From: Alphaproteobacteria bacterium
Lineage (GTDB): Bacteria > Pseudomonadota > Alphaproteobacteria > Caulobacterales > Hyphomonadaceae
Assembly (NCBI GenBank): GCA_018222605.1
Contig: JAAEZZ010000001.1
Span: 310,001 to 374,000 of the forward strand
Direction: 5' to 3'
DNA: 64,000 nucleotides
The notes under the pieces were generated by a model that did no database searches, was not told where the DNA came from, and was given only the letters and a program-made list of their open reading frames with translations. Below, one piece after another: positions 1 through 64,000 of this stretch (the stretch's first letter is position 1; the number at the start of each line of letters is the position of its first letter). The position numbers and the translations under genes were made by a program.

Positions 1-266
1 GCGCCTGAAAGAACAGCGCCAATGATAAAGCCGACGGGCGCATGCCAGTTGCGGAATGCAATGGCCAGAAGCACCACGACGACAACGCCGACAATGGCAA
101 TGGTTCGGTATTGGCGACCAAGATAGGCGTTTGCGCCTTCCTGAATTGCTTGGGCGATTTCGCGCATTCGCGCATCACCCGACGGGGCCTTCATGATCGA
201 ATTGATCTGAAGCCAGCCATAGAGGACTGACAAGACGCCCGCTGCTAGAGCGAGATAATACCACAT
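1..266 (-). CDS. hppA: Membrane-bound proton-translocating pyrophosphatase, N-terminal part (gene cut by window edge)
   Basis: The gene runs off the left edge; 88 N-terminal codons are visible. HppA couples pyrophosphate hydrolysis to proton (or sodium) export across the inner membrane. The visible part has a first membrane helix (about residues 2-22), then the family-typical stretch MREIAQAIQEGANAYLGRQY, then a second very hydrophobic helix starting TIAIVGVVVVVLLAIAF. The ATG at 266 follows a GGGAGG ribosome site 12 bases upstream and gives the usual short N-terminus. It is the last gene visible in the leftward run accA-thiL-hppA, but a 142-base gap with its own -10-like hexamer suggests separate transcription. 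The ion-specificity residues lie outside the window, so proton versus sodium transport cannot be decided. Confidence 0.88.
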   Translation of the reverse strand, partial: MWYYLALAAGVLSVLYGWLQINSIMKAPSGDARMREIAQAIQEGANAYLGRQYRTIAIVGVVVVVLLAIAFRNWHAPVGFIIGAVLSG

Positions 267-331
267 AGGTTAGGTTTCCTCCCTTAAAAACAGACTTCAA
301 CGCCAGGTTATACCCTGATCATGTACTGCTT

Positions 332-337
332 ATTATA
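332..337 (-). promoter_or_regulatory. Candidate -10 box for hppA
   Basis: Read on the minus strand, the hexamer is a perfect TATAAT about 66 bases upstream of the hppA start. No convincing -35 hexamer lies 16-18 bases further upstream; that stretch is G-rich. The call rests on the -10 match and on its place in the only sizeable gap between thiL and hppA. Confidence 0.35.
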
Positions 338-408
338 GGTATCTAACCTGCCCGCCCCGTTCCTTATAGGCAATATTGCTCGCTTAGAGGGCGAGTCAGC
401 CCAGATCC

Positions 409-1350
409 TCAGCACCCATGCTCAAAGCCGAGGGTTTCTGGGAGGTTAACGGACTCACCCCTCCACAACGCCCGCAAGCCGGGTTCAGCGGTCATTTCGC
501 CGACAATCTCAATGTCCATTACAGACGCAGCGGCGTGAGAGAGGATCTCGTCCCGCTTGTTTTTTTCGGCCGAAAACAGGATTTGATAGTCATCCCCCCA
601 TGTCGTCAGCCGCAGAATTTCGGCCAGATCACGGGAATTCCCCGCGACAGAAATATTTTCGAGATTGATCTCTATCCCGCATCCGGAGGCTTTTGCCATC
701 TGAGCAGCGTCCCCCAGCAGTCCATCCGAGACGTCCATCGCTGCCGAGGCGTGCTGGCCGACTAGGCAGGCAATTCCAGCTGCAGGCAATTGGGGTTCCC
801 GATACGCGGTCATCCATGGGTCTGCCGTCTCGCCCCGTTCCAGCGCATCAAAACCGAGACAGGCGGCACCAATCTGCCCCGTCAGCCAGACATCCTGGCC
901 CGGCCGCGCACCCGCACGGCGCACAGGACTCACCCCCTGGCAAACCCCTGTCAGCGTCAGAGACAGGAACAGGCCCGCAGGCGCCTTCACCGTATCGCCG
1001 CCCAATAGCTGGATGCCATGCGCGGCCAACTCATCCCCGAAGGCCTTGGCGAAGTCCGCAAGGTCAGATTCTGGCCTCTGCTCCGGCCAGCCCAGCGTGA
1101 GCAGCGCCTCAGCAGGCAAGGCCCCCGCAGAATAAGTGTCCGAGACATTCACGCGTACCAGCTTTCGCGCGACAGATTCCAATGGATCATCCACGCGGAA
1201 GTGAACGCCCTCCACCATCGCATCCACGGTGACGACCACAGGTGCGCCACCTGCAGAGCTCAGCTCCGCGACATCATCCATCAGGCCTGCCGCTCCGGAT
1301 GACCGGGCCAGAGGGGCAAAATAGCTGGAGATCCAGTCCTTCTCGGGCAT
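409..1350 (-). CDS. thiL: Thiamine-monophosphate kinase
   Basis: ThiL phosphorylates thiamine monophosphate to the cofactor thiamine diphosphate with ATP in the cytoplasm. The 313-residue product has the usual length and the PurM-like fold signatures: MDDVAEL near residue 24, the VTVDAMVEGVHF strand near 40-51, GIQLLGGDT near 113-121, and AMDVSDGLLGDA near 205-216. Two motifs differ somewhat from the common form: VSDTYSAGA where SDLAAMGA is typical, and WGDDYQILF where GEDYELLF is typical. The metal-binding acidic residues are kept, so I expect an active enzyme. The gene lies 26 bases downstream of accA and is probably co-transcribed with it. Confidence 0.93.
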   Translation of the reverse strand: MPEKDWISSYFAPLARSSGAAGLMDDVAELSSAGGAPVVVTVDAMVEGVHFRVDDPLESVARKLVRVNVSDTYSAGALPAEALLTLGWPEQRPESDLADFAKAFGDELAAHGIQLLGGDTVKAPAGLFLSLTLTGVCQGVSPVRRAGARPGQDVWLTGQIGAACLGFDALERGETADPWMTAYREPQLPAAGIACLVGQHASAAMDVSDGLLGDAAQMAKASGCGIEINLENISVAGNSRDLAEILRLTTWGDDYQILFSAEKNKRDEILSHAAASVMDIEIVGEMTAEPGLRALWRGESVNLPETLGFEHGC

Positions 1351-1376
1351 TTGGTCAGGCCAGCGGGCCTACGGCA

Positions 1377-2336
1377 CTACAGCCCTTCGCGGCCAATGGC
1401 GTAGAAACGCTCCTTGCGTTGGGTGCGCAGCTCAGCCGGGCTCATGCCTTCCAGCTCTTTCAGGGCCGCATCCAGCGCCTTGGCCGCATTTGCCATCGCC
1501 CGTTTCGGATCGCGATGTGCGCCGCCGACAGGCTCCTTCACCACATCATCGATGACCTTCGTCTTCAGCAGGTCCGGCGCGGTGATCTTCATCGCTTCAG
1601 CAGCATCCTTGGCCTTGCCGGCATCACGATACAGGATGGACGCGCAGCCTTCCGGAGAGATCACGGAATAGATGGCATGCTCCATCATCAGCACCTTGTT
1701 GGCCGCAGCAATACCGATTGCGCCGCCAGACATGCCTTCGCCAATGATCAGCGTGACGAAGGGAACGCCCAAGGATAGGCCGCGCTGCGTGCCGCGGGCA
1801 ATGGCTTCTGCCTGGCCACGCTCTTCACCGCCCTTCCCGGGATAGGCGCCTTGCGTATCCGGGAAGCTGAGCACCGGCAGGTCGAATTTCTCGGCCAGGT
1901 CCATCAGGCGCACTGCCTTACGGTAGCCTTCGGGGTGCGCCATGCCGAAATTGTGCTTCAGGCGCTTCTCGATGGTGCGACCCTTCTCGTGGCCCATGAT
2001 GACAACAGGACGGCCCTTGAAGCGCGCAAGACCGCCAACAATGGCGTCGTCATTGCCGTAGACACGGTCGCCCGCCAGTTCTTCGAAATCTTCGAAGACG
2101 TTCTCAATGAAATCAGAGAAATGCGGACGATCCGGATGCCGGGCCACCTGGGTTTTGCGCCATGCGTTCAGATCCTTGTACAGGTCCTTCAGCTGCTTGG
2201 TGGACTTGGCCTTCAGCTTTGTCAGCTCGTCCTTGATTGACGGACCATCCTTGCTGGCGGCAAGGGCCTCCAGTTCGGAAATCTTCGCGTCCAGCTCCGC
2301 AATGGGCTTTTCGAAGTCGAGATATGTCATGCTCAT
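1377..2336 (-). CDS. accA: Acetyl-CoA carboxylase, carboxyltransferase subunit alpha
   Basis: AccA is the alpha subunit of the carboxyltransferase that makes malonyl-CoA, the first committed step of fatty acid synthesis and the extender supply for the polyketide synthases elsewhere in this window. The 319 residues match the family length. An N-terminal helical stretch (FEKPIAELDAKISELEAL) precedes the crotonase-like core with GHEKGR, FGMAHPEGYRKA, FPDTQGAYPG and GEGMSGGAIG. The ATG at 2336 fits the family; ATG codons at 2342 and earlier would only add a couple of residues. It sits 47 bases downstream of tadC with no visible terminator between, so read-through from the pilus operon is possible. 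Confidence 0.96.
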   Translation of the reverse strand: MSMTYLDFEKPIAELDAKISELEALAASKDGPSIKDELTKLKAKSTKQLKDLYKDLNAWRKTQVARHPDRPHFSDFIENVFEDFEELAGDRVYGNDDAIVGGLARFKGRPVVIMGHEKGRTIEKRLKHNFGMAHPEGYRKAVRLMDLAEKFDLPVLSFPDTQGAYPGKGGEERGQAEAIARGTQRGLSLGVPFVTLIIGEGMSGGAIGIAAANKVLMMEHAIYSVISPEGCASILYRDAGKAKDAAEAMKITAPDLLKTKVIDDVVKEPVGGAHRDPKRAMANAAKALDAALKELEGMSPAELRTQRKERFYAIGREGL

Positions 2337-2383
2337 GGGCCATAGTTAGCAATGCCAGGCTGACTCGCCTAGCAAGGATTTCA

Positions 2384-3304
2384 CTAAAACACGCCTTGCA
2401 TCTTTACGATGGCAGGCAGGGTCAACACCCCCATAAGTACCGGAAACACAAAGAAAATCAAAGGCAGGGTCATTTTCGCCGGCAAAGCCATGGCTTTCTC
2501 TTCTGCAACGAGGATGCGGCGCTGGCGCATATCAGCCGAAAATATTCGCAGGGTCTGCCCCAGACTCGTCCCCATTTCCTCGGCCTGACGCAGCATTGTG
2601 GCTAGCGATCCGGCCTCTTCGATGGCCATCCGGTCGGCAAAGGCACGCCAGGCATTCTTGCGCGGCTTGCCCGCTCTTAGTTCCAGAGAGAGCGTGCGCA
2701 TATAGCTCGAAATGATCGGATGGCGCGTTTCCAGTTCTTCCCCGACCCGCTGTACGGACGCATCCAGGCTGAGGCCCGCCTCAACACAGGCCACCATCAG
2801 ATCCATCATGTCCGGGAACCCGGCAGAGCACATCTGCTCGCGCTGCTTTGCCTTGTTGGAGAGATAGAAGTCTGGCGCCAACAACCCGGCGATCACCACT
2901 CCGATGGCAATCATCAGCATCATCATGCCGGACAGGTTCAGATAGGGCAGCGCGAACACCAGCATGATAGGCGGCACGACAAGACACAGCAGCCGCGCCA
3001 CGTAATAGCGCGCCACGGCATTGGGCCCAGTAAAGCCCGCCTTGTTGAGCTTGCCCCGCACCGCGCTGACGGCCTCTTCATTCTGTGGGGTCGCCTTGTT
3101 GGCCAGCCCGATGACGGCACGGCCAATACGGCTCTCATTGCGCGGCGCATCCTCGCGCGGGCGGGAATCTCGGCGCTCCAGACGACGCTCCAGATCTTCC
3201 TTGGCGCGCCAGCTGCGCACGAAAGCCAGAATGGCAGGCAAAGCCAGGAATCCGGCAAGCGCCAGCATGACAATAGGGATAAGGGTGGCGAGAGAAAGGC
3301 TCAT
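2384..3304 (-). CDS. tadC: Tad pilus inner-membrane platform protein TadC
   Basis: This is a type II secretion F-domain protein that, with TadB, forms the inner-membrane platform of the Flp/Tad pilus machine driven by CpaF. The 306 residues have an N-terminal membrane helix (about 5-28), a charged arginine-rich cytoplasmic loop (about 30-60), paired helices near 105-150, a conserved GLSLDASVQRVGEE segment near 178-191, and C-terminal helices (MTLPLIFFVFPVLMGVLTL). It is the last pilus gene of the operon and starts 13 bases after tadB stops. Size and order (tadB then tadC) are typical of alphaproteobacterial loci. Confidence 0.9.
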   Translation of the reverse strand: MSLSLATLIPIVMLALAGFLALPAILAFVRSWRAKEDLERRLERRDSRPREDAPRNESRIGRAVIGLANKATPQNEEAVSAVRGKLNKAGFTGPNAVARYYVARLLCLVVPPIMLVFALPYLNLSGMMMLMIAIGVVIAGLLAPDFYLSNKAKQREQMCSAGFPDMMDLMVACVEAGLSLDASVQRVGEELETRHPIISSYMRTLSLELRAGKPRKNAWRAFADRMAIEEAGSLATMLRQAEEMGTSLGQTLRIFSADMRQRRILVAEEKAMALPAKMTLPLIFFVFPVLMGVLTLPAIVKMQGVF

Positions 3305-3317
3305 CTGTCTTCCTCCC

Positions 3318-4301
3318 CTACATCTTGAAATTGATCATTTTGCGCATGACCAGATTTCCAATCGCCATCCAGACGAAGAGAGCCGGAAAGGCAATCTTGA
3401 TCAGCGGATCGTCGATCACATCGCCATAGAATTCCGGGCGCAACGTATGGATTGCCCCCATCACCATGAAGGGTGCCGCCGTCAGGATCATGGCAGAGAC
3501 ACGCCCCTCGGACGAAGCCGCCTTGACCTTCAGACGCATGGTCTGACGTTCACGGATGGTTGTGGTATTTGCTTTCAGCAATTCGCACAGATTGCCTCCC
3601 GTCCGCTCCTGCAGGCGCACCGTTGCCGAGAACAGCTCGACATCAGGATCCCCTGCCCGGATCGCCATGCGTTGCACGGCATTGGTCAGCGACATACCGT
3701 AGGAAACCTCATCCGCCGCCATGCCGAATTCCGTGCCGATCGGGTCCGGCATCTCGCGCGCCACCAGCGCCACAGCTGTGGCAACAGGGTGGCCTGCCTC
3801 AAGGCTGCGGCAGACAATCTGCAGCGCATCCGGCAATTGCTGGGACAGCTTTTTCATGCGCCGCCCTGCTACGAATTTAAGCCCGATAATAGGGCCCACC
3901 ATAAAAACGACCAGCGCAATCCCTGCAGCGATGGGCCAACCACCAACGAAACGGATATAGGCGAACGCAGCAATCGCGCCCGCTATCGCAGCCATGCCAA
4001 ACCAGCGCACCGGCTGGAACGGCAAACCGGACTGCACCGCCAACTGATTGAACCATTGCACGGGCATCGACAGATTGCCGTCCTTGTCGAGTCCCCGGCT
4101 CTTGCGGAGCTCGATCATGGCTTCATTGCTACTCTCAAAGCGTTCCTTGAACTGAAGTCTTCTGTTCACGATGCGGTGAGTCTGCGCATTCGTGACCAGG
4201 CCCACCACAGACTGGATCGCAAGAAAAATTGCCCCCATCGCCATTACGGCAGGGATCACGAGAACCATGCTGATATTGGAGAGGTCAGGCAGTGAAGGCA
4301 A
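3318..4301 (-). CDS. tadB: Tad pilus inner-membrane platform protein TadB
   Basis: TadB is the second F-domain platform protein of the Flp pilus assembly machine. The 327-residue product has an N-terminal helix (VLVIPAVMAMGAIFLAIQSVVGLV), a central pair of helices near residues 105-145, the F-domain signature LPDALQIVCRSLEAGHP near 160-176 followed by a helical cytoplasmic part rich in charged residues (TVRLQERTGGNLCELL), and C-terminal helices. It lies 12 bases downstream of cpaF and immediately upstream of tadC, the standard order. Confidence 0.9.
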   Translation of the reverse strand: MPSLPDLSNISMVLVIPAVMAMGAIFLAIQSVVGLVTNAQTHRIVNRRLQFKERFESSNEAMIELRKSRGLDKDGNLSMPVQWFNQLAVQSGLPFQPVRWFGMAAIAGAIAAFAYIRFVGGWPIAAGIALVVFMVGPIIGLKFVAGRRMKKLSQQLPDALQIVCRSLEAGHPVATAVALVAREMPDPIGTEFGMAADEVSYGMSLTNAVQRMAIRAGDPDVELFSATVRLQERTGGNLCELLKANTTTIRERQTMRLKVKAASSEGRVSAMILTAAPFMVMGAIHTLRPEFYGDVIDDPLIKIAFPALFVWMAIGNLVMRKMINFKM

Positions 4302-4313
4302 ATCGATGGGCCC

Positions 4314-5714
4314 TTAGAAACGGGTTGAAGGATCAAACAGACCAGCTGGCATGTACACGCCGCGGCGTTCCATCTCATCCAGGAATTGCGGGCGAAGGCC
4401 GGTCGCGGCGAAATGGCCGAGCACTTTGCCTTCATCGGTGGTGCCAGTGCGCTCAAACCGGAAGATCTCCTGCATCTGCACAACAGCGCCTTCCATGCCG
4501 GTAATTTCGGCAATGGACACCACCTTCCGGGAACCATCCGACAGGCGCGTTGCCTGAACGATGAAGTTCACCGCAGATGCAATCTGTCCACGGATGGCCT
4601 CTTCTGAGATTTTCATTCCGCCCATCATCACCATCTGTTCCAGACGGGTCAGGGCATCGCGCGGATTGTTGGCGTGGATCGTCGCCATGGAGCCTTCATG
4701 GCCGGTATTCATGGCCTGCAGCATGTCGAACGCCTCCTCAGATCGCACCTCGCCCAGGATCACCCGGTCAGGACGCATCCGCAGCGCGTTCTTGACCAGC
4801 TCCCGCTGACGGATCTCGCCCTTGCCCTCAATATTCGGCGGACGGGTTTCCATGCGCGCGACATGGGGCTGTTGCAACTGAAGCTCAGCGGCATCTTCAA
4901 TCGTGATAAGACGCTCATCCGGGCTGATCGCAGAGGACAGCGCGTTCAAAAGTGTTGTCTTGCCGGAGCCTGTACCGCCGGAAATCACCGTTGAAGCCCG
5001 ACACTTTACGGCGCCCAGAATGAAGTCTGCAACAGGTTGCGGAATGGCACCGAAGCCCACCAGTTTTTCCATGGTCAGCGGAGATTTCGAGAACTTTCGA
5101 ATGGAAACCAAAGGACCATCAATAGCGATGGGAGACACTGCAGCGTTCACACGGCTGCCATCCAGCAACCGCGCATCAACCAGCGGCTGGCTTTCATCCA
5201 CCCGGCGGCCCACCGCAGACACAATCCGCTGCACAATGCGCAGCAAATGGTCATTGTCCGCAAAGCGCACAGGTGCAATCTGCAGCTTGCCGTGGCGCTC
5301 GACATATACCTGATTGCAGCCATTGATCAGGATATCCGCGATGGAATCGTCCTTGAGCAGAGGCTCAATCGGGCCCAGGCCTGTCATCTCGTCCATCACA
5401 GCGTCGGCAAAGCTTGCCTCTTCCGCAGCGGACATTGCCATGTCTTCCTTCTTGATGATCTCTGACACGATGCCCCGCACGCGGCGGCGCATGGTCTCGT
5501 CATCCAGCTTGTCGAGTGCGGAAAGGTCCAGTTCGTCGATCAGCTTGGCATGAATGCGCAGTTTCGCATCCAGTTGATCAAAGCCTTTCGTGTCATTTGA
5601 CGGGACAGGCACGGGCTGAACAGGCTTCGGCGCAGCAACAGGCGTCACCACCTGCGTCTGCGTAACAGTTTCCTCGGGCTTGCTGCCCCCGCCGGAGAAT
5701 CCAAATCGGCTCAT
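4314..5714 (-). CDS. cpaF: Pilus assembly ATPase CpaF (TadA)
   Basis: CpaF is the hexameric secretion ATPase that powers assembly and probably retraction of the Flp pilus at the cytoplasmic face. The 466-residue protein has a proline-rich N-terminal linker, an N-terminal domain with GLGPIEPLLKDDSIADILING near 112-132, the Walker A GGTGSGKTTLLNAL near 245-258, the Asp box around ITIEDAAELQL, Walker B VILGEVRSEEAFDMLQAMN and the His box HEGSMATIHAN. All nucleotide-binding motifs look intact. Its ATG overlaps the cpaE stop as ATGA, indicating translational coupling. Confidence 0.95.
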   Translation of the reverse strand: MSRFGFSGGGSKPEETVTQTQVVTPVAAPKPVQPVPVPSNDTKGFDQLDAKLRIHAKLIDELDLSALDKLDDETMRRRVRGIVSEIIKKEDMAMSAAEEASFADAVMDEMTGLGPIEPLLKDDSIADILINGCNQVYVERHGKLQIAPVRFADNDHLLRIVQRIVSAVGRRVDESQPLVDARLLDGSRVNAAVSPIAIDGPLVSIRKFSKSPLTMEKLVGFGAIPQPVADFILGAVKCRASTVISGGTGSGKTTLLNALSSAISPDERLITIEDAAELQLQQPHVARMETRPPNIEGKGEIRQRELVKNALRMRPDRVILGEVRSEEAFDMLQAMNTGHEGSMATIHANNPRDALTRLEQMVMMGGMKISEEAIRGQIASAVNFIVQATRLSDGSRKVVSIAEITGMEGAVVQMQEIFRFERTGTTDEGKVLGHFAATGLRPQFLDEMERRGVYMPAGLFDPSTRF

Positions 5715-6925
5715 TTTGCGCGCCTCTTACCTGACATGTTCGCCTCTGCCGTCACACCTTCAGGCAGCAGGAAGTCCACAAAGCTTGCGACATCGGCCAC
5801 CAGCGCGCTCTTCGGCTTCACGTCGGCGATGGGCTTGCCCAGATTGACAGCCGTGCGCGCGGCGTCCCAGTCAGAGGTAATCGTCGCGTCGATTTTACGA
5901 TCGATGGCTTTCTCGGCCTTGTCGACGGCAAACTCCGCACGGAAGCGCTTTTTCGGGAACATCCGGTTGAGCACCAGCTTGGCCTTGCCGGCATCACCGC
6001 GCAGGATATCCACTTCGCGTGCCATGTCGGCCGCAGCGTGAAGACTTGGCACAGTCAGCTCACTGATGATGATCGCTTCGTCGACGGCGCCCAGAACCGG
6101 CTTGGTCCATGGCATCATGTGACGGGGCATGTCCACAAGCACATACTGAAACTCTGCGCATGCAACATCCAGAAGGCGCAGAATGGCCGCCTCATTGCCC
6201 AGCGCGTCAGCATCCGGATTGCGCGGCGCTGTGATAACAGACACGCCATCAGGATGCTCATAGCACCAGGCAGCCAGCAGGCGTGCATCAAGACGTTCTG
6301 GCGCAGCCGACAATGCAGGCAAGTCCAGCTTCGGCACGGCCTCCAGAAATGAACTCGTCATGCCGTCCGCCAAATTCAGGTCAACCAGGCAGACTTTGGC
6401 CCCGCGTACTTTCTCCGCTATGGCAAATGCACTCTCGATGGCCATCGTAGTGACCCCCGCACCTCCGACAGCGCCGCGGAATGCCCAGCAGACCGCGGAG
6501 GGGCGCACATCACTGCCTTGCTCTGCTTTCTCCGCCGTCTCTTTCAGCCGCTCGACCGCCTCAACAATATCGGAGGCTTGCGCAGATATAGGCAAGATGT
6601 CTGAAGCGCCCAGCTTCATCAGGGCCCGAACGATATGCACAGGCAGATTGTCGGAGACCATCAGGACGGCCGTGTCCGGTTGTTCCACGGCAAGGCCCAG
6701 CACAATCTGCTCTACACCCGCAACGCCATGCTCCAGCAAGAGAAGCGCGCCGCCATAGGCCTGCACGGCTTTGGCAGGCTCCATCTGGGACAGATCAACC
6801 ACATCGCGGCAGACCGTGCGCAATTGCGCCATGCGCTCTGGCCCCGCCAGCGCGGCAATCGCCGGGATCTGACGCAAGGGCGCAGAGCCACCTTCACCGT
6901 CCAGTTTTCTTGCTGCCGCTGACAT
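5711..6925 (-). CDS. cpaE: Pilus assembly protein CpaE (TadZ), ParA/MinD-like localisation factor
   Basis: CpaE/TadZ proteins direct the Tad machine to its site in the cell, in Caulobacter to the pole. The 404-residue product has an N-terminal receiver-like domain (about 1-125) that lacks a clear phosphoacceptor aspartate, then a MinD/ParA-type domain from about residue 145. The P-loop region reads RGAVGGAGVTT. The signature lysine of the deviant Walker motif (KGG) and the usual GK lysine are both absent, so nucleotide hydrolysis is doubtful; loss of the GK lysine is usual in TadZ, loss of both less so. Its start shares the A of TGATG with the upstream small gene's stop, and a GGGAGGGAG ribosome site precedes it. 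Confidence 0.85.
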   Translation of the reverse strand: MSAAARKLDGEGGSAPLRQIPAIAALAGPERMAQLRTVCRDVVDLSQMEPAKAVQAYGGALLLLEHGVAGVEQIVLGLAVEQPDTAVLMVSDNLPVHIVRALMKLGASDILPISAQASDIVEAVERLKETAEKAEQGSDVRPSAVCWAFRGAVGGAGVTTMAIESAFAIAEKVRGAKVCLVDLNLADGMTSSFLEAVPKLDLPALSAAPERLDARLLAAWCYEHPDGVSVITAPRNPDADALGNEAAILRLLDVACAEFQYVLVDMPRHMMPWTKPVLGAVDEAIIISELTVPSLHAAADMAREVDILRGDAGKAKLVLNRMFPKKRFRAEFAVDKAEKAIDRKIDATITSDWDAARTAVNLGKPIADVKPKSALVADVASFVDFLLPEGVTAEANMSGKRRAK

Positions 6926-7194
6926 CAGCTCCCTCCCGTTGAGCCGGACGATGCCTGACGCAGTTCCTTCGTCTTGCCCTCATTCAGCGCCTTCACGGCC
7001 TGTGCCGCACGAACGCCAGATGTGGATTCAACGGCTTTTGAATTTGGCAGGGCAACATCACGAACGGCCTGTATGGCGATGTTGTCAGCGGTCGCCTGAC
7101 CCAAAATATAACCTTCCTGCTGCTCCTGCGTGGCACAGGCCGCAGGCAGGCAGATGACAGCGATTAGCCCCAAAGCTCTTGATACGGTTTTCAT
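6925..7194 (-). CDS. Short CpaD-like lipoprotein in the pilus operon
   Basis: An 89-residue protein between the secretin gene and cpaE, the slot where cpaD normally sits. It has a signal sequence (MKTVSRALGLIAVICLPAAC) with a weak lipobox LPAAC that puts cysteine at residue 20. The remaining 69 residues resemble only the C-terminal end of CpaD: ADNIAIQAVRDVALPN followed by GVRAAQAVKALNEGKT, comparable to the NLAAxVADPRDLV and DAARRxxxxEKYRxGE ends of the family. Typical CpaD is about 200 residues. I infer a much reduced CpaD, an outer-membrane pilotin-like partner of the secretin; a different small lipoprotein is possible. A GAGGGTCGAGAG ribosome region precedes the ATG. Confidence 0.65.
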   Translation of the reverse strand: MKTVSRALGLIAVICLPAACATQEQQEGYILGQATADNIAIQAVRDVALPNSKAVESTSGVRAAQAVKALNEGKTKELRQASSGSTGGS

Positions 7195-7204
7195 CTCTCG
7201 ACCC

Positions 7205-8494
7205 TCAATTCACGACCGACGGCACAGTTGTCTTATTCAGCAGAAACAGCTCGGAATCGCTCGGCTCTGCGAAGGCTTGCAGAGGATTGGAGAGAAGTTC
7301 CGGATGCGCAGCAGGCTGCACCATTCGCGGGATAATGATGATCACCAGTTCGCTCTCATTGCGCTGATAGCGCTTAGAAGAGAACAGCGCTCCCAGCACA
7401 GGCACATTGCCCAGCCAGGGCGTCTGGCGCACATCATTGGAATAGTCATTCTGCAGCAGTCCGGCGATCGCAAAGGCCTGCCCGTCATGAAGTTCAACGG
7501 TTGTGTCTGCACGGCGCACGGAAATTCCGGGAATTTCGATGTTAGACGCGCGAATACCATTCGCCCTGTCCAGCTGCGACACTTCCGGCCGCACGCGCAG
7601 ATTCACCAGCCCATCCCCCAGCACCGTGGGAGTAAAGTCCAAGCTCACGCCGAACTTTTTGAACTCGACAGTGATCTCGCCATTACTGGTCGCCACCGGG
7701 ATCGGGAATTCGCCTCCGGCCAGGAAGCTGGCTGTATCACCGGAAAGCGCCACCAGGTTCGGCTCTGCCAGTGTACGGATTATACCCTTGGATTCCAATG
7801 CGCGCAGCTGAATGTCGATATTTTCGCCGCCCACATTGGTGAACAAGGCAATCGTCTTGGACGCCAAGCCTGAAATCGAGCCGGACTCTGTTGACGTGTA
7901 AACATCTCTGGCATCAATCGTGTTGCCAAAGCCGATTTCCTTTACCGCTGTACGGCTGGCCTCAAGAAAGCGCACTTCCAGCAGCACCTGCTGGCTCTGC
8001 CCGACCGACAGGCCATTGGCGACACCGCCCGGCACATAGCGCTCAGCAAGCTGCACCGCCATTTCGGCTGCTGCAGCCGTGGTCAGCTTGCCATCCAGAA
8101 ACACCCCATCATGCACGGGGTAGACGGAAATATCCTCACCGGGCAGAAGATTGCCAAGATCACTGCGCAACTCATCCAGGCTGAGTTCAACCTCAACGTC
8201 GATCAGTTCGGAAATTTCGCCTTCGTCATTGTAAATCAGGACGGTTGTGGAGCCCGGCACCTTGCCGCGTAGAAAAAATGAACGATTGGAGGTCGCCATG
8301 GCTTCGGCAATTTCAGGGTCTGCCACGACCAGCGTGGCAAATGCTTCATCTGCCTCAATCACTGCAGAACGTCCCTTTTCCAGCACCAGAATTTGCGCCT
8401 CGGGCGCGGAGGTGCGTTCTGTCCACGCAAAGGCAGGTGCAGACAGGCTCAAACACGCTAGAGCGCAGATGGCGGTACGCATCAGACCAGTCAT
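7205..8494 (-). CDS. cpaC: Pilus outer-membrane secretin CpaC (RcpA)
   Basis: CpaC forms the outer-membrane pore through which the Flp pilus emerges. The 429-residue protein has a signal peptide ending SAPAFA (about 1-23), an N-terminal secretin-associated domain with the VLEKGRSAVIEADEAFATLVVADPEIAE stretch near 34-61, a BON-like linker, and the C-terminal secretin domain with VRRADTTVELHDGQAFAIAGLL and TPWLGNVPVLGALFSS, which are hallmark type II/III secretin sequences. It is at the short end for the family, which often reaches 480-550 residues. Its ATG overlaps the cpaB stop as TGATG. Confidence 0.93.
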   Translation of the reverse strand: MTGLMRTAICALACLSLSAPAFAWTERTSAPEAQILVLEKGRSAVIEADEAFATLVVADPEIAEAMATSNRSFFLRGKVPGSTTVLIYNDEGEISELIDVEVELSLDELRSDLGNLLPGEDISVYPVHDGVFLDGKLTTAAAAEMAVQLAERYVPGGVANGLSVGQSQQVLLEVRFLEASRTAVKEIGFGNTIDARDVYTSTESGSISGLASKTIALFTNVGGENIDIQLRALESKGIIRTLAEPNLVALSGDTASFLAGGEFPIPVATSNGEITVEFKKFGVSLDFTPTVLGDGLVNLRVRPEVSQLDRANGIRASNIEIPGISVRRADTTVELHDGQAFAIAGLLQNDYSNDVRQTPWLGNVPVLGALFSSKRYQRNESELVIIIIPRMVQPAAHPELLSNPLQAFAEPSDSELFLLNKTTVPSVVN

Positions 8495-9381
8495 CAGCTC
8501 GCCTCCTCTGTCAGGGTTTTGGGCTTGGAGACCGGTGCATCGACCTGGGTTTCCTTGTCACCATTGATGACGCGCACATTGGTCGTACGCGGCGCAGTTG
8601 TCCGTGTGGGGCTACGGCGCACAATGACGCGCTTGGGCTCGGTCTTCACGACAGACAGGGTATCCGCCTCTTCCGCACGGCCGATCAGCGCCAGGCCCAA
8701 AGCGCCCTGCGTACCGGCCGCCCCCAAGGCGAGCGCGCCTTCGGGTGTGACTTCCAGCGTCACAGTGTTGGATGGGAAAGCCCCTTCCATGTTGGACTCA
8801 AATATCTGGTCTATGGCCAGCACTTTGACATTGCGCAGAACAGGCCGCGCAATCATCTTGCCTGAAACGCGCATCTGGTCGCCATCCTGAAAGGTGGCCG
8901 AATTACCAGGTTCCTTCTCGATAAACTCGTTTACGTCCACACGATCACCGGGCAACACGAAACCGGCAACACCTGTATCACTCCGTACCGTGATTGCCAC
9001 GGCACGCATGCCCGGCTCAATGGCTGCGGCCAGCGTGAGAAGGTTGCTCGCCTCATCCAGCTTGGCTGCCATGATAGGTTCGCCCGGCAGTATCAGTCCC
9101 CGCGCATAGCGCACGGTTTCCAGATCTGCAGCGTCTCGCAAAACACCTTCCGGCAGGGCGTTGGCAGGCCATTCAATGCTGCGCACCTGAGCACCAGTGA
9201 CTTCCTCACCCGGCTCGATTGCGTTTGCTGCAACCAGCACACTTGCCATCTCGACGGCAGCGATTTGCGGCTGCGCGTCGGCGTCATTATTGTCAGCGGT
9301 CATATAATACCGGCCGAGAAAGACTGCGCCGATCCCCAGCACCGCAGATAGTCCCAGACTTAAAAGCGGAGTCACTTTCAT
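8494..9381 (-). CDS. cpaB: Pilus assembly protein CpaB (RcpC)
   Basis: CpaB is a periplasmic SAF-domain protein that associates with the CpaC secretin. From the chosen start it has 295 residues: an N-terminal membrane anchor (VTPLLSLGLSAVLGIGAVFLG), then a SAF domain with LVAANAIEPGEEVTGAQVR and ILPGEPIMAAKL, then the RcpC/CpaB core with GMRAVAITVRSDTGVAGFVLPGDRVDV. The C-terminus is basic and threonine-rich. I prefer the ATG at 9381, because an AGAGGG ribosome site lies 8 bases upstream and the protein then begins with the membrane anchor; an in-frame ATG at 9423 would add 14 basic residues. It is the first gene of the pilus operon. Confidence 0.88.
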   Translation of the reverse strand: MKVTPLLSLGLSAVLGIGAVFLGRYYMTADNNDADAQPQIAAVEMASVLVAANAIEPGEEVTGAQVRSIEWPANALPEGVLRDAADLETVRYARGLILPGEPIMAAKLDEASNLLTLAAAIEPGMRAVAITVRSDTGVAGFVLPGDRVDVNEFIEKEPGNSATFQDGDQMRVSGKMIARPVLRNVKVLAIDQIFESNMEGAFPSNTVTLEVTPEGALALGAAGTQGALGLALIGRAEEADTLSVVKTEPKRVIVRRSPTRTTAPRTTNVRVINGDKETQVDAPVSKPKTLTEEAS

Positions 9382-9446
9382 TCTGAATGCCCTCTTGCGC
9401 GCATAATGCGCTCTCATCAGCATTCATCATGAATCAGAAGCCTATA

Positions 9447-9463
9447 AGGTCTCTTGAAGACCT
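9447..9463. repeat. Perfect 6-base inverted repeat upstream of cpaB
   Basis: AGGTCT and AGACCT are separated by the five bases CTTGA, in the leader region of cpaB. It could be a small RNA hairpin or an operator. No T-run follows on either strand, so it is not a terminator. Confidence 0.3.
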
Positions 9464-9497
9464 GCAGGCAAATCTGCGCCGCTTGCAGAACGGCGCG

Positions 9498-9505
9498 TTA
9501 ACCAT
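9498..9505 (+). promoter_or_regulatory. Possible CtrA half-site upstream of the pilus operon
   Basis: TTAACCAT matches the conserved half of the alphaproteobacterial CtrA box. A second TTAACC lies at 9530-9535. Neither has a good second TTAA seven bases away, so these are half-sites only. In Caulobacter, pilus genes belong to the CtrA regulon, which makes the placement sensible. The assignment is a motif match, not evidence of binding. Confidence 0.25.
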
Positions 9506-9560
9506 AGCGAAACGTCTAAAACCACAGGGTTAACCTGGATTGGACAATAGGGCATATACC

Positions 9561-10550
9561 TTAAGGAGAAATTATACTCGCATAGGTTTCTGGATCGACA
9601 TTGCCGCCCGTTGCCATAACCCCGATGCGTTTGCCTTTCATTCCTTCAGGAACACCGCGCAAGACAGCCGCCAGAGCCGCCGCGCCACCGGGTTCAACCA
9701 CGATCTTCAAATAGCGGAAGGCCAGACGCATAGCCTCGCGCACCTCATCGTCAGAAACAACCATACCGCCTGCGAACAGGCGTTTACCAAGCGCGAAAGT
9801 ATATTTCTCCCCCGGCGAAGGCGTCAGGATCGCATCACATATAGAGCGCGTACCCGGGGCATTGCGGCAAAGCTCTCCACTCGCCAGAGATCGCGCCCAG
9901 TCATCATGGCCTTCCGGCTCAGCTGTCCAGATGGAGGTTTTCGGCGATAGGCCTTCCATGGCGAGCGCAATGCCGCTCGTCAGACCGCCTCCGCCTGCGC
10001 AACAGACCAGATGATCCAGCGGCCCGCCAAGCGCTTCGGCCTGGCGCGCGAATTCCATGCCGGCTGTGCCCTGCCCGGCAATAATGTCCGGGTCATCGTA
10101 ACTCGGCACCAGCACTGCGCCGCGCTCCGCCGCGATGCGCTCGGAGATGTCTTCCCGGCTTTCTGAATTGCGATCATACAGGTGGACGTCGCCGCCATCG
10201 GCCTTGACACCATCAACTTTGATCTGGGGGGCATCTTCCGGCATCACGATCAGCGCTGGCATGCCCAGCAGCCGCGCCGCGCGGGCAATACCCTGCGCAT
10301 GGTTTCCGGAAGAGAATGCAACCACACCTGCCGCACGCTGACTATCAGGTATTTGCGACAGCCGGTTCATGGCGCCGCGTATCTTGAAGCTGCCCGTCAC
10401 CTGCAGGCATTCAGCCTTTATCAGAACAGTAGCCCCTGCCCGCTCATCCAATACAGGATGACTCAGAACAGGGGTTTCGCGGACAACGCCCTGCACGCGG
10501 GATTCTGCCGCGACGACGTCATGAAATTCGGGAAGGTTACGCTCGGTCAT
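9561..10550 (-). CDS. PLP-dependent threonine ammonia-lyase / serine racemase-like enzyme
   Basis: A fold-type II pyridoxal-phosphate enzyme of the threonine dehydratase/serine racemase family: it would deaminate threonine or serine to the 2-oxo acid, or racemise serine. The 329 residues carry the PLP lysine in TGSFKIRGA near residue 57, SSGNHAQGIARAA near 80-92 (cofactor ring contact) and the glycine-rich phosphate loop CCAGGGGLTSG near 183-193. There is no C-terminal ACT domain, so it is a catabolic-type short form without isoleucine feedback. It stands alone between the pilus operon and galU. Substrate choice among threonine, serine and hydroxyaspartate cannot be settled from sequence by eye. 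Confidence 0.82.
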   Translation of the reverse strand: MTERNLPEFHDVVAAESRVQGVVRETPVLSHPVLDERAGATVLIKAECLQVTGSFKIRGAMNRLSQIPDSQRAAGVVAFSSGNHAQGIARAARLLGMPALIVMPEDAPQIKVDGVKADGGDVHLYDRNSESREDISERIAAERGAVLVPSYDDPDIIAGQGTAGMEFARQAEALGGPLDHLVCCAGGGGLTSGIALAMEGLSPKTSIWTAEPEGHDDWARSLASGELCRNAPGTRSICDAILTPSPGEKYTFALGKRLFAGGMVVSDDEVREAMRLAFRYLKIVVEPGGAAALAAVLRGVPEGMKGKRIGVMATGGNVDPETYASIISP

Positions 10551-10596
10551 GTAGCCGGATTAGCCACATTCCGAGGCCATGAAAAGCGGCGTTATG

Positions 10597-11469
10597 CTAC
10601 AGTTCACCCGCATATTGCTTCACAAGCGCCTTGGCAGCCTCGGCAATCTCTTCATTGTCCAGTGCGTGGGCAAGCACGGCTTCGAAATAACCGGCTTTTG
10701 AGCCGCAATCATATTCCTTGCCGTCAAACTCATACGCATAGAAATCCTGGCTCTCCATCTGACGCGCCATGGCGTCGGTCAGCTGAATCTCGCCGCCCGC
10801 ACCCGGGTCCTGATCTTCAAGAAGATCAAAAACTTCCGGCTGCAGAATATAGCGGCCCGTGATCTTGAGATTGGACGGCGCGCTTTCGACCGGCGGCTTC
10901 TCAACCATGCCGGACATCTTGATCAGACGGCCATCGCGGGAAACCGGCGCGATCACGCCATAGGAGGAGACGCGCTCCATCGGCACAGGGTCCACGGCGA
11001 CGATATTGCCGCCTACTTTGTTATAGGCCACCACCATCTGGGCAAGGCCAGAGGGCTTTGCCTTGACGATCACATCCGGCAGCAGGATCGCGAACGGCTC
11101 ATTGCCGATAATGTCCCGCGCGCACCACACCGCATGGCCAAGCCCCAACGGAGATTGCTGGCGCACAAAGCTTGCGGCCCCCGCCGGCAGTGTCGTGGAG
11201 CGCACCTGCTCCAGAATGGCGTCCTTGCCCTTCTTCTCCAGCGCGACTTCCAGCTCATAGGGAATGTCGAAATAGTCTTCGATCGCGCCCTTGTTGCGTC
11301 CCGTCACAAAGACGATGTGCTCGATTCCGGCTTCCAGGGCTTCGTCCACGACATATTGCAAGGCCGGACGGTCAACGACCGGCAACAGTTCTTTCGGGAC
11401 GGCTTTCGTGGCAGGAAGAACTCGGGTTCCAAATCCGGCAACCGGAAGAACAGCTTTTCTTACACGCAT
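10597..11469 (-). CDS. galU: UTP-glucose-1-phosphate uridylyltransferase
   Basis: GalU makes UDP-glucose from UTP and glucose 1-phosphate for polysaccharide and glycolipid synthesis. The 290-residue product opens with the nucleotide-binding motif AVLPVAGFGTRVLPATKAVPKE, has VDRPALQYVVDEAL near 32-45, LLPDVIVK (metal/nucleotide region) near 128-135, and VEKPP near 189-193. Length and motifs match bacterial GalU throughout. The gene is monocistronic as far as can be seen; a 113-base gap separates it from the small gene upstream. Confidence 0.95.
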   Translation of the reverse strand: MRVRKAVLPVAGFGTRVLPATKAVPKELLPVVDRPALQYVVDEALEAGIEHIVFVTGRNKGAIEDYFDIPYELEVALEKKGKDAILEQVRSTTLPAGAASFVRQQSPLGLGHAVWCARDIIGNEPFAILLPDVIVKAKPSGLAQMVVAYNKVGGNIVAVDPVPMERVSSYGVIAPVSRDGRLIKMSGMVEKPPVESAPSNLKITGRYILQPEVFDLLEDQDPGAGGEIQLTDAMARQMESQDFYAYEFDGKEYDCGSKAGYFEAVLAHALDNEEIAEAAKALVKQYAGEL

Positions 11470-11537
11470 GGGGCAAAGGCTCCTTGAGACGGGACAGGCG
11501 AGTGATGTCTCTGAAGTTTAGGGTTAAATAGGATTAA

Positions 11538-11551
11538 GGCCAGTTCTGGCC
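11538..11551. terminator. Possible weak hairpin terminator after the small membrane protein gene
   Basis: GGCCAG, two T, CTGGCC forms a perfect inverted repeat 30-45 bases past the stop of the minus-strand gene at 11583. Read in that direction it is followed only by TTAATCC, so it is at best a weak terminator; it may instead be a regulatory palindrome ahead of galU. Confidence 0.25.
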
Positions 11552-11582
11552 CCTATATCTGTCAGAATTGATCGGCGGGTGC

Positions 11583-11849
11583 CTAAACCCAACCCATGCT
11601 GTACACGCTCAGAGCGGCAACGGTCATTGCCAGGCAAAGGATCAAAATGGTTGAGAGTGAACTGCGAATGCTCGGCCCTTTCGGGACCAAAAGCTCTTCA
11701 GCGATACGGGCTTGAAGATAACGTGCCGGGGAGTTTCCATGAGCGCTGGCATCAAGTGTCTGCTCTGGAGCGGCCCGGCTGTTCTCGCCTGTATTTTCCG
11801 CTACGAATCCATCTTCGTGCAATTCGGGTTTGGGGTTTGGCAAAGCCAT
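11583..11849 (-). CDS. Small tail-anchored membrane protein, function unknown
   Basis: An 88-residue protein I do not recognise. The N-terminal 60 residues are hydrophilic and acidic, and the C-terminus is a single hydrophobic helix (STILILCLAMTVAALSVYSM), so the protein looks tail-anchored with a cytoplasmic head. A GGAGAC ribosome site lies 8 bases before the ATG, which supports it as a real gene despite its size. The leader carries a hairpin whose arm covers this ribosome site and a perfect 13-base palindrome just upstream (both listed separately). No neighbour suggests a role. Confidence 0.6.
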   Translation of the reverse strand: MALPNPKPELHEDGFVAENTGENSRAAPEQTLDASAHGNSPARYLQARIAEELLVPKGPSIRSSLSTILILCLAMTVAALSVYSMGWV

Positions 11850-11859
11850 AAATCAAGTC

Positions 11860-11890
11860 TCCGAAAGGTCTTCGGAACTTGTGTCACAAG
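11860..11890 (-). promoter_or_regulatory. Leader hairpin overlapping the ribosome site, plus 13-base palindrome
   Basis: TCCGAA (11860-11865) and TTCGGA (11871-11876) form a 6-base-pair hairpin with a 5-base loop; on the minus strand the second arm ends inside the CGGAG ribosome site of the 88-residue protein gene. Directly upstream, CTTGTGTCACAAG (11878-11890) is a perfect palindrome around a central base, a plausible dimeric repressor operator. Roles are inferred from position. Confidence 0.4.
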
Positions 11891-11980
11891 AGGCCTAATC
11901 TTTACCTAACATAATCTGTGGGACTGATTCGATTCGGCGACTCAGCCCCACTTTTTATAGTTTTGATTATTTTACAGGAT

Positions 11981-12748
11981 CTACAGAGGTGACAGGCTGT
12001 GGCCGCCATCCACAACAAGGGTTGCCCCGGTCATGTAGCTGCCCTCTTCGGAGGCCAGCAGAAGCAGCGGCCCGGTCAACTCCTTGTATTCGCCAAACCG
12101 GCGCATCACGACGCGCTTGCGCATCTTCTCGCCATACTCGGAATCCAGGAACTCATCATTGATGGCGGTCTTGAAATAGCCCGGCGCAATCGCGTTGACG
12201 CGGATGCCATGGCGGGCAGCTTCCACCGCCATGTTGCGCGTCAGATGGTCAACCGCCGCCTTGGAGGACGCATAGGCGGAAATCATCTGCGATGTGCCCA
12301 GCCCCGTGATCGAGGCAATGTTGATGATCGAACCGCCCTGGCCCGCATGGATCAGCGCCTTGGTCCCATGCTTAGCCACGCGCCAGACGCCGGTAAGATT
12401 CGTGTCGATGACCGTGTTCCAGTCTTTCTCCGCCATCTCCCAATACCAGCCTTCGCGTGACATGCCGGAATTGTTCACGATGATATCGCACGGATGGCCC
12501 AGCGCTTCCTTCACTTCGGCGAATGCACCCGAAACGCTATCTTCGGACGTAACGTCCATGGCAACTGGCAGAGCCTTGCCGCCCTTCTTCTCGATCTCTG
12601 CCGCAACCTCTTCCAGCTTCTCCAACCGGCGCGCGGCGAGCACAACTTGAGCGCCAGCTTCTGCCAGAACCCCGGCAAAATGACGGCCAAGACCACTGGA
12701 CGCCCCGGTAACCAAAGCCGTCTTTTTAGCTAAACTGAACAATCTCAT
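11981..12748 (-). CDS. Short-chain dehydrogenase/reductase (SDR), substrate unknown
   Basis: A classical SDR of 255 residues from the chosen start. It has the cofactor motif TGASSGLGRHFA near residues 14-25, NNSGMS near 95-100 (a serine sits where NAG is usual), a catalytic serine in IINIASITG, and the YASSK motif with Tyr and Lys (SAYASSKAAVDHL), so the catalytic residues are intact. Acidic residues after the second strand are missing (AARRLEK), hinting at NADP(H) preference. The ATG at 12748 gives the normal SDR N-terminus; an in-frame TTG at 12784 would add 12 unlikely residues and overlap the divergent pntAA leader. Substrate cannot be inferred. Confidence 0.85.
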   Translation of the reverse strand: MRLFSLAKKTALVTGASSGLGRHFAGVLAEAGAQVVLAARRLEKLEEVAAEIEKKGGKALPVAMDVTSEDSVSGAFAEVKEALGHPCDIIVNNSGMSREGWYWEMAEKDWNTVIDTNLTGVWRVAKHGTKALIHAGQGGSIINIASITGLGTSQMISAYASSKAAVDHLTRNMAVEAARHGIRVNAIAPGYFKTAINDEFLDSEYGEKMRKRVVMRRFGEYKELTGPLLLLASEEGSYMTGATLVVDGGHSLSPL

Positions 12749-12807
12749 GCCCTCCGAATAAAAAATATTAGTTGTGCGCCGCAAGAATTTTCCTCTATCC
12801 CAGACAT

Positions 12808-13929
12808 ATGAAAATATCTGTTTTGAGGGAGAGGCGATCTGGTGAGACCCGTGTGGCGGCTACACCAGAAACCGTCAAGAAGCTGGTGGCCAGTGGCCAC
12901 TCAATTACAATCGAGTCCGGCGCGGGCACTATCGCAGGTTTCCCTGACGATAGCTTTACTGAAGCCGGCGCGACGATCGCAAAGGATGCTGCCTCGGCTG
13001 CATCCGGTGCCGACATTGTTTTCAAGGTGCGTGCGCCTGAAGCCGATGAAATGGCTGCGCTGCCGGAAGGCGTCGCGCTGATCGCCCTGATGGACCCAAC
13101 AAGCCTGGACGCTGCGCCGCTGAATGCGAGGAAGATTGCGGCCCTGTCCATGGAATTCACACCGCGTATCACACGCGCGCAAAGTATGGATGCCCTCTCA
13201 TCCCAGTCAAACCTGGCCGGCTACCGCGCCGTCATCGAAGGCGCGCAAATCTATGGCCGCGCCATGCCGATGATGATGACCGCCGCCGGCACCATCGCGC
13301 CGGCAAAAGTCTTCGTCATGGGCGCAGGCGTTGCCGGTCTTCAGGCCATCGCGACCGCCCGCCGTCTGGGTGCGGTCGTGACCGCAACGGACGTTCGCCC
13401 CGCTGCGAAAGAACAGGTCGCCTCGCTGGGCGCAAAATTCATCGCGGTAGAGGATGAAGAGTTCAAGGCCGCCGAAACGGCTGGCGGCTATGCCAAGGAA
13501 ATGTCGAAGGAATATCAGGCCAAGCAGGCTGAACTGACTGCGAATCATATCGCCAAGCAGGACATTGTCGTCACCACGGCGTTGATACCCGGCCGCCCGG
13601 CCCCTGTCCTCGTATCCGAAGACATGGTGAAAACCATGAAGCCCGGCGCGGTGATCGTCGACATGGCGGTCAGCCAGGGCGGTAACTGCCCGCTGTCCGA
13701 ACCAGATCAGGTCGTGGATGTGAATGGCGTGAAAGTGGCCGGGTTCTCGAACCTGCCAGCCCGCCTGCCCGCAGACGCGTCATCGCTGTTTGCCAAGAAT
13801 TTGCTCGCCTTCCTGCCGCTCGTGACGGCCGAGGACGGCAGCCTCAATCTCGATACCGAAGACGAAATCGTTACCGCCATGCTCCTGACCAAGGGTGGCG
13901 AGACGGTGAACGAAAGGATCAAATCATGA
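12808..13929 (+). CDS. pntAA: NAD(P) transhydrogenase subunit alpha part 1
   Basis: This is the NAD(H)-binding domain I of the proton-translocating transhydrogenase, which makes NADPH from NADH using the proton gradient. The 373-residue product from the ATG at 12808 begins [26 protein letters not shown], the alanine dehydrogenase/PNT N-terminal signature. The Rossmann region [31 protein letters not shown] follows near residues 171-201, then a long mobile-loop segment and [12 protein letters not shown] near 287-298. A GTG at 12772 would add 12 residues lacking family similarity. The upstream gap to the divergent SDR gene is only 59 bases, so both promoters must lie close to or within it. It overlaps pntAB by four bases (ATGA). 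Confidence 0.95.
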
Positions 13930-14291
13930 AGCGCGCACTCCTGACGCTTGCCGCGGCCAGCTTTGCGCTGCCCGCCTTCGCGGATGCCGGCGGCATCAAC
14001 TCAACTGTACTCCTTGCAGCCCTCTTCGCCATGGCCTGCTTCGTCGGCTATTATGTCGTCTGGAGCGTAACCCCGGCCCTGCATACCCCGCTGATGGCCG
14101 TGACGAACGCCATCTCCTCGGTGATCATCGTTGGCGCGCTGGTTGCCACGGCAACGCTCGGCCTGACCTCCGACAATTGGGTGTCCAAGATCCTCGGCAC
14201 CGTCGCCGTGATTCTCGCCAGCGTGAACATTTTCGGCGGCTTCCTCGTCACCCAGCGCATGCTGGCCATGTACAAGAAGAAGGGGGATTAA
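13926..14291 (+). CDS. pntAB: NAD(P) transhydrogenase subunit alpha part 2
   Basis: A membrane part of the three-subunit transhydrogenase found in many alphaproteobacteria. Of 121 residues, the first 20 ([20 protein letters not shown]) look like a signal peptide, followed by three to four membrane helices: [21 protein letters not shown], then [17 protein letters not shown], then [20 protein letters not shown], ending with the basic tail YKKKGD. The helix with [21 protein letters not shown] is strongly conserved in the family. Start and stop overlap pntAA by four bases, and pntB follows after three bases. Confidence 0.93.
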
Positions 14292-14294
14292 GCC

Positions 14295-15713
14295 GTGGAC
14301 AGTTTTCACTCTACCTGGGCACCGCTGCTCTATCTCGTCGCCGGTATCCTTTTCATCCTGGCCCTGCGCGGTCTCTCCAGCCCGGCGACCAGCCGCAAAG
14401 GGAACCGCAATGGCATGATCGGCATGGGCATCGCGGTCGCAACGACCCTCGCCCTGCTCTGGAACGAACTTGACGTTACCACCTGGGGCCTGATCCTGGG
14501 CGGTGTCGCAATCGGTGGCACCATTGGCGCCATCACCGCGCGTCGTATTCCGATGACCGCCATGCCGCAGTTGGTCGCTGCCTTCCACAGCCTCGTCGGC
14601 CTTGCCGCCGTACTTGTGGCCGCAGCAGCGCTCTACTCACCCGTTCAGTTCAGCATCATGGGCACTGAAGGCATCAAGATGGCCTCCCTGATCGAGCTTG
14701 GACTCGGTTCCGCCATTGGTGCGCTCACCTTTACTGGCTCTGTCATCGCCTTCGCCAAGCTGAACGGCAACATGTCCGGCGCACCGATCATGCTGCCGGC
14801 ACGTCATGTCCTGAACATCCTGATCGCCGCTGGCATCATTGCTCTTCTGGTTGTCCTGATCCAGACAGGCGGCACGGCTCAGTGGGCCTTCTGGGGGCTT
14901 ACTGTTCTGGCGCTGATTCTGGGAATCACGCTGATCATCCCGATTGGCGGCGCAGACATGCCGGTCGTTGTGTCCATGCTGAACTCCTATTCCGGCTGGG
15001 CTGCAGCGGCGCTGGGCTTCACACTCGGCAATTTCGCGCTGATCATTACCGGTGCCCTCGTCGGCTCCTCCGGTGCGATCCTGTCCTACATCATGTGCAA
15101 AGGTATGAACCGCAGCTTCATCTCGGTCATCCTGGGCGGCTTCGGCGGCGACGATGCAGCCGCTGGCGGGGGCGGCGTTCAGGTCGACCGTCCGTTCAAA
15201 CGCGGCTCGGCTGAAGACGCGGCCTTCATCATGAAGAACGCCTCAAAGGTCATCATCGTGCCTGGCTACGGCATGGCGGTGGCTCAGGCCCAGCACGCCC
15301 TCAAAGAGATGTGCGACAAGCTGAAGGAAGAAGGCGTCGAGATCAAATACGCCATCCACCCTGTTGCGGGCCGGATGCCCGGCCACATGAACGTGCTCCT
15401 CGCCGAGGCGCAGGTGCCATATGACGAAGTCTTCGAACTGGAAGACATCAACTCCGACTTCCGAAATTCCGAAGTCGCCTTCGTCATCGGCGCCAATGAC
15501 GTGACCAACCCGGCCGCAAAGACCGACAAGACATCGCCGATCTACGGCATGCCTGTCCTCGATGTGGAAAACGCCGGCACGGTCCTCTTCATCAAGCGTT
15601 CGATGGGCTCCGGTTATGCCGGCATTGAGAACGAACTCTTCTTTCGCGACAACACGATGATGCTGCTCGCAGACGCCAAGAAGATGGTCGAGGATATCGT
15701 GAAGAACCTCTAG
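14295..15713 (+). CDS. pntB: NAD(P) transhydrogenase subunit beta
   Basis: The beta subunit carries most of the proton channel and the NADP(H)-binding domain III. The 472-residue protein starts at a GTG with AAGGGGG just upstream. Eight to nine membrane helices occupy roughly residues 8-270, including SFHSLVGLAAVLVAAAAL and the GADMPVVVSMLNSYSGWAAAALGF stretch. Domain III contains VIIVPGYGMAVAQAQHAL near 315-332, HPVAGRMPGHMNVLLAEA near 356-373, and IGANDVTNPAA near 395-405. Its stop codon shares a CTAG palindrome with the converging folK stop. Confidence 0.96.
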   Translation: MDSFHSTWAPLLYLVAGILFILALRGLSSPATSRKGNRNGMIGMGIAVATTLALLWNELDVTTWGLILGGVAIGGTIGAITARRIPMTAMPQLVAAFHSLVGLAAVLVAAAALYSPVQFSIMGTEGIKMASLIELGLGSAIGALTFTGSVIAFAKLNGNMSGAPIMLPARHVLNILIAAGIIALLVVLIQTGGTAQWAFWGLTVLALILGITLIIPIGGADMPVVVSMLNSYSGWAAAALGFTLGNFALIITGALVGSSGAILSYIMCKGMNRSFISVILGGFGGDDAAAGGGGVQVDRPFKRGSAEDAAFIMKNASKVIIVPGYGMAVAQAQHALKEMCDKLKEEGVEIKYAIHPVAGRMPGHMNVLLAEAQVPYDEVFELEDINSDFRNSEVAFVIGANDVTNPAAKTDKTSPIYGMPVLDVENAGTVLFIKRSMGSGYAGIENELFFRDNTMMLLADAKKMVEDIVKNL

Positions 15714-16237
15714 CAGGCACGCAGCAATGCGAACTTTCGCGTTGCGGCCTCATCCGGTTCGCAAATCTGCTCGGCCGCCTTCTCCATGAGGGCGGCCGTC
15801 ATACTTTTGACGGTGCCCCCGCCAGCCAGCAGCCAGTCCGGCACCAGTTCGCTGAGCGGCTCAAGCACGAAACGACGCTCTGTGATACGCGGATGCGGAA
15901 TGGCCAGGCTTTCCGTGTCCATCTCAACGCCCGGCATCAGCAATATATCGACATCCATCTCACGCGGCCCCCAACGCAGACGCGCCTGACGGCCCAGCTT
16001 CTCCTCTACTTGCTTGCACGCCGCCAGCAGATCGGCGGGCTGCAGATCCGTGTCGATCAGCAGGCAGAGATTGAGAAAGTCCGGCTGGTCCGCCACGCCC
16101 CAGGGCGCGCTGCGATAGAGACGCGACACTGCGCCAAGCGTGATGCCAGCCGTCGCTGCCAGCAAGTCTACTGCCCGCGCCAGAACGGCTTCCCGGTCCC
16201 CGAGATTTGTCCCGAGACCGAGCGCCGCCTCAGCCAT
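15710..16237 (-). CDS. folK: 6-hydroxymethyl-7,8-dihydropterin pyrophosphokinase
   Basis: FolK transfers pyrophosphate from ATP to hydroxymethyl-dihydropterin, the step before FolP in folate synthesis. From the ATG at 16237 (GAGGT ribosome site 6 bases upstream) the product is 175 residues and opens with ALGLGTNLGD, followed by SRLYRSAPWGVADQPDFLN and the signature LRWGPREMDVDILLMP near residues 86-101, then IPHPRITERRFVLEPL. An ATG at 16267 would add 10 residues and overlap folB more deeply. It is the last gene of the folP-folB-folK operon, in the order of the pathway steps except that folB precedes folK. Confidence 0.93.
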   Translation of the reverse strand: MAEAALGLGTNLGDREAVLARAVDLLAATAGITLGAVSRLYRSAPWGVADQPDFLNLCLLIDTDLQPADLLAACKQVEEKLGRQARLRWGPREMDVDILLMPGVEMDTESLAIPHPRITERRFVLEPLSELVPDWLLAGGGTVKSMTAALMEKAAEQICEPDEAATRKFALLRAC

Positions 16238-16595
16238 TGCGGGACCTCGTGATGGCAACGCCGACATGGTCTACCAGATGGCGAATCGGCGCGGAGGGTT
16301 TGCGGACGGTGACAGTCACTTCCTCGACGATGTTCCACTTTTCCAGAATGGCGGAGGCAATGCGTTCCGCGAAGGTCTCGATCAGATTGAACACCGTCTT
16401 GCCGGACAGTTCCTCTGCCAGATCGCAGACTTCACCATAATGGACAGTCTCTTCCATCAGGTCGCTGGAAGTGGCCGGCTCTGCAAGACGGCAGTCAATG
16501 TCGATAAAGAATTTCTGGCCGAGCGATTTCTCGGCGGTGTGAACACCATGAAAGCCATGCAGACAAAGGTTCGTTACGAAAATACGGTCGGTCAA
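16230..16595 (-). CDS. folB: Dihydroneopterin aldolase
   Basis: FolB cleaves dihydroneopterin to 6-hydroxymethyl-dihydropterin and glycolaldehyde. The 121-residue product has the family opening DRIFVTNLCLHGFHGVHTAEKSLGQKF (the substrate tunnel His and Glu lie here), VHYGEVCDLAEEL near 51-63, and NLIETFAERIASAIL near 70-84. It overlaps folP by four bases (ATGA) and folK by eight, indicating tight coupling. Confidence 0.93.
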   Translation of the reverse strand: MTDRIFVTNLCLHGFHGVHTAEKSLGQKFFIDIDCRLAEPATSSDLMEETVHYGEVCDLAEELSGKTVFNLIETFAERIASAILEKWNIVEEVTVTVRKPSAPIRHLVDHVGVAITRSRNG

Positions 16596-17425
16596 CGGGC
16601 ACTCCCAATAGACTGGATCATGTCGAGCGCCTCGCGGTGCTCAGCCACATCATGAACGCGGAGGATTGCAGCGCCGCGTTGTACGCTGTCGAGATTGGCA
16701 GCAAGTGTGCCGATCAGACGGTCTTCTACAGGCTTGCCGGTCAGGCGCCCGATAAAGGATTTGCGCGACACGCCCACAAGAACGGGGAAGCCTGTCTCCA
16801 CCAGCGCATCGAGATGCGCCAGTACGCCGAAATTTTGCTCATAGGTCTTGCCAAAGCCGACACCGGGATCGAGCAGGATATGCCCACGCGGAATGCCGGC
16901 TTGAGCGGCCATGTCGAAAGCGCGGCCGAAGAAGTCCGTCATGTCCTGTCGCAGATCGATGTCTGCATTGGCCTCGCCGCGATTATAGGTGATGCAGACG
17001 AGGCTTTCGGTTTCGGCCACAACATCAGCCATAGCCTCATCACGCGTCATGCCCCACACATCATTGATGATCACCGCGCCAGCCTGTGCGGCGCGACGGG
17101 CGATCTCTGCTTTGTAGGTATCAATGGAAACCGGAAGCGCCTTTGAGGCCAGCCTGGCAATGGGCTCAGCGACGCGCGCCCACTCCTCTTCCAGATCAAC
17201 AGCCTCTCCGCCAGGACGCGTGGACTCGCCGCCAATGTCCAGAATGTCAGCGCCTTGCTGCGCCATCTGAGCAGCATGGGTCAGGGCCGTGGCAAGGGAG
17301 TCGTGCTGGCCGCCATCAGAAAAGGAATCCGGCGTCACGTTCAGAATGCCCATGATGAGCGGCGTCTTGTGGGAAAGACGGTCAAGCAAGCGCTCGCGCA
17401 CCTCGATCCGGTCGGCCTTCTCCAT
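16592..17425 (-). CDS. folP: Dihydropteroate synthase
   Basis: FolP condenses hydroxymethyl-dihydropterin pyrophosphate with p-aminobenzoate and is the sulfonamide target. From the ATG at 17425, which has AAGGA in its leader, the product is 277 residues. The TIM-barrel signatures are present: LIMGILNVTPDSFSDGG near 24-40, DILDIGGESTRPGG near 60-73, DVWGMTRDEAMADVV, HILLDPGVGFGKT near 181-193, and GVSRKSFIG near 220-228. An upstream start at 17494 would add 23 residues with no family similarity. It heads the folP-folB-folK operon. Confidence 0.95.
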   Translation of the reverse strand: MEKADRIEVRERLLDRLSHKTPLIMGILNVTPDSFSDGGQHDSLATALTHAAQMAQQGADILDIGGESTRPGGEAVDLEEEWARVAEPIARLASKALPVSIDTYKAEIARRAAQAGAVIINDVWGMTRDEAMADVVAETESLVCITYNRGEANADIDLRQDMTDFFGRAFDMAAQAGIPRGHILLDPGVGFGKTYEQNFGVLAHLDALVETGFPVLVGVSRKSFIGRLTGKPVEDRLIGTLAANLDSVQRGAAILRVHDVAEHREALDMIQSIGSAR

Positions 17426-17572
17426 CCGCGTATCCTTTCTGCGCTGAACCGTTAGCGCCTGCAGGCACGCCGAACAACTGGCAGACTGACGCAATCCGAC
17501 AAACTGGGCAGGTTTTCCTGAAAGATATCAAAGCCTGTGAGGATAGTTTTCCGCCTCCCTCTCTCGCGAGCG

Positions 17573-17763
17573 TATACTCATGCCTGTCGCGGCCTGTGGC
17601 ATGGCTCGCGGCGGGTCCGAAGCTTTGGGGGACCCTCCCGATAATCCCCCCACAGCTTCACGCGGATGGACGGCGCCCATGTGCACAGGGGCGCATCAGA
17701 TCCACTCCAACCCATGAATTTGTCCCTGTCACACATGGAGCGCCGCTCCATCCGCAAGGACCC
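17573..17763. ncRNA. Candidate structured RNA: three-way junction with a long arm
   Basis: In this gene-free stretch, GGGTCC (17613-17618) pairs with GGACCC (17758-17763) and encloses two helices almost without spare bases. Arm A is GAAGCT/AGCTTC plus GGGGG/CCCCC (17619-17659). Arm B pairs 17662-17690 with 17724-17755: GCGGATGGA/TCCATCCGC, CGGCGC/GCGCCG, CCATGTG/CACATGG and ACAGGG/CCCTGT, with two single-base bulges and one small internal loop. On the plus strand, a TATACT hexamer (17573-17578) and a CATGCC/GGCATG hairpin (17579-17603) precede it. I looked for 4.5S, tmRNA, RNase P and 6S signatures and did not recognise any. Strand and function are unknown. Confidence 0.4.
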
Positions 17764-17771
17764 AAAAACGC

Positions 17772-17801
17772 AAAAAACCGGACGGGCAAGGCCCGATCCG
17801 G
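17772..17801 (-). terminator. Rho-independent terminator of the leftward NRPS-PKS operon
   Basis: Read on the minus strand, CCGGATCGGGC (17801-17791), loop CTT, GCCCGTCCGG (17787-17778) forms a 10-base-pair stem with one bulge, followed directly by six T (17777-17772). It lies 60 bases after the stop of the last hydrolase gene. On the plus strand the same hairpin is followed only by CTTTGG, so it is mainly a leftward terminator. Confidence 0.8.
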
Positions 17802-17860
17802 CTTTGGCTGCTGATCGCAGAATAATGGCGTAGCAGTTCAGCAGGACGACTCAGGCCGTT

Positions 17861-18808
17861 CTAGAACTCCTCGATCTCCATATCCGGATCGTCGGTTTCT
17901 TCTGTTTGCCCAACGTCAACGCGCATCTCCTCCAGAGCAGGAAAACGCTGCGCCAACCAGTCATCTATGATCGCGTAGAGGCGCTCACGCTGCGCCTCAC
18001 GAAGAAATGTATGGTCGCATTCCTTGAGGAAATACAGCGTCAGCCGGTCTCCAAAATCCACCCCCGGCAAGGCATCAATAATCTGCCTGCAATAATTGTG
18101 CTGATAGTGAGGTCCTGCCGTAAACACGGCAAGCAGTTCCGCATCATGGTCCATCGCGCCCTGATAGACATTCTCCAGAAAGGCAATCGCTTCCGGATGT
18201 TCCAAATTTGGTCGGGAGAACTGACCAGGCAGCGTCTCTTGCGGCCCGGCCTGCCGGTTAAGAATGCGACGTACCTTGTTCCAGACACGTCCGCGCCCGG
18301 ACAGGATGTTTTTCCAGAAAGAACGGCGCATCAGGCGCTTGTACAAATCATTCACGTAATATCTGCGTGTCCGAGGAATGGACGGGTCAAGCAAAACGGC
18401 CCCATTCACACGAGGATCACGGCTGGCATAGATGATCGACTGGTCCGCCCCCGAACACAGTCCAAGAAGGACAATTCTGCGCCGCCCCAGGGTGGCCTCC
18501 ATCCAGTCGAGCACATCGCGAATGGATGCCAGATTGGTATCGAGCAGCGTATCTTCTCCTGTCATGACCGGGCTGTCCCCAAGGCCAGGAAAGTCGAAGC
18601 GCACCACTATGTGTCCGTTACGCGCAAGACGGCGGGACAGGGTCACAAACTTCCTGTGATGACCCACACGATGGGCCACACCTGTGTTGAGAATAACAAT
18701 CGCAGGAAGGCTCGTATCCTCCACAGGCCGCGCCAGGATGGCCGCAACTTGTTCGCCGCCCCCGATCTTGATCGCCCGTTCCGTGATCTGTGCCGTCAGT
18801 TCATCCAT
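17861..18808 (-). CDS. Alpha/beta hydrolase at the end of the NRPS-PKS operon
   Basis: A 315-residue alpha/beta hydrolase related to the hydrolases found near exosortase loci and to serine aminopeptidase-type lipases. It has an oxyanion-region strand VILNTGVAHRVGHHRKFV near 37-54, RFDFPGLGDS near 70-79, the nucleophile elbow GLCSGAD with serine near residue 118, and ECDHTFL near 263-269 providing the likely catalytic histidine. It follows a sister hydrolase with a 13-base overlap and ends the operon. No thioesterase domain is present in the synthases, so I infer a role in release or in modifying the product; the sequence does not prove it. Confidence 0.72.
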   Translation of the reverse strand: MDELTAQITERAIKIGGGEQVAAILARPVEDTSLPAIVILNTGVAHRVGHHRKFVTLSRRLARNGHIVVRFDFPGLGDSPVMTGEDTLLDTNLASIRDVLDWMEATLGRRRIVLLGLCSGADQSIIYASRDPRVNGAVLLDPSIPRTRRYYVNDLYKRLMRRSFWKNILSGRGRVWNKVRRILNRQAGPQETLPGQFSRPNLEHPEAIAFLENVYQGAMDHDAELLAVFTAGPHYQHNYCRQIIDALPGVDFGDRLTLYFLKECDHTFLREAQRERLYAIIDDWLAQRFPALEEMRVDVGQTEETDDPDMEIEEF

Positions 18809-19581
18809 GAGACGATCCGGTTTAGCACAGTGACAGGAATAACGCCCACATTATCCGGCCATTCCTCATGCCAGACGGGTTGATCATCAATCAGCTCAAA
18901 ACCGCTACCATCGCGGGACGACAATTCATGCGCCACGTCCGCCTGCCACGGAACAGGACGGATGGCGACCATGAAAACCGGAAGTTCCAGTTCCGAGATA
19001 GTGCTGACAACATCCAGGCCCGAGAATTCGGATGCCAGGGCATCTGTAACAGGAAACCCCATCACTTCACGGCCACCTCCCCGCTCCGGCGAAAACTGCG
19101 CGGCCGGGCCAACACCGGGAATGCGCATGGAGTCATCCAGCAAGTAAAGTTCCTGCAAATACTCTGCGCCCTTGAGGATCGGATCCCACAGAACCAGGGA
19201 CGAAATATCGTCAGGCCATTTCCTTGCTGCCTGCGCAGCAAGCGCTGCCCCCACACGCAGGCCGATCACGGACACATGATCTGCTCCGCTCAAGTCTTTG
19301 AGCTCCTCAATCGCCATGGAAATGTCGCTCAGTGATCCCTGAAGCGTCATTTCATGGTCTTCGCCAGCTGAATCCCCTGTGCCGAAATAGTCAAAGCGTA
19401 GGACATGATAACCTTCCTGCGACAGAAGACTGGCCAGCTTCACAAGCGAGCGGTGAGCGTTCACATATTCGTATCCCCAAGGATAGCACATCACAACGGC
19501 GCGGCTTCCACCCCCGCCCTGCGCTGGATGATAAACGCCAAACAGGCGCCGCTCTCGCGATCCGAAATAGAACGGCGTCAT
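18796..19581 (-). CDS. Alpha/beta hydrolase-fold protein lacking the usual nucleophile serine
   Basis: A 261-residue alpha/beta hydrolase-fold protein resembling hydrolase type 2 of exosortase loci. The fold is visible in VVMCYPWGYEYVNAHRSL near 29-46, RFDYFGTGDSAG near 62-73, and the elbow region VIGLRVGAALAAQ near 105-117. At the elbow the expected GxSxG reads GLRVG, so arginine replaces the nucleophile. The protein may use another residue, may be non-catalytic, or may act as a partner of the adjacent hydrolase. Its ATG overlaps the NRPS stop (ATGA). Confidence 0.68.
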   Translation of the reverse strand: MTPFYFGSRERRLFGVYHPAQGGGGSRAVVMCYPWGYEYVNAHRSLVKLASLLSQEGYHVLRFDYFGTGDSAGEDHEMTLQGSLSDISMAIEELKDLSGADHVSVIGLRVGAALAAQAARKWPDDISSLVLWDPILKGAEYLQELYLLDDSMRIPGVGPAAQFSPERGGGREVMGFPVTDALASEFSGLDVVSTISELELPVFMVAIRPVPWQADVAHELSSRDGSGFELIDDQPVWHEEWPDNVGVIPVTVLNRIVSWMN

Positions 19582-22500
19582 CCCTGACCCTCGGAATCAC
19601 GACGCAGCTGGGCCGCAATTTGTCTTAGATTCTGGAAGAACATAAGCCGAGGATCAAGCGGCAATCCGAGCATCTCTTCCACCCGTGCCACAACGCGCAG
19701 CGTCAACAGCGAATGCCCGCCAAGATCGAAAAAATTGTCTTCTGCACCGATTTCCTGCACCTGCAACAAATCTTTCCAGATGGCTGCAAGGTCAGTCTCA
19801 AAGCCTGGCGCAGGCGGTGTACGAACCATGCGCTGCATGGCTTGGCTATATGGGTCTGGCAGCGCCTTGCGGTCGACCTTGCCGTTCGGGGTCATGGGCA
19901 GAGCCGTGAGTTCGACAATCACGGAGGGCACCATGTAATTGGGCAGGCGATCTCTCGCTAGGCGGCGAACTTCACTCGCAGTCATTTCATTGCCAGGCTC
20001 GAAAACGACATATGCGACGAGACGCTGATCCCCCTCTCCAGCTTCGCTGACGATGACGATTGCCTGACGAATTGCGGGTGATGTCAGCAGGATGGACTCC
20101 ACCTCTCCCAGCTCAATACGCAGTCCACGGATTTTCACCTGATGGTCTCTGCGCCCGAGGTGATATAGCCTGCCATCGGATGACCAGCGGCCTACATCGC
20201 CTGTGCGGTAATAGAGACCAGCCCCATCCGCTGGCGCAGCAAAATGATCCGGCCGGAACTTTGCCTCAGTCTCGGCAGGCATATCATGATATCCGACGGC
20301 AACGCCATCACCGGCAATACAGATCTCTCCGCGCATACCGACCGGAGCGATCTCATCATTGGCATCCAGAACATAGATGCGGGTATTGGATAGGGGCTTG
20401 CCAATGCTAATGCCTTCCCCATCCGGCAAAATGAAACAGCCTGAGGAATAAATGGTTGTCTCGGTCGGGCCGTAGCCGTTCCAGAGAGAGCCGACACGTG
20501 AGAGCAGCTTGTCCGCAAGGTCGCGCGTCAGAGGCTCCCCGCCTGTGATCGCGCGAATGTGAGGTCCGCCTTGCCATCCCGCCTCGACCAGCATACGCCA
20601 CGCCGACGGAGTGGCCTGGGCGATCGTCGCACCACATGTATCCAGTGCCTTGGCCAGCGCTTGGCCATCTGTTGCAATGTCTCTCGACAAAAGCTGGATA
20701 TGCGCCCCGACTGTCAGGGGCAGCAGCAATTCCACGCCCGCAATGTCGAAGGACGCTGTCGTCGTCGCGGCAACAATATCCTCAGCCCCAACTCCTGGCT
20801 CTTGGCGCAAGGAAGAGAACGTGTTGGAGACAGAACCATGACGGATAATGACTCCCTTCGGGCGCCCCGTGGATCCTGACGTATAGATCAGATGACTGAT
20901 GTCTTCAGGCAAGACTTCAATGTCTGGCTCATGATCAGGACACGCAGCCAGCGCATCGGCATCCTGCTGCAGATCCAGTGTGAGCAGCCCGTCCGGCAAG
21001 TCCAGCTTTGCCGAGAATGACGCCTCCGCCAGCAAGGCTTTCGCCCCACTATCTGACAGCTGGTATTCAAGACGCCCCTGCGGAAAATCAGGGTCCAGTG
21101 GCAAATAGGCGGCACCTGCACGATGCACACCCAGAAGGGATTCCAGCAAACCGTGGCCGCGCTGAACACAGACCCCGACAATATCCCCCTTGCCGATACC
21201 CATATCGATCAAGCGGTGCGCCACTTGGTTCACACGCGAATTAAGCAGTCCATAGCTGAACGTTTCCCCGGCAAAGGTCACCGCCGGACGCGAGGGATGC
21301 TGACTGGCCATCCGCGCGAACTGTGCCGCAACTGGCGAGTGGTCATACTCACTCACTGGCGGATTGAAGGCTTCAATCAGATGCTGACGTTCATCGCCAA
21401 CATAAACCGGAATCTCCCCGATTGGACGGTCCGGCGAAGCTATGGCACCGCGAAGGAAAGCCTCAAGCCGTATCAACAGGCCCTGTATTGTCTGCTGACT
21501 GTAAATATCTGATCGATACTCCATCGACCCGACAAAACGCCCCTCCAGGGGGCGAATGAACCAAGTGAGATCGTGAATGGCGCCGCCGCCATGAATGGCT
21601 TCCGACTGCCCTTCCCAGGCATTCTGCATGACGACAGCAGTCTGAAACAGTAATGATCTGCTGAGATTTCGTGTCGGCTGCACACGTTCTATGACCGCTT
21701 CAAAGGGCACTTCAGCTCGGGAACTGGTCTCCAGTACCGCTTCGCGGGCCTGAGCCACCAGAGCGCGGAAAGAGACCTTCGGGTCAGCCTGCAGACGAAG
21801 TGCAATAGAGTTCACGAATGGACCAATAATGGTCTCAAACTCGGGCCGGTAACGCGCGCCGACAGCCGTACCAATCAGAATGTCTTCCTGTCCGGTCTGC
21901 CGGTTGAGCATGGCGGCACAGGCAGCAACCAGGCACATATAGACCGATGCACTTTCTGACTGTGCGAAGTTTCCAAGACCTGATGAAAGCGCCTCATCCC
22001 ACATGAACGACACGCTGGCGCCTGTGCCCTGCATACTGGGGGCCATGTCAGTATCGAAGGCGCACAGTTCCGGCGGAGAGGCCAGATATTTAGCCCACCA
22101 GTCCAGCGCCGCGTTCATGGATTGAGTTTGTTCAACCTTACGCGCCCAAACCGAATAATCCGCATACTGCAATTTTGCAGCACCGGAAAGATAGGCGTCA
22201 TCATCCAGAGCTGATTGCAATTCCTGCTTCAACAACGACATTGACCAATGATCGACGATGATATGATGCGCTGCAACGAGGATAGCGGACCCTCGCCCAC
22301 CAAGATCATACACAACGGCGCGGAGCGCTCCACCTCCTTCCAGATCGAATGGCAGGCCTGTCTGTCGGGCGACTTCCTGATCAAGGTGAGCATTCTGCTC
22401 GCTTTCGGAAAGTGAGCTTAAATCCTCACGATCAATGTGTACGGCGTCAGCCTGAAGCAATACAGCCTTCAAAACATCCCCGTCTCGTCTGTAGGCCGTA

Positions 22501-22874
22501 TGAAGAATTTCGTGCCGCGCCAATACTTGGCGTATGGCACTATCCAGACGCGCCGCATCAACCCCTGCACCCATGGGCCAGACCGTGACAAGATTGTATT
22601 CCGTCCCTTGCCGGTCCAGTTGCTGGAGCAGCCAGAGCCGTTCCTGAAAGTGTGACAAGGGCAATGCATCTTGCCGGGACACACGCTCCAGAGGAATCTC
22701 GTCCAGATCAGGCGATGACAAAATATCCAGAAGGGCCTGCTTGTTCGCGGTAATGCTTTCACGCAAAGAGGGAGTCAAAGCCCCGGAAGGCGCATTGACG
22801 CGCAGCTTGCCATCCCGGGGGGAGACCTCAATGCCTTTGGCACGCAACTCTGACAGGAGTTCCGCAGCGGTCAA
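19578..22874 (-). CDS. Non-ribosomal peptide synthetase module, docking-C-A-T
   Basis: A single elongation module of 1098 residues. Residues 1-55 are a TubC-type N-terminal docking domain (AAELLSELRAKGIEVSPRDGKLRV). The condensation domain follows with HHIIVDHW near residue 202; histidine stands where glycine follows the Asp in the canonical HHxxxDG. The adenylation domain carries YTSGSTGRPKG near 665, NGYGPTETTIY, and NGKVDRKAL (A10 lysine). The carrier domain has DNFFDLGGHSLL with the pantetheine serine at 1055. I read the specificity positions as D-I-V-Q-I-G-G-I-Y, near but not equal to a glycine code. There is no thioesterase, reductase or epimerase domain. The TTG start overlaps the upstream PKS stop (TTGA), with AGGAG 8 bases before. 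Confidence 0.92.
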   Translation of the reverse strand: MTAAELLSELRAKGIEVSPRDGKLRVNAPSGALTPSLRESITANKQALLDILSSPDLDEIPLERVSRQDALPLSHFQERLWLLQQLDRQGTEYNLVTVWPMGAGVDAARLDSAIRQVLARHEILHTAYRRDGDVLKAVLLQADAVHIDREDLSSLSESEQNAHLDQEVARQTGLPFDLEGGGALRAVVYDLGGRGSAILVAAHHIIVDHWSMSLLKQELQSALDDDAYLSGAAKLQYADYSVWARKVEQTQSMNAALDWWAKYLASPPELCAFDTDMAPSMQGTGASVSFMWDEALSSGLGNFAQSESASVYMCLVAACAAMLNRQTGQEDILIGTAVGARYRPEFETIIGPFVNSIALRLQADPKVSFRALVAQAREAVLETSSRAEVPFEAVIERVQPTRNLSRSLLFQTAVVMQNAWEGQSEAIHGGGAIHDLTWFIRPLEGRFVGSMEYRSDIYSQQTIQGLLIRLEAFLRGAIASPDRPIGEIPVYVGDERQHLIEAFNPPVSEYDHSPVAAQFARMASQHPSRPAVTFAGETFSYGLLNSRVNQVAHRLIDMGIGKGDIVGVCVQRGHGLLESLLGVHRAGAAYLPLDPDFPQGRLEYQLSDSGAKALLAEASFSAKLDLPDGLLTLDLQQDADALAACPDHEPDIEVLPEDISHLIYTSGSTGRPKGVIIRHGSVSNTFSSLRQEPGVGAEDIVAATTTASFDIAGVELLLPLTVGAHIQLLSRDIATDGQALAKALDTCGATIAQATPSAWRMLVEAGWQGGPHIRAITGGEPLTRDLADKLLSRVGSLWNGYGPTETTIYSSGCFILPDGEGISIGKPLSNTRIYVLDANDEIAPVGMRGEICIAGDGVAVGYHDMPAETEAKFRPDHFAAPADGAGLYYRTGDVGRWSSDGRLYHLGRRDHQVKIRGLRIELGEVESILLTSPAIRQAIVIVSEAGEGDQRLVAYVVFEPGNEMTASEVRRLARDRLPNYMVPSVIVELTALPMTPNGKVDRKALPDPYSQAMQRMVRTPPAPGFETDLAAIWKDLLQVQEIGAEDNFFDLGGHSLLTLRVVARVEEMLGLPLDPRLMFFQNLRQIAAQLRRDSEGQG

Positions 22875-25800
22875 ATCACAAACTCCTCACGATCATCATC
22901 CTGATCATCCTGCGAGTCATCGCGATGCGACACAACGCAATCGGCGAGTTCTCCAATCGTGGGAGAGTCAAATATGTCACGCAAGGTCAGCTTCACGCCC
23001 GTGACAGCATTCAGCCGGGACAAGACACGCGTCGCCATTAGCGAATGACCACCACGTTCGAAGAAGTTCTCGTGAGGTCCTTCCATTTCACCCCCAAGAA
23101 GCTCCTCCCAGATCATGGCGATCTGCTGCTCTTCCTCACGGCCAAACCTTGCCGCAATGGACGCTGAAACGTCCGCCGGTGCAGCAGAGGATGCAGCTCT
23201 GCCCGCATTCGCCTGGGACGTATCCGCTCCATTGGCGCGCAAAATCAACTCCGCACGTTCGTGCATGAGGACAATGGCCAGATTGTAGTTTGACACGACA
23301 AGCTGATCGACATCAGAGGCAAGAACACGCTCAAAAATGTCTGCCCCCACATCAGGGGGAATCGAAATCCTATAGAGGAGGTCGCGCTCATCCGGATTCA
23401 TGCGTGAGCGATCAATCCGGCTAGCCATGCCAACATCACGCCAAGCCTCCCAGTTGAAGATAAGAACATTGTTCCATGCTGCAGGACGCTCATTTGAAGC
23501 AACGAAAGTATCCAGGAAGGCATTGGCGGAGCTATAGGCTGCATTGCCCGCGACCCCCCTGACTGCGTTGATACTGCTCATGAGAGCGACAAAATCGAGT
23601 TCTGTATCGCCAAGAACATCGACCAGCACGCGCAGACCATCAACTTTCGGAGCGAATGTCTCTGTCACCTCTTGTTCGGTCTCGAGAGCTAAAAGATTGC
23701 CACTTCCTGGGACACCCGCCGCGTGAATAATCCCGGAGATCTCTCCCCATGCTTCACGGGTACGGTCAACAACGCCCTGCATGGCTTCCCGGTCAACGAC
23801 ATCTGCTTGTTCAATGCGGATTTCTCCGCCAAGAGATTCAATCTCGCGAACAGTCTTAATGACACTGGCAGTCCTATCCCGGTCAGAGGCGGCGGCCAGC
23901 AGGTCATCCCACGCGTCACGGGGAGGCACTGCATTTCGTGTGGTCACCACAATCCGTGCAGATACATTCTTGGCCAGCTGTCGGGCGAGAGTGCGACCGA
24001 TGCCGCCCAGGCCACCCGTAATCAGATAGACACCTTTCTGTTTCAGAATATCCGGTGTTTTTTCAGCGCGTGGCAGTTCAATAGGCTCAAACCGCCGCAG
24101 CCAGCGACGCTTGCGCCAGGCCAGTTGCAGTTCGAACTTTTCACGTCCCACTTCAGCAAGAAGACGCCGTGCATTCGTTTGCGATGTGGCCTTGCCGTCA
24201 TCCGCGAAATCCACATGCTGAGGCATCAAATGTGTCGTCTCAGCCGCCAATACGCTGATTGCGCCAAAGGCCAAAGCCACTTCGGGGTCTGTTACAGTTT
24301 CCTCCAGCACAGGCAGGCCGCCGCGTGTCGCGAGCACGACCCTGACGGGACGCTCAGTCGCGATTTCGGGATGGCGCGCCAGCGCGCTTAGGACATCATA
24401 GCGAAGACGACCAGGAATGTTGGCTCCCTCTTCCAGACCAAGCGCAATGATGACACCTGAAAGCGCTCCATTTGCCTCATCAATCAGGGCATTTAGTGTG
24501 CGAATGCTGTCTGCCGCATCTCCCGCATCCGTGCCTGATGGTGTGCCAAGCAAAGCCTCGGCACCGCCTTTCTCAAGACCGGATGTCAGGGCTTCACCAA
24601 ACGCGGAATTATCTGCCAGCACGACCCATTTTCCGCTGAAGACCGGAGCCTGCATTGTGTTGGCAGGGACCTGTGTCCATGTCGGCGCTTGAAGGAATTG
24701 ACCGAGACCTGCCTCAGGTGAAAATACTTCCACTAGCGGGTCCGTCACTTGAGCCACGGGGGCCTGCATGAACCCGCCGCCCGGCTTCGGATCCACCCAA
24801 TGACGCGTGCGCTCGAAAGGATATGTTGGCAGAGGAACGCGGTGCACTGAAGAAGTCTCACCGTGAAGCGCGGCCCAGTCAATCGGCACGCCCGCGGCCC
24901 ATATGGACCCGACAGCGTTGAGCGCCGGTATCATGTCATGCTGGCTGTCACGTGGATGGCGCATGGACGAAGCGATGCGGTACTGTGCACTGTCCAGGGA
25001 AATGCCGGCAAGCGAGGAAAGCGCAATCCCTGGCCCGACTTCCAGAAGGAAGAGGCCTGGATTCCGGGCAAGTTCCTGCAAGCCCTGCTCGAACAGAACA
25101 GCCTGACGCAGATGCTGGGCATAATAGTCGGGAGAAACGGCCTGTTCAGGCGTGATCCATGTGCCGGTCACATTGGAAATGTACGGCACTTGCGGTTCCT
25201 TGAGATTGACCTGCGCCGCCGCGGCGCGGAAAGGCTCAAGCGCTGGCTCCATCATGGAGGAATGGAACGCATGAGACGTATGCAGACGGCGTACGCCAAC
25301 ACCCTCGGATTCCAGACGCGTCAGGAACGCTTCCACCGTGCTGGCAGGTCCGGATATGGCGGTCAGTTCAGGCGCGTTGATGGCGGCAATCTCCACGCCA
25401 TCGGGAAGGCGCGCGCGCACCCGGTCGCCACTCAATTGTACCGTAGCCATGGAGCCCGCCGGCATGGCATGCATCAGGCGGCCCCGTTCGGCGACCAGAA
25501 GAAGCGCCTCTTCGAGAGTCATGACTCCCGCCAGATGTGCCGCAACATACTCGCCGATGCTGTGCCCCATCATGGCAGCAGGTTCGACACCCCAACTCTG
25601 CCATAGCTTTGCCATGGCATATTCGGTGGCAAACAAGGCGGGCTGCGTCACGCTGGTCTTGGCAAGATCCTCATCACTGCCTTCAAACAACACCTTGCAC
25701 AGATCAAGCCCCATGGATGATTTCAGAATACCCGCACACTGATCAATCGCAGCGCGATAGACGGGCTCTCCGGCATAAAGGTCATGTCCCATACCTGCAT

Positions 25801-27427
25801 ATTGGCTGCCTTGGCCACTGAACAGGAAAGCCACCTGACGGGTGCCACCCTCGTGTCGACGCGGCGTGAAGGATCGCGACAGGGCCACCATGGCTTCCTC
25901 TCCATCGCCAGCGATGACAAACCGGCGTACAGGAAATTCAGTTCGACCGGTTTGAAGCGTCCAGGCAGTATCAGCAAGAGACTGACTCGTGTTCTTGCCG
26001 ATATGATCTGCCAAACGGGAAGACGCCGCCGTGAGGGCCTCCTTCGTGCGGGCGGAGAGGACGAGCAGCTGATGCTTGCGGCTGGCAATGGCTGGTGCGG
26101 GTGTTGGCGCCTGCTCCAGCACCGCGTGGACATTCGTTCCGCCAATCCCGAAAGAACTCACGGCCGCGCGGCGCGGCGCGCCATTTCCAGTCCATTTCGT
26201 CGCGTCAGCACTGGCAGCAAACGGGCTGGCCTCCAGTTCAAGTTTCGGGTTAGGGCGGGAATAATTAACAAGAGGCGGAATGACACCTTCGCGCAGCACC
26301 AGAGCCGCTTTGATCAGACCTGCAACTCCCGCCGCCGCATCGAGGTGACCGATATTGGCCTTCAACGAGCCGAGGCGGCAAAAACCGACATCATCCGTCT
26401 CATAACGGAAGACTTGCGTCAGGGCGGCAATCTCGATCGGATCTCCCAGCGGCGTGGCGGTGCCGTGCGCCTCCATATAACCAATGGTTCGGGGGTCAAC
26501 GTCTGCAAGGGTCTGAGCCATGGCGATGACTTCGGCCTGACCGTCAATTGATGGGGCGGTGTAACCCGCTTTCGCTGCGCCGTCATTGTTGACGGCAATG
26601 CCGCGAATGACGGCGTGGATGGTGTCGCCATCGCGCATCGCATCGTCCAGACGCTTCAGCGTGACCACGCCAGCCCCTGCCCCGGCCCGCGTGCCTTTGG
26701 CCGCTTCGTCAAATGGCCGGCAGTGGCCATCAGGAGAGAAGATCATTCCCTCCTGGTAGAGATAGCCTGTGCTGCTGGGGAAGTTGATGGAGACGCCCCC
26801 GGCCAGTGCCATGTCGCACTCCCCGCGGGAAAGGGCGCGGCAGGCCATTTCAACAGCGACCAGAGAGGTAGAACAGGCCGTCTGTACCGTGGCGCTCGGC
26901 CCGCGCAGATCCAGCTTGTAACTTACCCGCGTACAGAGGAAGTCCTTGTCATTGCCGAGCATCAGCTGATACCCGCCAGCGGTCTCTGCCACAGATCTGT
27001 CCGACAGGATGTGTGCCATCAGATAGGTGTTCATACCTGTGCCGGCATACACACCGACCGGGTCTTCTATCTGCCCCGGGGCATAACCGGCATGTTCAAG
27101 CGCCTCCCAGGCGCATTCCAGAAAGATACGCTGCTGTGGGTCAATGATGCGCGCTTCCCCGGCAGACACGCCGAAGAAATCTGCATCAAACTTATCCGTA
27201 TCGTCAAGCACGGTTCCCTTCGGCACGAAATCCGGGTTGGCCTGAAGTTCAGGCGGAATTCCGGCAGCGGCCATGGTTTCCGCATCGAAGGTGCGCAGGG
27301 ACTCATGCCCTTCGACAATATTGCGCCAGAAGCTGTCCAGATCCGGTGCATCCGGAAACCGTCCCGCCATCCCTACAATGGCGATGGCGTGTGCCGGAAA
27401 ATCTGAAGATTGACGAGTCTTATCCAT
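22871..27427 (-). CDS. Type I polyketide synthase module, KS-AT-KR-T
   Basis: A one-module PKS of 1518 residues between two NRPSs. The ketosynthase has Cys185 (TACSTSL) and the histidines EAHGTAT and NIGHLDA. The acyltransferase has Ser623 in GHSIGEY and a HAFH motif, usual for malonyl-CoA. The ketoreductase has TGGLGGIG near 1136 and Tyr1298 in AAYSSAN, so it looks active. There is no DH or ER. The carrier (Ser1462, GGHSLMA) reads like a peptidyl carrier rather than the GLDSL acyl carrier type, fitting hand-over to the next NRPS. I prefer the ATG at 27427, which overlaps the NRPS stop as ATGGATAA, over the GTG at 27457. Expected output: two carbons with a beta-hydroxyl. Confidence 0.92.
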   Translation of the reverse strand: MDKTRQSSDFPAHAIAIVGMAGRFPDAPDLDSFWRNIVEGHESLRTFDAETMAAAGIPPELQANPDFVPKGTVLDDTDKFDADFFGVSAGEARIIDPQQRIFLECAWEALEHAGYAPGQIEDPVGVYAGTGMNTYLMAHILSDRSVAETAGGYQLMLGNDKDFLCTRVSYKLDLRGPSATVQTACSTSLVAVEMACRALSRGECDMALAGGVSINFPSSTGYLYQEGMIFSPDGHCRPFDEAAKGTRAGAGAGVVTLKRLDDAMRDGDTIHAVIRGIAVNNDGAAKAGYTAPSIDGQAEVIAMAQTLADVDPRTIGYMEAHGTATPLGDPIEIAALTQVFRYETDDVGFCRLGSLKANIGHLDAAAGVAGLIKAALVLREGVIPPLVNYSRPNPKLELEASPFAASADATKWTGNGAPRRAAVSSFGIGGTNVHAVLEQAPTPAPAIASRKHQLLVLSARTKEALTAASSRLADHIGKNTSQSLADTAWTLQTGRTEFPVRRFVIAGDGEEAMVALSRSFTPRRHEGGTRQVAFLFSGQGSQYAGMGHDLYAGEPVYRAAIDQCAGILKSSMGLDLCKVLFEGSDEDLAKTSVTQPALFATEYAMAKLWQSWGVEPAAMMGHSIGEYVAAHLAGVMTLEEALLLVAERGRLMHAMPAGSMATVQLSGDRVRARLPDGVEIAAINAPELTAISGPASTVEAFLTRLESEGVGVRRLHTSHAFHSSMMEPALEPFRAAAAQVNLKEPQVPYISNVTGTWITPEQAVSPDYYAQHLRQAVLFEQGLQELARNPGLFLLEVGPGIALSSLAGISLDSAQYRIASSMRHPRDSQHDMIPALNAVGSIWAAGVPIDWAALHGETSSVHRVPLPTYPFERTRHWVDPKPGGGFMQAPVAQVTDPLVEVFSPEAGLGQFLQAPTWTQVPANTMQAPVFSGKWVVLADNSAFGEALTSGLEKGGAEALLGTPSGTDAGDAADSIRTLNALIDEANGALSGVIIALGLEEGANIPGRLRYDVLSALARHPEIATERPVRVVLATRGGLPVLEETVTDPEVALAFGAISVLAAETTHLMPQHVDFADDGKATSQTNARRLLAEVGREKFELQLAWRKRRWLRRFEPIELPRAEKTPDILKQKGVYLITGGLGGIGRTLARQLAKNVSARIVVTTRNAVPPRDAWDDLLAAASDRDRTASVIKTVREIESLGGEIRIEQADVVDREAMQGVVDRTREAWGEISGIIHAAGVPGSGNLLALETEQEVTETFAPKVDGLRVLVDVLGDTELDFVALMSSINAVRGVAGNAAYSSANAFLDTFVASNERPAAWNNVLIFNWEAWRDVGMASRIDRSRMNPDERDLLYRISIPPDVGADIFERVLASDVDQLVVSNYNLAIVLMHERAELILRANGADTSQANAGRAASSAAPADVSASIAARFGREEEQQIAMIWEELLGGEMEGPHENFFERGGHSLMATRVLSRLNAVTGVKLTLRDIFDSPTIGELADCVVSHRDDSQDDQDDDREEFVI

Positions 27428-30400
27428 GGCGAAGCCGTTCAGCCCTCTCTTTGGCACGTGACAGACGATCTGATTTGGCGGCTAGAACAGGTTGTTCGGG
27501 CCTGCCTGGTGCAGTCTTGCTGCCATCATTCTGCGGAATAACTTCCGCCTGCTGCGCAACTGTTGTGCGCTGGAACAATTCAATCAGCGCGATGTTGGCG
27601 CCCAGATCACTACGCAGGCGTTCATGCAGCCGGACCATCAGCATCGAATGGCCGCCGATATCGAAGAAATTGTCATTGAGGCCGATATGCGAGACGCCAA
27701 GAATACCGCGCCAGATATCGGCAACACTCCGCTCAGCAGGTGACATGATCACGTCATTGGCAGCCGGGGCTGCAACCTGCTCTTCCTGGGGCGCAGGCAG
27801 CGCCTTGCGATCAACCTTGAGATTGGGCGTCAGCGGGAAGGCGTCCATCGCAACGACATAGGATGGCACCATATAGTTCGGCAGCTTCTCGCGCAGCGCA
27901 GCCCGGATCAGGCCGGAATCAACCCTACGACCTTGAGACGGCACGACATATGCCACCAATTGATGATCTCCAGGCGCGCGCTCATGCGCAACGACAGCAC
28001 ATTCCGCGACACCTTCAAGGGCGCCGAGTTCGGATTCGATCTCGCCCAGTTCGATACGGAAGCCGCGGATCTTCACCTGGAAGTCCCGTCGCCCAAGATA
28101 GATGAGCCGTCCATCTGCCGTCTCGCGAGCAAAGTCCCCGGTACGATAGATGCGCTCCGCATCATGTCCCGGAAGGTCCAGTGTCATGTACCGCTCATCG
28201 GTCAGATCCTGCCGTCCACGATAACCGCGTGCCACGCCTTCACCGCCGATGCAGAGTTCGCCAATTGCGCCGGGTGGAACAGGATTGCCCTGGTCATCAA
28301 GAATATAGGTGCGTGTGTTCGCAATCGGCTTGCCGATGCTCGCCGCATCATCCGCCTTGCAGATACGCTGTACGGTGGACCAGATTGTTGTCTCGGTCGG
28401 GCCATACATGTTCCACACCTCGCCTAGACGCTGGACCAGCCCCTCGGCCAGCGCATGCGGCAGAGCCTCACCGCCACAGAGCGCCTTCATGCCTTCGCGG
28501 CCTTTCCAGCCCGTCTCGATCAGCACATTCCAGGTCGCAGGCGTCGCCTGCAAGATGTCCACGCCTTCGCTGTCCATCAGCGCAGCAAGAGCCCGGCCAT
28601 CCAGCGCAGTCTCACGCGCAGCGACAACCATGCGCGCCCCGCTGCTCAGCGGCAACCATGCCTCAAGACCAAAAATATCAAAGGATGGTGTGGTCACCGA
28701 CAGCAAGGTCTGGCCGGGCTTGATACCGGGCTCATCACGCATGGCGACAAGGAAGGCCGCAAGATTGCGATGCTCAACCTCAACACCTTTCGGCCGGCCG
28801 GTAGAGCCTGATGTATAGATCACATAGGCAACATCTTCCGGCGCAGTTGTCCGTGCCGGCGCAGTTTGCGGCATGGAGGCAATCTGTTCTGCGGCCGCGT
28901 CCAGCGACAAGACAGAAGGCTGGTCAGAAAATTGTCCGACAGCAGAAGAATCTGTCAGGATCAGGTCAACTCCGGCATCGGATACGATACCGTTTACCCG
29001 CTCCTCAGGGTGTTTCGGATCCAGCGGCAGATAAGCCCCGCCCGCTTTCCAGACAGCCAGAAGCGCAACCGGCAACATGGCGCTGCGGCCAAGACTGACC
29101 GCCACCAGACTGCCCTGATCAATGCCCTGAGCACGCAGCAGATTGGCCAGCTGGTTCGCCCGGCGATCCATCTCGGCGTAACTGAGCGTTTCCGCCGCAT
29201 CGGTAATCGCGCCCTGATCCGCATAGCCGCGCGCACACGCCTCGATCATGTCGAGTGCTGTAGCGGAGCGGTCAAACTCCCGTACTGTTCGTGTGTTGGC
29301 ATTTGCAATGGACGCGCGGTCATCCGCTGTCAGCATCTGCAAGGCGTTGACCGGTACTGACGGGTCAGCAATCGCAGACTGAAGCAGCATTTTATAGTGG
29401 CTATGCAGTCGCTCTATCGTGGCCGCGTCAAACAGGTCTGTCGAATATTCGTACTGCGTCAGCAATTCGCCGCCGAAATCAACGCAATCCAGAGACAGGT
29501 CATAACGCGATGCACCCGTGCCTGAGGGGATGGCCTCAACTTCGGTACCCTTGAAGCCATGCTCGATTTTAGGGAAACTCATCAGGCTGAACAGCGCCTG
29601 GAAGATCGGCGCATGGCTGGCACTGCGTTCCGGGTTCACCGTATCGACCAAAAGGTCGAACGGAAGCTCGCTATGCTCAAGAGAGCCGAGTGTCGTGAGG
29701 CGAATTTCTTTCAAATAATCGCTGAAGCTGAGTTCGCCATTGATACGGCACCGCAGGACCATATTGTTGATCAGACAGCCGATCATGCCTTCCTGGTCTG
29801 CGCCATTGCGGTTGGCATGTGGAGACCCGAGCACAATGTCGGACTGGCCGCTATACCGGTAGAGGGTTGCCGCCCAGCCTGCCATCAGCAGCATGAAAAG
29901 CGTCACACCCTGGGAGCGGGCGAGTGCGTTCAACTGATCAAACATCTGTGCATCGAAACGTTCAATCAGGCGCGCGCCTTTATAGGTCTGATTGGCGGGG
30001 CGGCGACAGTCTGTCGGCAGGTCGATAACAGCCGGAGCGCCGCGCAGTTCCTCGCGCCAGAAATCAACATGCGTCTTCCATTCTGCGGAAACTGCCATAC
30101 GGCGCTCGCGCCGGGCATGGTCCGTCGCCTGCCCGCTAACTGGCGGCAGGTCCGGTTCACGCCCCTCAACCAGCGCATCATAGATGTCCACGACTTCGCG
30201 GTGCGCCAGAGCCAGCGACCAGCCATCAACGATAATGTGATGGGCCATAAAAAGGGTCGCATGGCGGGTGTCGTTGACCCGGATCAGGGTGAACGTGGCA
30301 AGCGGTCCGGTGCCAAGATCAAAAGGCTGCTGCAGGCGCTGATCGATGATCCGCTGCACTTCACCTTCCTGATCTTCAGGCGCGACATGTGCCAAATCGA

Positions 30401-32387
30401 TATATTCATAACTGGGAAGAAGCGTATCGACCGTCTCCGCCACCGGATTGCCGTCGACTTCCTTGAAGCGCATGCGCAACGCATCATGACGCTTGGCCAG
30501 CCGGTTGAAAGCCGCGATGATCTTTGCTGGCTGGATTGGCCCATCTATCCAGGCCGCAGATCCGACATTGAACGCCGTGCTCATGGGATCAAGACGGCTC
30601 AAGAACCACAGTCTTTGCTGCGCGAAAGACAGGGGCAAACCTGTTTTGTGGTCAAGATCGCCTGCCTGACCAGACGCATCAGACTGAAGGGCCGCCATGA
30701 TCGCCGGCTTCATCGCGACGAGTTCATTGCGCAAGGGTCCGTCAATCGCACCTTTTGGGGCATTGATCCGCAGCTGATCGCCATCCAGCGACAGAGTAAC
30801 CCCTCTGTCTGCCAATCTACCGAAAAGGGTATTCACGTCCATTTCGCTCTCCTGACTATTACCAGAAGCTGCTTGCAAGGAACTTGCCGGTTGAAATGCA
30901 TCAATCGGCCGCGCACAATCTGTAACAAAATCAGACAGTATCGCTTCAAATCGCTCAGCCATGGCTTCCACCGTAGCGCGATCATAAAGATCTGTATCAT
31001 ATCCCCAATACATGACGAGATCAGATCCTGTATCCTCAAGCCGCAAGGAGAGGTCGAACTGACCCTCCATTTGTGGAATGGGATAAGACTCTTCTGAACG
31101 CCCCTCATCAACGCCGGTAAATGGCATCTCCTTGCTGCGGCCCAGGACATGCTCGTACTGGATATAGGTGAACAGGACATCAAAGAACGGCATGTGCGAG
31201 GAGACACGCGGCGGATTGAGCGTGTCGACAAGCCTCATCAGCGGCATGTCCTGATGATCTAGCGCATCCAGCATCCGGTCTCTGGTTTCTTCAACTAGCC
31301 CCCGGAAGCTTTTGCCCGGCGTCAGGCTGAAGCGGATCGGCAACGGGTTGGCAAAGTGGCCCACTGTATGGCTGAAACGCTCTTCAGTCCGCCCAAGAAA
31401 GGGGCTGCCGATAATCACGTCGTCAAGGTCAGCCAATTGCCCCAGCAGGACGGCGTAGGTTGCCATAAGAACGGTTGGCCGTGTCGTGTGTATGTCCTTG
31501 ACGGTCTTGTCGAGCATGGAAACAAGCTCAGGCGACAAGGTTCGCTGTATCGTACTGCCGCGGAATGTACGGTTGACTGGTCGCGGCCGATCCGTGGGCA
31601 ATTCCATGACGGGGAGTGGCGCCTTCAGCACATCTCGCCAGTGAGCAATCAGGGCCTTTCCTTTCGGCCCGGTAAGCTCGGCTCGCTGGGCGGCCACGTA
31701 GTCCGGATAAGTTGCCTGACCAGACGGCATTTGTGTATCAAGACCGGCTATCAGATCATTGTAAAACTGCTTCAGATCGTGACAGGCCACAGCGCTGGCT
31801 GTCGCATCACAGACGATATGATGCGCTTCGAAAAGAATGATGTGATCGTCTTCAGTCACACGAAACAGGGCCAGTCGACAGACAGGGCCATCAACAAGAT
31901 TGAACGGGCGTTTGTGCACCTGTTTGACCTGATCTAGGACTTCCTGCTCCGAGCAATGCTCCACCCGATAATGCTTAAGACGCACCTTGCGGGATCGCGG
32001 AATGCGCTGGACAGGATTACCCGCCACAACAGGGAAACAGGCACGCAAAGGAGCATGCCGCTCCAGCACCTTATGGAAAGCCCGCTCAAGCACAGCCGGC
32101 TCAATGCGGCCTTTCACCCTCCAGGCAACAGACAGGTTGTAAGCGGAATTAAGCGGTGCCTGCCAGTACACAAACCATAAAGACCGCTGCCCGTCTGAAA
32201 GCGGAATGTCCTGCGCAACCTCGCGCGCCTCCAGGGCCGCCAGAATAGCTGGTTGATTATTCCGAAGCACGGCCTTGTCGCTATCGCGCAAAGCCCCCTT
32301 GGGCCCGCGAAAGCGTATCTTGCCATCCGAGGCCCAGAGGGCCACCTCGCGCCTGGCAAGATCCTGTATAAATTGGTCGATGTCCAT
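27420..32387 (-). CDS. Non-ribosomal peptide synthetase, docking-C-docking-C-A-T, glycine-type code
   Basis: First gene of the leftward arm, 1655 residues. Residues 1-58 are a TubC-like docking domain, followed by condensation domain C1 (HHIVCDA near 188). At residue 516 a second TubC-like docking sequence begins (MDVNTLFGRLADRGVTL), then C2 with canonical HHIIVDGW near 717. The adenylation domain has YTSGSTGRPKG near 1187, NMYGPTETTIW and NLKVDRKAL; the carrier serine is 1581 (GGHSMLM). I read the specificity positions as D-I-L-Q-L-G-M-I-W, the code I know for glycine. Two condensation domains for one adenylation and one carrier domain is unusual: C1 may accept a chain or starter from a separate carrier. 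Confidence 0.92.
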   Translation of the reverse strand: MDIDQFIQDLARREVALWASDGKIRFRGPKGALRDSDKAVLRNNQPAILAALEAREVAQDIPLSDGQRSLWFVYWQAPLNSAYNLSVAWRVKGRIEPAVLERAFHKVLERHAPLRACFPVVAGNPVQRIPRSRKVRLKHYRVEHCSEQEVLDQVKQVHKRPFNLVDGPVCRLALFRVTEDDHIILFEAHHIVCDATASAVACHDLKQFYNDLIAGLDTQMPSGQATYPDYVAAQRAELTGPKGKALIAHWRDVLKAPLPVMELPTDRPRPVNRTFRGSTIQRTLSPELVSMLDKTVKDIHTTRPTVLMATYAVLLGQLADLDDVIIGSPFLGRTEERFSHTVGHFANPLPIRFSLTPGKSFRGLVEETRDRMLDALDHQDMPLMRLVDTLNPPRVSSHMPFFDVLFTYIQYEHVLGRSKEMPFTGVDEGRSEESYPIPQMEGQFDLSLRLEDTGSDLVMYWGYDTDLYDRATVEAMAERFEAILSDFVTDCARPIDAFQPASSLQAASGNSQESEMDVNTLFGRLADRGVTLSLDGDQLRINAPKGAIDGPLRNELVAMKPAIMAALQSDASGQAGDLDHKTGLPLSFAQQRLWFLSRLDPMSTAFNVGSAAWIDGPIQPAKIIAAFNRLAKRHDALRMRFKEVDGNPVAETVDTLLPSYEYIDLAHVAPEDQEGEVQRIIDQRLQQPFDLGTGPLATFTLIRVNDTRHATLFMAHHIIVDGWSLALAHREVVDIYDALVEGREPDLPPVSGQATDHARRERRMAVSAEWKTHVDFWREELRGAPAVIDLPTDCRRPANQTYKGARLIERFDAQMFDQLNALARSQGVTLFMLLMAGWAATLYRYSGQSDIVLGSPHANRNGADQEGMIGCLINNMVLRCRINGELSFSDYLKEIRLTTLGSLEHSELPFDLLVDTVNPERSASHAPIFQALFSLMSFPKIEHGFKGTEVEAIPSGTGASRYDLSLDCVDFGGELLTQYEYSTDLFDAATIERLHSHYKMLLQSAIADPSVPVNALQMLTADDRASIANANTRTVREFDRSATALDMIEACARGYADQGAITDAAETLSYAEMDRRANQLANLLRAQGIDQGSLVAVSLGRSAMLPVALLAVWKAGGAYLPLDPKHPEERVNGIVSDAGVDLILTDSSAVGQFSDQPSVLSLDAAAEQIASMPQTAPARTTAPEDVAYVIYTSGSTGRPKGVEVEHRNLAAFLVAMRDEPGIKPGQTLLSVTTPSFDIFGLEAWLPLSSGARMVVAARETALDGRALAALMDSEGVDILQATPATWNVLIETGWKGREGMKALCGGEALPHALAEGLVQRLGEVWNMYGPTETTIWSTVQRICKADDAASIGKPIANTRTYILDDQGNPVPPGAIGELCIGGEGVARGYRGRQDLTDERYMTLDLPGHDAERIYRTGDFARETADGRLIYLGRRDFQVKIRGFRIELGEIESELGALEGVAECAVVAHERAPGDHQLVAYVVPSQGRRVDSGLIRAALREKLPNYMVPSYVVAMDAFPLTPNLKVDRKALPAPQEEQVAAPAANDVIMSPAERSVADIWRGILGVSHIGLNDNFFDIGGHSMLMVRLHERLRSDLGANIALIELFQRTTVAQQAEVIPQNDGSKTAPGRPEQPVLAAKSDRLSRAKERAERLRHG
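30842..30856 (-). promoter_or_regulatory. Internal ribosome site and ATG inside the NRPS gene
   Basis: On the minus strand, AGGAG is followed by six bases and an in-frame ATG at 30842, exactly where the internal docking domain (residue 516) starts. This is a better ribosome site than that of the annotated start at 32387. It is either the relic of a former gene boundary or an active internal start giving a separate docking-C-A-T protein. Confidence 0.5.
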
Positions 32388-32528
32388 GTTACCTAAACGA
32401 TTGCAACCGACTCAGCTGGACTCGAATGTGATCAAGTTGCGTCCCCTGCCCGAATGTAATCTACGTCCCCTCCAAAAGAGCCTGGACCAAGCCTCAAATA
32501 TTCAATCAAAAGTAATGGTTGTCCCACC

Positions 32529-32581
32529 TTGGAGCATATCACCTTTTAAGTAATAGCGCTGGTTTCCCCAGCATGCTCCAA
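32529..32581. promoter_or_regulatory. Inverted repeat in the divergent cluster promoter region
   Basis: The 281-base gap between the leftward NRPS and the rightward phosphopantetheinyl transferase holds the only divergent promoter region of the cluster. TTGGAGCAT (32529-32537) and ATGCTCCAA (32573-32581) are perfect 9-base inverted copies 35 bases apart. They could bind a dimeric or looping regulator serving both arms. I could not place confident -35/-10 pairs, and no regulator gene lies in the window. Confidence 0.35.
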
Positions 32582-32668
32582 TATGGCAGGCATTGCCATA
32601 GCAGTTTAGAACAAGTCAACGACACGGCGATTTATTTTAGAGCCGCCAAAATTAATCTTGCGAGCAAA

Positions 32669-33466
32669 ATGACCCAAACCGGGACACTTCCCACAAGCTT
32701 TGAAGATTTTCCTGCACGGAACCTGCTGAAAGCCGAGACCGGTGATGCAGATGATTTGCTGCGCCCCTATGTGGATGAAGTCCACCTCTGGCTTATGCCC
32801 ACGGACCTGCCGCCCCTTCCCCTGGAACGTCTGGCCAACCTGTTATCTCCAGCCGAAACGGCCAGGGCGAACCGCTTTCATTTTCCGCTTCACCGAACCC
32901 GCTATATGGCCGCACATGGCTTCCTGCGACTGGTTCTGAGCACATGCGGAGCGGGCAATGCGCGGGATCTGGAGTTTGTCACTGGACCGCAGGGCAAGCC
33001 TTCTTTGCTCAGTCCGGCGGGCTCTGCGCCATTACTCCACTTCAACTTGTCTCATTCGGGCGCATGGGCGCTGCTGGCGACCGCAACTTCAGGAGGTATT
33101 GGCGCGGATATTGAGGAAATCAGGGCCTTTGATGATTTCCAGAGCATGGCCCGCAATACATTCTCACCTCCTGAGACGGCCAATTTGCTTTCTCTGCCTT
33201 CTGATCGTCAGCTTGATGGCTTTTTTGCCTGCTGGGCGCGAAAGGAAGCTCTGATCAAAGCTGACGGGCGCGGCCTGGGCGTACCTCTTGACCATTTCGA
33301 GGTTAATGTGGACCCTGGCCAGCCGGCCTGCCTGCATCGGGCCGAAGAAGACGCCACCCCACTCCAGCAGTTTGAAATTCATGACCTTCCTGCAATCCAG
33401 GGCTATCGGGCCACGGCTGCTGTCCCCAAGGAAATATGCCGGTTCAGGTTTTTTCGAATAACCTAA
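32669..33466 (+). CDS. Sfp-type 4'-phosphopantetheinyl transferase
   Basis: This enzyme converts apo carrier domains of the NRPS and PKS proteins to the holo form by adding the phosphopantetheine arm from coenzyme A. From the ATG at 32669 the product is 265 residues, the two-lobed Sfp size. Motifs are complete: LTCGAGN-like N-lobe, FNLSHSG, IGADIEEI (Mg-binding Asp and Glu) and WARKEALIKADGRGL. An upstream in-frame start at 32519 would add 50 residues of low-complexity non-family sequence. It is the first gene of the rightward arm and serves as the cluster's carrier activator. Confidence 0.9.
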   Translation: MTQTGTLPTSFEDFPARNLLKAETGDADDLLRPYVDEVHLWLMPTDLPPLPLERLANLLSPAETARANRFHFPLHRTRYMAAHGFLRLVLSTCGAGNARDLEFVTGPQGKPSLLSPAGSAPLLHFNLSHSGAWALLATATSGGIGADIEEIRAFDDFQSMARNTFSPPETANLLSLPSDRQLDGFFACWARKEALIKADGRGLGVPLDHFEVNVDPGQPACLHRAEEDATPLQQFEIHDLPAIQGYRATAAVPKEICRFRFFRIT

Positions 33467-33560
33467 TCGTCCGGCATGGACTATGCACACGATGTGATGA
33501 CCTTACCCGTCTACCTCATCCGGAGGTTAAACGGGATGCACATCGAACCGGGGACACCGA

Positions 33561-35039
33561 ATGGATAAAGTCAGGATAGCTGTCGTAATCGCTACAGCGG
33601 ACAAATATGTCACGACAGTTTTTACTCTGCTTACCACCGCGATCGTTGCGCGCATCATCAACCCGGCAGAATTTGGTGTCACGGTGCTGGGCGGCGCAGC
33701 CCTTCTGCTGGCGAATACCCTGCGGGACGTCGGTACGTCTGCCTATATTATCCAGACCCCTGAATTGACGACAGGTAAAGCGCGCGCCGTCTTCACGATG
33801 AACCTTATACTGACAGCGGTCATTCTTGTTGGCCTGTTGCTTTCATCACCATTTCTGGCGATTGCATTCAATACTCCGGGGCTGGGAGTTTACCTTCAGG
33901 TGTGCGCGGCGCCCTTCGCTGTGGGCGCGATCGTGTACCCTCTGCACGCATTGCTGGCCCGTGACCTCGCCTTCGGAAAGCTCGCTGTGGTCAACATCAT
34001 TTCCACACTGGTCAATTCAGTCACCCTGATCGTAACGGCCTATATCGGCGCCAGCTACATGAGCTTTGCCTTCGCGCAGGTCGTCTCCGCAATTGCCGGG
34101 ACTGTGCTGCTGGTCTACTTCCGTCCGAGCTTCGAGATTTTCCGCCCTTCGCTGAAATTCTGGAAAGAAATCCTCTCTTTCAGCATCTTCAGTGGGGGAA
34201 CGGGCATCGTCCAGCGCGCATCAGAGGTTATCTCGGTGATGACAGTCGGTGTTTTCATGACGCCTGCAATGGTGGGGCTGCTGAACCGCGCGTCGATGAT
34301 CTCCCAGTTTCCGGAACGTACAATCATGGCGGGCGTAAACGCGGCCGCCTTGCCGGCCTTCTCAAAGGCCTCCCGCGAGAAGGGAGATATGCGGCGATAT
34401 TATCTGGCTGCTGTGGAGCGGATCAGCGGCCTGATCTGGCCATGTCTGGCAATGATCATCCTTCTGGCCAATCCCCTGATCCGTGTATTTCTGGGAGACC
34501 AGTGGCTGGAGACCATTCCCCTCGTACAGATTATCGCGGGTGGCCTTTTGTTGAACTTTCCGCCCGGCATCAACTATCCAATCCTCGTGGCGGCAGGGGC
34601 CGTGCGTAAGGCGTTTATGCTTTCCATCCTGCAATCCTGTGTCGCTCTTCCAATCATTGCCGTCAGCGCTCAATTCGGGCTGGAGGCCGTCGCTTGGGCA
34701 ACCTGGCCGATCGTGGCAATCAACGTCATCCTGTCGACCCACTTCGTCAAAGCCTATGTCGCAAAGTTCAGCTGGCTGGACCTGCTGGGGGCTTTGAAAC
34801 TCAGCCTGCTCTCAACGCTTGCGGCAATCGCAGGCCCGGCAGTGATCATCTGGCACGCAGGCGGCTTCGATCAGATCGGCATCGTGGGAAGCATAGCGGC
34901 AGTAGCCATTGCCTGCCCCAGCTGGCTATTGGCACTCTGGGCGCTGCGCCACCCGCTGTTCGCAGAGCTTTCACGCGCCATCAGAAGCATTCTGTTGCGC
35001 CTCAACAGAATGCGGCCCGCAGACGGGACACGCCTGTAA
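33561..35039 (+). CDS. MOP-superfamily polysaccharide/lipid flippase
   Basis: A 492-residue inner-membrane protein with about 12-14 hydrophobic helices, of the Wzx/polysaccharide transporter group. Typical features are the N-terminal TTAIVARIINPAEFGVTVLG (related to the LLxPxDFGxxA signature of the family), FAQVVSAIAGTVLLVYFRPS, and the loop NRASMISQFPERTIMAGVNA in the middle of the protein. GGGGAC lies 6 bases before the ATG. These proteins move lipid-linked sugars across the membrane. Placed between the phosphopantetheinyl transferase and the thioesterase, it is the only transporter visible in the cluster, and I infer that it exports or flips the product or a glycosylated, lipid-like form of it. 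Confidence 0.82.
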   Translation: MDKVRIAVVIATADKYVTTVFTLLTTAIVARIINPAEFGVTVLGGAALLLANTLRDVGTSAYIIQTPELTTGKARAVFTMNLILTAVILVGLLLSSPFLAIAFNTPGLGVYLQVCAAPFAVGAIVYPLHALLARDLAFGKLAVVNIISTLVNSVTLIVTAYIGASYMSFAFAQVVSAIAGTVLLVYFRPSFEIFRPSLKFWKEILSFSIFSGGTGIVQRASEVISVMTVGVFMTPAMVGLLNRASMISQFPERTIMAGVNAAALPAFSKASREKGDMRRYYLAAVERISGLIWPCLAMIILLANPLIRVFLGDQWLETIPLVQIIAGGLLLNFPPGINYPILVAAGAVRKAFMLSILQSCVALPIIAVSAQFGLEAVAWATWPIVAINVILSTHFVKAYVAKFSWLDLLGALKLSLLSTLAAIAGPAVIIWHAGGFDQIGIVGSIAAVAIACPSWLLALWALRHPLFAELSRAIRSILLRLNRMRPADGTRL

Positions 35040-35165
35040 AGGCCGGGAATTCTTAAGATCCATGCTGTCTGGATATACAAATCCAAATGAATTCAGAGCG
35101 CTTGGCAAATTGTGTAGAGAGTTAAGCAATACATCTGCCCTAGTGTTCCTGAAAGTTTATTCTCG

Positions 35166-35181
35166 CCGTGACTATTCACGG
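35166..35181. repeat. Perfect 6-base inverted repeat upstream of the thioesterase gene
   Basis: CCGTGA and TCACGG are separated by CTAT in the 223-base gap between the flippase and the thioesterase gene. A weaker CCTGA/TCAGG hairpin follows at 35217-35230. Neither has a T-run. They may be operators for a second promoter driving the thioesterase-PKS genes. Confidence 0.3.
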
Positions 35182-35262
35182 AGAAGTGGGTAATTTAAAA
35201 AGTTGATCCGGTCCGACCTGAAGCGTCAGGATCTGGGGTGATTGTGTGGGACACGAGTATTT

Positions 35263-36078
35263 ATGAGTATCCAGAATATGTCCGGGCAGCGTACTGAGAC
35301 GCCACGGCCAGCCAGTTGGTTTTTCAAACCGGCCCCTAAACCGAATGCCAGCGTGCGACTGTTCTGCTTTCCTTGTGCAGGGTATGGCGCCGCCATGTAT
35401 CGAAGCTGGCAAACTCAAGGACCGGACTGGCTTGAAGTCATCGCTGTCCAGCCTCCTGGCCGCGCAAACCGCCTGAGAGAAGCGCCTCTCGACAATTTTG
35501 ATGAGCTGATTGCGTCTATCCTGCCCCAGATCTCTGAGCTGACAGACCTTCCATACGCCTTTTTCGGCCACAGTATGGGCGCAGTTTTCGCGGCTGAACT
35601 GGCTTCAGCCATGGTTCAGAGCGGGCTTCCTGCACCTGTACATTTGTTCCTGTCGGCACGGCAGCCCCCGAATTTGCCGAGCCCCGTCGGCCCATTGTCA
35701 CACCTTGAGGATGATGCCTTCGTACAGGAGGTCAATCAGCGCTATGGGGCCATTCCGCGTGAAATCATCGAAGCCCCGGAAGTTCTGGAGCTGTTGCTGC
35801 CAGCGTTGCGTGCCGATATTCGCGCGCTGGAGCGTATCCAGAATCGGCAAGTTCGCACCCTGCCCTCTTCCATCACGGCGCTGGGTGGCACGAATGACCG
35901 ACTCGTTCCCCAACCCCTGCTGGAAGGCTGGGAATCCTGGACCGACCAGGCCTTCGAATTGCGCATGTTCAATGGTGGTCATTTCTATCTGGACGATCAG
36001 CGCGCGGCACTGATTTTGCACATTTCAAAGACTCTTGAGGCGAAATCACGTGAAGGCCGGAAACGCACAGACGCATGA
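35263..36078 (+). CDS. Type II thioesterase (GrsT family)
   Basis: A stand-alone editing thioesterase that hydrolyses wrong or stalled acyl groups from carrier domains. The product is about 271 residues from the ATG at 35263. It shows RLFCFPCAGYGAAMYRSW, VQPPGRANRLREAPL, the nucleophile in FFGHSMGAVFA, and the C-terminal NGGHFYL that supplies the catalytic histidine. An aspartate in LGGTNDRLVP completes the triad. An in-frame TTG at 35242 would add seven residues. It lies 35 bases upstream of the first PKS gene of the rightward arm. Confidence 0.92.
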   Translation: MSIQNMSGQRTETPRPASWFFKPAPKPNASVRLFCFPCAGYGAAMYRSWQTQGPDWLEVIAVQPPGRANRLREAPLDNFDELIASILPQISELTDLPYAFFGHSMGAVFAAELASAMVQSGLPAPVHLFLSARQPPNLPSPVGPLSHLEDDAFVQEVNQRYGAIPREIIEAPEVLELLLPALRADIRALERIQNRQVRTLPSSITALGGTNDRLVPQPLLEGWESWTDQAFELRMFNGGHFYLDDQRAALILHISKTLEAKSREGRKRTDA

Positions 36079-36113
36079 GCACGCGCGCGGCCTGATCAAA
36101 GGCGATGTAAATC

Positions 36114-39100
36114 ATGGCTGATACAACCAGATCTGTTGCCATTATTGGCATGGCCTGCCGGTTTCCGGGCAAGGCCAGCACGCCTGCATCCTTCTGGGAT
36201 GTACTGCGGGAAGGCCGAGACGTAGTAGGCGAAATCCCTGCTGACCGGATGGATGTCGACGGCCTTTATGATGACCAGCCCGCCAAGCCGGGTCACATCA
36301 TGACACGCTATGGCGGGTATCTTGAAGATATCGAGCGTTTCGATGCCGGCTTTTTCCATATCTCTCCGCGTGAAGCCGAGCGCATGGACCCGCAACAGCG
36401 CCTTGTCCTGGAAACGGCATGGGAAGCGCTTGAAGATGCCGGGCTGGATGTCCGTAGTCTCTCAGAGCGCCGCGTGGGTGTCTATGTCGGCCAATGGCTC
36501 AGCGACTTCGAGATGCGCCTCCTCAGTGACCCGACAATTACCGATTTCGAGATGACCACCGGCAGCGGCCGTTACACAACGGCAGGCCGTGTCTCACACT
36601 TTCTCGGGCTGATGGGGCCAAGCCTGACACTGGATACGGCATGCTCTTCATCCCTGACCGCCGTGCACCTTGCGATGCAAAGCCTGCGCTCAGGCGAAAC
36701 GGATATGGCACTGGCGGCAGGGGTAAATTTGATCCTCAGCCCTCACATCACCATTGGTTATTCACAAAGCCGAATGATGGCACCGGGTGGACGCTGCAAA
36801 TTCGGGGACGCTTCCGGAAACGGCTATGTCCGCAGCGAAGGCGCTGGCGTTGTCCTGCTGAAACGCCTGGACCGCGCTTTGGAAGACGGGGATAATATCC
36901 ACGCCATCATCCGCGGCAGCGCGATCAACAATGATGGCCACTCTAGCGGCTCTTTCGGCACACCCAGCCGCCATGGTCAGGAAGCCCTGCTGCGCGCGGC
37001 GCTGTCGGATGCGGATGTCTCTCCCGCCTCTGTCGACTATGTCGAAGCTCACGGCACCGGCACGCGGATGGGAGACCCTGTTGAACTCGGCGCCTTGAGC
37101 GCAGTAATGGGCGAAGGCCGCAGCACACCTCTGCGCGTTGGCTCTGTAAAGACAAATATCGGGCACACGGAAGGTGCCGCCGGAATGGCTGGCCTGCTGA
37201 AGACGACCCTGGCCCTGAAGGCTGGCTGCATCCCGGCGAGCCTGCACTTTCAGACCCCCAATCCGGATATCGACTGGGAATCCGGCATGCTGGAAGTTCC
37301 GACCCGCACGATACAATGGACAGGTGAGTCACGCTATGCTGGTGTAAGCGGCTTTGGCATCGCCGGGTCCAATGCGCATCTCGTGCTGCAATCTGCTCCT
37401 GCCCAAAAGCTGACAGGGAATGTTGAGCCTCAGCCGTCACGGCCTGCTATCCTGCCGCTCTCTGCAGAAAGCGAAGATGCTTTGCGCGCTCTGGCTGGCG
37501 CATATGCAGACAAGCTGAAAGACATACCGGACCTGCCGATTCATGCCCTTGCAGCCGCTGCGGCCATGCGACGGACCGCACTGACAGAGCGTGCCGCCTT
37601 TGTGCATCATGATCGCGCATCCATGATTGCCGCGCTGGAAGCCTTCAGCGGGGGGGCTGATAGCGCTGTTCGTGGACGCGCCTTTTCCGGTATGGCCTCC
37701 AATGTCGTTTTTGTGGCACCCGGACAGGGCGGACAATGGATCGGCATGGCGCGGACACTGATGGCAGAAGAGCCTGCCTTTCGGGAGGCGCTGGAACAAT
37801 GTGAACGTGCGCTGTCTTCCCTCGTCGACTGGTCGCTTACGGAGCAGATCAGCCTGAATGAAGGAGATGATGGCTGGCGTCTTGATGACATCGCAGTCAT
37901 TCAGCCAGTCCTTGCCGCGCTGGCCATCAGCTATGCCCGGTTGTGGCGCGCGCTTGGCGTTACGCCAGCCATGAGCGTGGGCCATAGCATGGGGGAGGTC
38001 GCCGCAGCGGCCATTTCCGGCATGCTCAGCCTCGAAGACGCCATGCGCGTGGTCGTCGCCCGCAGCCGCCTGATGGCGCGCACCAGGGGCAATGGCGGCA
38101 TGGCGCTGGTTGAGCTTTCTGACTCGGATCTCCTCGACCGCCTTGCCCCTTTTCACGGCAAGCTGGACATCGCCGCAAACAACAGTCCACGCGCCAGCGT
38201 CATATCAGGCAATGTCAATGAACTGGAAACCGTCCTCGAAAGCCTGACGGCCGAAGGTATATTCTGCAGGCGGATCAAGGTGGATGTGGCGTCACATGGT
38301 CCGCAAATGGCAGACCTCGCGCCGCAGCTTGCCGCTGAACTTTTCAGTCTGGCACCACGTCCACCCCATATTCCAATGATTTCAACCGTCCACGGCAAAA
38401 TTTCCGAGGAGGAGAGCTTTGGTGCAAGCTATTGGGCCCGCAATTTGAGGGAGCCCGTCCGCTTCATGCAGGCCATTGAAGCCGCCATCACGGCTGGCGC
38501 GACAGCCTATGTTGAGCTTGGCCCGAACCCTGTCCTGCTAACCTCCATTGAACAAACCCTGTCTCATCATGACGCCAAGGGAACGCTCGCAGCCAGCGAA
38601 CGTCGTGACCGGCCCGCCATGGATGTGATGACGGAAAGCCTTGCCACGCTTTGGACCAATGGTGTGGAGATCGACTGGGCAGCCTATGCAGGCAAAGCGC
38701 CTAAATACATCTCCCTTCCCCACTATCCCTGGCAGCGCAGCCGGTATTGGCACGAAGCTGCCGAGCGTCGCGCTCTTCACCAGACCGGACACAAGGCGCA
38801 GCTGACAGATCAGACCCGCCAGCTGCTGCACCAGATCGACTGGATCAAAACCGCGCTGCCCTCACCGCGGACAGACTGTGAAGCGCAAAACTGGCTTGTG
38901 ATTGGTGGGAGAGCAGATGATTCAGAGGCCATTTCCAACGCGCTTCAACAATCTGGCATACGTCCATATTGTTGCTCAGTGGAAGACGCCGAGACAACCA
39001 TCACGGATAGCTCGACCTGGCAGGGTGTCATCATTGTCGCGCCCAAAGAGAATGCCGGCTATCTGCCTGTAAGGCTTCTGAACCTTGTGCGCGGCACCGC

Positions 39101-40619
39101 ACAAAGCACCTGTCATTTCGTTTTTGTCACGCAAGGCGCAGTTTCCGTCGGCGAGGGTGACCAGCGCGTGAGCGTGGGGCAAGCCCCATTGATTGGGGCC
39201 ATGCGTGTCACTGCCGATGAGCACCCGGAGTTCAGTTTCCGGATGATTGATGGCGACCCTGCGACAAACCTCAAGGAACAAGCCGCAGACATTGCCGCCC
39301 TTGCACTCTCGGACGAGTCTGAATCCGAAATCGCTCTGCGCGCTGGAGACTGCTTCGTTCCGCGCCTGCATGAGGCGCCAGAGGCGGGCATGCCCTCACA
39401 TGATTTCCAAGTGAAACCAGGGGCAGCCTATCTGATCACTGGCGGACTCAGCTCTCTTGGTTTGCGCGCAGCAAAAGTGCTGGCCAAAGCGGGTGCCCGG
39501 CACATTATTCTGCTGTCGCGGCGTGGATTGCCACCCAGGTCAGACTGGCAAAGCATCGCAAAAGGATCAGAAACGGCGGACCGAATTGCGGGCGTGTTGG
39601 CCATTGAATCTGCCGGGGCTTCTGTTGAAACCGCCGCGCTGGACATTTCCGACGAAAGCGCCGTTAACGCTTTCCTGAAAGCGCGCGACGCCGAGATGCG
39701 CCCTGCCATTCATGGTGTGATCCACCTCGCCACCAGCTATGAGACCCATCTCGCGGCCAATACGAATGAGAGCACCTTCAACGCGGCTCTGGGCCCCAAG
39801 CTGGAAGGCGCGCGCCTCCTCGACCGTCTGTTGCCGGAGCTTGATTTGTTTCTCCTCTACTCCTCCACAATGAGCTTTGTGCCTCATCATGGTCTCGCAG
39901 GATATGCCGCAGCCAATTGCGGACTGGATGCCTTGGCTGCAGACCGGATCGCATACGGCAAACCCGCCATGAGCATCGCCTGGGGACCATGGAAGGATCT
40001 CGGCCGCGCCGCTCTGGGGCATGTCGCCGATGAATTTGATGCGCGCGGCGAACTCTCTCTGAAGGCCGAAGAAGGGGACGCGTTGATCGGCTGGCTGCTA
40101 GGTCGCATTGGGAGCGGCCTCAGCGCCTTCCGCATGGACTGGCCAACATTTCAGAGCAGCCGGGCTGGCCGCACCTTCAAGCTGTTTGAAGATTTGCTGT
40201 TTGAAGAGATGCCTGCCGAGAATGCAGGCCGTAGCTTTGAAGCGCTTTCCCTTGAAGAGCGGACCGCTGCTGCGAAGGTTTTTGTCCCTGCAAGTATCGC
40301 AAAGGTTCTGAAGCTGGGGCAGCAGGATATCGACTTGAACCGCCCCTTGGGTGATTTGGGACTGAACTCCCTGATGGGAATTGAACTGCGCAATGCGTTG
40401 GAAAAACATGTGGGCCGTCCCCTGCCGGCAACGCTGGCCTGGACCTATCCGACAGCCCGCGCCATTGTTGATTATCTGTGCACAGACACTGCTGCGCAGG
40501 GCATCACCCCCGCCAACACCAACAAGGCGTCGGCCGGTGATTATGATAACAGCTTTTCCGAAATTGAAGACATGAGCGAAGATGACGCCCTCGCGGCTCT
40601 TCTTGGAGACCGCAAGTGA
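36114..40619 (+). CDS. Type I polyketide synthase module A, KS-AT-KR-ACP
   Basis: A one-module PKS of 1501 residues. The KS starts within 10 residues of the N-terminus with no coiled-coil docking region, unlike the four PKSs that follow. KS Cys177, His313 and His351 are present. The AT has Ser625 (GHSMGEV) and a VASH motif in place of HAFH, which may mean an extender other than malonyl-CoA. The KR has Tyr1264 (AGYAAAN) but its cofactor loop reads TGGLSSLG where TGGLGGLG is usual. The ACP serine is 1419 (GLNSLMG). There is no DH, ER or MT. The lack of N-terminal docking suggests that it begins the rightward PKS chain; the KS has Cys, not the Gln of decarboxylating loading modules. The C-terminus ends in an acidic docking-like helix. 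Confidence 0.93.
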   Translation: MADTTRSVAIIGMACRFPGKASTPASFWDVLREGRDVVGEIPADRMDVDGLYDDQPAKPGHIMTRYGGYLEDIERFDAGFFHISPREAERMDPQQRLVLETAWEALEDAGLDVRSLSERRVGVYVGQWLSDFEMRLLSDPTITDFEMTTGSGRYTTAGRVSHFLGLMGPSLTLDTACSSSLTAVHLAMQSLRSGETDMALAAGVNLILSPHITIGYSQSRMMAPGGRCKFGDASGNGYVRSEGAGVVLLKRLDRALEDGDNIHAIIRGSAINNDGHSSGSFGTPSRHGQEALLRAALSDADVSPASVDYVEAHGTGTRMGDPVELGALSAVMGEGRSTPLRVGSVKTNIGHTEGAAGMAGLLKTTLALKAGCIPASLHFQTPNPDIDWESGMLEVPTRTIQWTGESRYAGVSGFGIAGSNAHLVLQSAPAQKLTGNVEPQPSRPAILPLSAESEDALRALAGAYADKLKDIPDLPIHALAAAAAMRRTALTERAAFVHHDRASMIAALEAFSGGADSAVRGRAFSGMASNVVFVAPGQGGQWIGMARTLMAEEPAFREALEQCERALSSLVDWSLTEQISLNEGDDGWRLDDIAVIQPVLAALAISYARLWRALGVTPAMSVGHSMGEVAAAAISGMLSLEDAMRVVVARSRLMARTRGNGGMALVELSDSDLLDRLAPFHGKLDIAANNSPRASVISGNVNELETVLESLTAEGIFCRRIKVDVASHGPQMADLAPQLAAELFSLAPRPPHIPMISTVHGKISEEESFGASYWARNLREPVRFMQAIEAAITAGATAYVELGPNPVLLTSIEQTLSHHDAKGTLAASERRDRPAMDVMTESLATLWTNGVEIDWAAYAGKAPKYISLPHYPWQRSRYWHEAAERRALHQTGHKAQLTDQTRQLLHQIDWIKTALPSPRTDCEAQNWLVIGGRADDSEAISNALQQSGIRPYCCSVEDAETTITDSSTWQGVIIVAPKENAGYLPVRLLNLVRGTAQSTCHFVFVTQGAVSVGEGDQRVSVGQAPLIGAMRVTADEHPEFSFRMIDGDPATNLKEQAADIAALALSDESESEIALRAGDCFVPRLHEAPEAGMPSHDFQVKPGAAYLITGGLSSLGLRAAKVLAKAGARHIILLSRRGLPPRSDWQSIAKGSETADRIAGVLAIESAGASVETAALDISDESAVNAFLKARDAEMRPAIHGVIHLATSYETHLAANTNESTFNAALGPKLEGARLLDRLLPELDLFLLYSSTMSFVPHHGLAGYAAANCGLDALAADRIAYGKPAMSIAWGPWKDLGRAALGHVADEFDARGELSLKAEEGDALIGWLLGRIGSGLSAFRMDWPTFQSSRAGRTFKLFEDLLFEEMPAENAGRSFEALSLEERTAAAKVFVPASIAKVLKLGQQDIDLNRPLGDLGLNSLMGIELRNALEKHVGRPLPATLAWTYPTARAIVDYLCTDTAAQGITPANTNKASAGDYDNSFSEIEDMSEDDALAALLGDRK

Positions 40620-43600
40620 GCCAGAACCCTGAAAACACAGACCGCGTTTCAACGGTCAAACTGGCTCTGATGGCACGAAATGCGCGCGAGAAGATTGGCG
40701 CAACACTTGCGGCCGACCCGATTGCCATTGTCGGCATGGGCTGCCGCTTTCCGGGCGGCAGCAATACGCCGGAAGACTTCTGGTCATTCCTGCTGGAGAA
40801 GCGCAATGTCGTGTCCGGCATACCTTCAGATCGCTGGGATGCGGACAAATGGTATAGTGCAGACCCGGACGCACCAGGCCTCAGCATCGCAGCAGGAGCG
40901 GCCTTTCTGGACTCTGTCGACACGTTCGATGCAGGCTATTTCGGCATTCCCGCCCGTGAAGCCGATCAGATGGATCCTCAGCAACGCATATTTCTGGAAG
41001 TCGCCATAGAAGCGCTGGAAGATGCCGGTCTGCGGTTTGAGGATCTGCGCCGCTCCCGAACCGGCGTCTTCATCGCGAGCTATCATAATGATTACGCCCA
41101 GATGTTGTACCGCGATCCCGCCTCAATGGATCAGCGAACACTGACAGGCACTCTGCACAGCGTTCTGGCAAACAGGCTTTCTTATCTACTTGATCTGAAA
41201 GGCCCCAGCATCTCTGTCGACACGGCCTGTTCCTCTTCACTGGTCGCCGTCCATATGGCCTGCCAGAGCCTCAGAACAGGGGAAAGCAACCTCGCCCTCG
41301 CGGGCGGTGTCTCGGTCATTCTCGCTCCGGAGCTGATGGTCTCCATGTCACGCCTCGGCTTCCTGGCACCTGATGGCAAGTGCAAGACTTTTGATGCGAG
41401 TGCGGATGGATTTGGGCGTGGTGAAGGCTGCGGCGTAATTGCCCTCAAACGACTTTCCGACGCGATTGCGGATGGGGATCGTATCTGGTCTGTCATTCGC
41501 GGCTCAGCGGTAAATCAGGACGGCGAATCCACTCTATTGGCCGCGCCGAATGTCCACGCCCAGGCCGCACTTGTGCGCGAAGCGGTCGTCAATGCTCAGG
41601 TTCACCCTGATGATGTCGTCTATGTTGAAACTCACGGAACAGGCACCATACTGGGCGACCCGATTGAAGTTGACGCTTTGGCAGAGACGGTTGGAACCGC
41701 TGGCCCTAACCGCCCGGACTGTCTGCTTGGCAGTGTCAAAGCCAATATCGGACACCTGGAAGCAGGCGCCGGTATCGCTGGCATCATCAAGACATCTCTT
41801 GTCCTGTCGCACAAGCAGGTTCCAGGGCAACCCGGCTTTACCAAACTGAACCCACACATCACTCTGGATCGCACGCGGCTCAAGATTGCCGAGGATCTCC
41901 AAGCGCTGCCTGCCACAACAGGAACACCCGCCGCAGGCGTCAGTTCATTTGGCGTCGGCGGCACCAATGCTCATATCGTGCTGGAAGCCGCGCCGAACCT
42001 GAAGAAACCGGCAATTGAAGAAAGCGCAGAACAGGTCTGGACCTTGCCGCTTTCCGCCCGGTCTCCTGAGGCCCTGAAGGCCAATGCGGCCTCATGGAAA
42101 GCGTGGCTGGACACACACGCCACACCCTTGGCAGACATATGCTTCACGGCATCCCAACGCCGCTCGCATCAAACCTATCGCATGGCTGTCTCGGCTTCGT
42201 CGCGTGACGCGCTTGCGCAAAAACTGGCCGAGCGGATGGACAAAGTTGTTGAACCTGCTGCTCCGAATGTGTGCTTTGTGTTCTGCGGTCAGGGCCCTCA
42301 GCAGGCAAAAATGGGGCTCCAGCTTGCAGAGTCAGAACCCCTCTTCGCTAAACATCTACAACGTTGCGATGCCATACTCCTTCCTCTGACTGGGTGGTCA
42401 TTGATCGAGGAACTTTCGCGCGAGGACAGCGCTTCCCGCCTGAATGAAACAGCCTTTGCTCAACCTGCCCTGACAGCCCTTCAAACGGGTCTTGTGGCCT
42501 TGCTTCAAAGCTGGGGCCTCTCGCCCAACTCTGTTACGGGCCACAGCGTCGGTGAGATCGCGGCCATGGAAGCTGCCGGTCTGCTATCTCTTGAGGAAGC
42601 CCTCCGCATCGCGGCACATCGTGGGCGAATCATGCAGAAGGCTGATGGCACAGGCGCGATGGCATCTGTCTCACTTGACGAAATTGCCGCCAGTGAGGCC
42701 ATTGCACCATATGACGACGCGCTCAGCATAGCGGCTGTAAATGCGCCAAACGAAATAGTCGTCTCCGGAGACATGGAGGCGCTGGGCAGCCTGTTATCAT
42801 CATTGGATGCGCGTAGCGTAAATTACCGCCGTTTGCCCGTCCGCTACGCTTTCCATAGCGAGCAGATGGCCCCCTTTAAACAAGAGCTTGTCGATACGCT
42901 AGGAGAGGTAAAATCCACCCCCGGCAACGGCATTCAGACGATTTCCACAATCACCGGAAAGCCTGTTTCCCAAATTGATGCAGCGCATTTCGCGCGGGGC
43001 ATTAGAGCTCCCGTCCTGTTTTCAAACGCAATCAAGCAGACGGCGCAAGGCGAGCGTACGATCTATGTTGAGATCGGCCCGCATCCGGTCCTGTCTGCAT
43101 CGATTGCCGCGACACTTGAAAACACGGAGATGCCAGACGCCCCTATCGTTCCAGCCCTGCGCAGAGGTAGGGCGGACCGGGATATTCTGGGCGACTGCGT
43201 CGCGCGACTTTTTGAGGCTGGCAGTTCCCCGAACTGGGCCGCTCTTCAGCCCAAAGGCAATGTTGTCTCCCTGCCGCCCTATGCATGGCAGCGCAAACGC
43301 TATTGGCGTGATGTCGCCGCTGCCGAGCCCGGCCTGGCTGGCCTTGATACAGGCCATCCGCTTTTGGGACATAGGCTGACAATCGCCTCCAATGATCTGG
43401 CAATTTTTCAGGGCTCGGCTGCGAGAAGCCGCGACTGGTTGAAAGATCATAAAATCCTTGGGCAAACCATTGTACCCGGCACAGCTATGGTGGAAATTCT
43501 GGCCGCGGCAGCCAAGCAACTGGCCGGCCCAGGTGCTCGGCTGGAAGACTTCTCCATTTCCGCGCCGCTCCCCTGCTTCAGGCTGGACGGATCTGATGCC

Positions 43601-46600
43601 CAATGGCAAGTCATCGCCCAACGCAACAACTCGGAATGGCTGCTGCAACTTCACCTCATCTCAAATGATGAAACCGCCCCCCTGCCTCATCCGATCGCAG
43701 AGGCAACAGCAAGAGATCATCCAGACAGCCCAAGCGAACAAGACCCCAGAACTGATCCCGCTACACTGACGCACTCCCTTTCAGATTCAGATATCGAAAC
43801 CTCTTTCCAAAAGATAGGTGCCGAATTCGGACCCGCTTTTCGCCTGCTGTCAAATGTAAGAATTGGGGAGCGTGTTGCGACAGGCCGCATCAACCTGCCA
43901 TCTCATTTGCTCCATGCAGCGCATTGCATCCATCCGAGCATTCTCGACGCGGGCCTGCAGCTTTGCTCCTTGATAGCAGGAAACAGTGACACGGCCTGGC
44001 TGCCTGTCGCGGTCCGGACTGCTATTCTGCCGGCGCACACTTCCCTGTTCAGCCTCACGGCGGAAGCACGTCTACAGGAAAGTAGCGATACGGATGGATT
44101 ACTAGCAGATGTTATATTCCGCAATGAGGCCGGTGATACCGTAGCCACGCTGGAGGGCATACGCTTCGCTCCGGCCTCACGGCAGGCCCTGGCGGCAAGC
44201 CTTGCCACTCCTGTGGAACTATACACAACAGGCTGGTATCCGATTGAATTGCAAAGTGCCAAAGTGGCAGAGTCCTGGCTGATCATTTCCGGTAACCATC
44301 AGGAACAGGCAAAAGCCCTGGCTGCTGGAAAAGATAATGCCCGCATCATCTCTACCGCAGATCCGGAGGCCTTGGATAAAGCTCTCGATTGGCTGTCTAC
44401 AGCCCCTGAGCCAAGACAAGTCATGGACCTCAGCAGTCTAGATACCGATGACGCCATCGCCGTCATCAAGACAGGGCTCGCTCACGTCCAATGCGTCGCC
44501 AGCCGCGATGCATCCATCGGATATGCTTCAATATCCCGAGGCGCCTTTCAGACCGGACAAGAGCATTCGGCTCCCTCGATAAGCGGACGTGCCCTCCAGG
44601 GCTTCGCCTCAACCGCGGCGCTCGAACATCCAGAGCTCGAAATACATTGCCTGGATATAGATCCGGACACAGATGAGGGTCATTACGAACAGGTCAGCGA
44701 AGCCGTCTGCGGCGCCGTCTGCGCTTCGGGGCCTGTCAAGCTGGCCCTGCGGGATGGCAAATGGTTCGCCCCTCGTCTTGCGCCCGCGAAACAGCTGGAG
44801 AGTGATGCCCCGCTCGCGCTATGTCGCCCGGGAGATGCAGGCATTGACTCTCTCATGCTGAGGAAAACGCCTCGTGCACTGCTCGAAAATAACAGTGTAC
44901 GCATAGCCGTACGTGCAGCTGGCCTTAACTTCCGCGACGTGCTCAGCACACTCGGCATGTTGCCCGGAGCGATGCCGCCTCTGGGTGTGGAATGTGCAGG
45001 CGAAGTTATTGAAACAGGCGCAGCTGTTACGGCCCTAAGGCCGGGAGACCGGGTCTTCGGGTACGCACCCGGTGCGATTGCAGAAGAAGTGACTGCCCCC
45101 GCGAACTGGATGATGCCCATTCCAAGCGGGATGTCTGATCAAGTTGCCGCCGGACTGACTGTCACCTTTGGCACGGCACTCTATGGTCTGGACCGTCTGG
45201 CAAAGCTTAAAAAAGGCGAGAGCGTACTTATTCATGCGGGCGCTGGCGGCGTGGGGCTGGCTGCTATCAAAATTGCGCTGGCGCGCGGTGCAGACATTTT
45301 CACCACCGCAGGGTCTCAGGAAAAACGTGACATGCTGAAAGCGATAGGCGCTAGTCATGTCTTCGACTCCCGATCCCTTGAGTTTGAAAACCAGGTTCTT
45401 GATGCAACAAACGGCCAGGGCGTCGATGTCGTTCTGAATTCACTTTCCGGAGCTTTCATTCCAGCCAGTGTGCGCTGTCTATCCGACACCGGACGTTTCC
45501 TGGAGATCGGCAAGCGCGACCTGATGTCCCTTGAAACCTTCCAAAGCATGAAACCGAGTGCGAGTTATCATGTCTACGATCTCGGACAGGATATTGAGGC
45601 GGGCATCGCACATCTGGCTCCGCTACTGTCAGATGTGCTCGACGGTCTCCAAACAGGTCACCTCAGCCCTCTTCCCGTCCGCACCTTTGGCCTGGATCAG
45701 GCTGCAGAGGCCATGCGCTTTATGGCGGCTGCCAAACACACCGGAAAAATTGTGCTGCGTGTGCCGCCCCGGCGCAAACCCGTCATTCATGCGGACGCAA
45801 GCTATCTCATCACAGGCGGTCTTGGCGGACTTGGTCTTTACACGGCAAAATGGCTGACCTCACAGAGTGCAAAACATATCGTACTGACAGGCCGCTCATC
45901 TCCGAATGACAAAGCCAAGGATATGATCGCCGAGATTGAGGCAACGGGAGCAAACGTTCATGTCTTCCAGGCCGATATTGGGGATAAGGATGCCGTAGCC
46001 GCCCTGCTAGCAAAAATATCTGACAGCCTGCCTCCCTTGAAGGGGATAGTACATGCCGCAGGCGCGCTGCGAGATGGCCCGGTCATGACGCGAACCCCGG
46101 AAGATGTTGATATCGTCGCACAGGGAAAACTGCGCGGCGCAATGCTTCTGGACCAGATGACCCGCGATCTATCGCTGGACTTTTTCGTTCTGTATTCCGC
46201 CGCAGGCGCAAGCCTTGGCGCACCCGGACAGTCGCTTTATGCCGCCGCAAATTACGGGCTGGATGCCCTGGCCGCAGCCCGGCATCGCGATGGCTTTGCA
46301 GCCCTAAGCGTTGCATGGGGCTTCTGGAAGGACGCAGGCATGGGCGCGCGGCTTGCAGAGTCCGGCCGCGACACCTGGTCCACCCGCGGCCTAGGCGCAA
46401 TTACCCCTGAAAACGGCTTCCCCGTGATGGAAACCTTGCTGGCCAGTGAGAACCCTGCAGCGATGGCTGCGAAGGTCGATTGGGCCCACTTCCTGAAAAC
46501 AGCGCCTAAAGGCATCGATCTGAGCATGTTTGACGGCTTAAGCCGGGATACGGGAGCAGTCGTAAGCAACACGCCCTCTTCTTCTGCGGCCCATGCGCTT

Positions 46601-47017
46601 CATGACCAGTTGGCGGGACTGTCGCGAGAGGCGCTTGAGGCTGAACTTCGCCGTATTGCCGAAAATGCTGCACGCAGCATCATCGGAATGGACGACAGCG
46701 AAGAAATTGGCCGAGCCGAGCCTTTGAAGGATCTTGGCCTCGACTCCCTGATGGCTGTGGAACTGCGCAATGATCTGGCCCGCACTCTGGGGCTTCGCCT
46801 TTCGGCGACCTTGCTGTTCGATTATCCAACGATTGATCGCCTATGCCACTATCTTTCGGAGCAATTCAGCCCGACCCTTAATGAAAAGCCCGGCAGTGTT
46901 GGCGATGACACTGATGACCTGGACCATCTTTCTGATAAAGAGTTGGCAGAACTTCTGGAAGCGGAACTGAACGCTTCGGATGTGGGGCAGAAGACTGAAG
47001 GGGGACGCAGAGGATGA
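40616..47017 (+). CDS. Type I polyketide synthase module B, KS-AT-DH-ER-KR-ACP
   Basis: A fully reducing module of 2133 residues, starting at a GTG that overlaps the previous stop (GTGA). An N-terminal helix precedes the KS (Cys205). The AT has Ser644 (GHSVGEI) and YAFH. The dehydratase has His945 (DHKILGQTIVPG) and Asp1111 (HPSILDAGLQ). The enoyl reductase begins near 1435 (AGLNFRDVL) with the NADPH loop HAGAGGVG near 1540. The KR has TGGLGGLG near 1732 and Tyr1875 (SLYAAAN). The ACP serine is 2044 (GLDSLMAVELRN). All domains look competent, so the module should add a saturated two-carbon unit. The C-terminal tail LSDKELAELLEAEL is a docking-like helix. Confidence 0.94.
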   Translation: MSQNPENTDRVSTVKLALMARNAREKIGATLAADPIAIVGMGCRFPGGSNTPEDFWSFLLEKRNVVSGIPSDRWDADKWYSADPDAPGLSIAAGAAFLDSVDTFDAGYFGIPAREADQMDPQQRIFLEVAIEALEDAGLRFEDLRRSRTGVFIASYHNDYAQMLYRDPASMDQRTLTGTLHSVLANRLSYLLDLKGPSISVDTACSSSLVAVHMACQSLRTGESNLALAGGVSVILAPELMVSMSRLGFLAPDGKCKTFDASADGFGRGEGCGVIALKRLSDAIADGDRIWSVIRGSAVNQDGESTLLAAPNVHAQAALVREAVVNAQVHPDDVVYVETHGTGTILGDPIEVDALAETVGTAGPNRPDCLLGSVKANIGHLEAGAGIAGIIKTSLVLSHKQVPGQPGFTKLNPHITLDRTRLKIAEDLQALPATTGTPAAGVSSFGVGGTNAHIVLEAAPNLKKPAIEESAEQVWTLPLSARSPEALKANAASWKAWLDTHATPLADICFTASQRRSHQTYRMAVSASSRDALAQKLAERMDKVVEPAAPNVCFVFCGQGPQQAKMGLQLAESEPLFAKHLQRCDAILLPLTGWSLIEELSREDSASRLNETAFAQPALTALQTGLVALLQSWGLSPNSVTGHSVGEIAAMEAAGLLSLEEALRIAAHRGRIMQKADGTGAMASVSLDEIAASEAIAPYDDALSIAAVNAPNEIVVSGDMEALGSLLSSLDARSVNYRRLPVRYAFHSEQMAPFKQELVDTLGEVKSTPGNGIQTISTITGKPVSQIDAAHFARGIRAPVLFSNAIKQTAQGERTIYVEIGPHPVLSASIAATLENTEMPDAPIVPALRRGRADRDILGDCVARLFEAGSSPNWAALQPKGNVVSLPPYAWQRKRYWRDVAAAEPGLAGLDTGHPLLGHRLTIASNDLAIFQGSAARSRDWLKDHKILGQTIVPGTAMVEILAAAAKQLAGPGARLEDFSISAPLPCFRLDGSDAQWQVIAQRNNSEWLLQLHLISNDETAPLPHPIAEATARDHPDSPSEQDPRTDPATLTHSLSDSDIETSFQKIGAEFGPAFRLLSNVRIGERVATGRINLPSHLLHAAHCIHPSILDAGLQLCSLIAGNSDTAWLPVAVRTAILPAHTSLFSLTAEARLQESSDTDGLLADVIFRNEAGDTVATLEGIRFAPASRQALAASLATPVELYTTGWYPIELQSAKVAESWLIISGNHQEQAKALAAGKDNARIISTADPEALDKALDWLSTAPEPRQVMDLSSLDTDDAIAVIKTGLAHVQCVASRDASIGYASISRGAFQTGQEHSAPSISGRALQGFASTAALEHPELEIHCLDIDPDTDEGHYEQVSEAVCGAVCASGPVKLALRDGKWFAPRLAPAKQLESDAPLALCRPGDAGIDSLMLRKTPRALLENNSVRIAVRAAGLNFRDVLSTLGMLPGAMPPLGVECAGEVIETGAAVTALRPGDRVFGYAPGAIAEEVTAPANWMMPIPSGMSDQVAAGLTVTFGTALYGLDRLAKLKKGESVLIHAGAGGVGLAAIKIALARGADIFTTAGSQEKRDMLKAIGASHVFDSRSLEFENQVLDATNGQGVDVVLNSLSGAFIPASVRCLSDTGRFLEIGKRDLMSLETFQSMKPSASYHVYDLGQDIEAGIAHLAPLLSDVLDGLQTGHLSPLPVRTFGLDQAAEAMRFMAAAKHTGKIVLRVPPRRKPVIHADASYLITGGLGGLGLYTAKWLTSQSAKHIVLTGRSSPNDKAKDMIAEIEATGANVHVFQADIGDKDAVAALLAKISDSLPPLKGIVHAAGALRDGPVMTRTPEDVDIVAQGKLRGAMLLDQMTRDLSLDFFVLYSAAGASLGAPGQSLYAAANYGLDALAAARHRDGFAALSVAWGFWKDAGMGARLAESGRDTWSTRGLGAITPENGFPVMETLLASENPAAMAAKVDWAHFLKTAPKGIDLSMFDGLSRDTGAVVSNTPSSSAAHALHDQLAGLSREALEAELRRIAENAARSIIGMDDSEEIGRAEPLKDLGLDSLMAVELRNDLARTLGLRLSATLLFDYPTIDRLCHYLSEQFSPTLNEKPGSVGDDTDDLDHLSDKELAELLEAELNASDVGQKTEGGRRG

Positions 47018-50000
47018 CATCCTCTACCGAGCAAATGAAGCAGGCTCTGCTGGAAATCCGTCGCCTTCGCCGCGAGTTGGAAAGCCGCAAACAGCACGCT
47101 GCGAAATCTGGCCCGATCGCCATAGTGGGCGCGGGTCTACGCCTGCCGGGCGGTATATCTGACCTTGCGGGGTTTGAGGCACTGCTCACCGAAGGTCGTC
47201 ATGCGATCAGCCACATTCCGTCCAGCCGCTGGCAGGCCGCAGACATGCCCGCAGATCTGCCCCCATCCGCGCACTACGGGGCATTTCTGGATCATGTCGA
47301 CCTGTTTGATGCCGAGTTCTTCGGAATTTCCGGCCTTGAAGCAGCCAGCATGGACCCACAACAGCGTCTAGTGCTGGAAACCGGCTGGGAAGCCCTGGAG
47401 AATGCCGGTTACGCGCCCGACAGCCTAACGGATACCCCTCTCGGCGTATATCTCGGCATGGCAAATAGCGACTATGGCCGCACTATGCTGACGGACTTGC
47501 CCGCGATTGACCCGTATTTTACCTCCGGCTCGTCTTTCTCCGTCGCAAGTGGACGGCTGGCCTATTTCCTGGGGTCGAAAGGACCGGCAATTACACTCGA
47601 CACGGCCTGTTCTTCGTCCCTGGTGGCACTGCATCTTGCCTGTCAGGCCCTGAAGGCCGGAGAGTGCGACATGGCACTCGCGGGGGGCGTGAACCTCATC
47701 CTCTCCCCTGAAGTGCACGTCAATTTCAGCCGGGCTAGCATGTTGGCCGGCGATGGTCTCTGCAAGACATTCGATGCGGATGCGGATGGATATGTTCGGG
47801 GCGAAGGCTGTGTAATATTCACCCTTCGCCGACTGGAAGATGCCCAAGCAGATGGAGATCACATTCTGGGAATCATCCGCGGAAGCGCGATCAATCAGGA
47901 TGGCCGCAGCAACGGGCTGACAGCTCCAAACGGCCCTTCACAAGAGACCTTGATCCGCGAGGCCTTGAAGGAAGCCGGCGTCACGCCAGATCAGGTCTCT
48001 TATGTTGAGGCGCATGGCACTGGAACGCCGCTAGGCGATCCGATTGAAATGAATGCGCTCGCGCGCGCCTATGGGCGTGATCGCAAGGACGCTGCCCCCA
48101 TATATGTCGGATCGGTGAAAACAAATCTGGGGCATCTGGAATCTGCTGCGGGCGCTGCCGGTATTCTAAAAAGCCTGGTTGCCCTCAAGTCCGGACGGCT
48201 GCCGGCACATCTGAACTTCAAGACCCCCAATCCGCACATTGATTGGGATACTATATCCGTGCGCGTGCCAACTGAAGGGCAGGCTTGGCCAAAAATGGAT
48301 GGCCCGCGGCTCTCCGGGGTCAGCTCTTTCGGTTTCAGCGGCACAAATGCGCACATCATTCTGGAACAGCCCCATGTGGCTGAAGCAGCCGCACCGACAG
48401 AGCACCTTTCCTGGCAAATGTTCCCACTGTCGGCGCGTAGTCCCACCGCTCTTGTCAGCCTGGCAGGCAAGATGGCTGCGACGTTGGAAGATAGTCATCA
48501 TTCGCTTGCGGACACCTGCTTCACAGCAGGCGCTGGACGCGCACATTTTCCCTCTCGCCTGGCTGTCGCGGCCAGGTCTAGAGACGACCTCGTTTCAGCA
48601 CTGAAAACAGTGCAGGAAGGCAAGGCCCATCCGGATGTTACACTGGGCCGGGCTGTCGCAGGCAAGCCACCACGCATAGCATTCCTGTTCACCGGCCAAG
48701 GCGCGCAATATGCACAAATGGGGCGGGAGCTTTACGAAACGCAACCTGTCTACCGCAACGCTATAGATCAGTGTGCTGATCTATTAGGCGACACTGTTCC
48801 TGGCGGACTGGTCGCTGCGCTTCATGCCGTCGCGGACACCTCCCGACTTCAAGACCCGAGCACAGCGCAGCCGGCCCTGTTTGCGCTGGAATATGCGCTG
48901 GCAAAGCTGTGGATATCATTCGGCGTAAAAGCCGAAGCCCTTTGCGGGCACAGCCTTGGCGAATTCGTTGCGGCGACACTATCGGGCGTCATGCCATTGG
49001 AAGATGCCCTGCGCCTTGTCGCAGAACGCGGCAAGCTGACGGCGGAGGCAGGCGCTGCTGGCATGATGGCCAGCGTGTTTGCTGATGAAGATACATTGCG
49101 GAACATAATCTCTGCGTCCCCGTCCATTGAGATCGCTGCCTATAATGGCCCGGCCAATCATGTATTGAGCGGGCCTTCATCCGACCTGGAGCCCCTTGTG
49201 GCCCGATTGAATGCGGATGGTATCCGCGCCGATATTTTGCGCATTGCCTTCGCAGCGCATTGCAAACTGGTCGATCCGGTCGTGGACCGCTTCCGCGCGG
49301 CGGCCCAGCGGGTACGTTTCGGCAAGGCCAGCATACCAATCGTATCAAACCTGACAGGCGGCTACGGAGCCGAAATATCGACTGCGGAGCATTGGTCTAA
49401 CCATCTTCGCCAGCCAGTACGCTTCTCTGACGGTATCCGTACCCTGCTGGACGCAGGGATTACACATTTCATTGAAATTGGCCCTCACCCGGTCCTGTCA
49501 GGAATGGCAGCGGAAATCGCAGCCGGTACCCACACGTCCGCTCCGGTATTCCTACCATCCTTGCGCCGGGATGGAAATCTGGGGCAGGATCTCGCGAGCA
49601 GTGTAGGCCGCCTCTATGTGGACGGCGCAGGCATCGATCCGGCATGCCTTGCACGCTCTGCCTGTCCCAAACGCATCAGCCTACCGACCTACCCGTTTGA
49701 GCGGACACGCCACTGGCACTCAAGCGCACCGCAGCCCGGTGGCACCAGACATGTTTCCGCAGACCTTTCCTGGTCCAGGCTCTGTACACGTCTTGATCGG
49801 GAATCGGTTCGTGGTCCTCTCGGCTTTGATGCCTCAGCCTATCCGCAAAAATGGCAAACGCTGGCAGACTTCCGCCGCCTACTGATCATATACTTGCTAT
49901 GTGAAGCCGGGCTGTTTGCAACTGATGGCGAGACCCACAGGATGGACGCCATTATAACCAGCATGAAAGTGTGTGACGCCCTCGTCCCACTAGCGATACG

Positions 50001-51369
50001 CTGGATGCAATCTCTTGCAGACAGCGGCGATCTGACGATTTCCGATGAATACGCGACCGCACCGAAAGCACTGAAAGTCCCAGATCTTGACGCCGGCAGA
50101 GCGATGGTAAGGCAAGCCCTGAGCGACAATATCCCGCTCAGCAACTATATCCTGCACTGTGCTGACTTGCTTGGCCCTGTAGTGAGGGGTGACATCAGCC
50201 CGCTGGAAACCCTGTTCCCCGGTGGAGACTTCTCCCTTGCGCTTGGTCTCTATGAGCGCTCGGCGACAATGCAATACATGAATGGCCTTGCTGCCGCGGC
50301 AGTGGATGCTCTCGCCTCTGCCCGGCCGGGACTGAAAATTCTGGAAGCTGGTGCCGGCACGGGTGGCACAAGCGCCGCTGTGCTGGACACATTACGGGAC
50401 ACCAATTCTACTTATCACTATACGGATGTCTCGGACCTGTTCCTTGATCGCGCGCGCACGCGGTTCCGCAATGTCCCGGACATGAAGTTTGCCTTGTTTG
50501 ACCTGGAGCGCCCTCCTGAAGAACAGGGCCTCCAGACAGGAAGTTACGATATTGTTCTGGCGTCCAATGCCGTCCATGCGGTTCGCAATCTGCCAGAGAC
50601 ACTGACATATCTGCGCAGTCTGTTGCGCCCGTCCGGCACACTTGTTCTTGTTGAATCCACAACGCACTTTGCATGGTTTGACGTAACCACGGGTCTGATT
50701 GAGGGCTGGCGTCATGCCGAAGATAATCTGCGGGATGATTTGGCGCTGCTCAATGCTCCAAAATGGCGTGCAGCGCTTCTGGACGCCGGATTTGCCTCTG
50801 CAGAAACGTGGCCTCGCGATGGCTCCACCGGTGGGGCAATTGGCCAGCATCTGGTGGTGGCACGCACCTCATCTAACGAAATGTCTTCCAGCACAGGCGA
50901 GATCATTGCAGAACCACAATTCATGGACATACCGGAGCTTGAAGCAGATCCGGAGATCCAATCTGCACTGGAAGCAATTGAGGCTGCCCTTCCGAAAGAA
51001 CGACCGCAGGCCATTTGCGACCTTCTGCGCAAGCGTGTGATGACTCTTCTCCGTCGCCGGACGGACCAGCCTCCCGGCGATCACGAGCGACTGCTGGATA
51101 TCGGACTGGACTCTCTTATGGCCGTTCAACTGAGAAACGCGCTCGCCCAGGATCTGCACATTCCGGCTGGCCTGCCAACGACGCTGGTATTCGACTACCC
51201 AACCCTCAGCGCCATGGCAGACTATCTCTCTGAACTTACTCAGCCTGACAGCACTGAATCCGCTGCGACATCGACCACATCCAGTACACAACATACTGAT
51301 CATACCGACATAGCGGATATGACAGACGAAGAAGTCGAAGCGCTGCTCATGGAACGCCTGAAGAAATGA
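47014..51369 (+). CDS. Type I polyketide synthase module C, KS-AT-MT-ACP
   Basis: A 1451-residue module with a C-methyltransferase but no reductive domains. An N-terminal coiled coil (QMKQALLEIRRLRRELESRK) leads to the KS (Cys199, EAHGTGT, NLGHLES) and AT (Ser647, GHSLGEF; FAAH at the substrate motif). After the post-AT linker (LPTYPFERTRHW) comes a helical region and the SAM-binding methyltransferase with LEAGAGTGG near 1110 and ASNAVHAVRNL. The ACP serine is 1367 (GLDSLMAVQLRN). No DH, KR or ER remnant is visible between MT and ACP. Expected output: an alpha-methyl beta-keto unit. It overlaps its neighbours by four bases at both ends. Confidence 0.93.
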   Translation: MTSSTEQMKQALLEIRRLRRELESRKQHAAKSGPIAIVGAGLRLPGGISDLAGFEALLTEGRHAISHIPSSRWQAADMPADLPPSAHYGAFLDHVDLFDAEFFGISGLEAASMDPQQRLVLETGWEALENAGYAPDSLTDTPLGVYLGMANSDYGRTMLTDLPAIDPYFTSGSSFSVASGRLAYFLGSKGPAITLDTACSSSLVALHLACQALKAGECDMALAGGVNLILSPEVHVNFSRASMLAGDGLCKTFDADADGYVRGEGCVIFTLRRLEDAQADGDHILGIIRGSAINQDGRSNGLTAPNGPSQETLIREALKEAGVTPDQVSYVEAHGTGTPLGDPIEMNALARAYGRDRKDAAPIYVGSVKTNLGHLESAAGAAGILKSLVALKSGRLPAHLNFKTPNPHIDWDTISVRVPTEGQAWPKMDGPRLSGVSSFGFSGTNAHIILEQPHVAEAAAPTEHLSWQMFPLSARSPTALVSLAGKMAATLEDSHHSLADTCFTAGAGRAHFPSRLAVAARSRDDLVSALKTVQEGKAHPDVTLGRAVAGKPPRIAFLFTGQGAQYAQMGRELYETQPVYRNAIDQCADLLGDTVPGGLVAALHAVADTSRLQDPSTAQPALFALEYALAKLWISFGVKAEALCGHSLGEFVAATLSGVMPLEDALRLVAERGKLTAEAGAAGMMASVFADEDTLRNIISASPSIEIAAYNGPANHVLSGPSSDLEPLVARLNADGIRADILRIAFAAHCKLVDPVVDRFRAAAQRVRFGKASIPIVSNLTGGYGAEISTAEHWSNHLRQPVRFSDGIRTLLDAGITHFIEIGPHPVLSGMAAEIAAGTHTSAPVFLPSLRRDGNLGQDLASSVGRLYVDGAGIDPACLARSACPKRISLPTYPFERTRHWHSSAPQPGGTRHVSADLSWSRLCTRLDRESVRGPLGFDASAYPQKWQTLADFRRLLIIYLLCEAGLFATDGETHRMDAIITSMKVCDALVPLAIRWMQSLADSGDLTISDEYATAPKALKVPDLDAGRAMVRQALSDNIPLSNYILHCADLLGPVVRGDISPLETLFPGGDFSLALGLYERSATMQYMNGLAAAAVDALASARPGLKILEAGAGTGGTSAAVLDTLRDTNSTYHYTDVSDLFLDRARTRFRNVPDMKFALFDLERPPEEQGLQTGSYDIVLASNAVHAVRNLPETLTYLRSLLRPSGTLVLVESTTHFAWFDVTTGLIEGWRHAEDNLRDDLALLNAPKWRAALLDAGFASAETWPRDGSTGGAIGQHLVVARTSSNEMSSSTGEIIAEPQFMDIPELEADPEIQSALEAIEAALPKERPQAICDLLRKRVMTLLRRRTDQPPGDHERLLDIGLDSLMAVQLRNALAQDLHIPAGLPTTLVFDYPTLSAMADYLSELTQPDSTESAATSTTSSTQHTDHTDIADMTDEEVEALLMERLKK

Positions 51370-54300
51370 CCTCCCATTCCCCCACCACCCCTGACATAAA
51401 CGAGCCAGCACTCTCTCCGCTGAAGCGCGCCTTCATCGCGATGGAAGAAGCACAGGCTCGCGCTAAGGCGCTTGAGGACTTTGCACGCGCTCCGATTGCG
51501 ATCATTGGCCTTGATTGCCGGGTGCCAGGGGCCAAGGGGCCGAAAGCCTTCTGGCAGCTGCTGGAAAGTGGCACGGACGCGACGGGACCAGTTCCAGCGG
51601 GCAGATGGGATCACTCGAAATACTTTACGACGGACCCGGAACAGCCAGGTGGCATTGCGACCGATCGCGGGGGCTTTCTGGATGAGGTGGACAAGTTCGA
51701 TGCAACGCTGTTCGGCATTGCACCGCGTGAAGCCCGTAGCATGGACCCGCAACAGCGGTTGTTTTTGGAAACAGCCTGGGCAGCGCTAGAACATGCGGGC
51801 ATCGCGCCCGATAGCCTGTCCGGATCAAAAACCAGCGTTTTCTGCGGCGTAACCGGGTCTGATTATGCCTATATCCAATTAGGCGCACAGGACCCTGAAT
51901 TGCTGGACGCACATTTCACCTCCGGCATTGCCCACAGCATCGTTTCCGGCAGGCTTTCCTATCTGCTGGGCCTGCAAGGCCCAAGTGTGACGCTTGATAC
52001 AGCATGCTCCTCATCATTGGTTGCCATTCATCAGGCCGTGAACTCGCTGCGCAAGGGTGAGACGCGGATGGCCATTGCTGGGGGGGTAAACAAGATCCTC
52101 TCCCCCGAACTCTTCATCGCCCTGTCCCGCGCGCACATGCTGGCCCCGGATGGCCGTTGCAAGACATTCGACGCCAGCGCTGACGGCTTTGCACGCGGCG
52201 AGGGTTGCGGCGTGCTGGTGATGAAGCGCCTGCAAGACGCAGAAAAGGATGGAGACCGCGTGCTCGCCGTTATCCGCGGCAGCGCCGTCAATCAGGATGG
52301 TCCTTCCAGCGGGCTTACCGCGCCCAATGGTCCAGCACAGGAAGCGGTTATCAAGGCAGCCCTGGCGGATGCCGGCATCACCCCTGACGATTTGAGCTAT
52401 CTGGAAGCCCATGGCACGGGCACCTCTCTGGGCGATCCGCAGGAGATGCGCGCGCTGGGAAACGTTTTCGGTTCCTCCCGGGCAGACAAGCTGGTGGTTG
52501 GTTCCGTCAAGACCAATATCGGGCATCTGGAAGCGGCAGCCGGTGTTATCGGCGTGATCAAACTGGTCCTGATGCTGAGGGAAAAACGCATTCCGCGTCA
52601 CCTTCATTTCAGCGCACCCAGCCCGCATATACCGTGGGCGACCTTGCCTGTCCGTATCCCTGTCGAGACTGAAAGCTGGCAGCCCGTGAATGAACGGCGC
52701 CTCGCATCTGTCAGTTCTTTCGGTTTCAGCGGAACGAATGCCCACATTGTTCTTGAGGAAGCCGCTGAGCCTGACAACAAAGCTATTCAGGATGCAGCTG
52801 CGACGATAACGCTTTCGGGCGCCACACCAGACGCCGTGCACACACTTGCTGCGAAGTATGCGGCAACTCTGGAGGACACGGCAAACATATCCCTCTCAGA
52901 TTTCTGTCGCACCGCCAATGCGGGACGCGCGCAGCTCGCATATAGAGCCACTGTCTCCGGCGCGACGGCGGCAAATCTGCAGGCGGAGCTAAATGCACTT
53001 GCACAGCCTGATGCTGCCATCAGCGGGCCCATACGTTCCAGGCCGAAAGTGGCCTTCCTCTTCACCGGACAAGGCGCGCAATTCGCGGGTATGGGCCGTG
53101 AACTTTATAATCGCATTCCCGTTTTCCGGGATGTTCTTGATACTGCCTCACATCAGCTTTCCGGGAAACTGGACGCACCATTGATCGACGTGATGCTTGG
53201 CAAGACGGAAGATGACAGCCTTCTTGACCAAACGCGCTATACGCAGCCTGCTCTTTTTACACTGGAATATGCGCTTTACCGCACATGGCAATCATGGGGT
53301 ATCGAACCGGATCTGGTAATAGGGCATTCGATCGGAGAGTTTGCAGCCGCTTGCGCTGCTGGCATTCTCAGCTTTGAAGATGCGCTGGACCTTGTTGCAG
53401 AACGCGGACGTCTGATGAACACCCTGCCAGCAGGTGGGGGAATGATGTCTGTCAACGCCGCGCAGCAAACTGTCTCTGAATACCTGCGCGATGGGCTAAG
53501 CATTGCTGCGGTTAATGCTCCCGGCCAGATTGTACTGTCCGGGCCGCTAAGCGTGCTACAGCAGGTCAGCTCAGACCTTGAGCGCGACGGCATAAAGTTC
53601 CGCCATCTGCCGGTCTCCCATGCGTTTCATTCCTCTCTCATGGACCCGGTCCTGCAGTCTTTTGAAAGATATGCAAGCGGCATCAAATTCTCTTCGCCTA
53701 ATCTGCGGCTTATCTCTAACCTGACCGGGAAGACCGCTGACAGCAAGACGATCTGTACACCGGCATACTGGCGAGACCATATGCGCGGAACTGTACACTT
53801 TGCTGAGGGCGCCCTTGCCCTTGCAGACCATGGAGCAGACATTTTTGTCGAGATTGGTCCGCAACCTGTTCTCACAGCTTTGGCCCGGGAAACATTCGAT
53901 GAAACGGATGTCGCCCAGGATGCGAAGTTTTTGCCTTCCATGCGGCGCGGCCGCAACGAGTGGGACCAAATACAGGCATCTCTGGGAGCGCTCTGGGAGA
54001 GTGGCCTACGTGCGGACTGGCGCACGATTGAGAATGTGCGCGGGGGGCATGTTACGGACATTCCAACCTATCCTTTCGCCAGGGAGCGTCATTGGGTAGA
54101 GGCACGTAAAGTCTCCCCCACGAGCCACAAGGGGAACGCTTCCCTCATCGGTGAACGCCTGCCCGTGGCAATGGAAGCAGACATAAGCGAAGGCAGTGCA
54201 TCGGCAATGTCTCCTGACTGGCTGAAGGACCACCAGGTTGGCGAGGGCATCATTATACCGGGCGCTGCTCTGCTCAGCATGATGTCCGCATCGGAAATGA

Positions 54301-57300
54301 CGCGATCCGGTCTGGCCGATAGCACCACGCTTGAAGACATCATTATTGAAACGCCCCTTACTGTAGCAGGGGACGGGGCTTTCACACGTATTCAGACGAT
54401 CAATCACGGCCCGCACGGAACCATCAGTGTCAACAGCCAACCTGCCGAAGGTCCATCGAATTGGACGCGGCATGCGGTAGCGAGAGCCGGCTCAGCGAGC
54501 CTGTCTCAGACAAGCCGCGACATCAACGCGCTTGTTGCAACACACACAGAGTTTGACAAAGACGCCTTCTATGAAGGCCTCAAATCGCGCGGAATATCTT
54601 TGGGGCCTGCTTTCCAGGTGCTGGAAAAGGCCTCGCCAACAGACTCCGGCGCGGCAGGATATGTGGTTCTACCGGACTTCGTCCGCCAGGACCCGGCCCT
54701 GCCGATCCATCCTCTTCTGCTCGACGGCTGTCTGCAGATTATTGCAGTGTCAGAGACCGTCCAATCCAATGGCAAGAACGCCTTTCTGCCCTTCGCGATG
54801 GACCGTCTGACCCTCCGCGCCACTGACAGCCCCCACATCTGGTGCGAAGCAACGCTGCGCACTGAAACACCGGACATGCTGACTGTCGACCTCGTCGCGA
54901 CAAATGATGAGGGAGAAGTCGTATTAGAAATGGAGGGCGTTCGCCTCCGCAGGCTGAACCCTATGGCGACTTTGACAGCCGCCGGCCAGCCCCTGAGCGA
55001 CGCACTCTACAAAACCGTGTGGAGAGCACAGCCAGACCTTCCAGACTCCGAAACCCTTCTGAAAACAGCACATACACAGGCCCCGGCTTTGGCGCAAAAG
55101 GCCGGGCTGGACGCATATGATGCATTTGTTGAATGCCTGGAAAGCACATGCGTCGACTATGTCCGCAGTGCATTCCTGGACCTTGGCTGGAGACCCGGCC
55201 TTGGCGAGACGGTAACAGAAGCTGAGCTGAAAGACCGGCTAGGGATCATTGATCATCATACACGCCTTCTCGGCCGCCTGCTGGCGATTCTGGAAGAGGC
55301 CGGTGACATCAGACGCGATGGGGGGACATGGACCGTCCTTACCCCCCTGTCTCATTCAGACCCTCACCAACTGGAAGCCTCTCTGCGCACTATCGCACCT
55401 ATTTCAGCTATCCCGGAAGTTGAGATCGTGGTCCGCACACAGGCCGGTTTCGCCGATGCCCTTCAGGGCAAGTGCGACCCACTGGAGCTGTTGTTCCCGA
55501 GCGGCAACACCGAAGCCAATGAAGCCCTGTATCGGGATGTGCCAACATCGGTCTACTTCAACGGTCTGATTGCAAACCTGGTTTCCGAACTGGCAGAAGC
55601 CGATCCAGCGCTCCGTATACTGGAAGTGGGTGGCGGCACGGGCGGCACCACAGCGCGTCTGGTAGAGCGCCTTCCTGAAGGGGCGAGCTATACATTTACC
55701 GATGTCGGGCCGAGCTTTGTCGAAAGAGCAGAGGAGCGCTTCGGGCACCGGTCGGGCATGCGCTTTCAAACATTGGATCTGGAACGAGATCTTACCGAAC
55801 AAGGCATTGAAGCTGGCTCAATTGACCTGATTGTCGGCGCAAACGTTGTTCACGCCACACGTAATCTGAAGAACACCCTACAGCGGATGAAGGATGTCAT
55901 GTCTCCGTCCGCCCGTCTTCTACTGCTGGAAGTGACACGCCCTCAAATCTGGTTTGACCTTACAGTTGGGCTAACACCGGGCTGGTGGACCTTTGAAGAT
56001 ACCGACCTGCGAACAGGCAACCCACTTCTCGCGCGCGAAGACTGGCTGGACCTGTTCAGGCAAGTCGGGCTAAGCGATGCTGCCGCTTTCAATGGTGATC
56101 CGGACGCATCCGGATGTCGGCGCAATCAGGCGATCCTGACGGCGTCTGCAGGCCTCCAGACTGGACGGAGTTGGTGGCTAGTCTCATCTGATGCCGCCGC
56201 TGTTGAACCGCTTGCCGAAGAGCTTCGCCATAGCGGGGAAACCGTCTCAGTCATCGCCCCTGATGACATATCCGCGAAGCTTCAACAGGCCATGTCGTCT
56301 GACACGCGGCCGGATGAAATCGTGATCCCTCAGAACGAGATGGCCACCCTGCCCTCCGTCCTCACCACGATCCAGCGTATCGTCGCAGCGAACCCGGAAA
56401 GCCGCCTGACCGTACTCAGCCAGAATGGAGAATCCGTGACAGGCACAGAAGTACAGCTGAACCCGCAAGACGCGGCAGTCGGCGGACTCCTCAAAAGTGT
56501 GCCACTCGAATTCCCTGAACTTGTCTGCCGACGGATAGACATCGACACCACCTCGCCAGTGGCCTCGATTGCGGCCGCGCTGAAATCTAACCATTCGGAG
56601 ACAGAGCTCGCAATACGCGACGGCAAACGCTATATGGCGCGTCTGACGAAATGGGAGGCCGCTGTCGCCCCTCAGTCTCAGACTGAAGCCTGGAAGCTGG
56701 TCAACACCGCTCCCGGCACACTGGGTCAGTTGGAACGTCAGCCTCTTGAGCGTCGCAAGCCTGGAAGCAATGAGGTTGAAGTCAAGGTCGAAGCAACAGG
56801 TCTCAATTTCCGAGATGTTCTGAATGTTCTCGGCGAGTATCCGGGTGCGCCTCCCCTCGGTGGGGAATGCGCTGGCCGCGTCATTGCGGTCGGCGAAGAT
56901 GTTGAAGGCATTTTGATCGGCGATCCGGTCGTCGCGATGACAGCTGGTGCCTTTGCGTCACATGTCACATTGCCTGCAGCCCTTACGGCTCCTCTTCCTG
57001 ATGGCTTCAGCATGATTGATGGCGCGGCTTTCGCCATTCCGTTCGTCACTGCGGATTACTGCCTCAGAGAGCTTGGCAAGATCACCAAGGGTGAACGCGT
57101 TCTCATACATGCGGCAGCAGGCGGCGTAGGTATGGCGGCCATGCAAATCGCGCTTGCGGCTGGTGCAGAAGTTTACGCCACTGCGGGCAGCCCGCAGAAA
57201 AGAGCGCTCGTCCGCCGTCTCGGCGCAAAGCTTGTCATGGATTCGCGCTCGCCAGCCTTTGCAGAACAAATTCTTGAGGCAACGGGCGGGCAAGGCGTGG

Positions 57301-58898
57301 ACCTGGTCCTGAACTCCCTGACCGGGGACTTAATTGATGCCACTGCGAGGGCCCTCAAGCCGGGTGGACGTTTTATCGAACTTGGAGTGCGGGATGTTCG
57401 CGCGGAAGATTTCGTTGCGGCGTCTGGCAAGGCTTTCACCTACATGCCGATCAATTGGGGACATGTGGCAGATGAAGATCCAGGAAACATCGGGCAAATT
57501 CTGAAACGGATCGTCTCCGAGATAAACGCAGGTGTCTTGAAGCCATTGCCGCGCCATACTTTTGGACCGGACAAAGTCACAGACGCTTTCCGTCTGATGG
57601 CGCAGGCAGGACATCTCGGCAAAATTGTCATCGATTGGAACGGAGGCCATACTCCGGCAATTCATCAGAATGCGACATATCTGGTTACCGGCGGCCTGTC
57701 TGGTCTGGGACTCGATACTGTCCGCTGGCTTGCCAGCGAGGGCGCCGGTCGCATCATCGCAATAGGGCGCAAGGCAGCGTCGGATGAGGTGAAGGCCGAA
57801 CTGGCAAAACTGCAAGCCAGTGGCACCCGGATAGAAACGCATTCTGTAGATGTCACAGACAAGCCCGCCCTGGAGCGACTGTTCTCAGGCATCCGCCAGA
57901 GCAGCCTCCCCCTACGTGGCATTATCCATTCCGCCGGCACGCTATCTGATGCAGGCCTTTTGCAGCAGACACAGGAAACGCTGCAGACGGTGATCGCACC
58001 AAAACTGGATGGCCTGCGCATTCTGGAGGAACTCAGCCGGGGTGAAGCGCTCGACATTTTCTGCGCCTATTCTTCACTGGCCGCCATTCTCGGGTCCCCC
58101 ACACAGTCAAACCATGCCGCCGCAAACGCCGCCATGGGAGCGGTCATGCAGCACAGGGTACGCCTGGGTCTCCCCGGCCTGTCCATCGACTGGGGGCCGT
58201 GGAGCGAGATAGGTGCTGCCGCTGGCGGGGACACTTTGAGCCGCCTGTCAGAGCAAGGAATATCTGCTATCACTCCTGCAGAGGGCCGGGCCGCAAGCGC
58301 GTATCTGATCAACCACGCAAGCGGGCAAGTCGCTGTGGCGCCAATCGACTGGCATAAGCTCAGCGAATGGAGAGGCGCAACCCAACCCGCTTTCGCGGAG
58401 TTACTGCACCAGCAAGTCGCACAGGCTGAAAGCCGTCAGTGTACACAAAGGTCGCAGAACAAAGGCGGCGCTTCATCCGAGATGGATGGAGAATTGACGC
58501 AGCGCATTACCGGCGCACCTGATGATCAGAAGCGCAAAATTCTCGACACCTTCCTGGAAGACATTCTGCGCACAACATTCGCGCTGCCCGCAAACAGAAA
58601 GATTGATCCGGACATGCCCTTCGGTGAGATGGGATTGGATTCCCTTCTGGCAATTGAGCTTCGCAATCGGCTGGGCCGAGCCCTCGGCCGCAAACTGCCA
58701 GCAACCCTGCTGTTCGAAAGCCCGACCCTTCTCACACTGGGCAATGCCCTGATTGAAGACTTTGTCGAGAAAGCCTCCGAGACCCCTGCCCCTGCATCCC
58801 CCAAACTCGCCGCCGACAGTGCCCTGGAAGGCCTGGAGGATTTGAGCGAGGAAGAATTGGACCGAATGCTGGGACTGAATGATAAGAGCGATGCATGA
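51366..58898 (+). CDS. Type I polyketide synthase module D, KS-AT-DH-MT-ER-KR-ACP
   Basis: The largest complete protein in the window, 2510 residues, with every optional domain. N-terminal coiled coil; KS Cys214; AT Ser655 (GHSIGEF) with HAFH; dehydratase His956 (DHQVGEGIIIPG) and Asp1120 (HPLLLDGCLQ); methyltransferase LEVGGGTGG near 1418; enoyl reductase from about 1800 with the HAAAGGVG NADPH loop near 1914; ketoreductase TGGLSGLG near 2106; ACP Ser2426 (GLDSLLAIELRN). At the KR catalytic tyrosine position the sequence is SNHAAAN, with His2250 in place of Tyr. If the KR works, the product is a saturated alpha-methyl unit; if not, DH and ER would lack a substrate. The C-terminal tail LSEEELDRMLGL is docking-like. 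Confidence 0.94.
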   Translation: MTSHSPTTPDINEPALSPLKRAFIAMEEAQARAKALEDFARAPIAIIGLDCRVPGAKGPKAFWQLLESGTDATGPVPAGRWDHSKYFTTDPEQPGGIATDRGGFLDEVDKFDATLFGIAPREARSMDPQQRLFLETAWAALEHAGIAPDSLSGSKTSVFCGVTGSDYAYIQLGAQDPELLDAHFTSGIAHSIVSGRLSYLLGLQGPSVTLDTACSSSLVAIHQAVNSLRKGETRMAIAGGVNKILSPELFIALSRAHMLAPDGRCKTFDASADGFARGEGCGVLVMKRLQDAEKDGDRVLAVIRGSAVNQDGPSSGLTAPNGPAQEAVIKAALADAGITPDDLSYLEAHGTGTSLGDPQEMRALGNVFGSSRADKLVVGSVKTNIGHLEAAAGVIGVIKLVLMLREKRIPRHLHFSAPSPHIPWATLPVRIPVETESWQPVNERRLASVSSFGFSGTNAHIVLEEAAEPDNKAIQDAAATITLSGATPDAVHTLAAKYAATLEDTANISLSDFCRTANAGRAQLAYRATVSGATAANLQAELNALAQPDAAISGPIRSRPKVAFLFTGQGAQFAGMGRELYNRIPVFRDVLDTASHQLSGKLDAPLIDVMLGKTEDDSLLDQTRYTQPALFTLEYALYRTWQSWGIEPDLVIGHSIGEFAAACAAGILSFEDALDLVAERGRLMNTLPAGGGMMSVNAAQQTVSEYLRDGLSIAAVNAPGQIVLSGPLSVLQQVSSDLERDGIKFRHLPVSHAFHSSLMDPVLQSFERYASGIKFSSPNLRLISNLTGKTADSKTICTPAYWRDHMRGTVHFAEGALALADHGADIFVEIGPQPVLTALARETFDETDVAQDAKFLPSMRRGRNEWDQIQASLGALWESGLRADWRTIENVRGGHVTDIPTYPFARERHWVEARKVSPTSHKGNASLIGERLPVAMEADISEGSASAMSPDWLKDHQVGEGIIIPGAALLSMMSASEMTRSGLADSTTLEDIIIETPLTVAGDGAFTRIQTINHGPHGTISVNSQPAEGPSNWTRHAVARAGSASLSQTSRDINALVATHTEFDKDAFYEGLKSRGISLGPAFQVLEKASPTDSGAAGYVVLPDFVRQDPALPIHPLLLDGCLQIIAVSETVQSNGKNAFLPFAMDRLTLRATDSPHIWCEATLRTETPDMLTVDLVATNDEGEVVLEMEGVRLRRLNPMATLTAAGQPLSDALYKTVWRAQPDLPDSETLLKTAHTQAPALAQKAGLDAYDAFVECLESTCVDYVRSAFLDLGWRPGLGETVTEAELKDRLGIIDHHTRLLGRLLAILEEAGDIRRDGGTWTVLTPLSHSDPHQLEASLRTIAPISAIPEVEIVVRTQAGFADALQGKCDPLELLFPSGNTEANEALYRDVPTSVYFNGLIANLVSELAEADPALRILEVGGGTGGTTARLVERLPEGASYTFTDVGPSFVERAEERFGHRSGMRFQTLDLERDLTEQGIEAGSIDLIVGANVVHATRNLKNTLQRMKDVMSPSARLLLLEVTRPQIWFDLTVGLTPGWWTFEDTDLRTGNPLLAREDWLDLFRQVGLSDAAAFNGDPDASGCRRNQAILTASAGLQTGRSWWLVSSDAAAVEPLAEELRHSGETVSVIAPDDISAKLQQAMSSDTRPDEIVIPQNEMATLPSVLTTIQRIVAANPESRLTVLSQNGESVTGTEVQLNPQDAAVGGLLKSVPLEFPELVCRRIDIDTTSPVASIAAALKSNHSETELAIRDGKRYMARLTKWEAAVAPQSQTEAWKLVNTAPGTLGQLERQPLERRKPGSNEVEVKVEATGLNFRDVLNVLGEYPGAPPLGGECAGRVIAVGEDVEGILIGDPVVAMTAGAFASHVTLPAALTAPLPDGFSMIDGAAFAIPFVTADYCLRELGKITKGERVLIHAAAGGVGMAAMQIALAAGAEVYATAGSPQKRALVRRLGAKLVMDSRSPAFAEQILEATGGQGVDLVLNSLTGDLIDATARALKPGGRFIELGVRDVRAEDFVAASGKAFTYMPINWGHVADEDPGNIGQILKRIVSEINAGVLKPLPRHTFGPDKVTDAFRLMAQAGHLGKIVIDWNGGHTPAIHQNATYLVTGGLSGLGLDTVRWLASEGAGRIIAIGRKAASDEVKAELAKLQASGTRIETHSVDVTDKPALERLFSGIRQSSLPLRGIIHSAGTLSDAGLLQQTQETLQTVIAPKLDGLRILEELSRGEALDIFCAYSSLAAILGSPTQSNHAAANAAMGAVMQHRVRLGLPGLSIDWGPWSEIGAAAGGDTLSRLSEQGISAITPAEGRAASAYLINHASGQVAVAPIDWHKLSEWRGATQPAFAELLHQQVAQAESRQCTQRSQNKGGASSEMDGELTQRITGAPDDQKRKILDTFLEDILRTTFALPANRKIDPDMPFGEMGLDSLLAIELRNRLGRALGRKLPATLLFESPTLLTLGNALIEDFVEKASETPAPASPKLAADSALEGLEDLSEEELDRMLGLNDKSDA

Positions 58899-61800
58899 CC
58901 GATTTTCTTGAACGCATCCAAAAGCTGTCGCCAAAGCAATTGGCCGTTCTGGCCCTGCGCCTGAATAATGAGCTGGAGCAGGCAAAAGCAGCGCGCTCTG
59001 CCCCCATCGCCATTGTCGGCATGGGCTGCAGATTCCCCGGCGGCATAGACAGCCCGGACGCTTATTGGCGCTTCCTGCTGGAAGGACATGAAGCCATCCG
59101 GGAAGTTCCGGCAGACCGCTGGAACGCCGATGACTGGTTTGATACAGATCCGAATGCTGACGGAAAGATGTCTGTCAAACTGGGCGGCTTCCTCGATGAC
59201 ATCAGTGGTTTTGATGCGGCCAGTTTCGGCATCACACCCCGCGAAGCAAGCACGATGGACCCACAGCAACGCCTGTTGCTGGAAGTCGCATGGGAAACGC
59301 TTGAGCATGCCGGCATTGCCCCAAACAGCCTGTCTGGCACCGATACGGGCGTTTTCGTTGGTCTGTGCAACAGTGACCATTATCACAGGGTGCTGGAACG
59401 CGGCGCAGAACAGATTGATGTGTATCTGGCCTCCGGAAATGCCTCCAGCGTGGCAGCAGGTAGAATCTCCTACACGCTGGGCCTGAATGGGCCTGCCATG
59501 ACCGTGGATACGGCCTGCTCATCCTCCCTCGTCGCACTTCATCAGGCAGTGCAGGCCCTCAGAACCGGGGAATGTTCGCTGGCGCTTGCCGGGGGCGTCA
59601 ATGTGATCTGCGAGCCGGAAACCATGGTCGCCCTGTCCAAGGCCGGAATGCTGGCGCCAGATGGACGATGCAAAGCATTTGATGCGTCTGCAGATGGATT
59701 TTCCAGAGGCGAAGGCTGCGGCCTGATTGCCCTCAAAAAACTGTCAGACGCCGAACGGGACAATGACCGCATCTACACTGTCATTCGCGGCAGCGCCATG
59801 AACCAGGATGGCAGAAGTGCCGGACTCACTGTGCCCAGCCGCACAGCTCAGGAAGCCCTAATCCGCAAGGCAGTGCAAGATGCCGGCGTCCTGCCGCAGG
59901 ATATCAGCTATATTGAAGCCCACGGCACTGGTACCAAACTCGGCGACCCGATCGAGATCCGCGCCATTTCTGCTGCCCTGACTCAAGGACGCGACAAGCC
60001 GCTGATTGTCGGGTCGGCGAAAACCAATTTTGGCCACCTTGAGAGCGCAGCCGGCATTGCCGGTGTGATGAAGACGGCTCTGTCCCTTCACCATGGCAAG
60101 ATTCCCCCTCACCTGCACTTTACACAAGGCAATCCGGAAATTGACTGGGACCGCGCTGGTGTCACTATAGCAACAAAGGTGCAAGACTGGCCTGCGGACG
60201 CATCAAGACGCCTTGCGGGCGTCAGCTCATTTGGCTTCAGCGGCACCAATGCCCATTTGGTACTTGAGGCGGCCGCCCAATCCAGCGAGGTGGCTCCTAC
60301 AGACTCATCCTCCGTATGCTTACCTATTTCTGCTCGTAGCGAGGCCGCTCTCAAGGCGCAAGCCGCCGGGCTTGCCCACGCTCTTGGCGGATCAGATGTA
60401 TCCCTCAGTGCCATTGCCAGCACGCTCGCGACAGGCCGCGCACACTTACCGGACAGGCTGGCCGTAAGGGCATCCACGCCAGCGGAAGCAAAGGCCGCCC
60501 TGGCCGCCTTCTGTTCGGGACAGCAGGATGACCGCCTTCAGCGCGGGCATGTCGAACCGGGACAGTCTTCCGGCGTGGTCTTCCTCTGCACCGGACAAGG
60601 CGCGCAATATCCAGGCATGGCCCGGCAGCTCTATGATCGCTTTGATGTCTTCCGTGACGTGATTGACCGCTGCAGCTCAGCCCTTGGCGTACAGGAGAAT
60701 GGCCGCACCCTGATTGAGGTCATGAATGAAGGCGAAGGGTCTGACGCTCTTCTCCACCAGACCGAATGGACCCAGCCCGCACTCTACGCTGTCGAATGTG
60801 GCCTGGCAGCTCTTTGGCGTTCCTGGGGCGTGGAGCCTGCTGCCGTCATCGGGCATTCAGCCGGCGAATTCGCAGCCGCGACGATTGCGGGCGTCTTCGA
60901 TCTGGAAGATGGCCTGAGGCTTGTAGCGGCGCGCGGAAAACTTCTGGCCAGCCTTCCGGCTGGCGGGGCGATGGCCGCCCTCTTCATGAGCGAAGCCGAA
61001 GCGGCGGAGCTCATTGCCCCCTTCCGAGAGGAAGTTTCGATTGCCGCCATCAATGCCAAAGATAGCATCGTTATTTCTGGCAGCTCCCATGGCATCGATT
61101 CCATACTGGAAAAGCTCTCAAAGGCTGGCATACAGGGCCATAAACTGCACATCTCCTTTGCAGCGCATTCTCCTCAGGTGGACAGTGCACTGAACAAAAT
61201 GGAGAAGATTGCCAGCGGCATTCAGGCACGTCCTGCAACCATTCCCGTAGCATGGAACCTGACCGGCGGTGCTCTGTTACCAGGAGGTGCGCCAGATGCA
61301 AAATACTGGCGCCAGCATTTACGCGAACCCGTCCGTTTCTCGGAGGGCATGGCCAAACTCCAAAAAGATGGCTACCGGGTCTTCCTGGAGATTGGCCCCC
61401 ACCCCGTCCTGGCTGCACTTGCCGCAAGAGATATCAGCGATGAAAAGGAGGCTCCCGTCTTTCTCGGCAGCCTGAGACGCGGCCATGATGATATGTCCGA
61501 AATCTCTTCCGCCCTCGGCACCCTTTTTGTGGAAGGCGTCTCCATTGACTGGGCACAATTGAACTCAGGCAAGCGCCCGCGGCCCGTTCCTCTTCCGACA
61601 TATCCGTTCCAGCGCACACGCTATTGGATTGCCCCATCGGAAAAGCGCAGGTCTCACGCCTCTGGATTTAAGGCATCCACCAACCTGGTCGGCCACCTTG
61701 TCGACACGCAGGCTCTAACGTTCAGCCTGGAATTGTCCACACAAACCCATCCCTGGCTGACGGAGCATATGGTCCATGGCAGCGCGCTGGTGGCCGGTCC

Positions 61801-64000
61801 TGTCTATCTCTCCATGGCGGCGGGCGCAGCCGAACAGGTCACAGGCGAAACTGGCTGGTGTGCGGAAAACTTTCGTATTCACGCGCCGCTGCGTGCGCAG
61901 GCGAATTCCGTAACCGTGGAAACCCGCCTCAACAAACTGCCAGGTGGGGCCATTTCATTCACCATTCACAGCCGCGCGCAAGGTGATGATCAATGGATGC
62001 TGCATGCATCAGGACGTCTGGTATCAGACGCACCAGACTTGCCTGCATCACGGGAAGATATGGCGTCTCGTACCATCAAACTTGCTCAGGAAAACCTGGC
62101 TGCAGACCATCTGAACAAGCTAGGCTCCCTCGGCATCAAACTTTCCGGCGGCTTCCGTACGCTGGATAAGTTACACAAACGCGACGGCGAACTGATTGCC
62201 CATCTCACTCTGCCTGACACGGCCGCGCAAATGGATGCTCCGCTAGCCCATCCGGGGCTTCTGGATGGCGTCTTGCAGGCTGCAGGCGCTACATTGGCTG
62301 AGACGACTGACAGTGCTGACACACCCCTGTTCTTCCTGACCGGCATTGGACACCTGACCCTGAAAGACGAGCTTCCAAACCGCATCTGGTGTCATGCCAT
62401 TCAGACTTCCGCTTCTACAGCAGACGTAAAATGCGTGGATGTGAACATTTACGACGAGGCTGGCTACGCATGCGGCAGACTGGAAAACATACAGCTGACT
62501 CGCACGAACAGTCAGCAGGCTGAGCGCGCTCCAGCCTACGAGATCGCCTGGCATGAAACGCCGGCAAGATCGGTTGCGGCCCGTGATCTGACATCCCCGG
62601 CCGCTGTCGCAGAAGACCTTGCGCACGCCTTTGCCGACATCTCCCGGCAGCAGGGCCTGGAAGCTTACTCATCCGTATTGCCAATACTGGATAACATCTC
62701 CGTCGGCTATATATCTGAAGCCTTGGGTAAACTTGGCTTTGATCAAACCTTGGGCCGATCCTTCAACATCGCAGAAGAAGCTAAACGACTTTCGATCACG
62801 GATGGCCAGAAACAGCTTTTTGGCAGACTGCTGAAGGTCTTGACTGAACAGAGCATTCTCAGCGCAGAGGCCGATCAGTTCACGGTCAGGGCCGCTTTGC
62901 CAAGGGCTGATATTGCGAGCTTGTCTGAAACTATCCGCAAATCAAACACAGCTCATGCAGAACTCTCCATTCTGCAGCGCTGCGGGACATCTCTCGCGGA
63001 GGTGTTGACCGGAGACGCGGATGCTCTCGACCTGTTGTTCCCCGGCGGATCACTTGCTGAGGCACGGGAGCTATATGTAGAGGCACCGTTCGCAAGAACC
63101 TATAATGGAACAATCGCATCCTTCTTGAAACAAGTGACACGAGACCTTCCCGAAGGACGGCCTGTGCGGGTTCTGGAAATTGGCGGCGGAACCGGCGGCA
63201 GCACCGGCGCTGTGCTTGAGGCGCTCTCATCTTGCCCCGTTGAATACATGTTTACGGATGTCTCGCCCCATTTCCTTGAGGCCGCATCTGAACACTTTGG
63301 GCATAATAAAGGCTTTCGAACAGGCCTTCTCGATATCGAGAAAAGTCCTGCCTCCCAAGGCTATGAAGGCAAGGAATATGACCTTGTGATCGCCGCCAAT
63401 GTGCTACATGCGACGCAAGATTTGTCACAAACAATTGGCCATGCCAGCCAGTTACTTGCCCCAGGTGGTATCATGACGCTGCTGGAAGGTGTGGTCCCTG
63501 AATTGTGGGTAGACCTGACCTTTGGAATGACACCGGGCTGGTGGCGGTTTACGGATCAAAATCTGCGTGCAAATTACCCTCTGATTTCCAGGAACGCTTG
63601 GCAAACATTGCTACAAGACGCCGAGTTAGCAGACATTGCGAGTGTCGGCGGAGAACAGACGCTGAACCGCGCCGCCTCCCAGCAAATGCTGATCGCAGCG
63701 CGCAAACCTCTGGCCAAACACCGGATTGCCATTCTGGGAGAGAAAACGAACTTCACGGACACGCTGTCCCACGTGCTTGAAACATGCGGGGCTGAACTCC
63801 TGATGGTCTCAGATGTGAATGAGGTGCCAGACGGGGTGCGGGACATTCTGTATCTGGATGCTCTTGCGCTGCCCGATTCAGACCCCATGCCAGCGGATTT
63901 GGAAGCCAGAGCATTCCTCACCCCTCTCAGCCATCTGCAAAACCTGATGGAAGCCCAAAAGGATTGCCACCTCTGGATCGTAACACGCCGGGCATTTGCT
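58895..64000 (+). CDS. Type I polyketide synthase module E, KS-AT-DH-MT-, cut by window edge
   Basis: The frame is open from the ATG at 58895 to the window end, 1702 codons. The start overlaps the previous stop (ATGA). An N-terminal docking helix (LSPKQLAVLALRLNNELEQA) precedes the KS (Cys208, EAHGTGT, NFGHLES). The AT has Ser655 (GHSAGEF) and FAAH at the substrate motif. The dehydratase has His958 (LTEHMVHG) and Asp1124 (HPGLLDGVLQ). The methyltransferase has LEIGGGTGG near 1427 and AANVLHATQDL. The last 100 residues lead into what is probably a ketoreductase, and the carrier and any release domain lie outside the window. It may be the final or a middle module; this cannot be decided here. 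Confidence 0.92.
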   Translation, partial: MTDFLERIQKLSPKQLAVLALRLNNELEQAKAARSAPIAIVGMGCRFPGGIDSPDAYWRFLLEGHEAIREVPADRWNADDWFDTDPNADGKMSVKLGGFLDDISGFDAASFGITPREASTMDPQQRLLLEVAWETLEHAGIAPNSLSGTDTGVFVGLCNSDHYHRVLERGAEQIDVYLASGNASSVAAGRISYTLGLNGPAMTVDTACSSSLVALHQAVQALRTGECSLALAGGVNVICEPETMVALSKAGMLAPDGRCKAFDASADGFSRGEGCGLIALKKLSDAERDNDRIYTVIRGSAMNQDGRSAGLTVPSRTAQEALIRKAVQDAGVLPQDISYIEAHGTGTKLGDPIEIRAISAALTQGRDKPLIVGSAKTNFGHLESAAGIAGVMKTALSLHHGKIPPHLHFTQGNPEIDWDRAGVTIATKVQDWPADASRRLAGVSSFGFSGTNAHLVLEAAAQSSEVAPTDSSSVCLPISARSEAALKAQAAGLAHALGGSDVSLSAIASTLATGRAHLPDRLAVRASTPAEAKAALAAFCSGQQDDRLQRGHVEPGQSSGVVFLCTGQGAQYPGMARQLYDRFDVFRDVIDRCSSALGVQENGRTLIEVMNEGEGSDALLHQTEWTQPALYAVECGLAALWRSWGVEPAAVIGHSAGEFAAATIAGVFDLEDGLRLVAARGKLLASLPAGGAMAALFMSEAEAAELIAPFREEVSIAAINAKDSIVISGSSHGIDSILEKLSKAGIQGHKLHISFAAHSPQVDSALNKMEKIASGIQARPATIPVAWNLTGGALLPGGAPDAKYWRQHLREPVRFSEGMAKLQKDGYRVFLEIGPHPVLAALAARDISDEKEAPVFLGSLRRGHDDMSEISSALGTLFVEGVSIDWAQLNSGKRPRPVPLPTYPFQRTRYWIAPSEKRRSHASGFKASTNLVGHLVDTQALTFSLELSTQTHPWLTEHMVHGSALVAGPVYLSMAAGAAEQVTGETGWCAENFRIHAPLRAQANSVTVETRLNKLPGGAISFTIHSRAQGDDQWMLHASGRLVSDAPDLPASREDMASRTIKLAQENLAADHLNKLGSLGIKLSGGFRTLDKLHKRDGELIAHLTLPDTAAQMDAPLAHPGLLDGVLQAAGATLAETTDSADTPLFFLTGIGHLTLKDELPNRIWCHAIQTSASTADVKCVDVNIYDEAGYACGRLENIQLTRTNSQQAERAPAYEIAWHETPARSVAARDLTSPAAVAEDLAHAFADISRQQGLEAYSSVLPILDNISVGYISEALGKLGFDQTLGRSFNIAEEAKRLSITDGQKQLFGRLLKVLTEQSILSAEADQFTVRAALPRADIASLSETIRKSNTAHAELSILQRCGTSLAEVLTGDADALDLLFPGGSLAEARELYVEAPFARTYNGTIASFLKQVTRDLPEGRPVRVLEIGGGTGGSTGAVLEALSSCPVEYMFTDVSPHFLEAASEHFGHNKGFRTGLLDIEKSPASQGYEGKEYDLVIAANVLHATQDLSQTIGHASQLLAPGGIMTLLEGVVPELWVDLTFGMTPGWWRFTDQNLRANYPLISRNAWQTLLQDAELADIASVGGEQTLNRAASQQMLIAARKPLAKHRIAILGEKTNFTDTLSHVLETCGAELLMVSDVNEVPDGVRDILYLDALALPDSDPMPADLEARAFLTPLSHLQNLMEAQKDCHLWIVTRRAFA

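Follow-up and report, generated by a model that had tools for sequence, protein, structure and literature searches.

A peptide synthetase of Hyphomonas-group bacteria with two docking-condensation units and different predicted partners for each

Docking domains of the TubC_N type normally sit at the N-termini of proteins, and a peptide synthetase gene in which one of them lies between two condensation (C) domains raises the question of what the second docking domain could serve. The gene, NRPS1, is encoded in a window of 64,000 nucleotides, the whole stretch of DNA that was analysed (contig JAAEZZ010000001.1, positions 310,001 to 374,000, from a marine Hyphomonas, an alphaproteobacterium of the Hyphomonadaceae with a genome size of 3.7 Mb). 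An earlier note on this DNA had claimed the domain order docking-C1-docking-C2-A-T, with which profile matches and motif positions agree: HMM searches place two TubC_N, two Condensation, one AMP-binding and one PP-binding domain in the ORF. The parts of NRPS1 are as follows.

27420..32387, minus strand: NRPS1, 1655 aa, bHD1-C1-bHD2-C2-A-T
32226..32387, minus strand: bHD1, docking domain (TubC_N), core IRFRGPKGAL, predicted Gly-type partner code; abbaa in the structure model
30903..32210, minus strand: first condensation domain (C1), motif HHIVCDA; its clade consists mainly of C domains at N-termini
30843..30902, minus strand: linker between C1 and bHD2, 20-30% identity to the two distant orthologues, partly of low pLDDT; includes AGGAG
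30849..30853, minus strand: AGGAG before the ATG at the joint, putative former or working ribosome-binding site
30840..30842, minus strand: ATG of Met516, possible internal start
30690..30842, minus strand: bHD2, internal docking domain (TubC_N), core LRINAPKGAI, predicted Phe-type partner code; more conserved than bHD1
29307..30638, minus strand: C2 condensation domain, HHIIVDG
27819..29243, minus strand: A domain with C-terminal subdomain, profile match; pocket residues D-I-L-Q-L-G-M-I-W, read by eye
27540..27725, minus strand: T (carrier) domain, profile match

The internal docking domain begins at residue 516 of the open frame and lies at the corresponding places in three orthologues. The TubC_N profile (PF18563) matched three places in the genome above the cut-off, including both NRPS1 domains, and PDB 6CGO is the best PDB sequence match of bHD1 and bHD2. 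In a structure model of moderate quality (pLDDT 75, pTM 0.46), bHD2 is composed of H518-527, E531-535, E538-542, H550-558 and H560-572, with pLDDT 63-71 for residues 521-570 and 48 for residues 511-520, and bHD1 is similar. An N-terminal position is usual for TubC_N, yet it is no part of the fold. The A-domain pocket presumably reads as glycine-like in all four clusters, and two acylations on one amino-acid side chain are therefore unlikely.

NRPS1 is followed on the minus strand by PKS5, NRPS2 and two hydrolase genes, and a plus-strand PKS operon extends beyond the window, with PKS7 as its last protein; the interpretation below depends on this extension.

22871..27457, minus strand: PKS5 (KS-AT-KR-ACP), ORF overlapping the NRPS1 stop
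22874..22894, minus strand: C-terminal SLiM of PKS5, DREEFVI; [DE]REEFVI in four of four clusters
19578..22874, minus strand: NRPS2, bHD3-C-A-T, bHD3 core LRVNAPSGAL
17861..19581, minus strand: two overlapping alpha/beta hydrolase genes after NRPS2, perhaps for release
32519..33466, plus strand: 4'-phosphopantetheinyl transferase
33561..35039, plus strand: polysaccharide-flippase-type exporter
35242..36078, plus strand: free-standing thioesterase-domain protein
36114..58898, plus strand: PKS1-PKS4, tails of the LSDEEL helical type
58895..64000 and past the window end to G000:C14:375482, plus strand: PKS6 (KS-AT-DH-MT-KR-ACP)
outside the window, G000:C14 about 376345-382686, plus strand: PKS7 (KS-AT-DH-ER-KR-ACP), tail EEEWEEGVI

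No TE family was found among the matches of NRPS2. A 289-aa ORF between PKS6 and PKS7 appears membrane transporter-like by eye. The tail of PKS6 is LSDEEL-like, as are those of PKS1-PKS4, and PKS4, with its LSEEEL tail, was discarded as a docking partner of NRPS1 once the operon proved to include PKS6 and PKS7. The tails of PKS7 in the four clusters are EEWEEGVI, EEWEEGVI, PEWEEGTI and MEWEEGTL, all of which fit EWEEG[VT][IL].

Orthologues of NRPS1 were found in Hyphomonas pacifica (95% identity), an Alphaproteobacteria MAG (66%) and H. oceanitis (65%), and each of the 13 cluster proteins compared has a counterpart in all three other clusters. The fused form is present in the window and in all three orthologues; since four genomes agree, a sequencing or assembly artefact is ruled out. 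That the orthologues found are all fused is one of the outcomes that the earlier note had named as counting against its reading, and no split orthologue was seen among the matches listed in 61 genomes (own included) or in 38 loci gathered with conserved parts of the N-terminal half of NRPS1. Among these 38 loci, the order docking-C-docking-C was confined to the three orthologous Hyphomonas-group loci. TubC_N was then searched with E up to 0.001 in 398, 398, 48, 145 and 369 genomes, and in these 1,358 genome searches of overlapping samples, no frame outside the four Hyphomonas-group clusters had two listed TubC_N matches, in keeping with the claim that such domains normally sit at N-termini. 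In the analysis as a whole, Cyanobacteria were sampled through the 38 loci and plasmids only, and Myxococcota were absent. Among the papers listed in literature searches, none had a title or abstract that described a bHD flanked by C domains on both sides, and the "tandem condensation domains" in the cited passage of PMC10522769 are short segments of a poly-amino-acid synthetase, which is a different thing. The observed architecture is real and beyond chance, and its conservation in the four clusters is established. Two side observations concern docking domains elsewhere. In L070:2050-3423 (458 aa) and L071:10535-11887 (451 aa), TubC_N precedes a region that looks methyltransferase-like by eye and not a C domain, the ORF of L070 lying directly before a docking-C-A protein. 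On a Halotia branconii plasmid (L176, 6001-11519), an IS701 transposase gene lies between a docking-C gene and the next adenylation gene.

To read the docking domains, those of clusters from other organisms were each paired with the C-terminus of the ORF immediately preceding them. Tail types were fixed as patterns after a first set and applied to both this set and a fetched, unviewed second set. Overall, tails with Gly third from the end preceded docking domains with an aromatic residue (Phe or Tyr) in beta-2 in 22 of 22 cases, while Phe/Leu/Met tails did so in 1 of 21. The aromatic residue followed Gly-type tails in 9/9 cases of the first set, 6/6 of the second and 7/7 of named plasmid records (Actinomycetota, Bacillota, Alphaproteobacteria and Cyanobacteria), the last having been gathered in part by similarity to Bamb_5915, itself aromatic at the beta-2 place. 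For Phe-type tails the counts in the same order were 0/14, 1/6 and 0/1, and for Ile/Val-type tails 1/11, 0/4 and 0/3, with the window's own PKS5-bHD3 pair left out of the counts. Fisher tests on the second set only, in which kinship is ignored, gave 0.015 for Gly versus Phe and 0.00087 for Gly versus the rest. Near-identical rows remain in these counts (e.g. L092/L093, L147/L149, L170/L171/L177), and a filter at 80% identity leaves 44 of the 50 typed rows of the first and second sets; untyped are 49 of the 100 domains listed (10 without an upstream ORF, 39 with an untypable tail) and 5 of 16 in the plasmid set. In L121, one of these untyped rows, the tail EEEGVSI, in which Gly stands one place further in, precedes a domain with Leu in beta-2; if counted as Gly-type it would be an exception, though a register shift is also conceivable.

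A whole-domain classifier assigned 31 of 44 domains correctly in leave-one-out runs (Gly 14/15, Phe 16/19, Ile 1/10). As far as the sequences compared go, the partner rule splits Gly-type docking domains from the rest and does not split Phe-type from Ile-type ones. The cause could be a match in size, small Gly against a bulky ring and Phe against a smaller side chain. The published accounts of SLiM binding cited here emphasise salt bridges together with a hydrophobic face that spans the five C-terminal residues of the SLiM (PMC9113145; PMC6195595); they also describe SLiM-bHD pairs as promiscuous and a SLiM as sometimes dispensable (PMC9113145; PMC13324335). We claim no novelty for the rule.

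The three docking domains of the cluster differ at the residue concerned: beta-2 holds F in bHD1 (KIRFRGPKG), I in bHD2 (QLRINAPKG) and V in bHD3 (KLRVNAPSG). By this rule, bHD1 is predicted to match the PKS7 tail, and bHD2 the PKS5 tail, as is bHD3 of NRPS2, so that three bHDs stand against two SLiMs and the PKS5 tail is code-compatible with both bHD2 and bHD3. The cores of bHD1 and bHD2 and the tails of PKS7 and PKS5 are conserved in all four clusters. That NRPS1 holds two distinct sequence codes, each with a tail that matches it, is a plain observation. The whole-domain classifier gave Phe-type for bHD2 in 4/4 clusters, with a lead of 9-13 nats over Gly-type, and also for bHD3 of the window; bHD1 was called Gly-type in 3/4, by 1.5-3.5 nats, that of H. 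pacifica being called Phe-type by 1.7. From their codes, the two ports of NRPS1 thus seem to answer to separate proteins, and PKS5, the predicted partner of port 2, follows NRPS1 in gene order. We regard the different docking codes within one protein as a stronger finding than the internal start discussed below. The earlier note had missed this difference in predicted partners and the position of one partner gene behind that of NRPS1.

We favour, at slightly less than even confidence, a model in which NRPS1 is a two-input glycine-type module whose C1 would admit the polyketide and whose C2 would be a re-entry port for the product of PKS5. The protein would have arisen when a bHD-C protein was joined in frame to one of the layout bHD-C-A-T. 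Port 1 (bHD1-C1) would bind the C-terminal SLiM of PKS7 (WEEGVI), and C1 would join the finished polyketide to a glycine-type residue on the NRPS1 carrier, after which PKS5 would extend the NRPS1-bound chain. The PKS5 tail (REEFVI) could then dock at bHD3 of NRPS2, the exit, or at port 2 of NRPS1 (bHD2-C2), in which case re-entry would lead to the addition of a further residue and to another round through NRPS1 and PKS5. Port 2 may work from full-length NRPS1 or from a short protein started at Met516. Here we infer physical docking, the activity of both C domains and recursion. The iterative rhabdopeptide synthetase, with three bHDs and two SLiMs, is a precedent in favour of the model. Counting against it are the failure of the rule to split Phe-type from Ile-type domains, the narrow Gly-type call of bHD1 in three clusters out of four, the number of untyped rows, the promiscuity of SLiM-bHD pairs and the moderate quality of the structure model. 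The more specific form of this model, a hard-wired recursion port in which a module with two orthogonal docking-condensation inputs, the first for chains that enter and the second for chains that come back from the module's own downstream PKS, loops a glycine-ketide step by design, possibly with an internally started protein that carries the re-entry port only, is put forward more tentatively, and we would give it about one chance in three.

Use of the internal start is another reading, and one that is compatible with the two-input model rather than opposed to it. The gene would then yield the 1655-aa protein and a separate 1140-aa bHD2-C2-A-T protein from Met516, serving the PKS5 tail, which we hold to be possible but on balance unlikely. 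As the earlier note had pointed out, the ATG at 30842, residue 516, has AGGAG (30853-30849) 6 nt before it. Met is kept at the joint in 4/4 clusters; AGGAG is conserved in all of them but that of H. oceanitis, which has CAAGGG instead, and this loss speaks against a start in use. As background, AGGAG at -15 to -5 was counted for the in-frame ATGs past residue 60 of every open frame with a length of at least 900 aa. The joint is the sole case among 327 internal ATGs of the window cluster, which favours the internal start, and also among 332 in H. pacifica; it is one of three among 300 in the MAG, and H. oceanitis has 0 of 283. Pairing with the anti-SD is -8.0 at Met516 versus -1.8 at the annotated NRPS1 start, a difference in favour of the internal start that is tempered by the 5.2% of internal ATGs that pair as well as Met516. 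The site in the window species is among the 2.4% least structured and the 0.9% lowest-GC internal ATGs, again as expected of a start in use; the ranks are 9.9% (structure) and 0.9% (GC) in H. pacifica. Structure is ordinary in the MAG (31%, with GC at 38%) and in H. oceanitis (71%, with GC at 22%), which counts against the internal start. In its favour, the short form would resemble NRPS2 in layout and roughly in length. On the other hand, reduced synonymous change was not seen around Met516, 25% of 20-codon windows showing as little. No promoter or terminator was found on the minus strand at the joint. Judging by these features, Met516 and AGGAG look like a former gene start, and the start may still be functional in the window's lineage. 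The kept Met and the placement of AGGAG beyond chance uphold the in-frame fusion of two proteins proposed in the earlier note, an idea that is well supported.

A former gene start at the joint would also be expected if bHD2 were a relic of the fusion. The line would once have run via bHD2-C2-A-T, and bHD1-C1, added in front, would have taken over the chain; C2 would only support the A domain, bHD2 would be unused and there would be no recursion. C domains are also the platform of their A domains, and such C-A platforms are structurally needed, which counts for the relic; since C2 doubles as the platform of its A domain, it may be conserved for reasons other than catalysis. In comparison with the two distant orthologues, identity is 76% for bHD2, 71-76% for C2, 73-75% for A and 76% for T, and 52-61% for bHD1, 54% for C1 and 20-30% for the linker. 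Because the identity of bHD2 and C2 matches that of A and T and is above that of bHD1, C1 and the linker, bHD2-C2 is, by this measure, as conserved as A and T, and port 2 is not decaying. The bHD2 core reaches 95% in the same orthologues, which are 65-66% identical overall, against the poorly kept linker, the HHxxxDG of C2 is kept in 4/4 clusters, and bHD2 retains a partner code that is matched by a tail in the cluster. These points argue against the relic, to which we assign roughly one chance in four.

A further reading has C2 take the PKS7 chain in the ordinary way, with C1 degenerate or non-condensing. C1 evolves faster than C2 (54% identity to the distant orthologues; dN/dS of 0.139 versus 0.050 in the closest pair) and carries HHxxxDA. 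Many C domains of the C1 clade share HHxxxDA, however, so that the motif is no sign of decay, and the predicted code for the PKS7 tail is in bHD1, not bHD2. HHxxxD is retained in both domains in 4/4 clusters (C1 HHIVCDA, C2 HHIIVDG); C1 does not look dead, and a dead C1 is not supported; the earlier note had named grouping with inactive C domains as counting against its reading. Both domains have a C-domain fold in a structure model: C1 matched 9a82 (Z 40.4, rmsd 2.7, 427 aligned) and C2 matched 8fx6 (Z 42.7, rmsd 2.9, 424 aligned), in a fold search whose rows fall mostly on C2 and outside the bHDs. In the tree, C1 belongs to a 33-row clade (support 100/99) of mostly N-terminal C domains. Besides the own four rows, 29 rows of this clade were gathered with C1 motifs. 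The upstream ORF was typed for 13 of them and carries PKS motifs in 9 cases and an A-domain motif in 4, and these 4 count against the two-input model. C2 lies outside the C1 clade and is not grouped with the C domain of NRPS2, although PKS5 would supply the chains of both, which also counts against that model. C1 has a docking domain of its own, and this and its clade make it probable that C1 acts on the carrier of another subunit, the part of the earlier interpretation that stood together with the fusion. A degenerate C1 is accordingly improbable in our view.

Least probable is a partnership of bHD2-C2 with a carrier from some other locus of the genome. In the described system, several bHD subunits can be recruited by a single SLiM, and there is cross-talk between pairs (PMC9113145), but the C domains and TubC_N domains listed for the own genome, three of each, belong without exception to this cluster, and the other two large KS ORFs, on contig 15, end in IADFFR and DVAKP, unlike the tails of PKS5 and PKS7.

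The two-port logic most likely resembles that of known systems, here with a dedicated port. The rhabdopeptide synthetase Kj12ABC of Xenorhabdus likewise has three bHDs and two SLiMs, whose varying affinities, as far as the cited sections go, allow iteration (PMC9113145; PMC6195595), but each of its bHDs sits on its own single-module protein, whereas NRPS1 has a bHD between two C domains. In the thalassospiramide synthetase of Alphaproteobacteria, modules already passed have been proposed to receive the growing chain again (PMC12081711; PMC5577590). In contrast, this job would fall here to a separate protein with a second docking-condensation port dedicated to it. The primary paper reportedly describes pass-back extension within one multimodular enzyme. 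Bamb_5915, the bHD-C of enacyloxin (PDB 6CGO), is a bHD-C unit taking a chain from a SLiM-bearing carrier (PMC13324335), as the ports of NRPS1 are predicted to do, but it is a chain-release enzyme, and no second bHD-C-A-T is fused to it. In the lines for depsipeptide HDAC inhibitors (PcdC/PcdK, DepC/DepD), as predicted for NRPS1, the chain is handed over from PKS to NRPS via a SLiM and an N-terminal bHD-C-A-PCP; unlike in NRPS1, the junction described there has a single bHD and a single C (PMC13324335).

Assembly lines are usually read as a single pass from gene order. If the two-input model is true, two ports keyed to different tails would be a bacterial loop or merge point built into the line, in which the second port would return the growing molecule for another round, and such a built-in loop would be unusual. 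It would also offer engineers a natural design for programmed iteration, and the tail-docking rule, Gly with aromatic and Phe with mostly aliphatic residues, is in itself a usable predictor of subunit partners.
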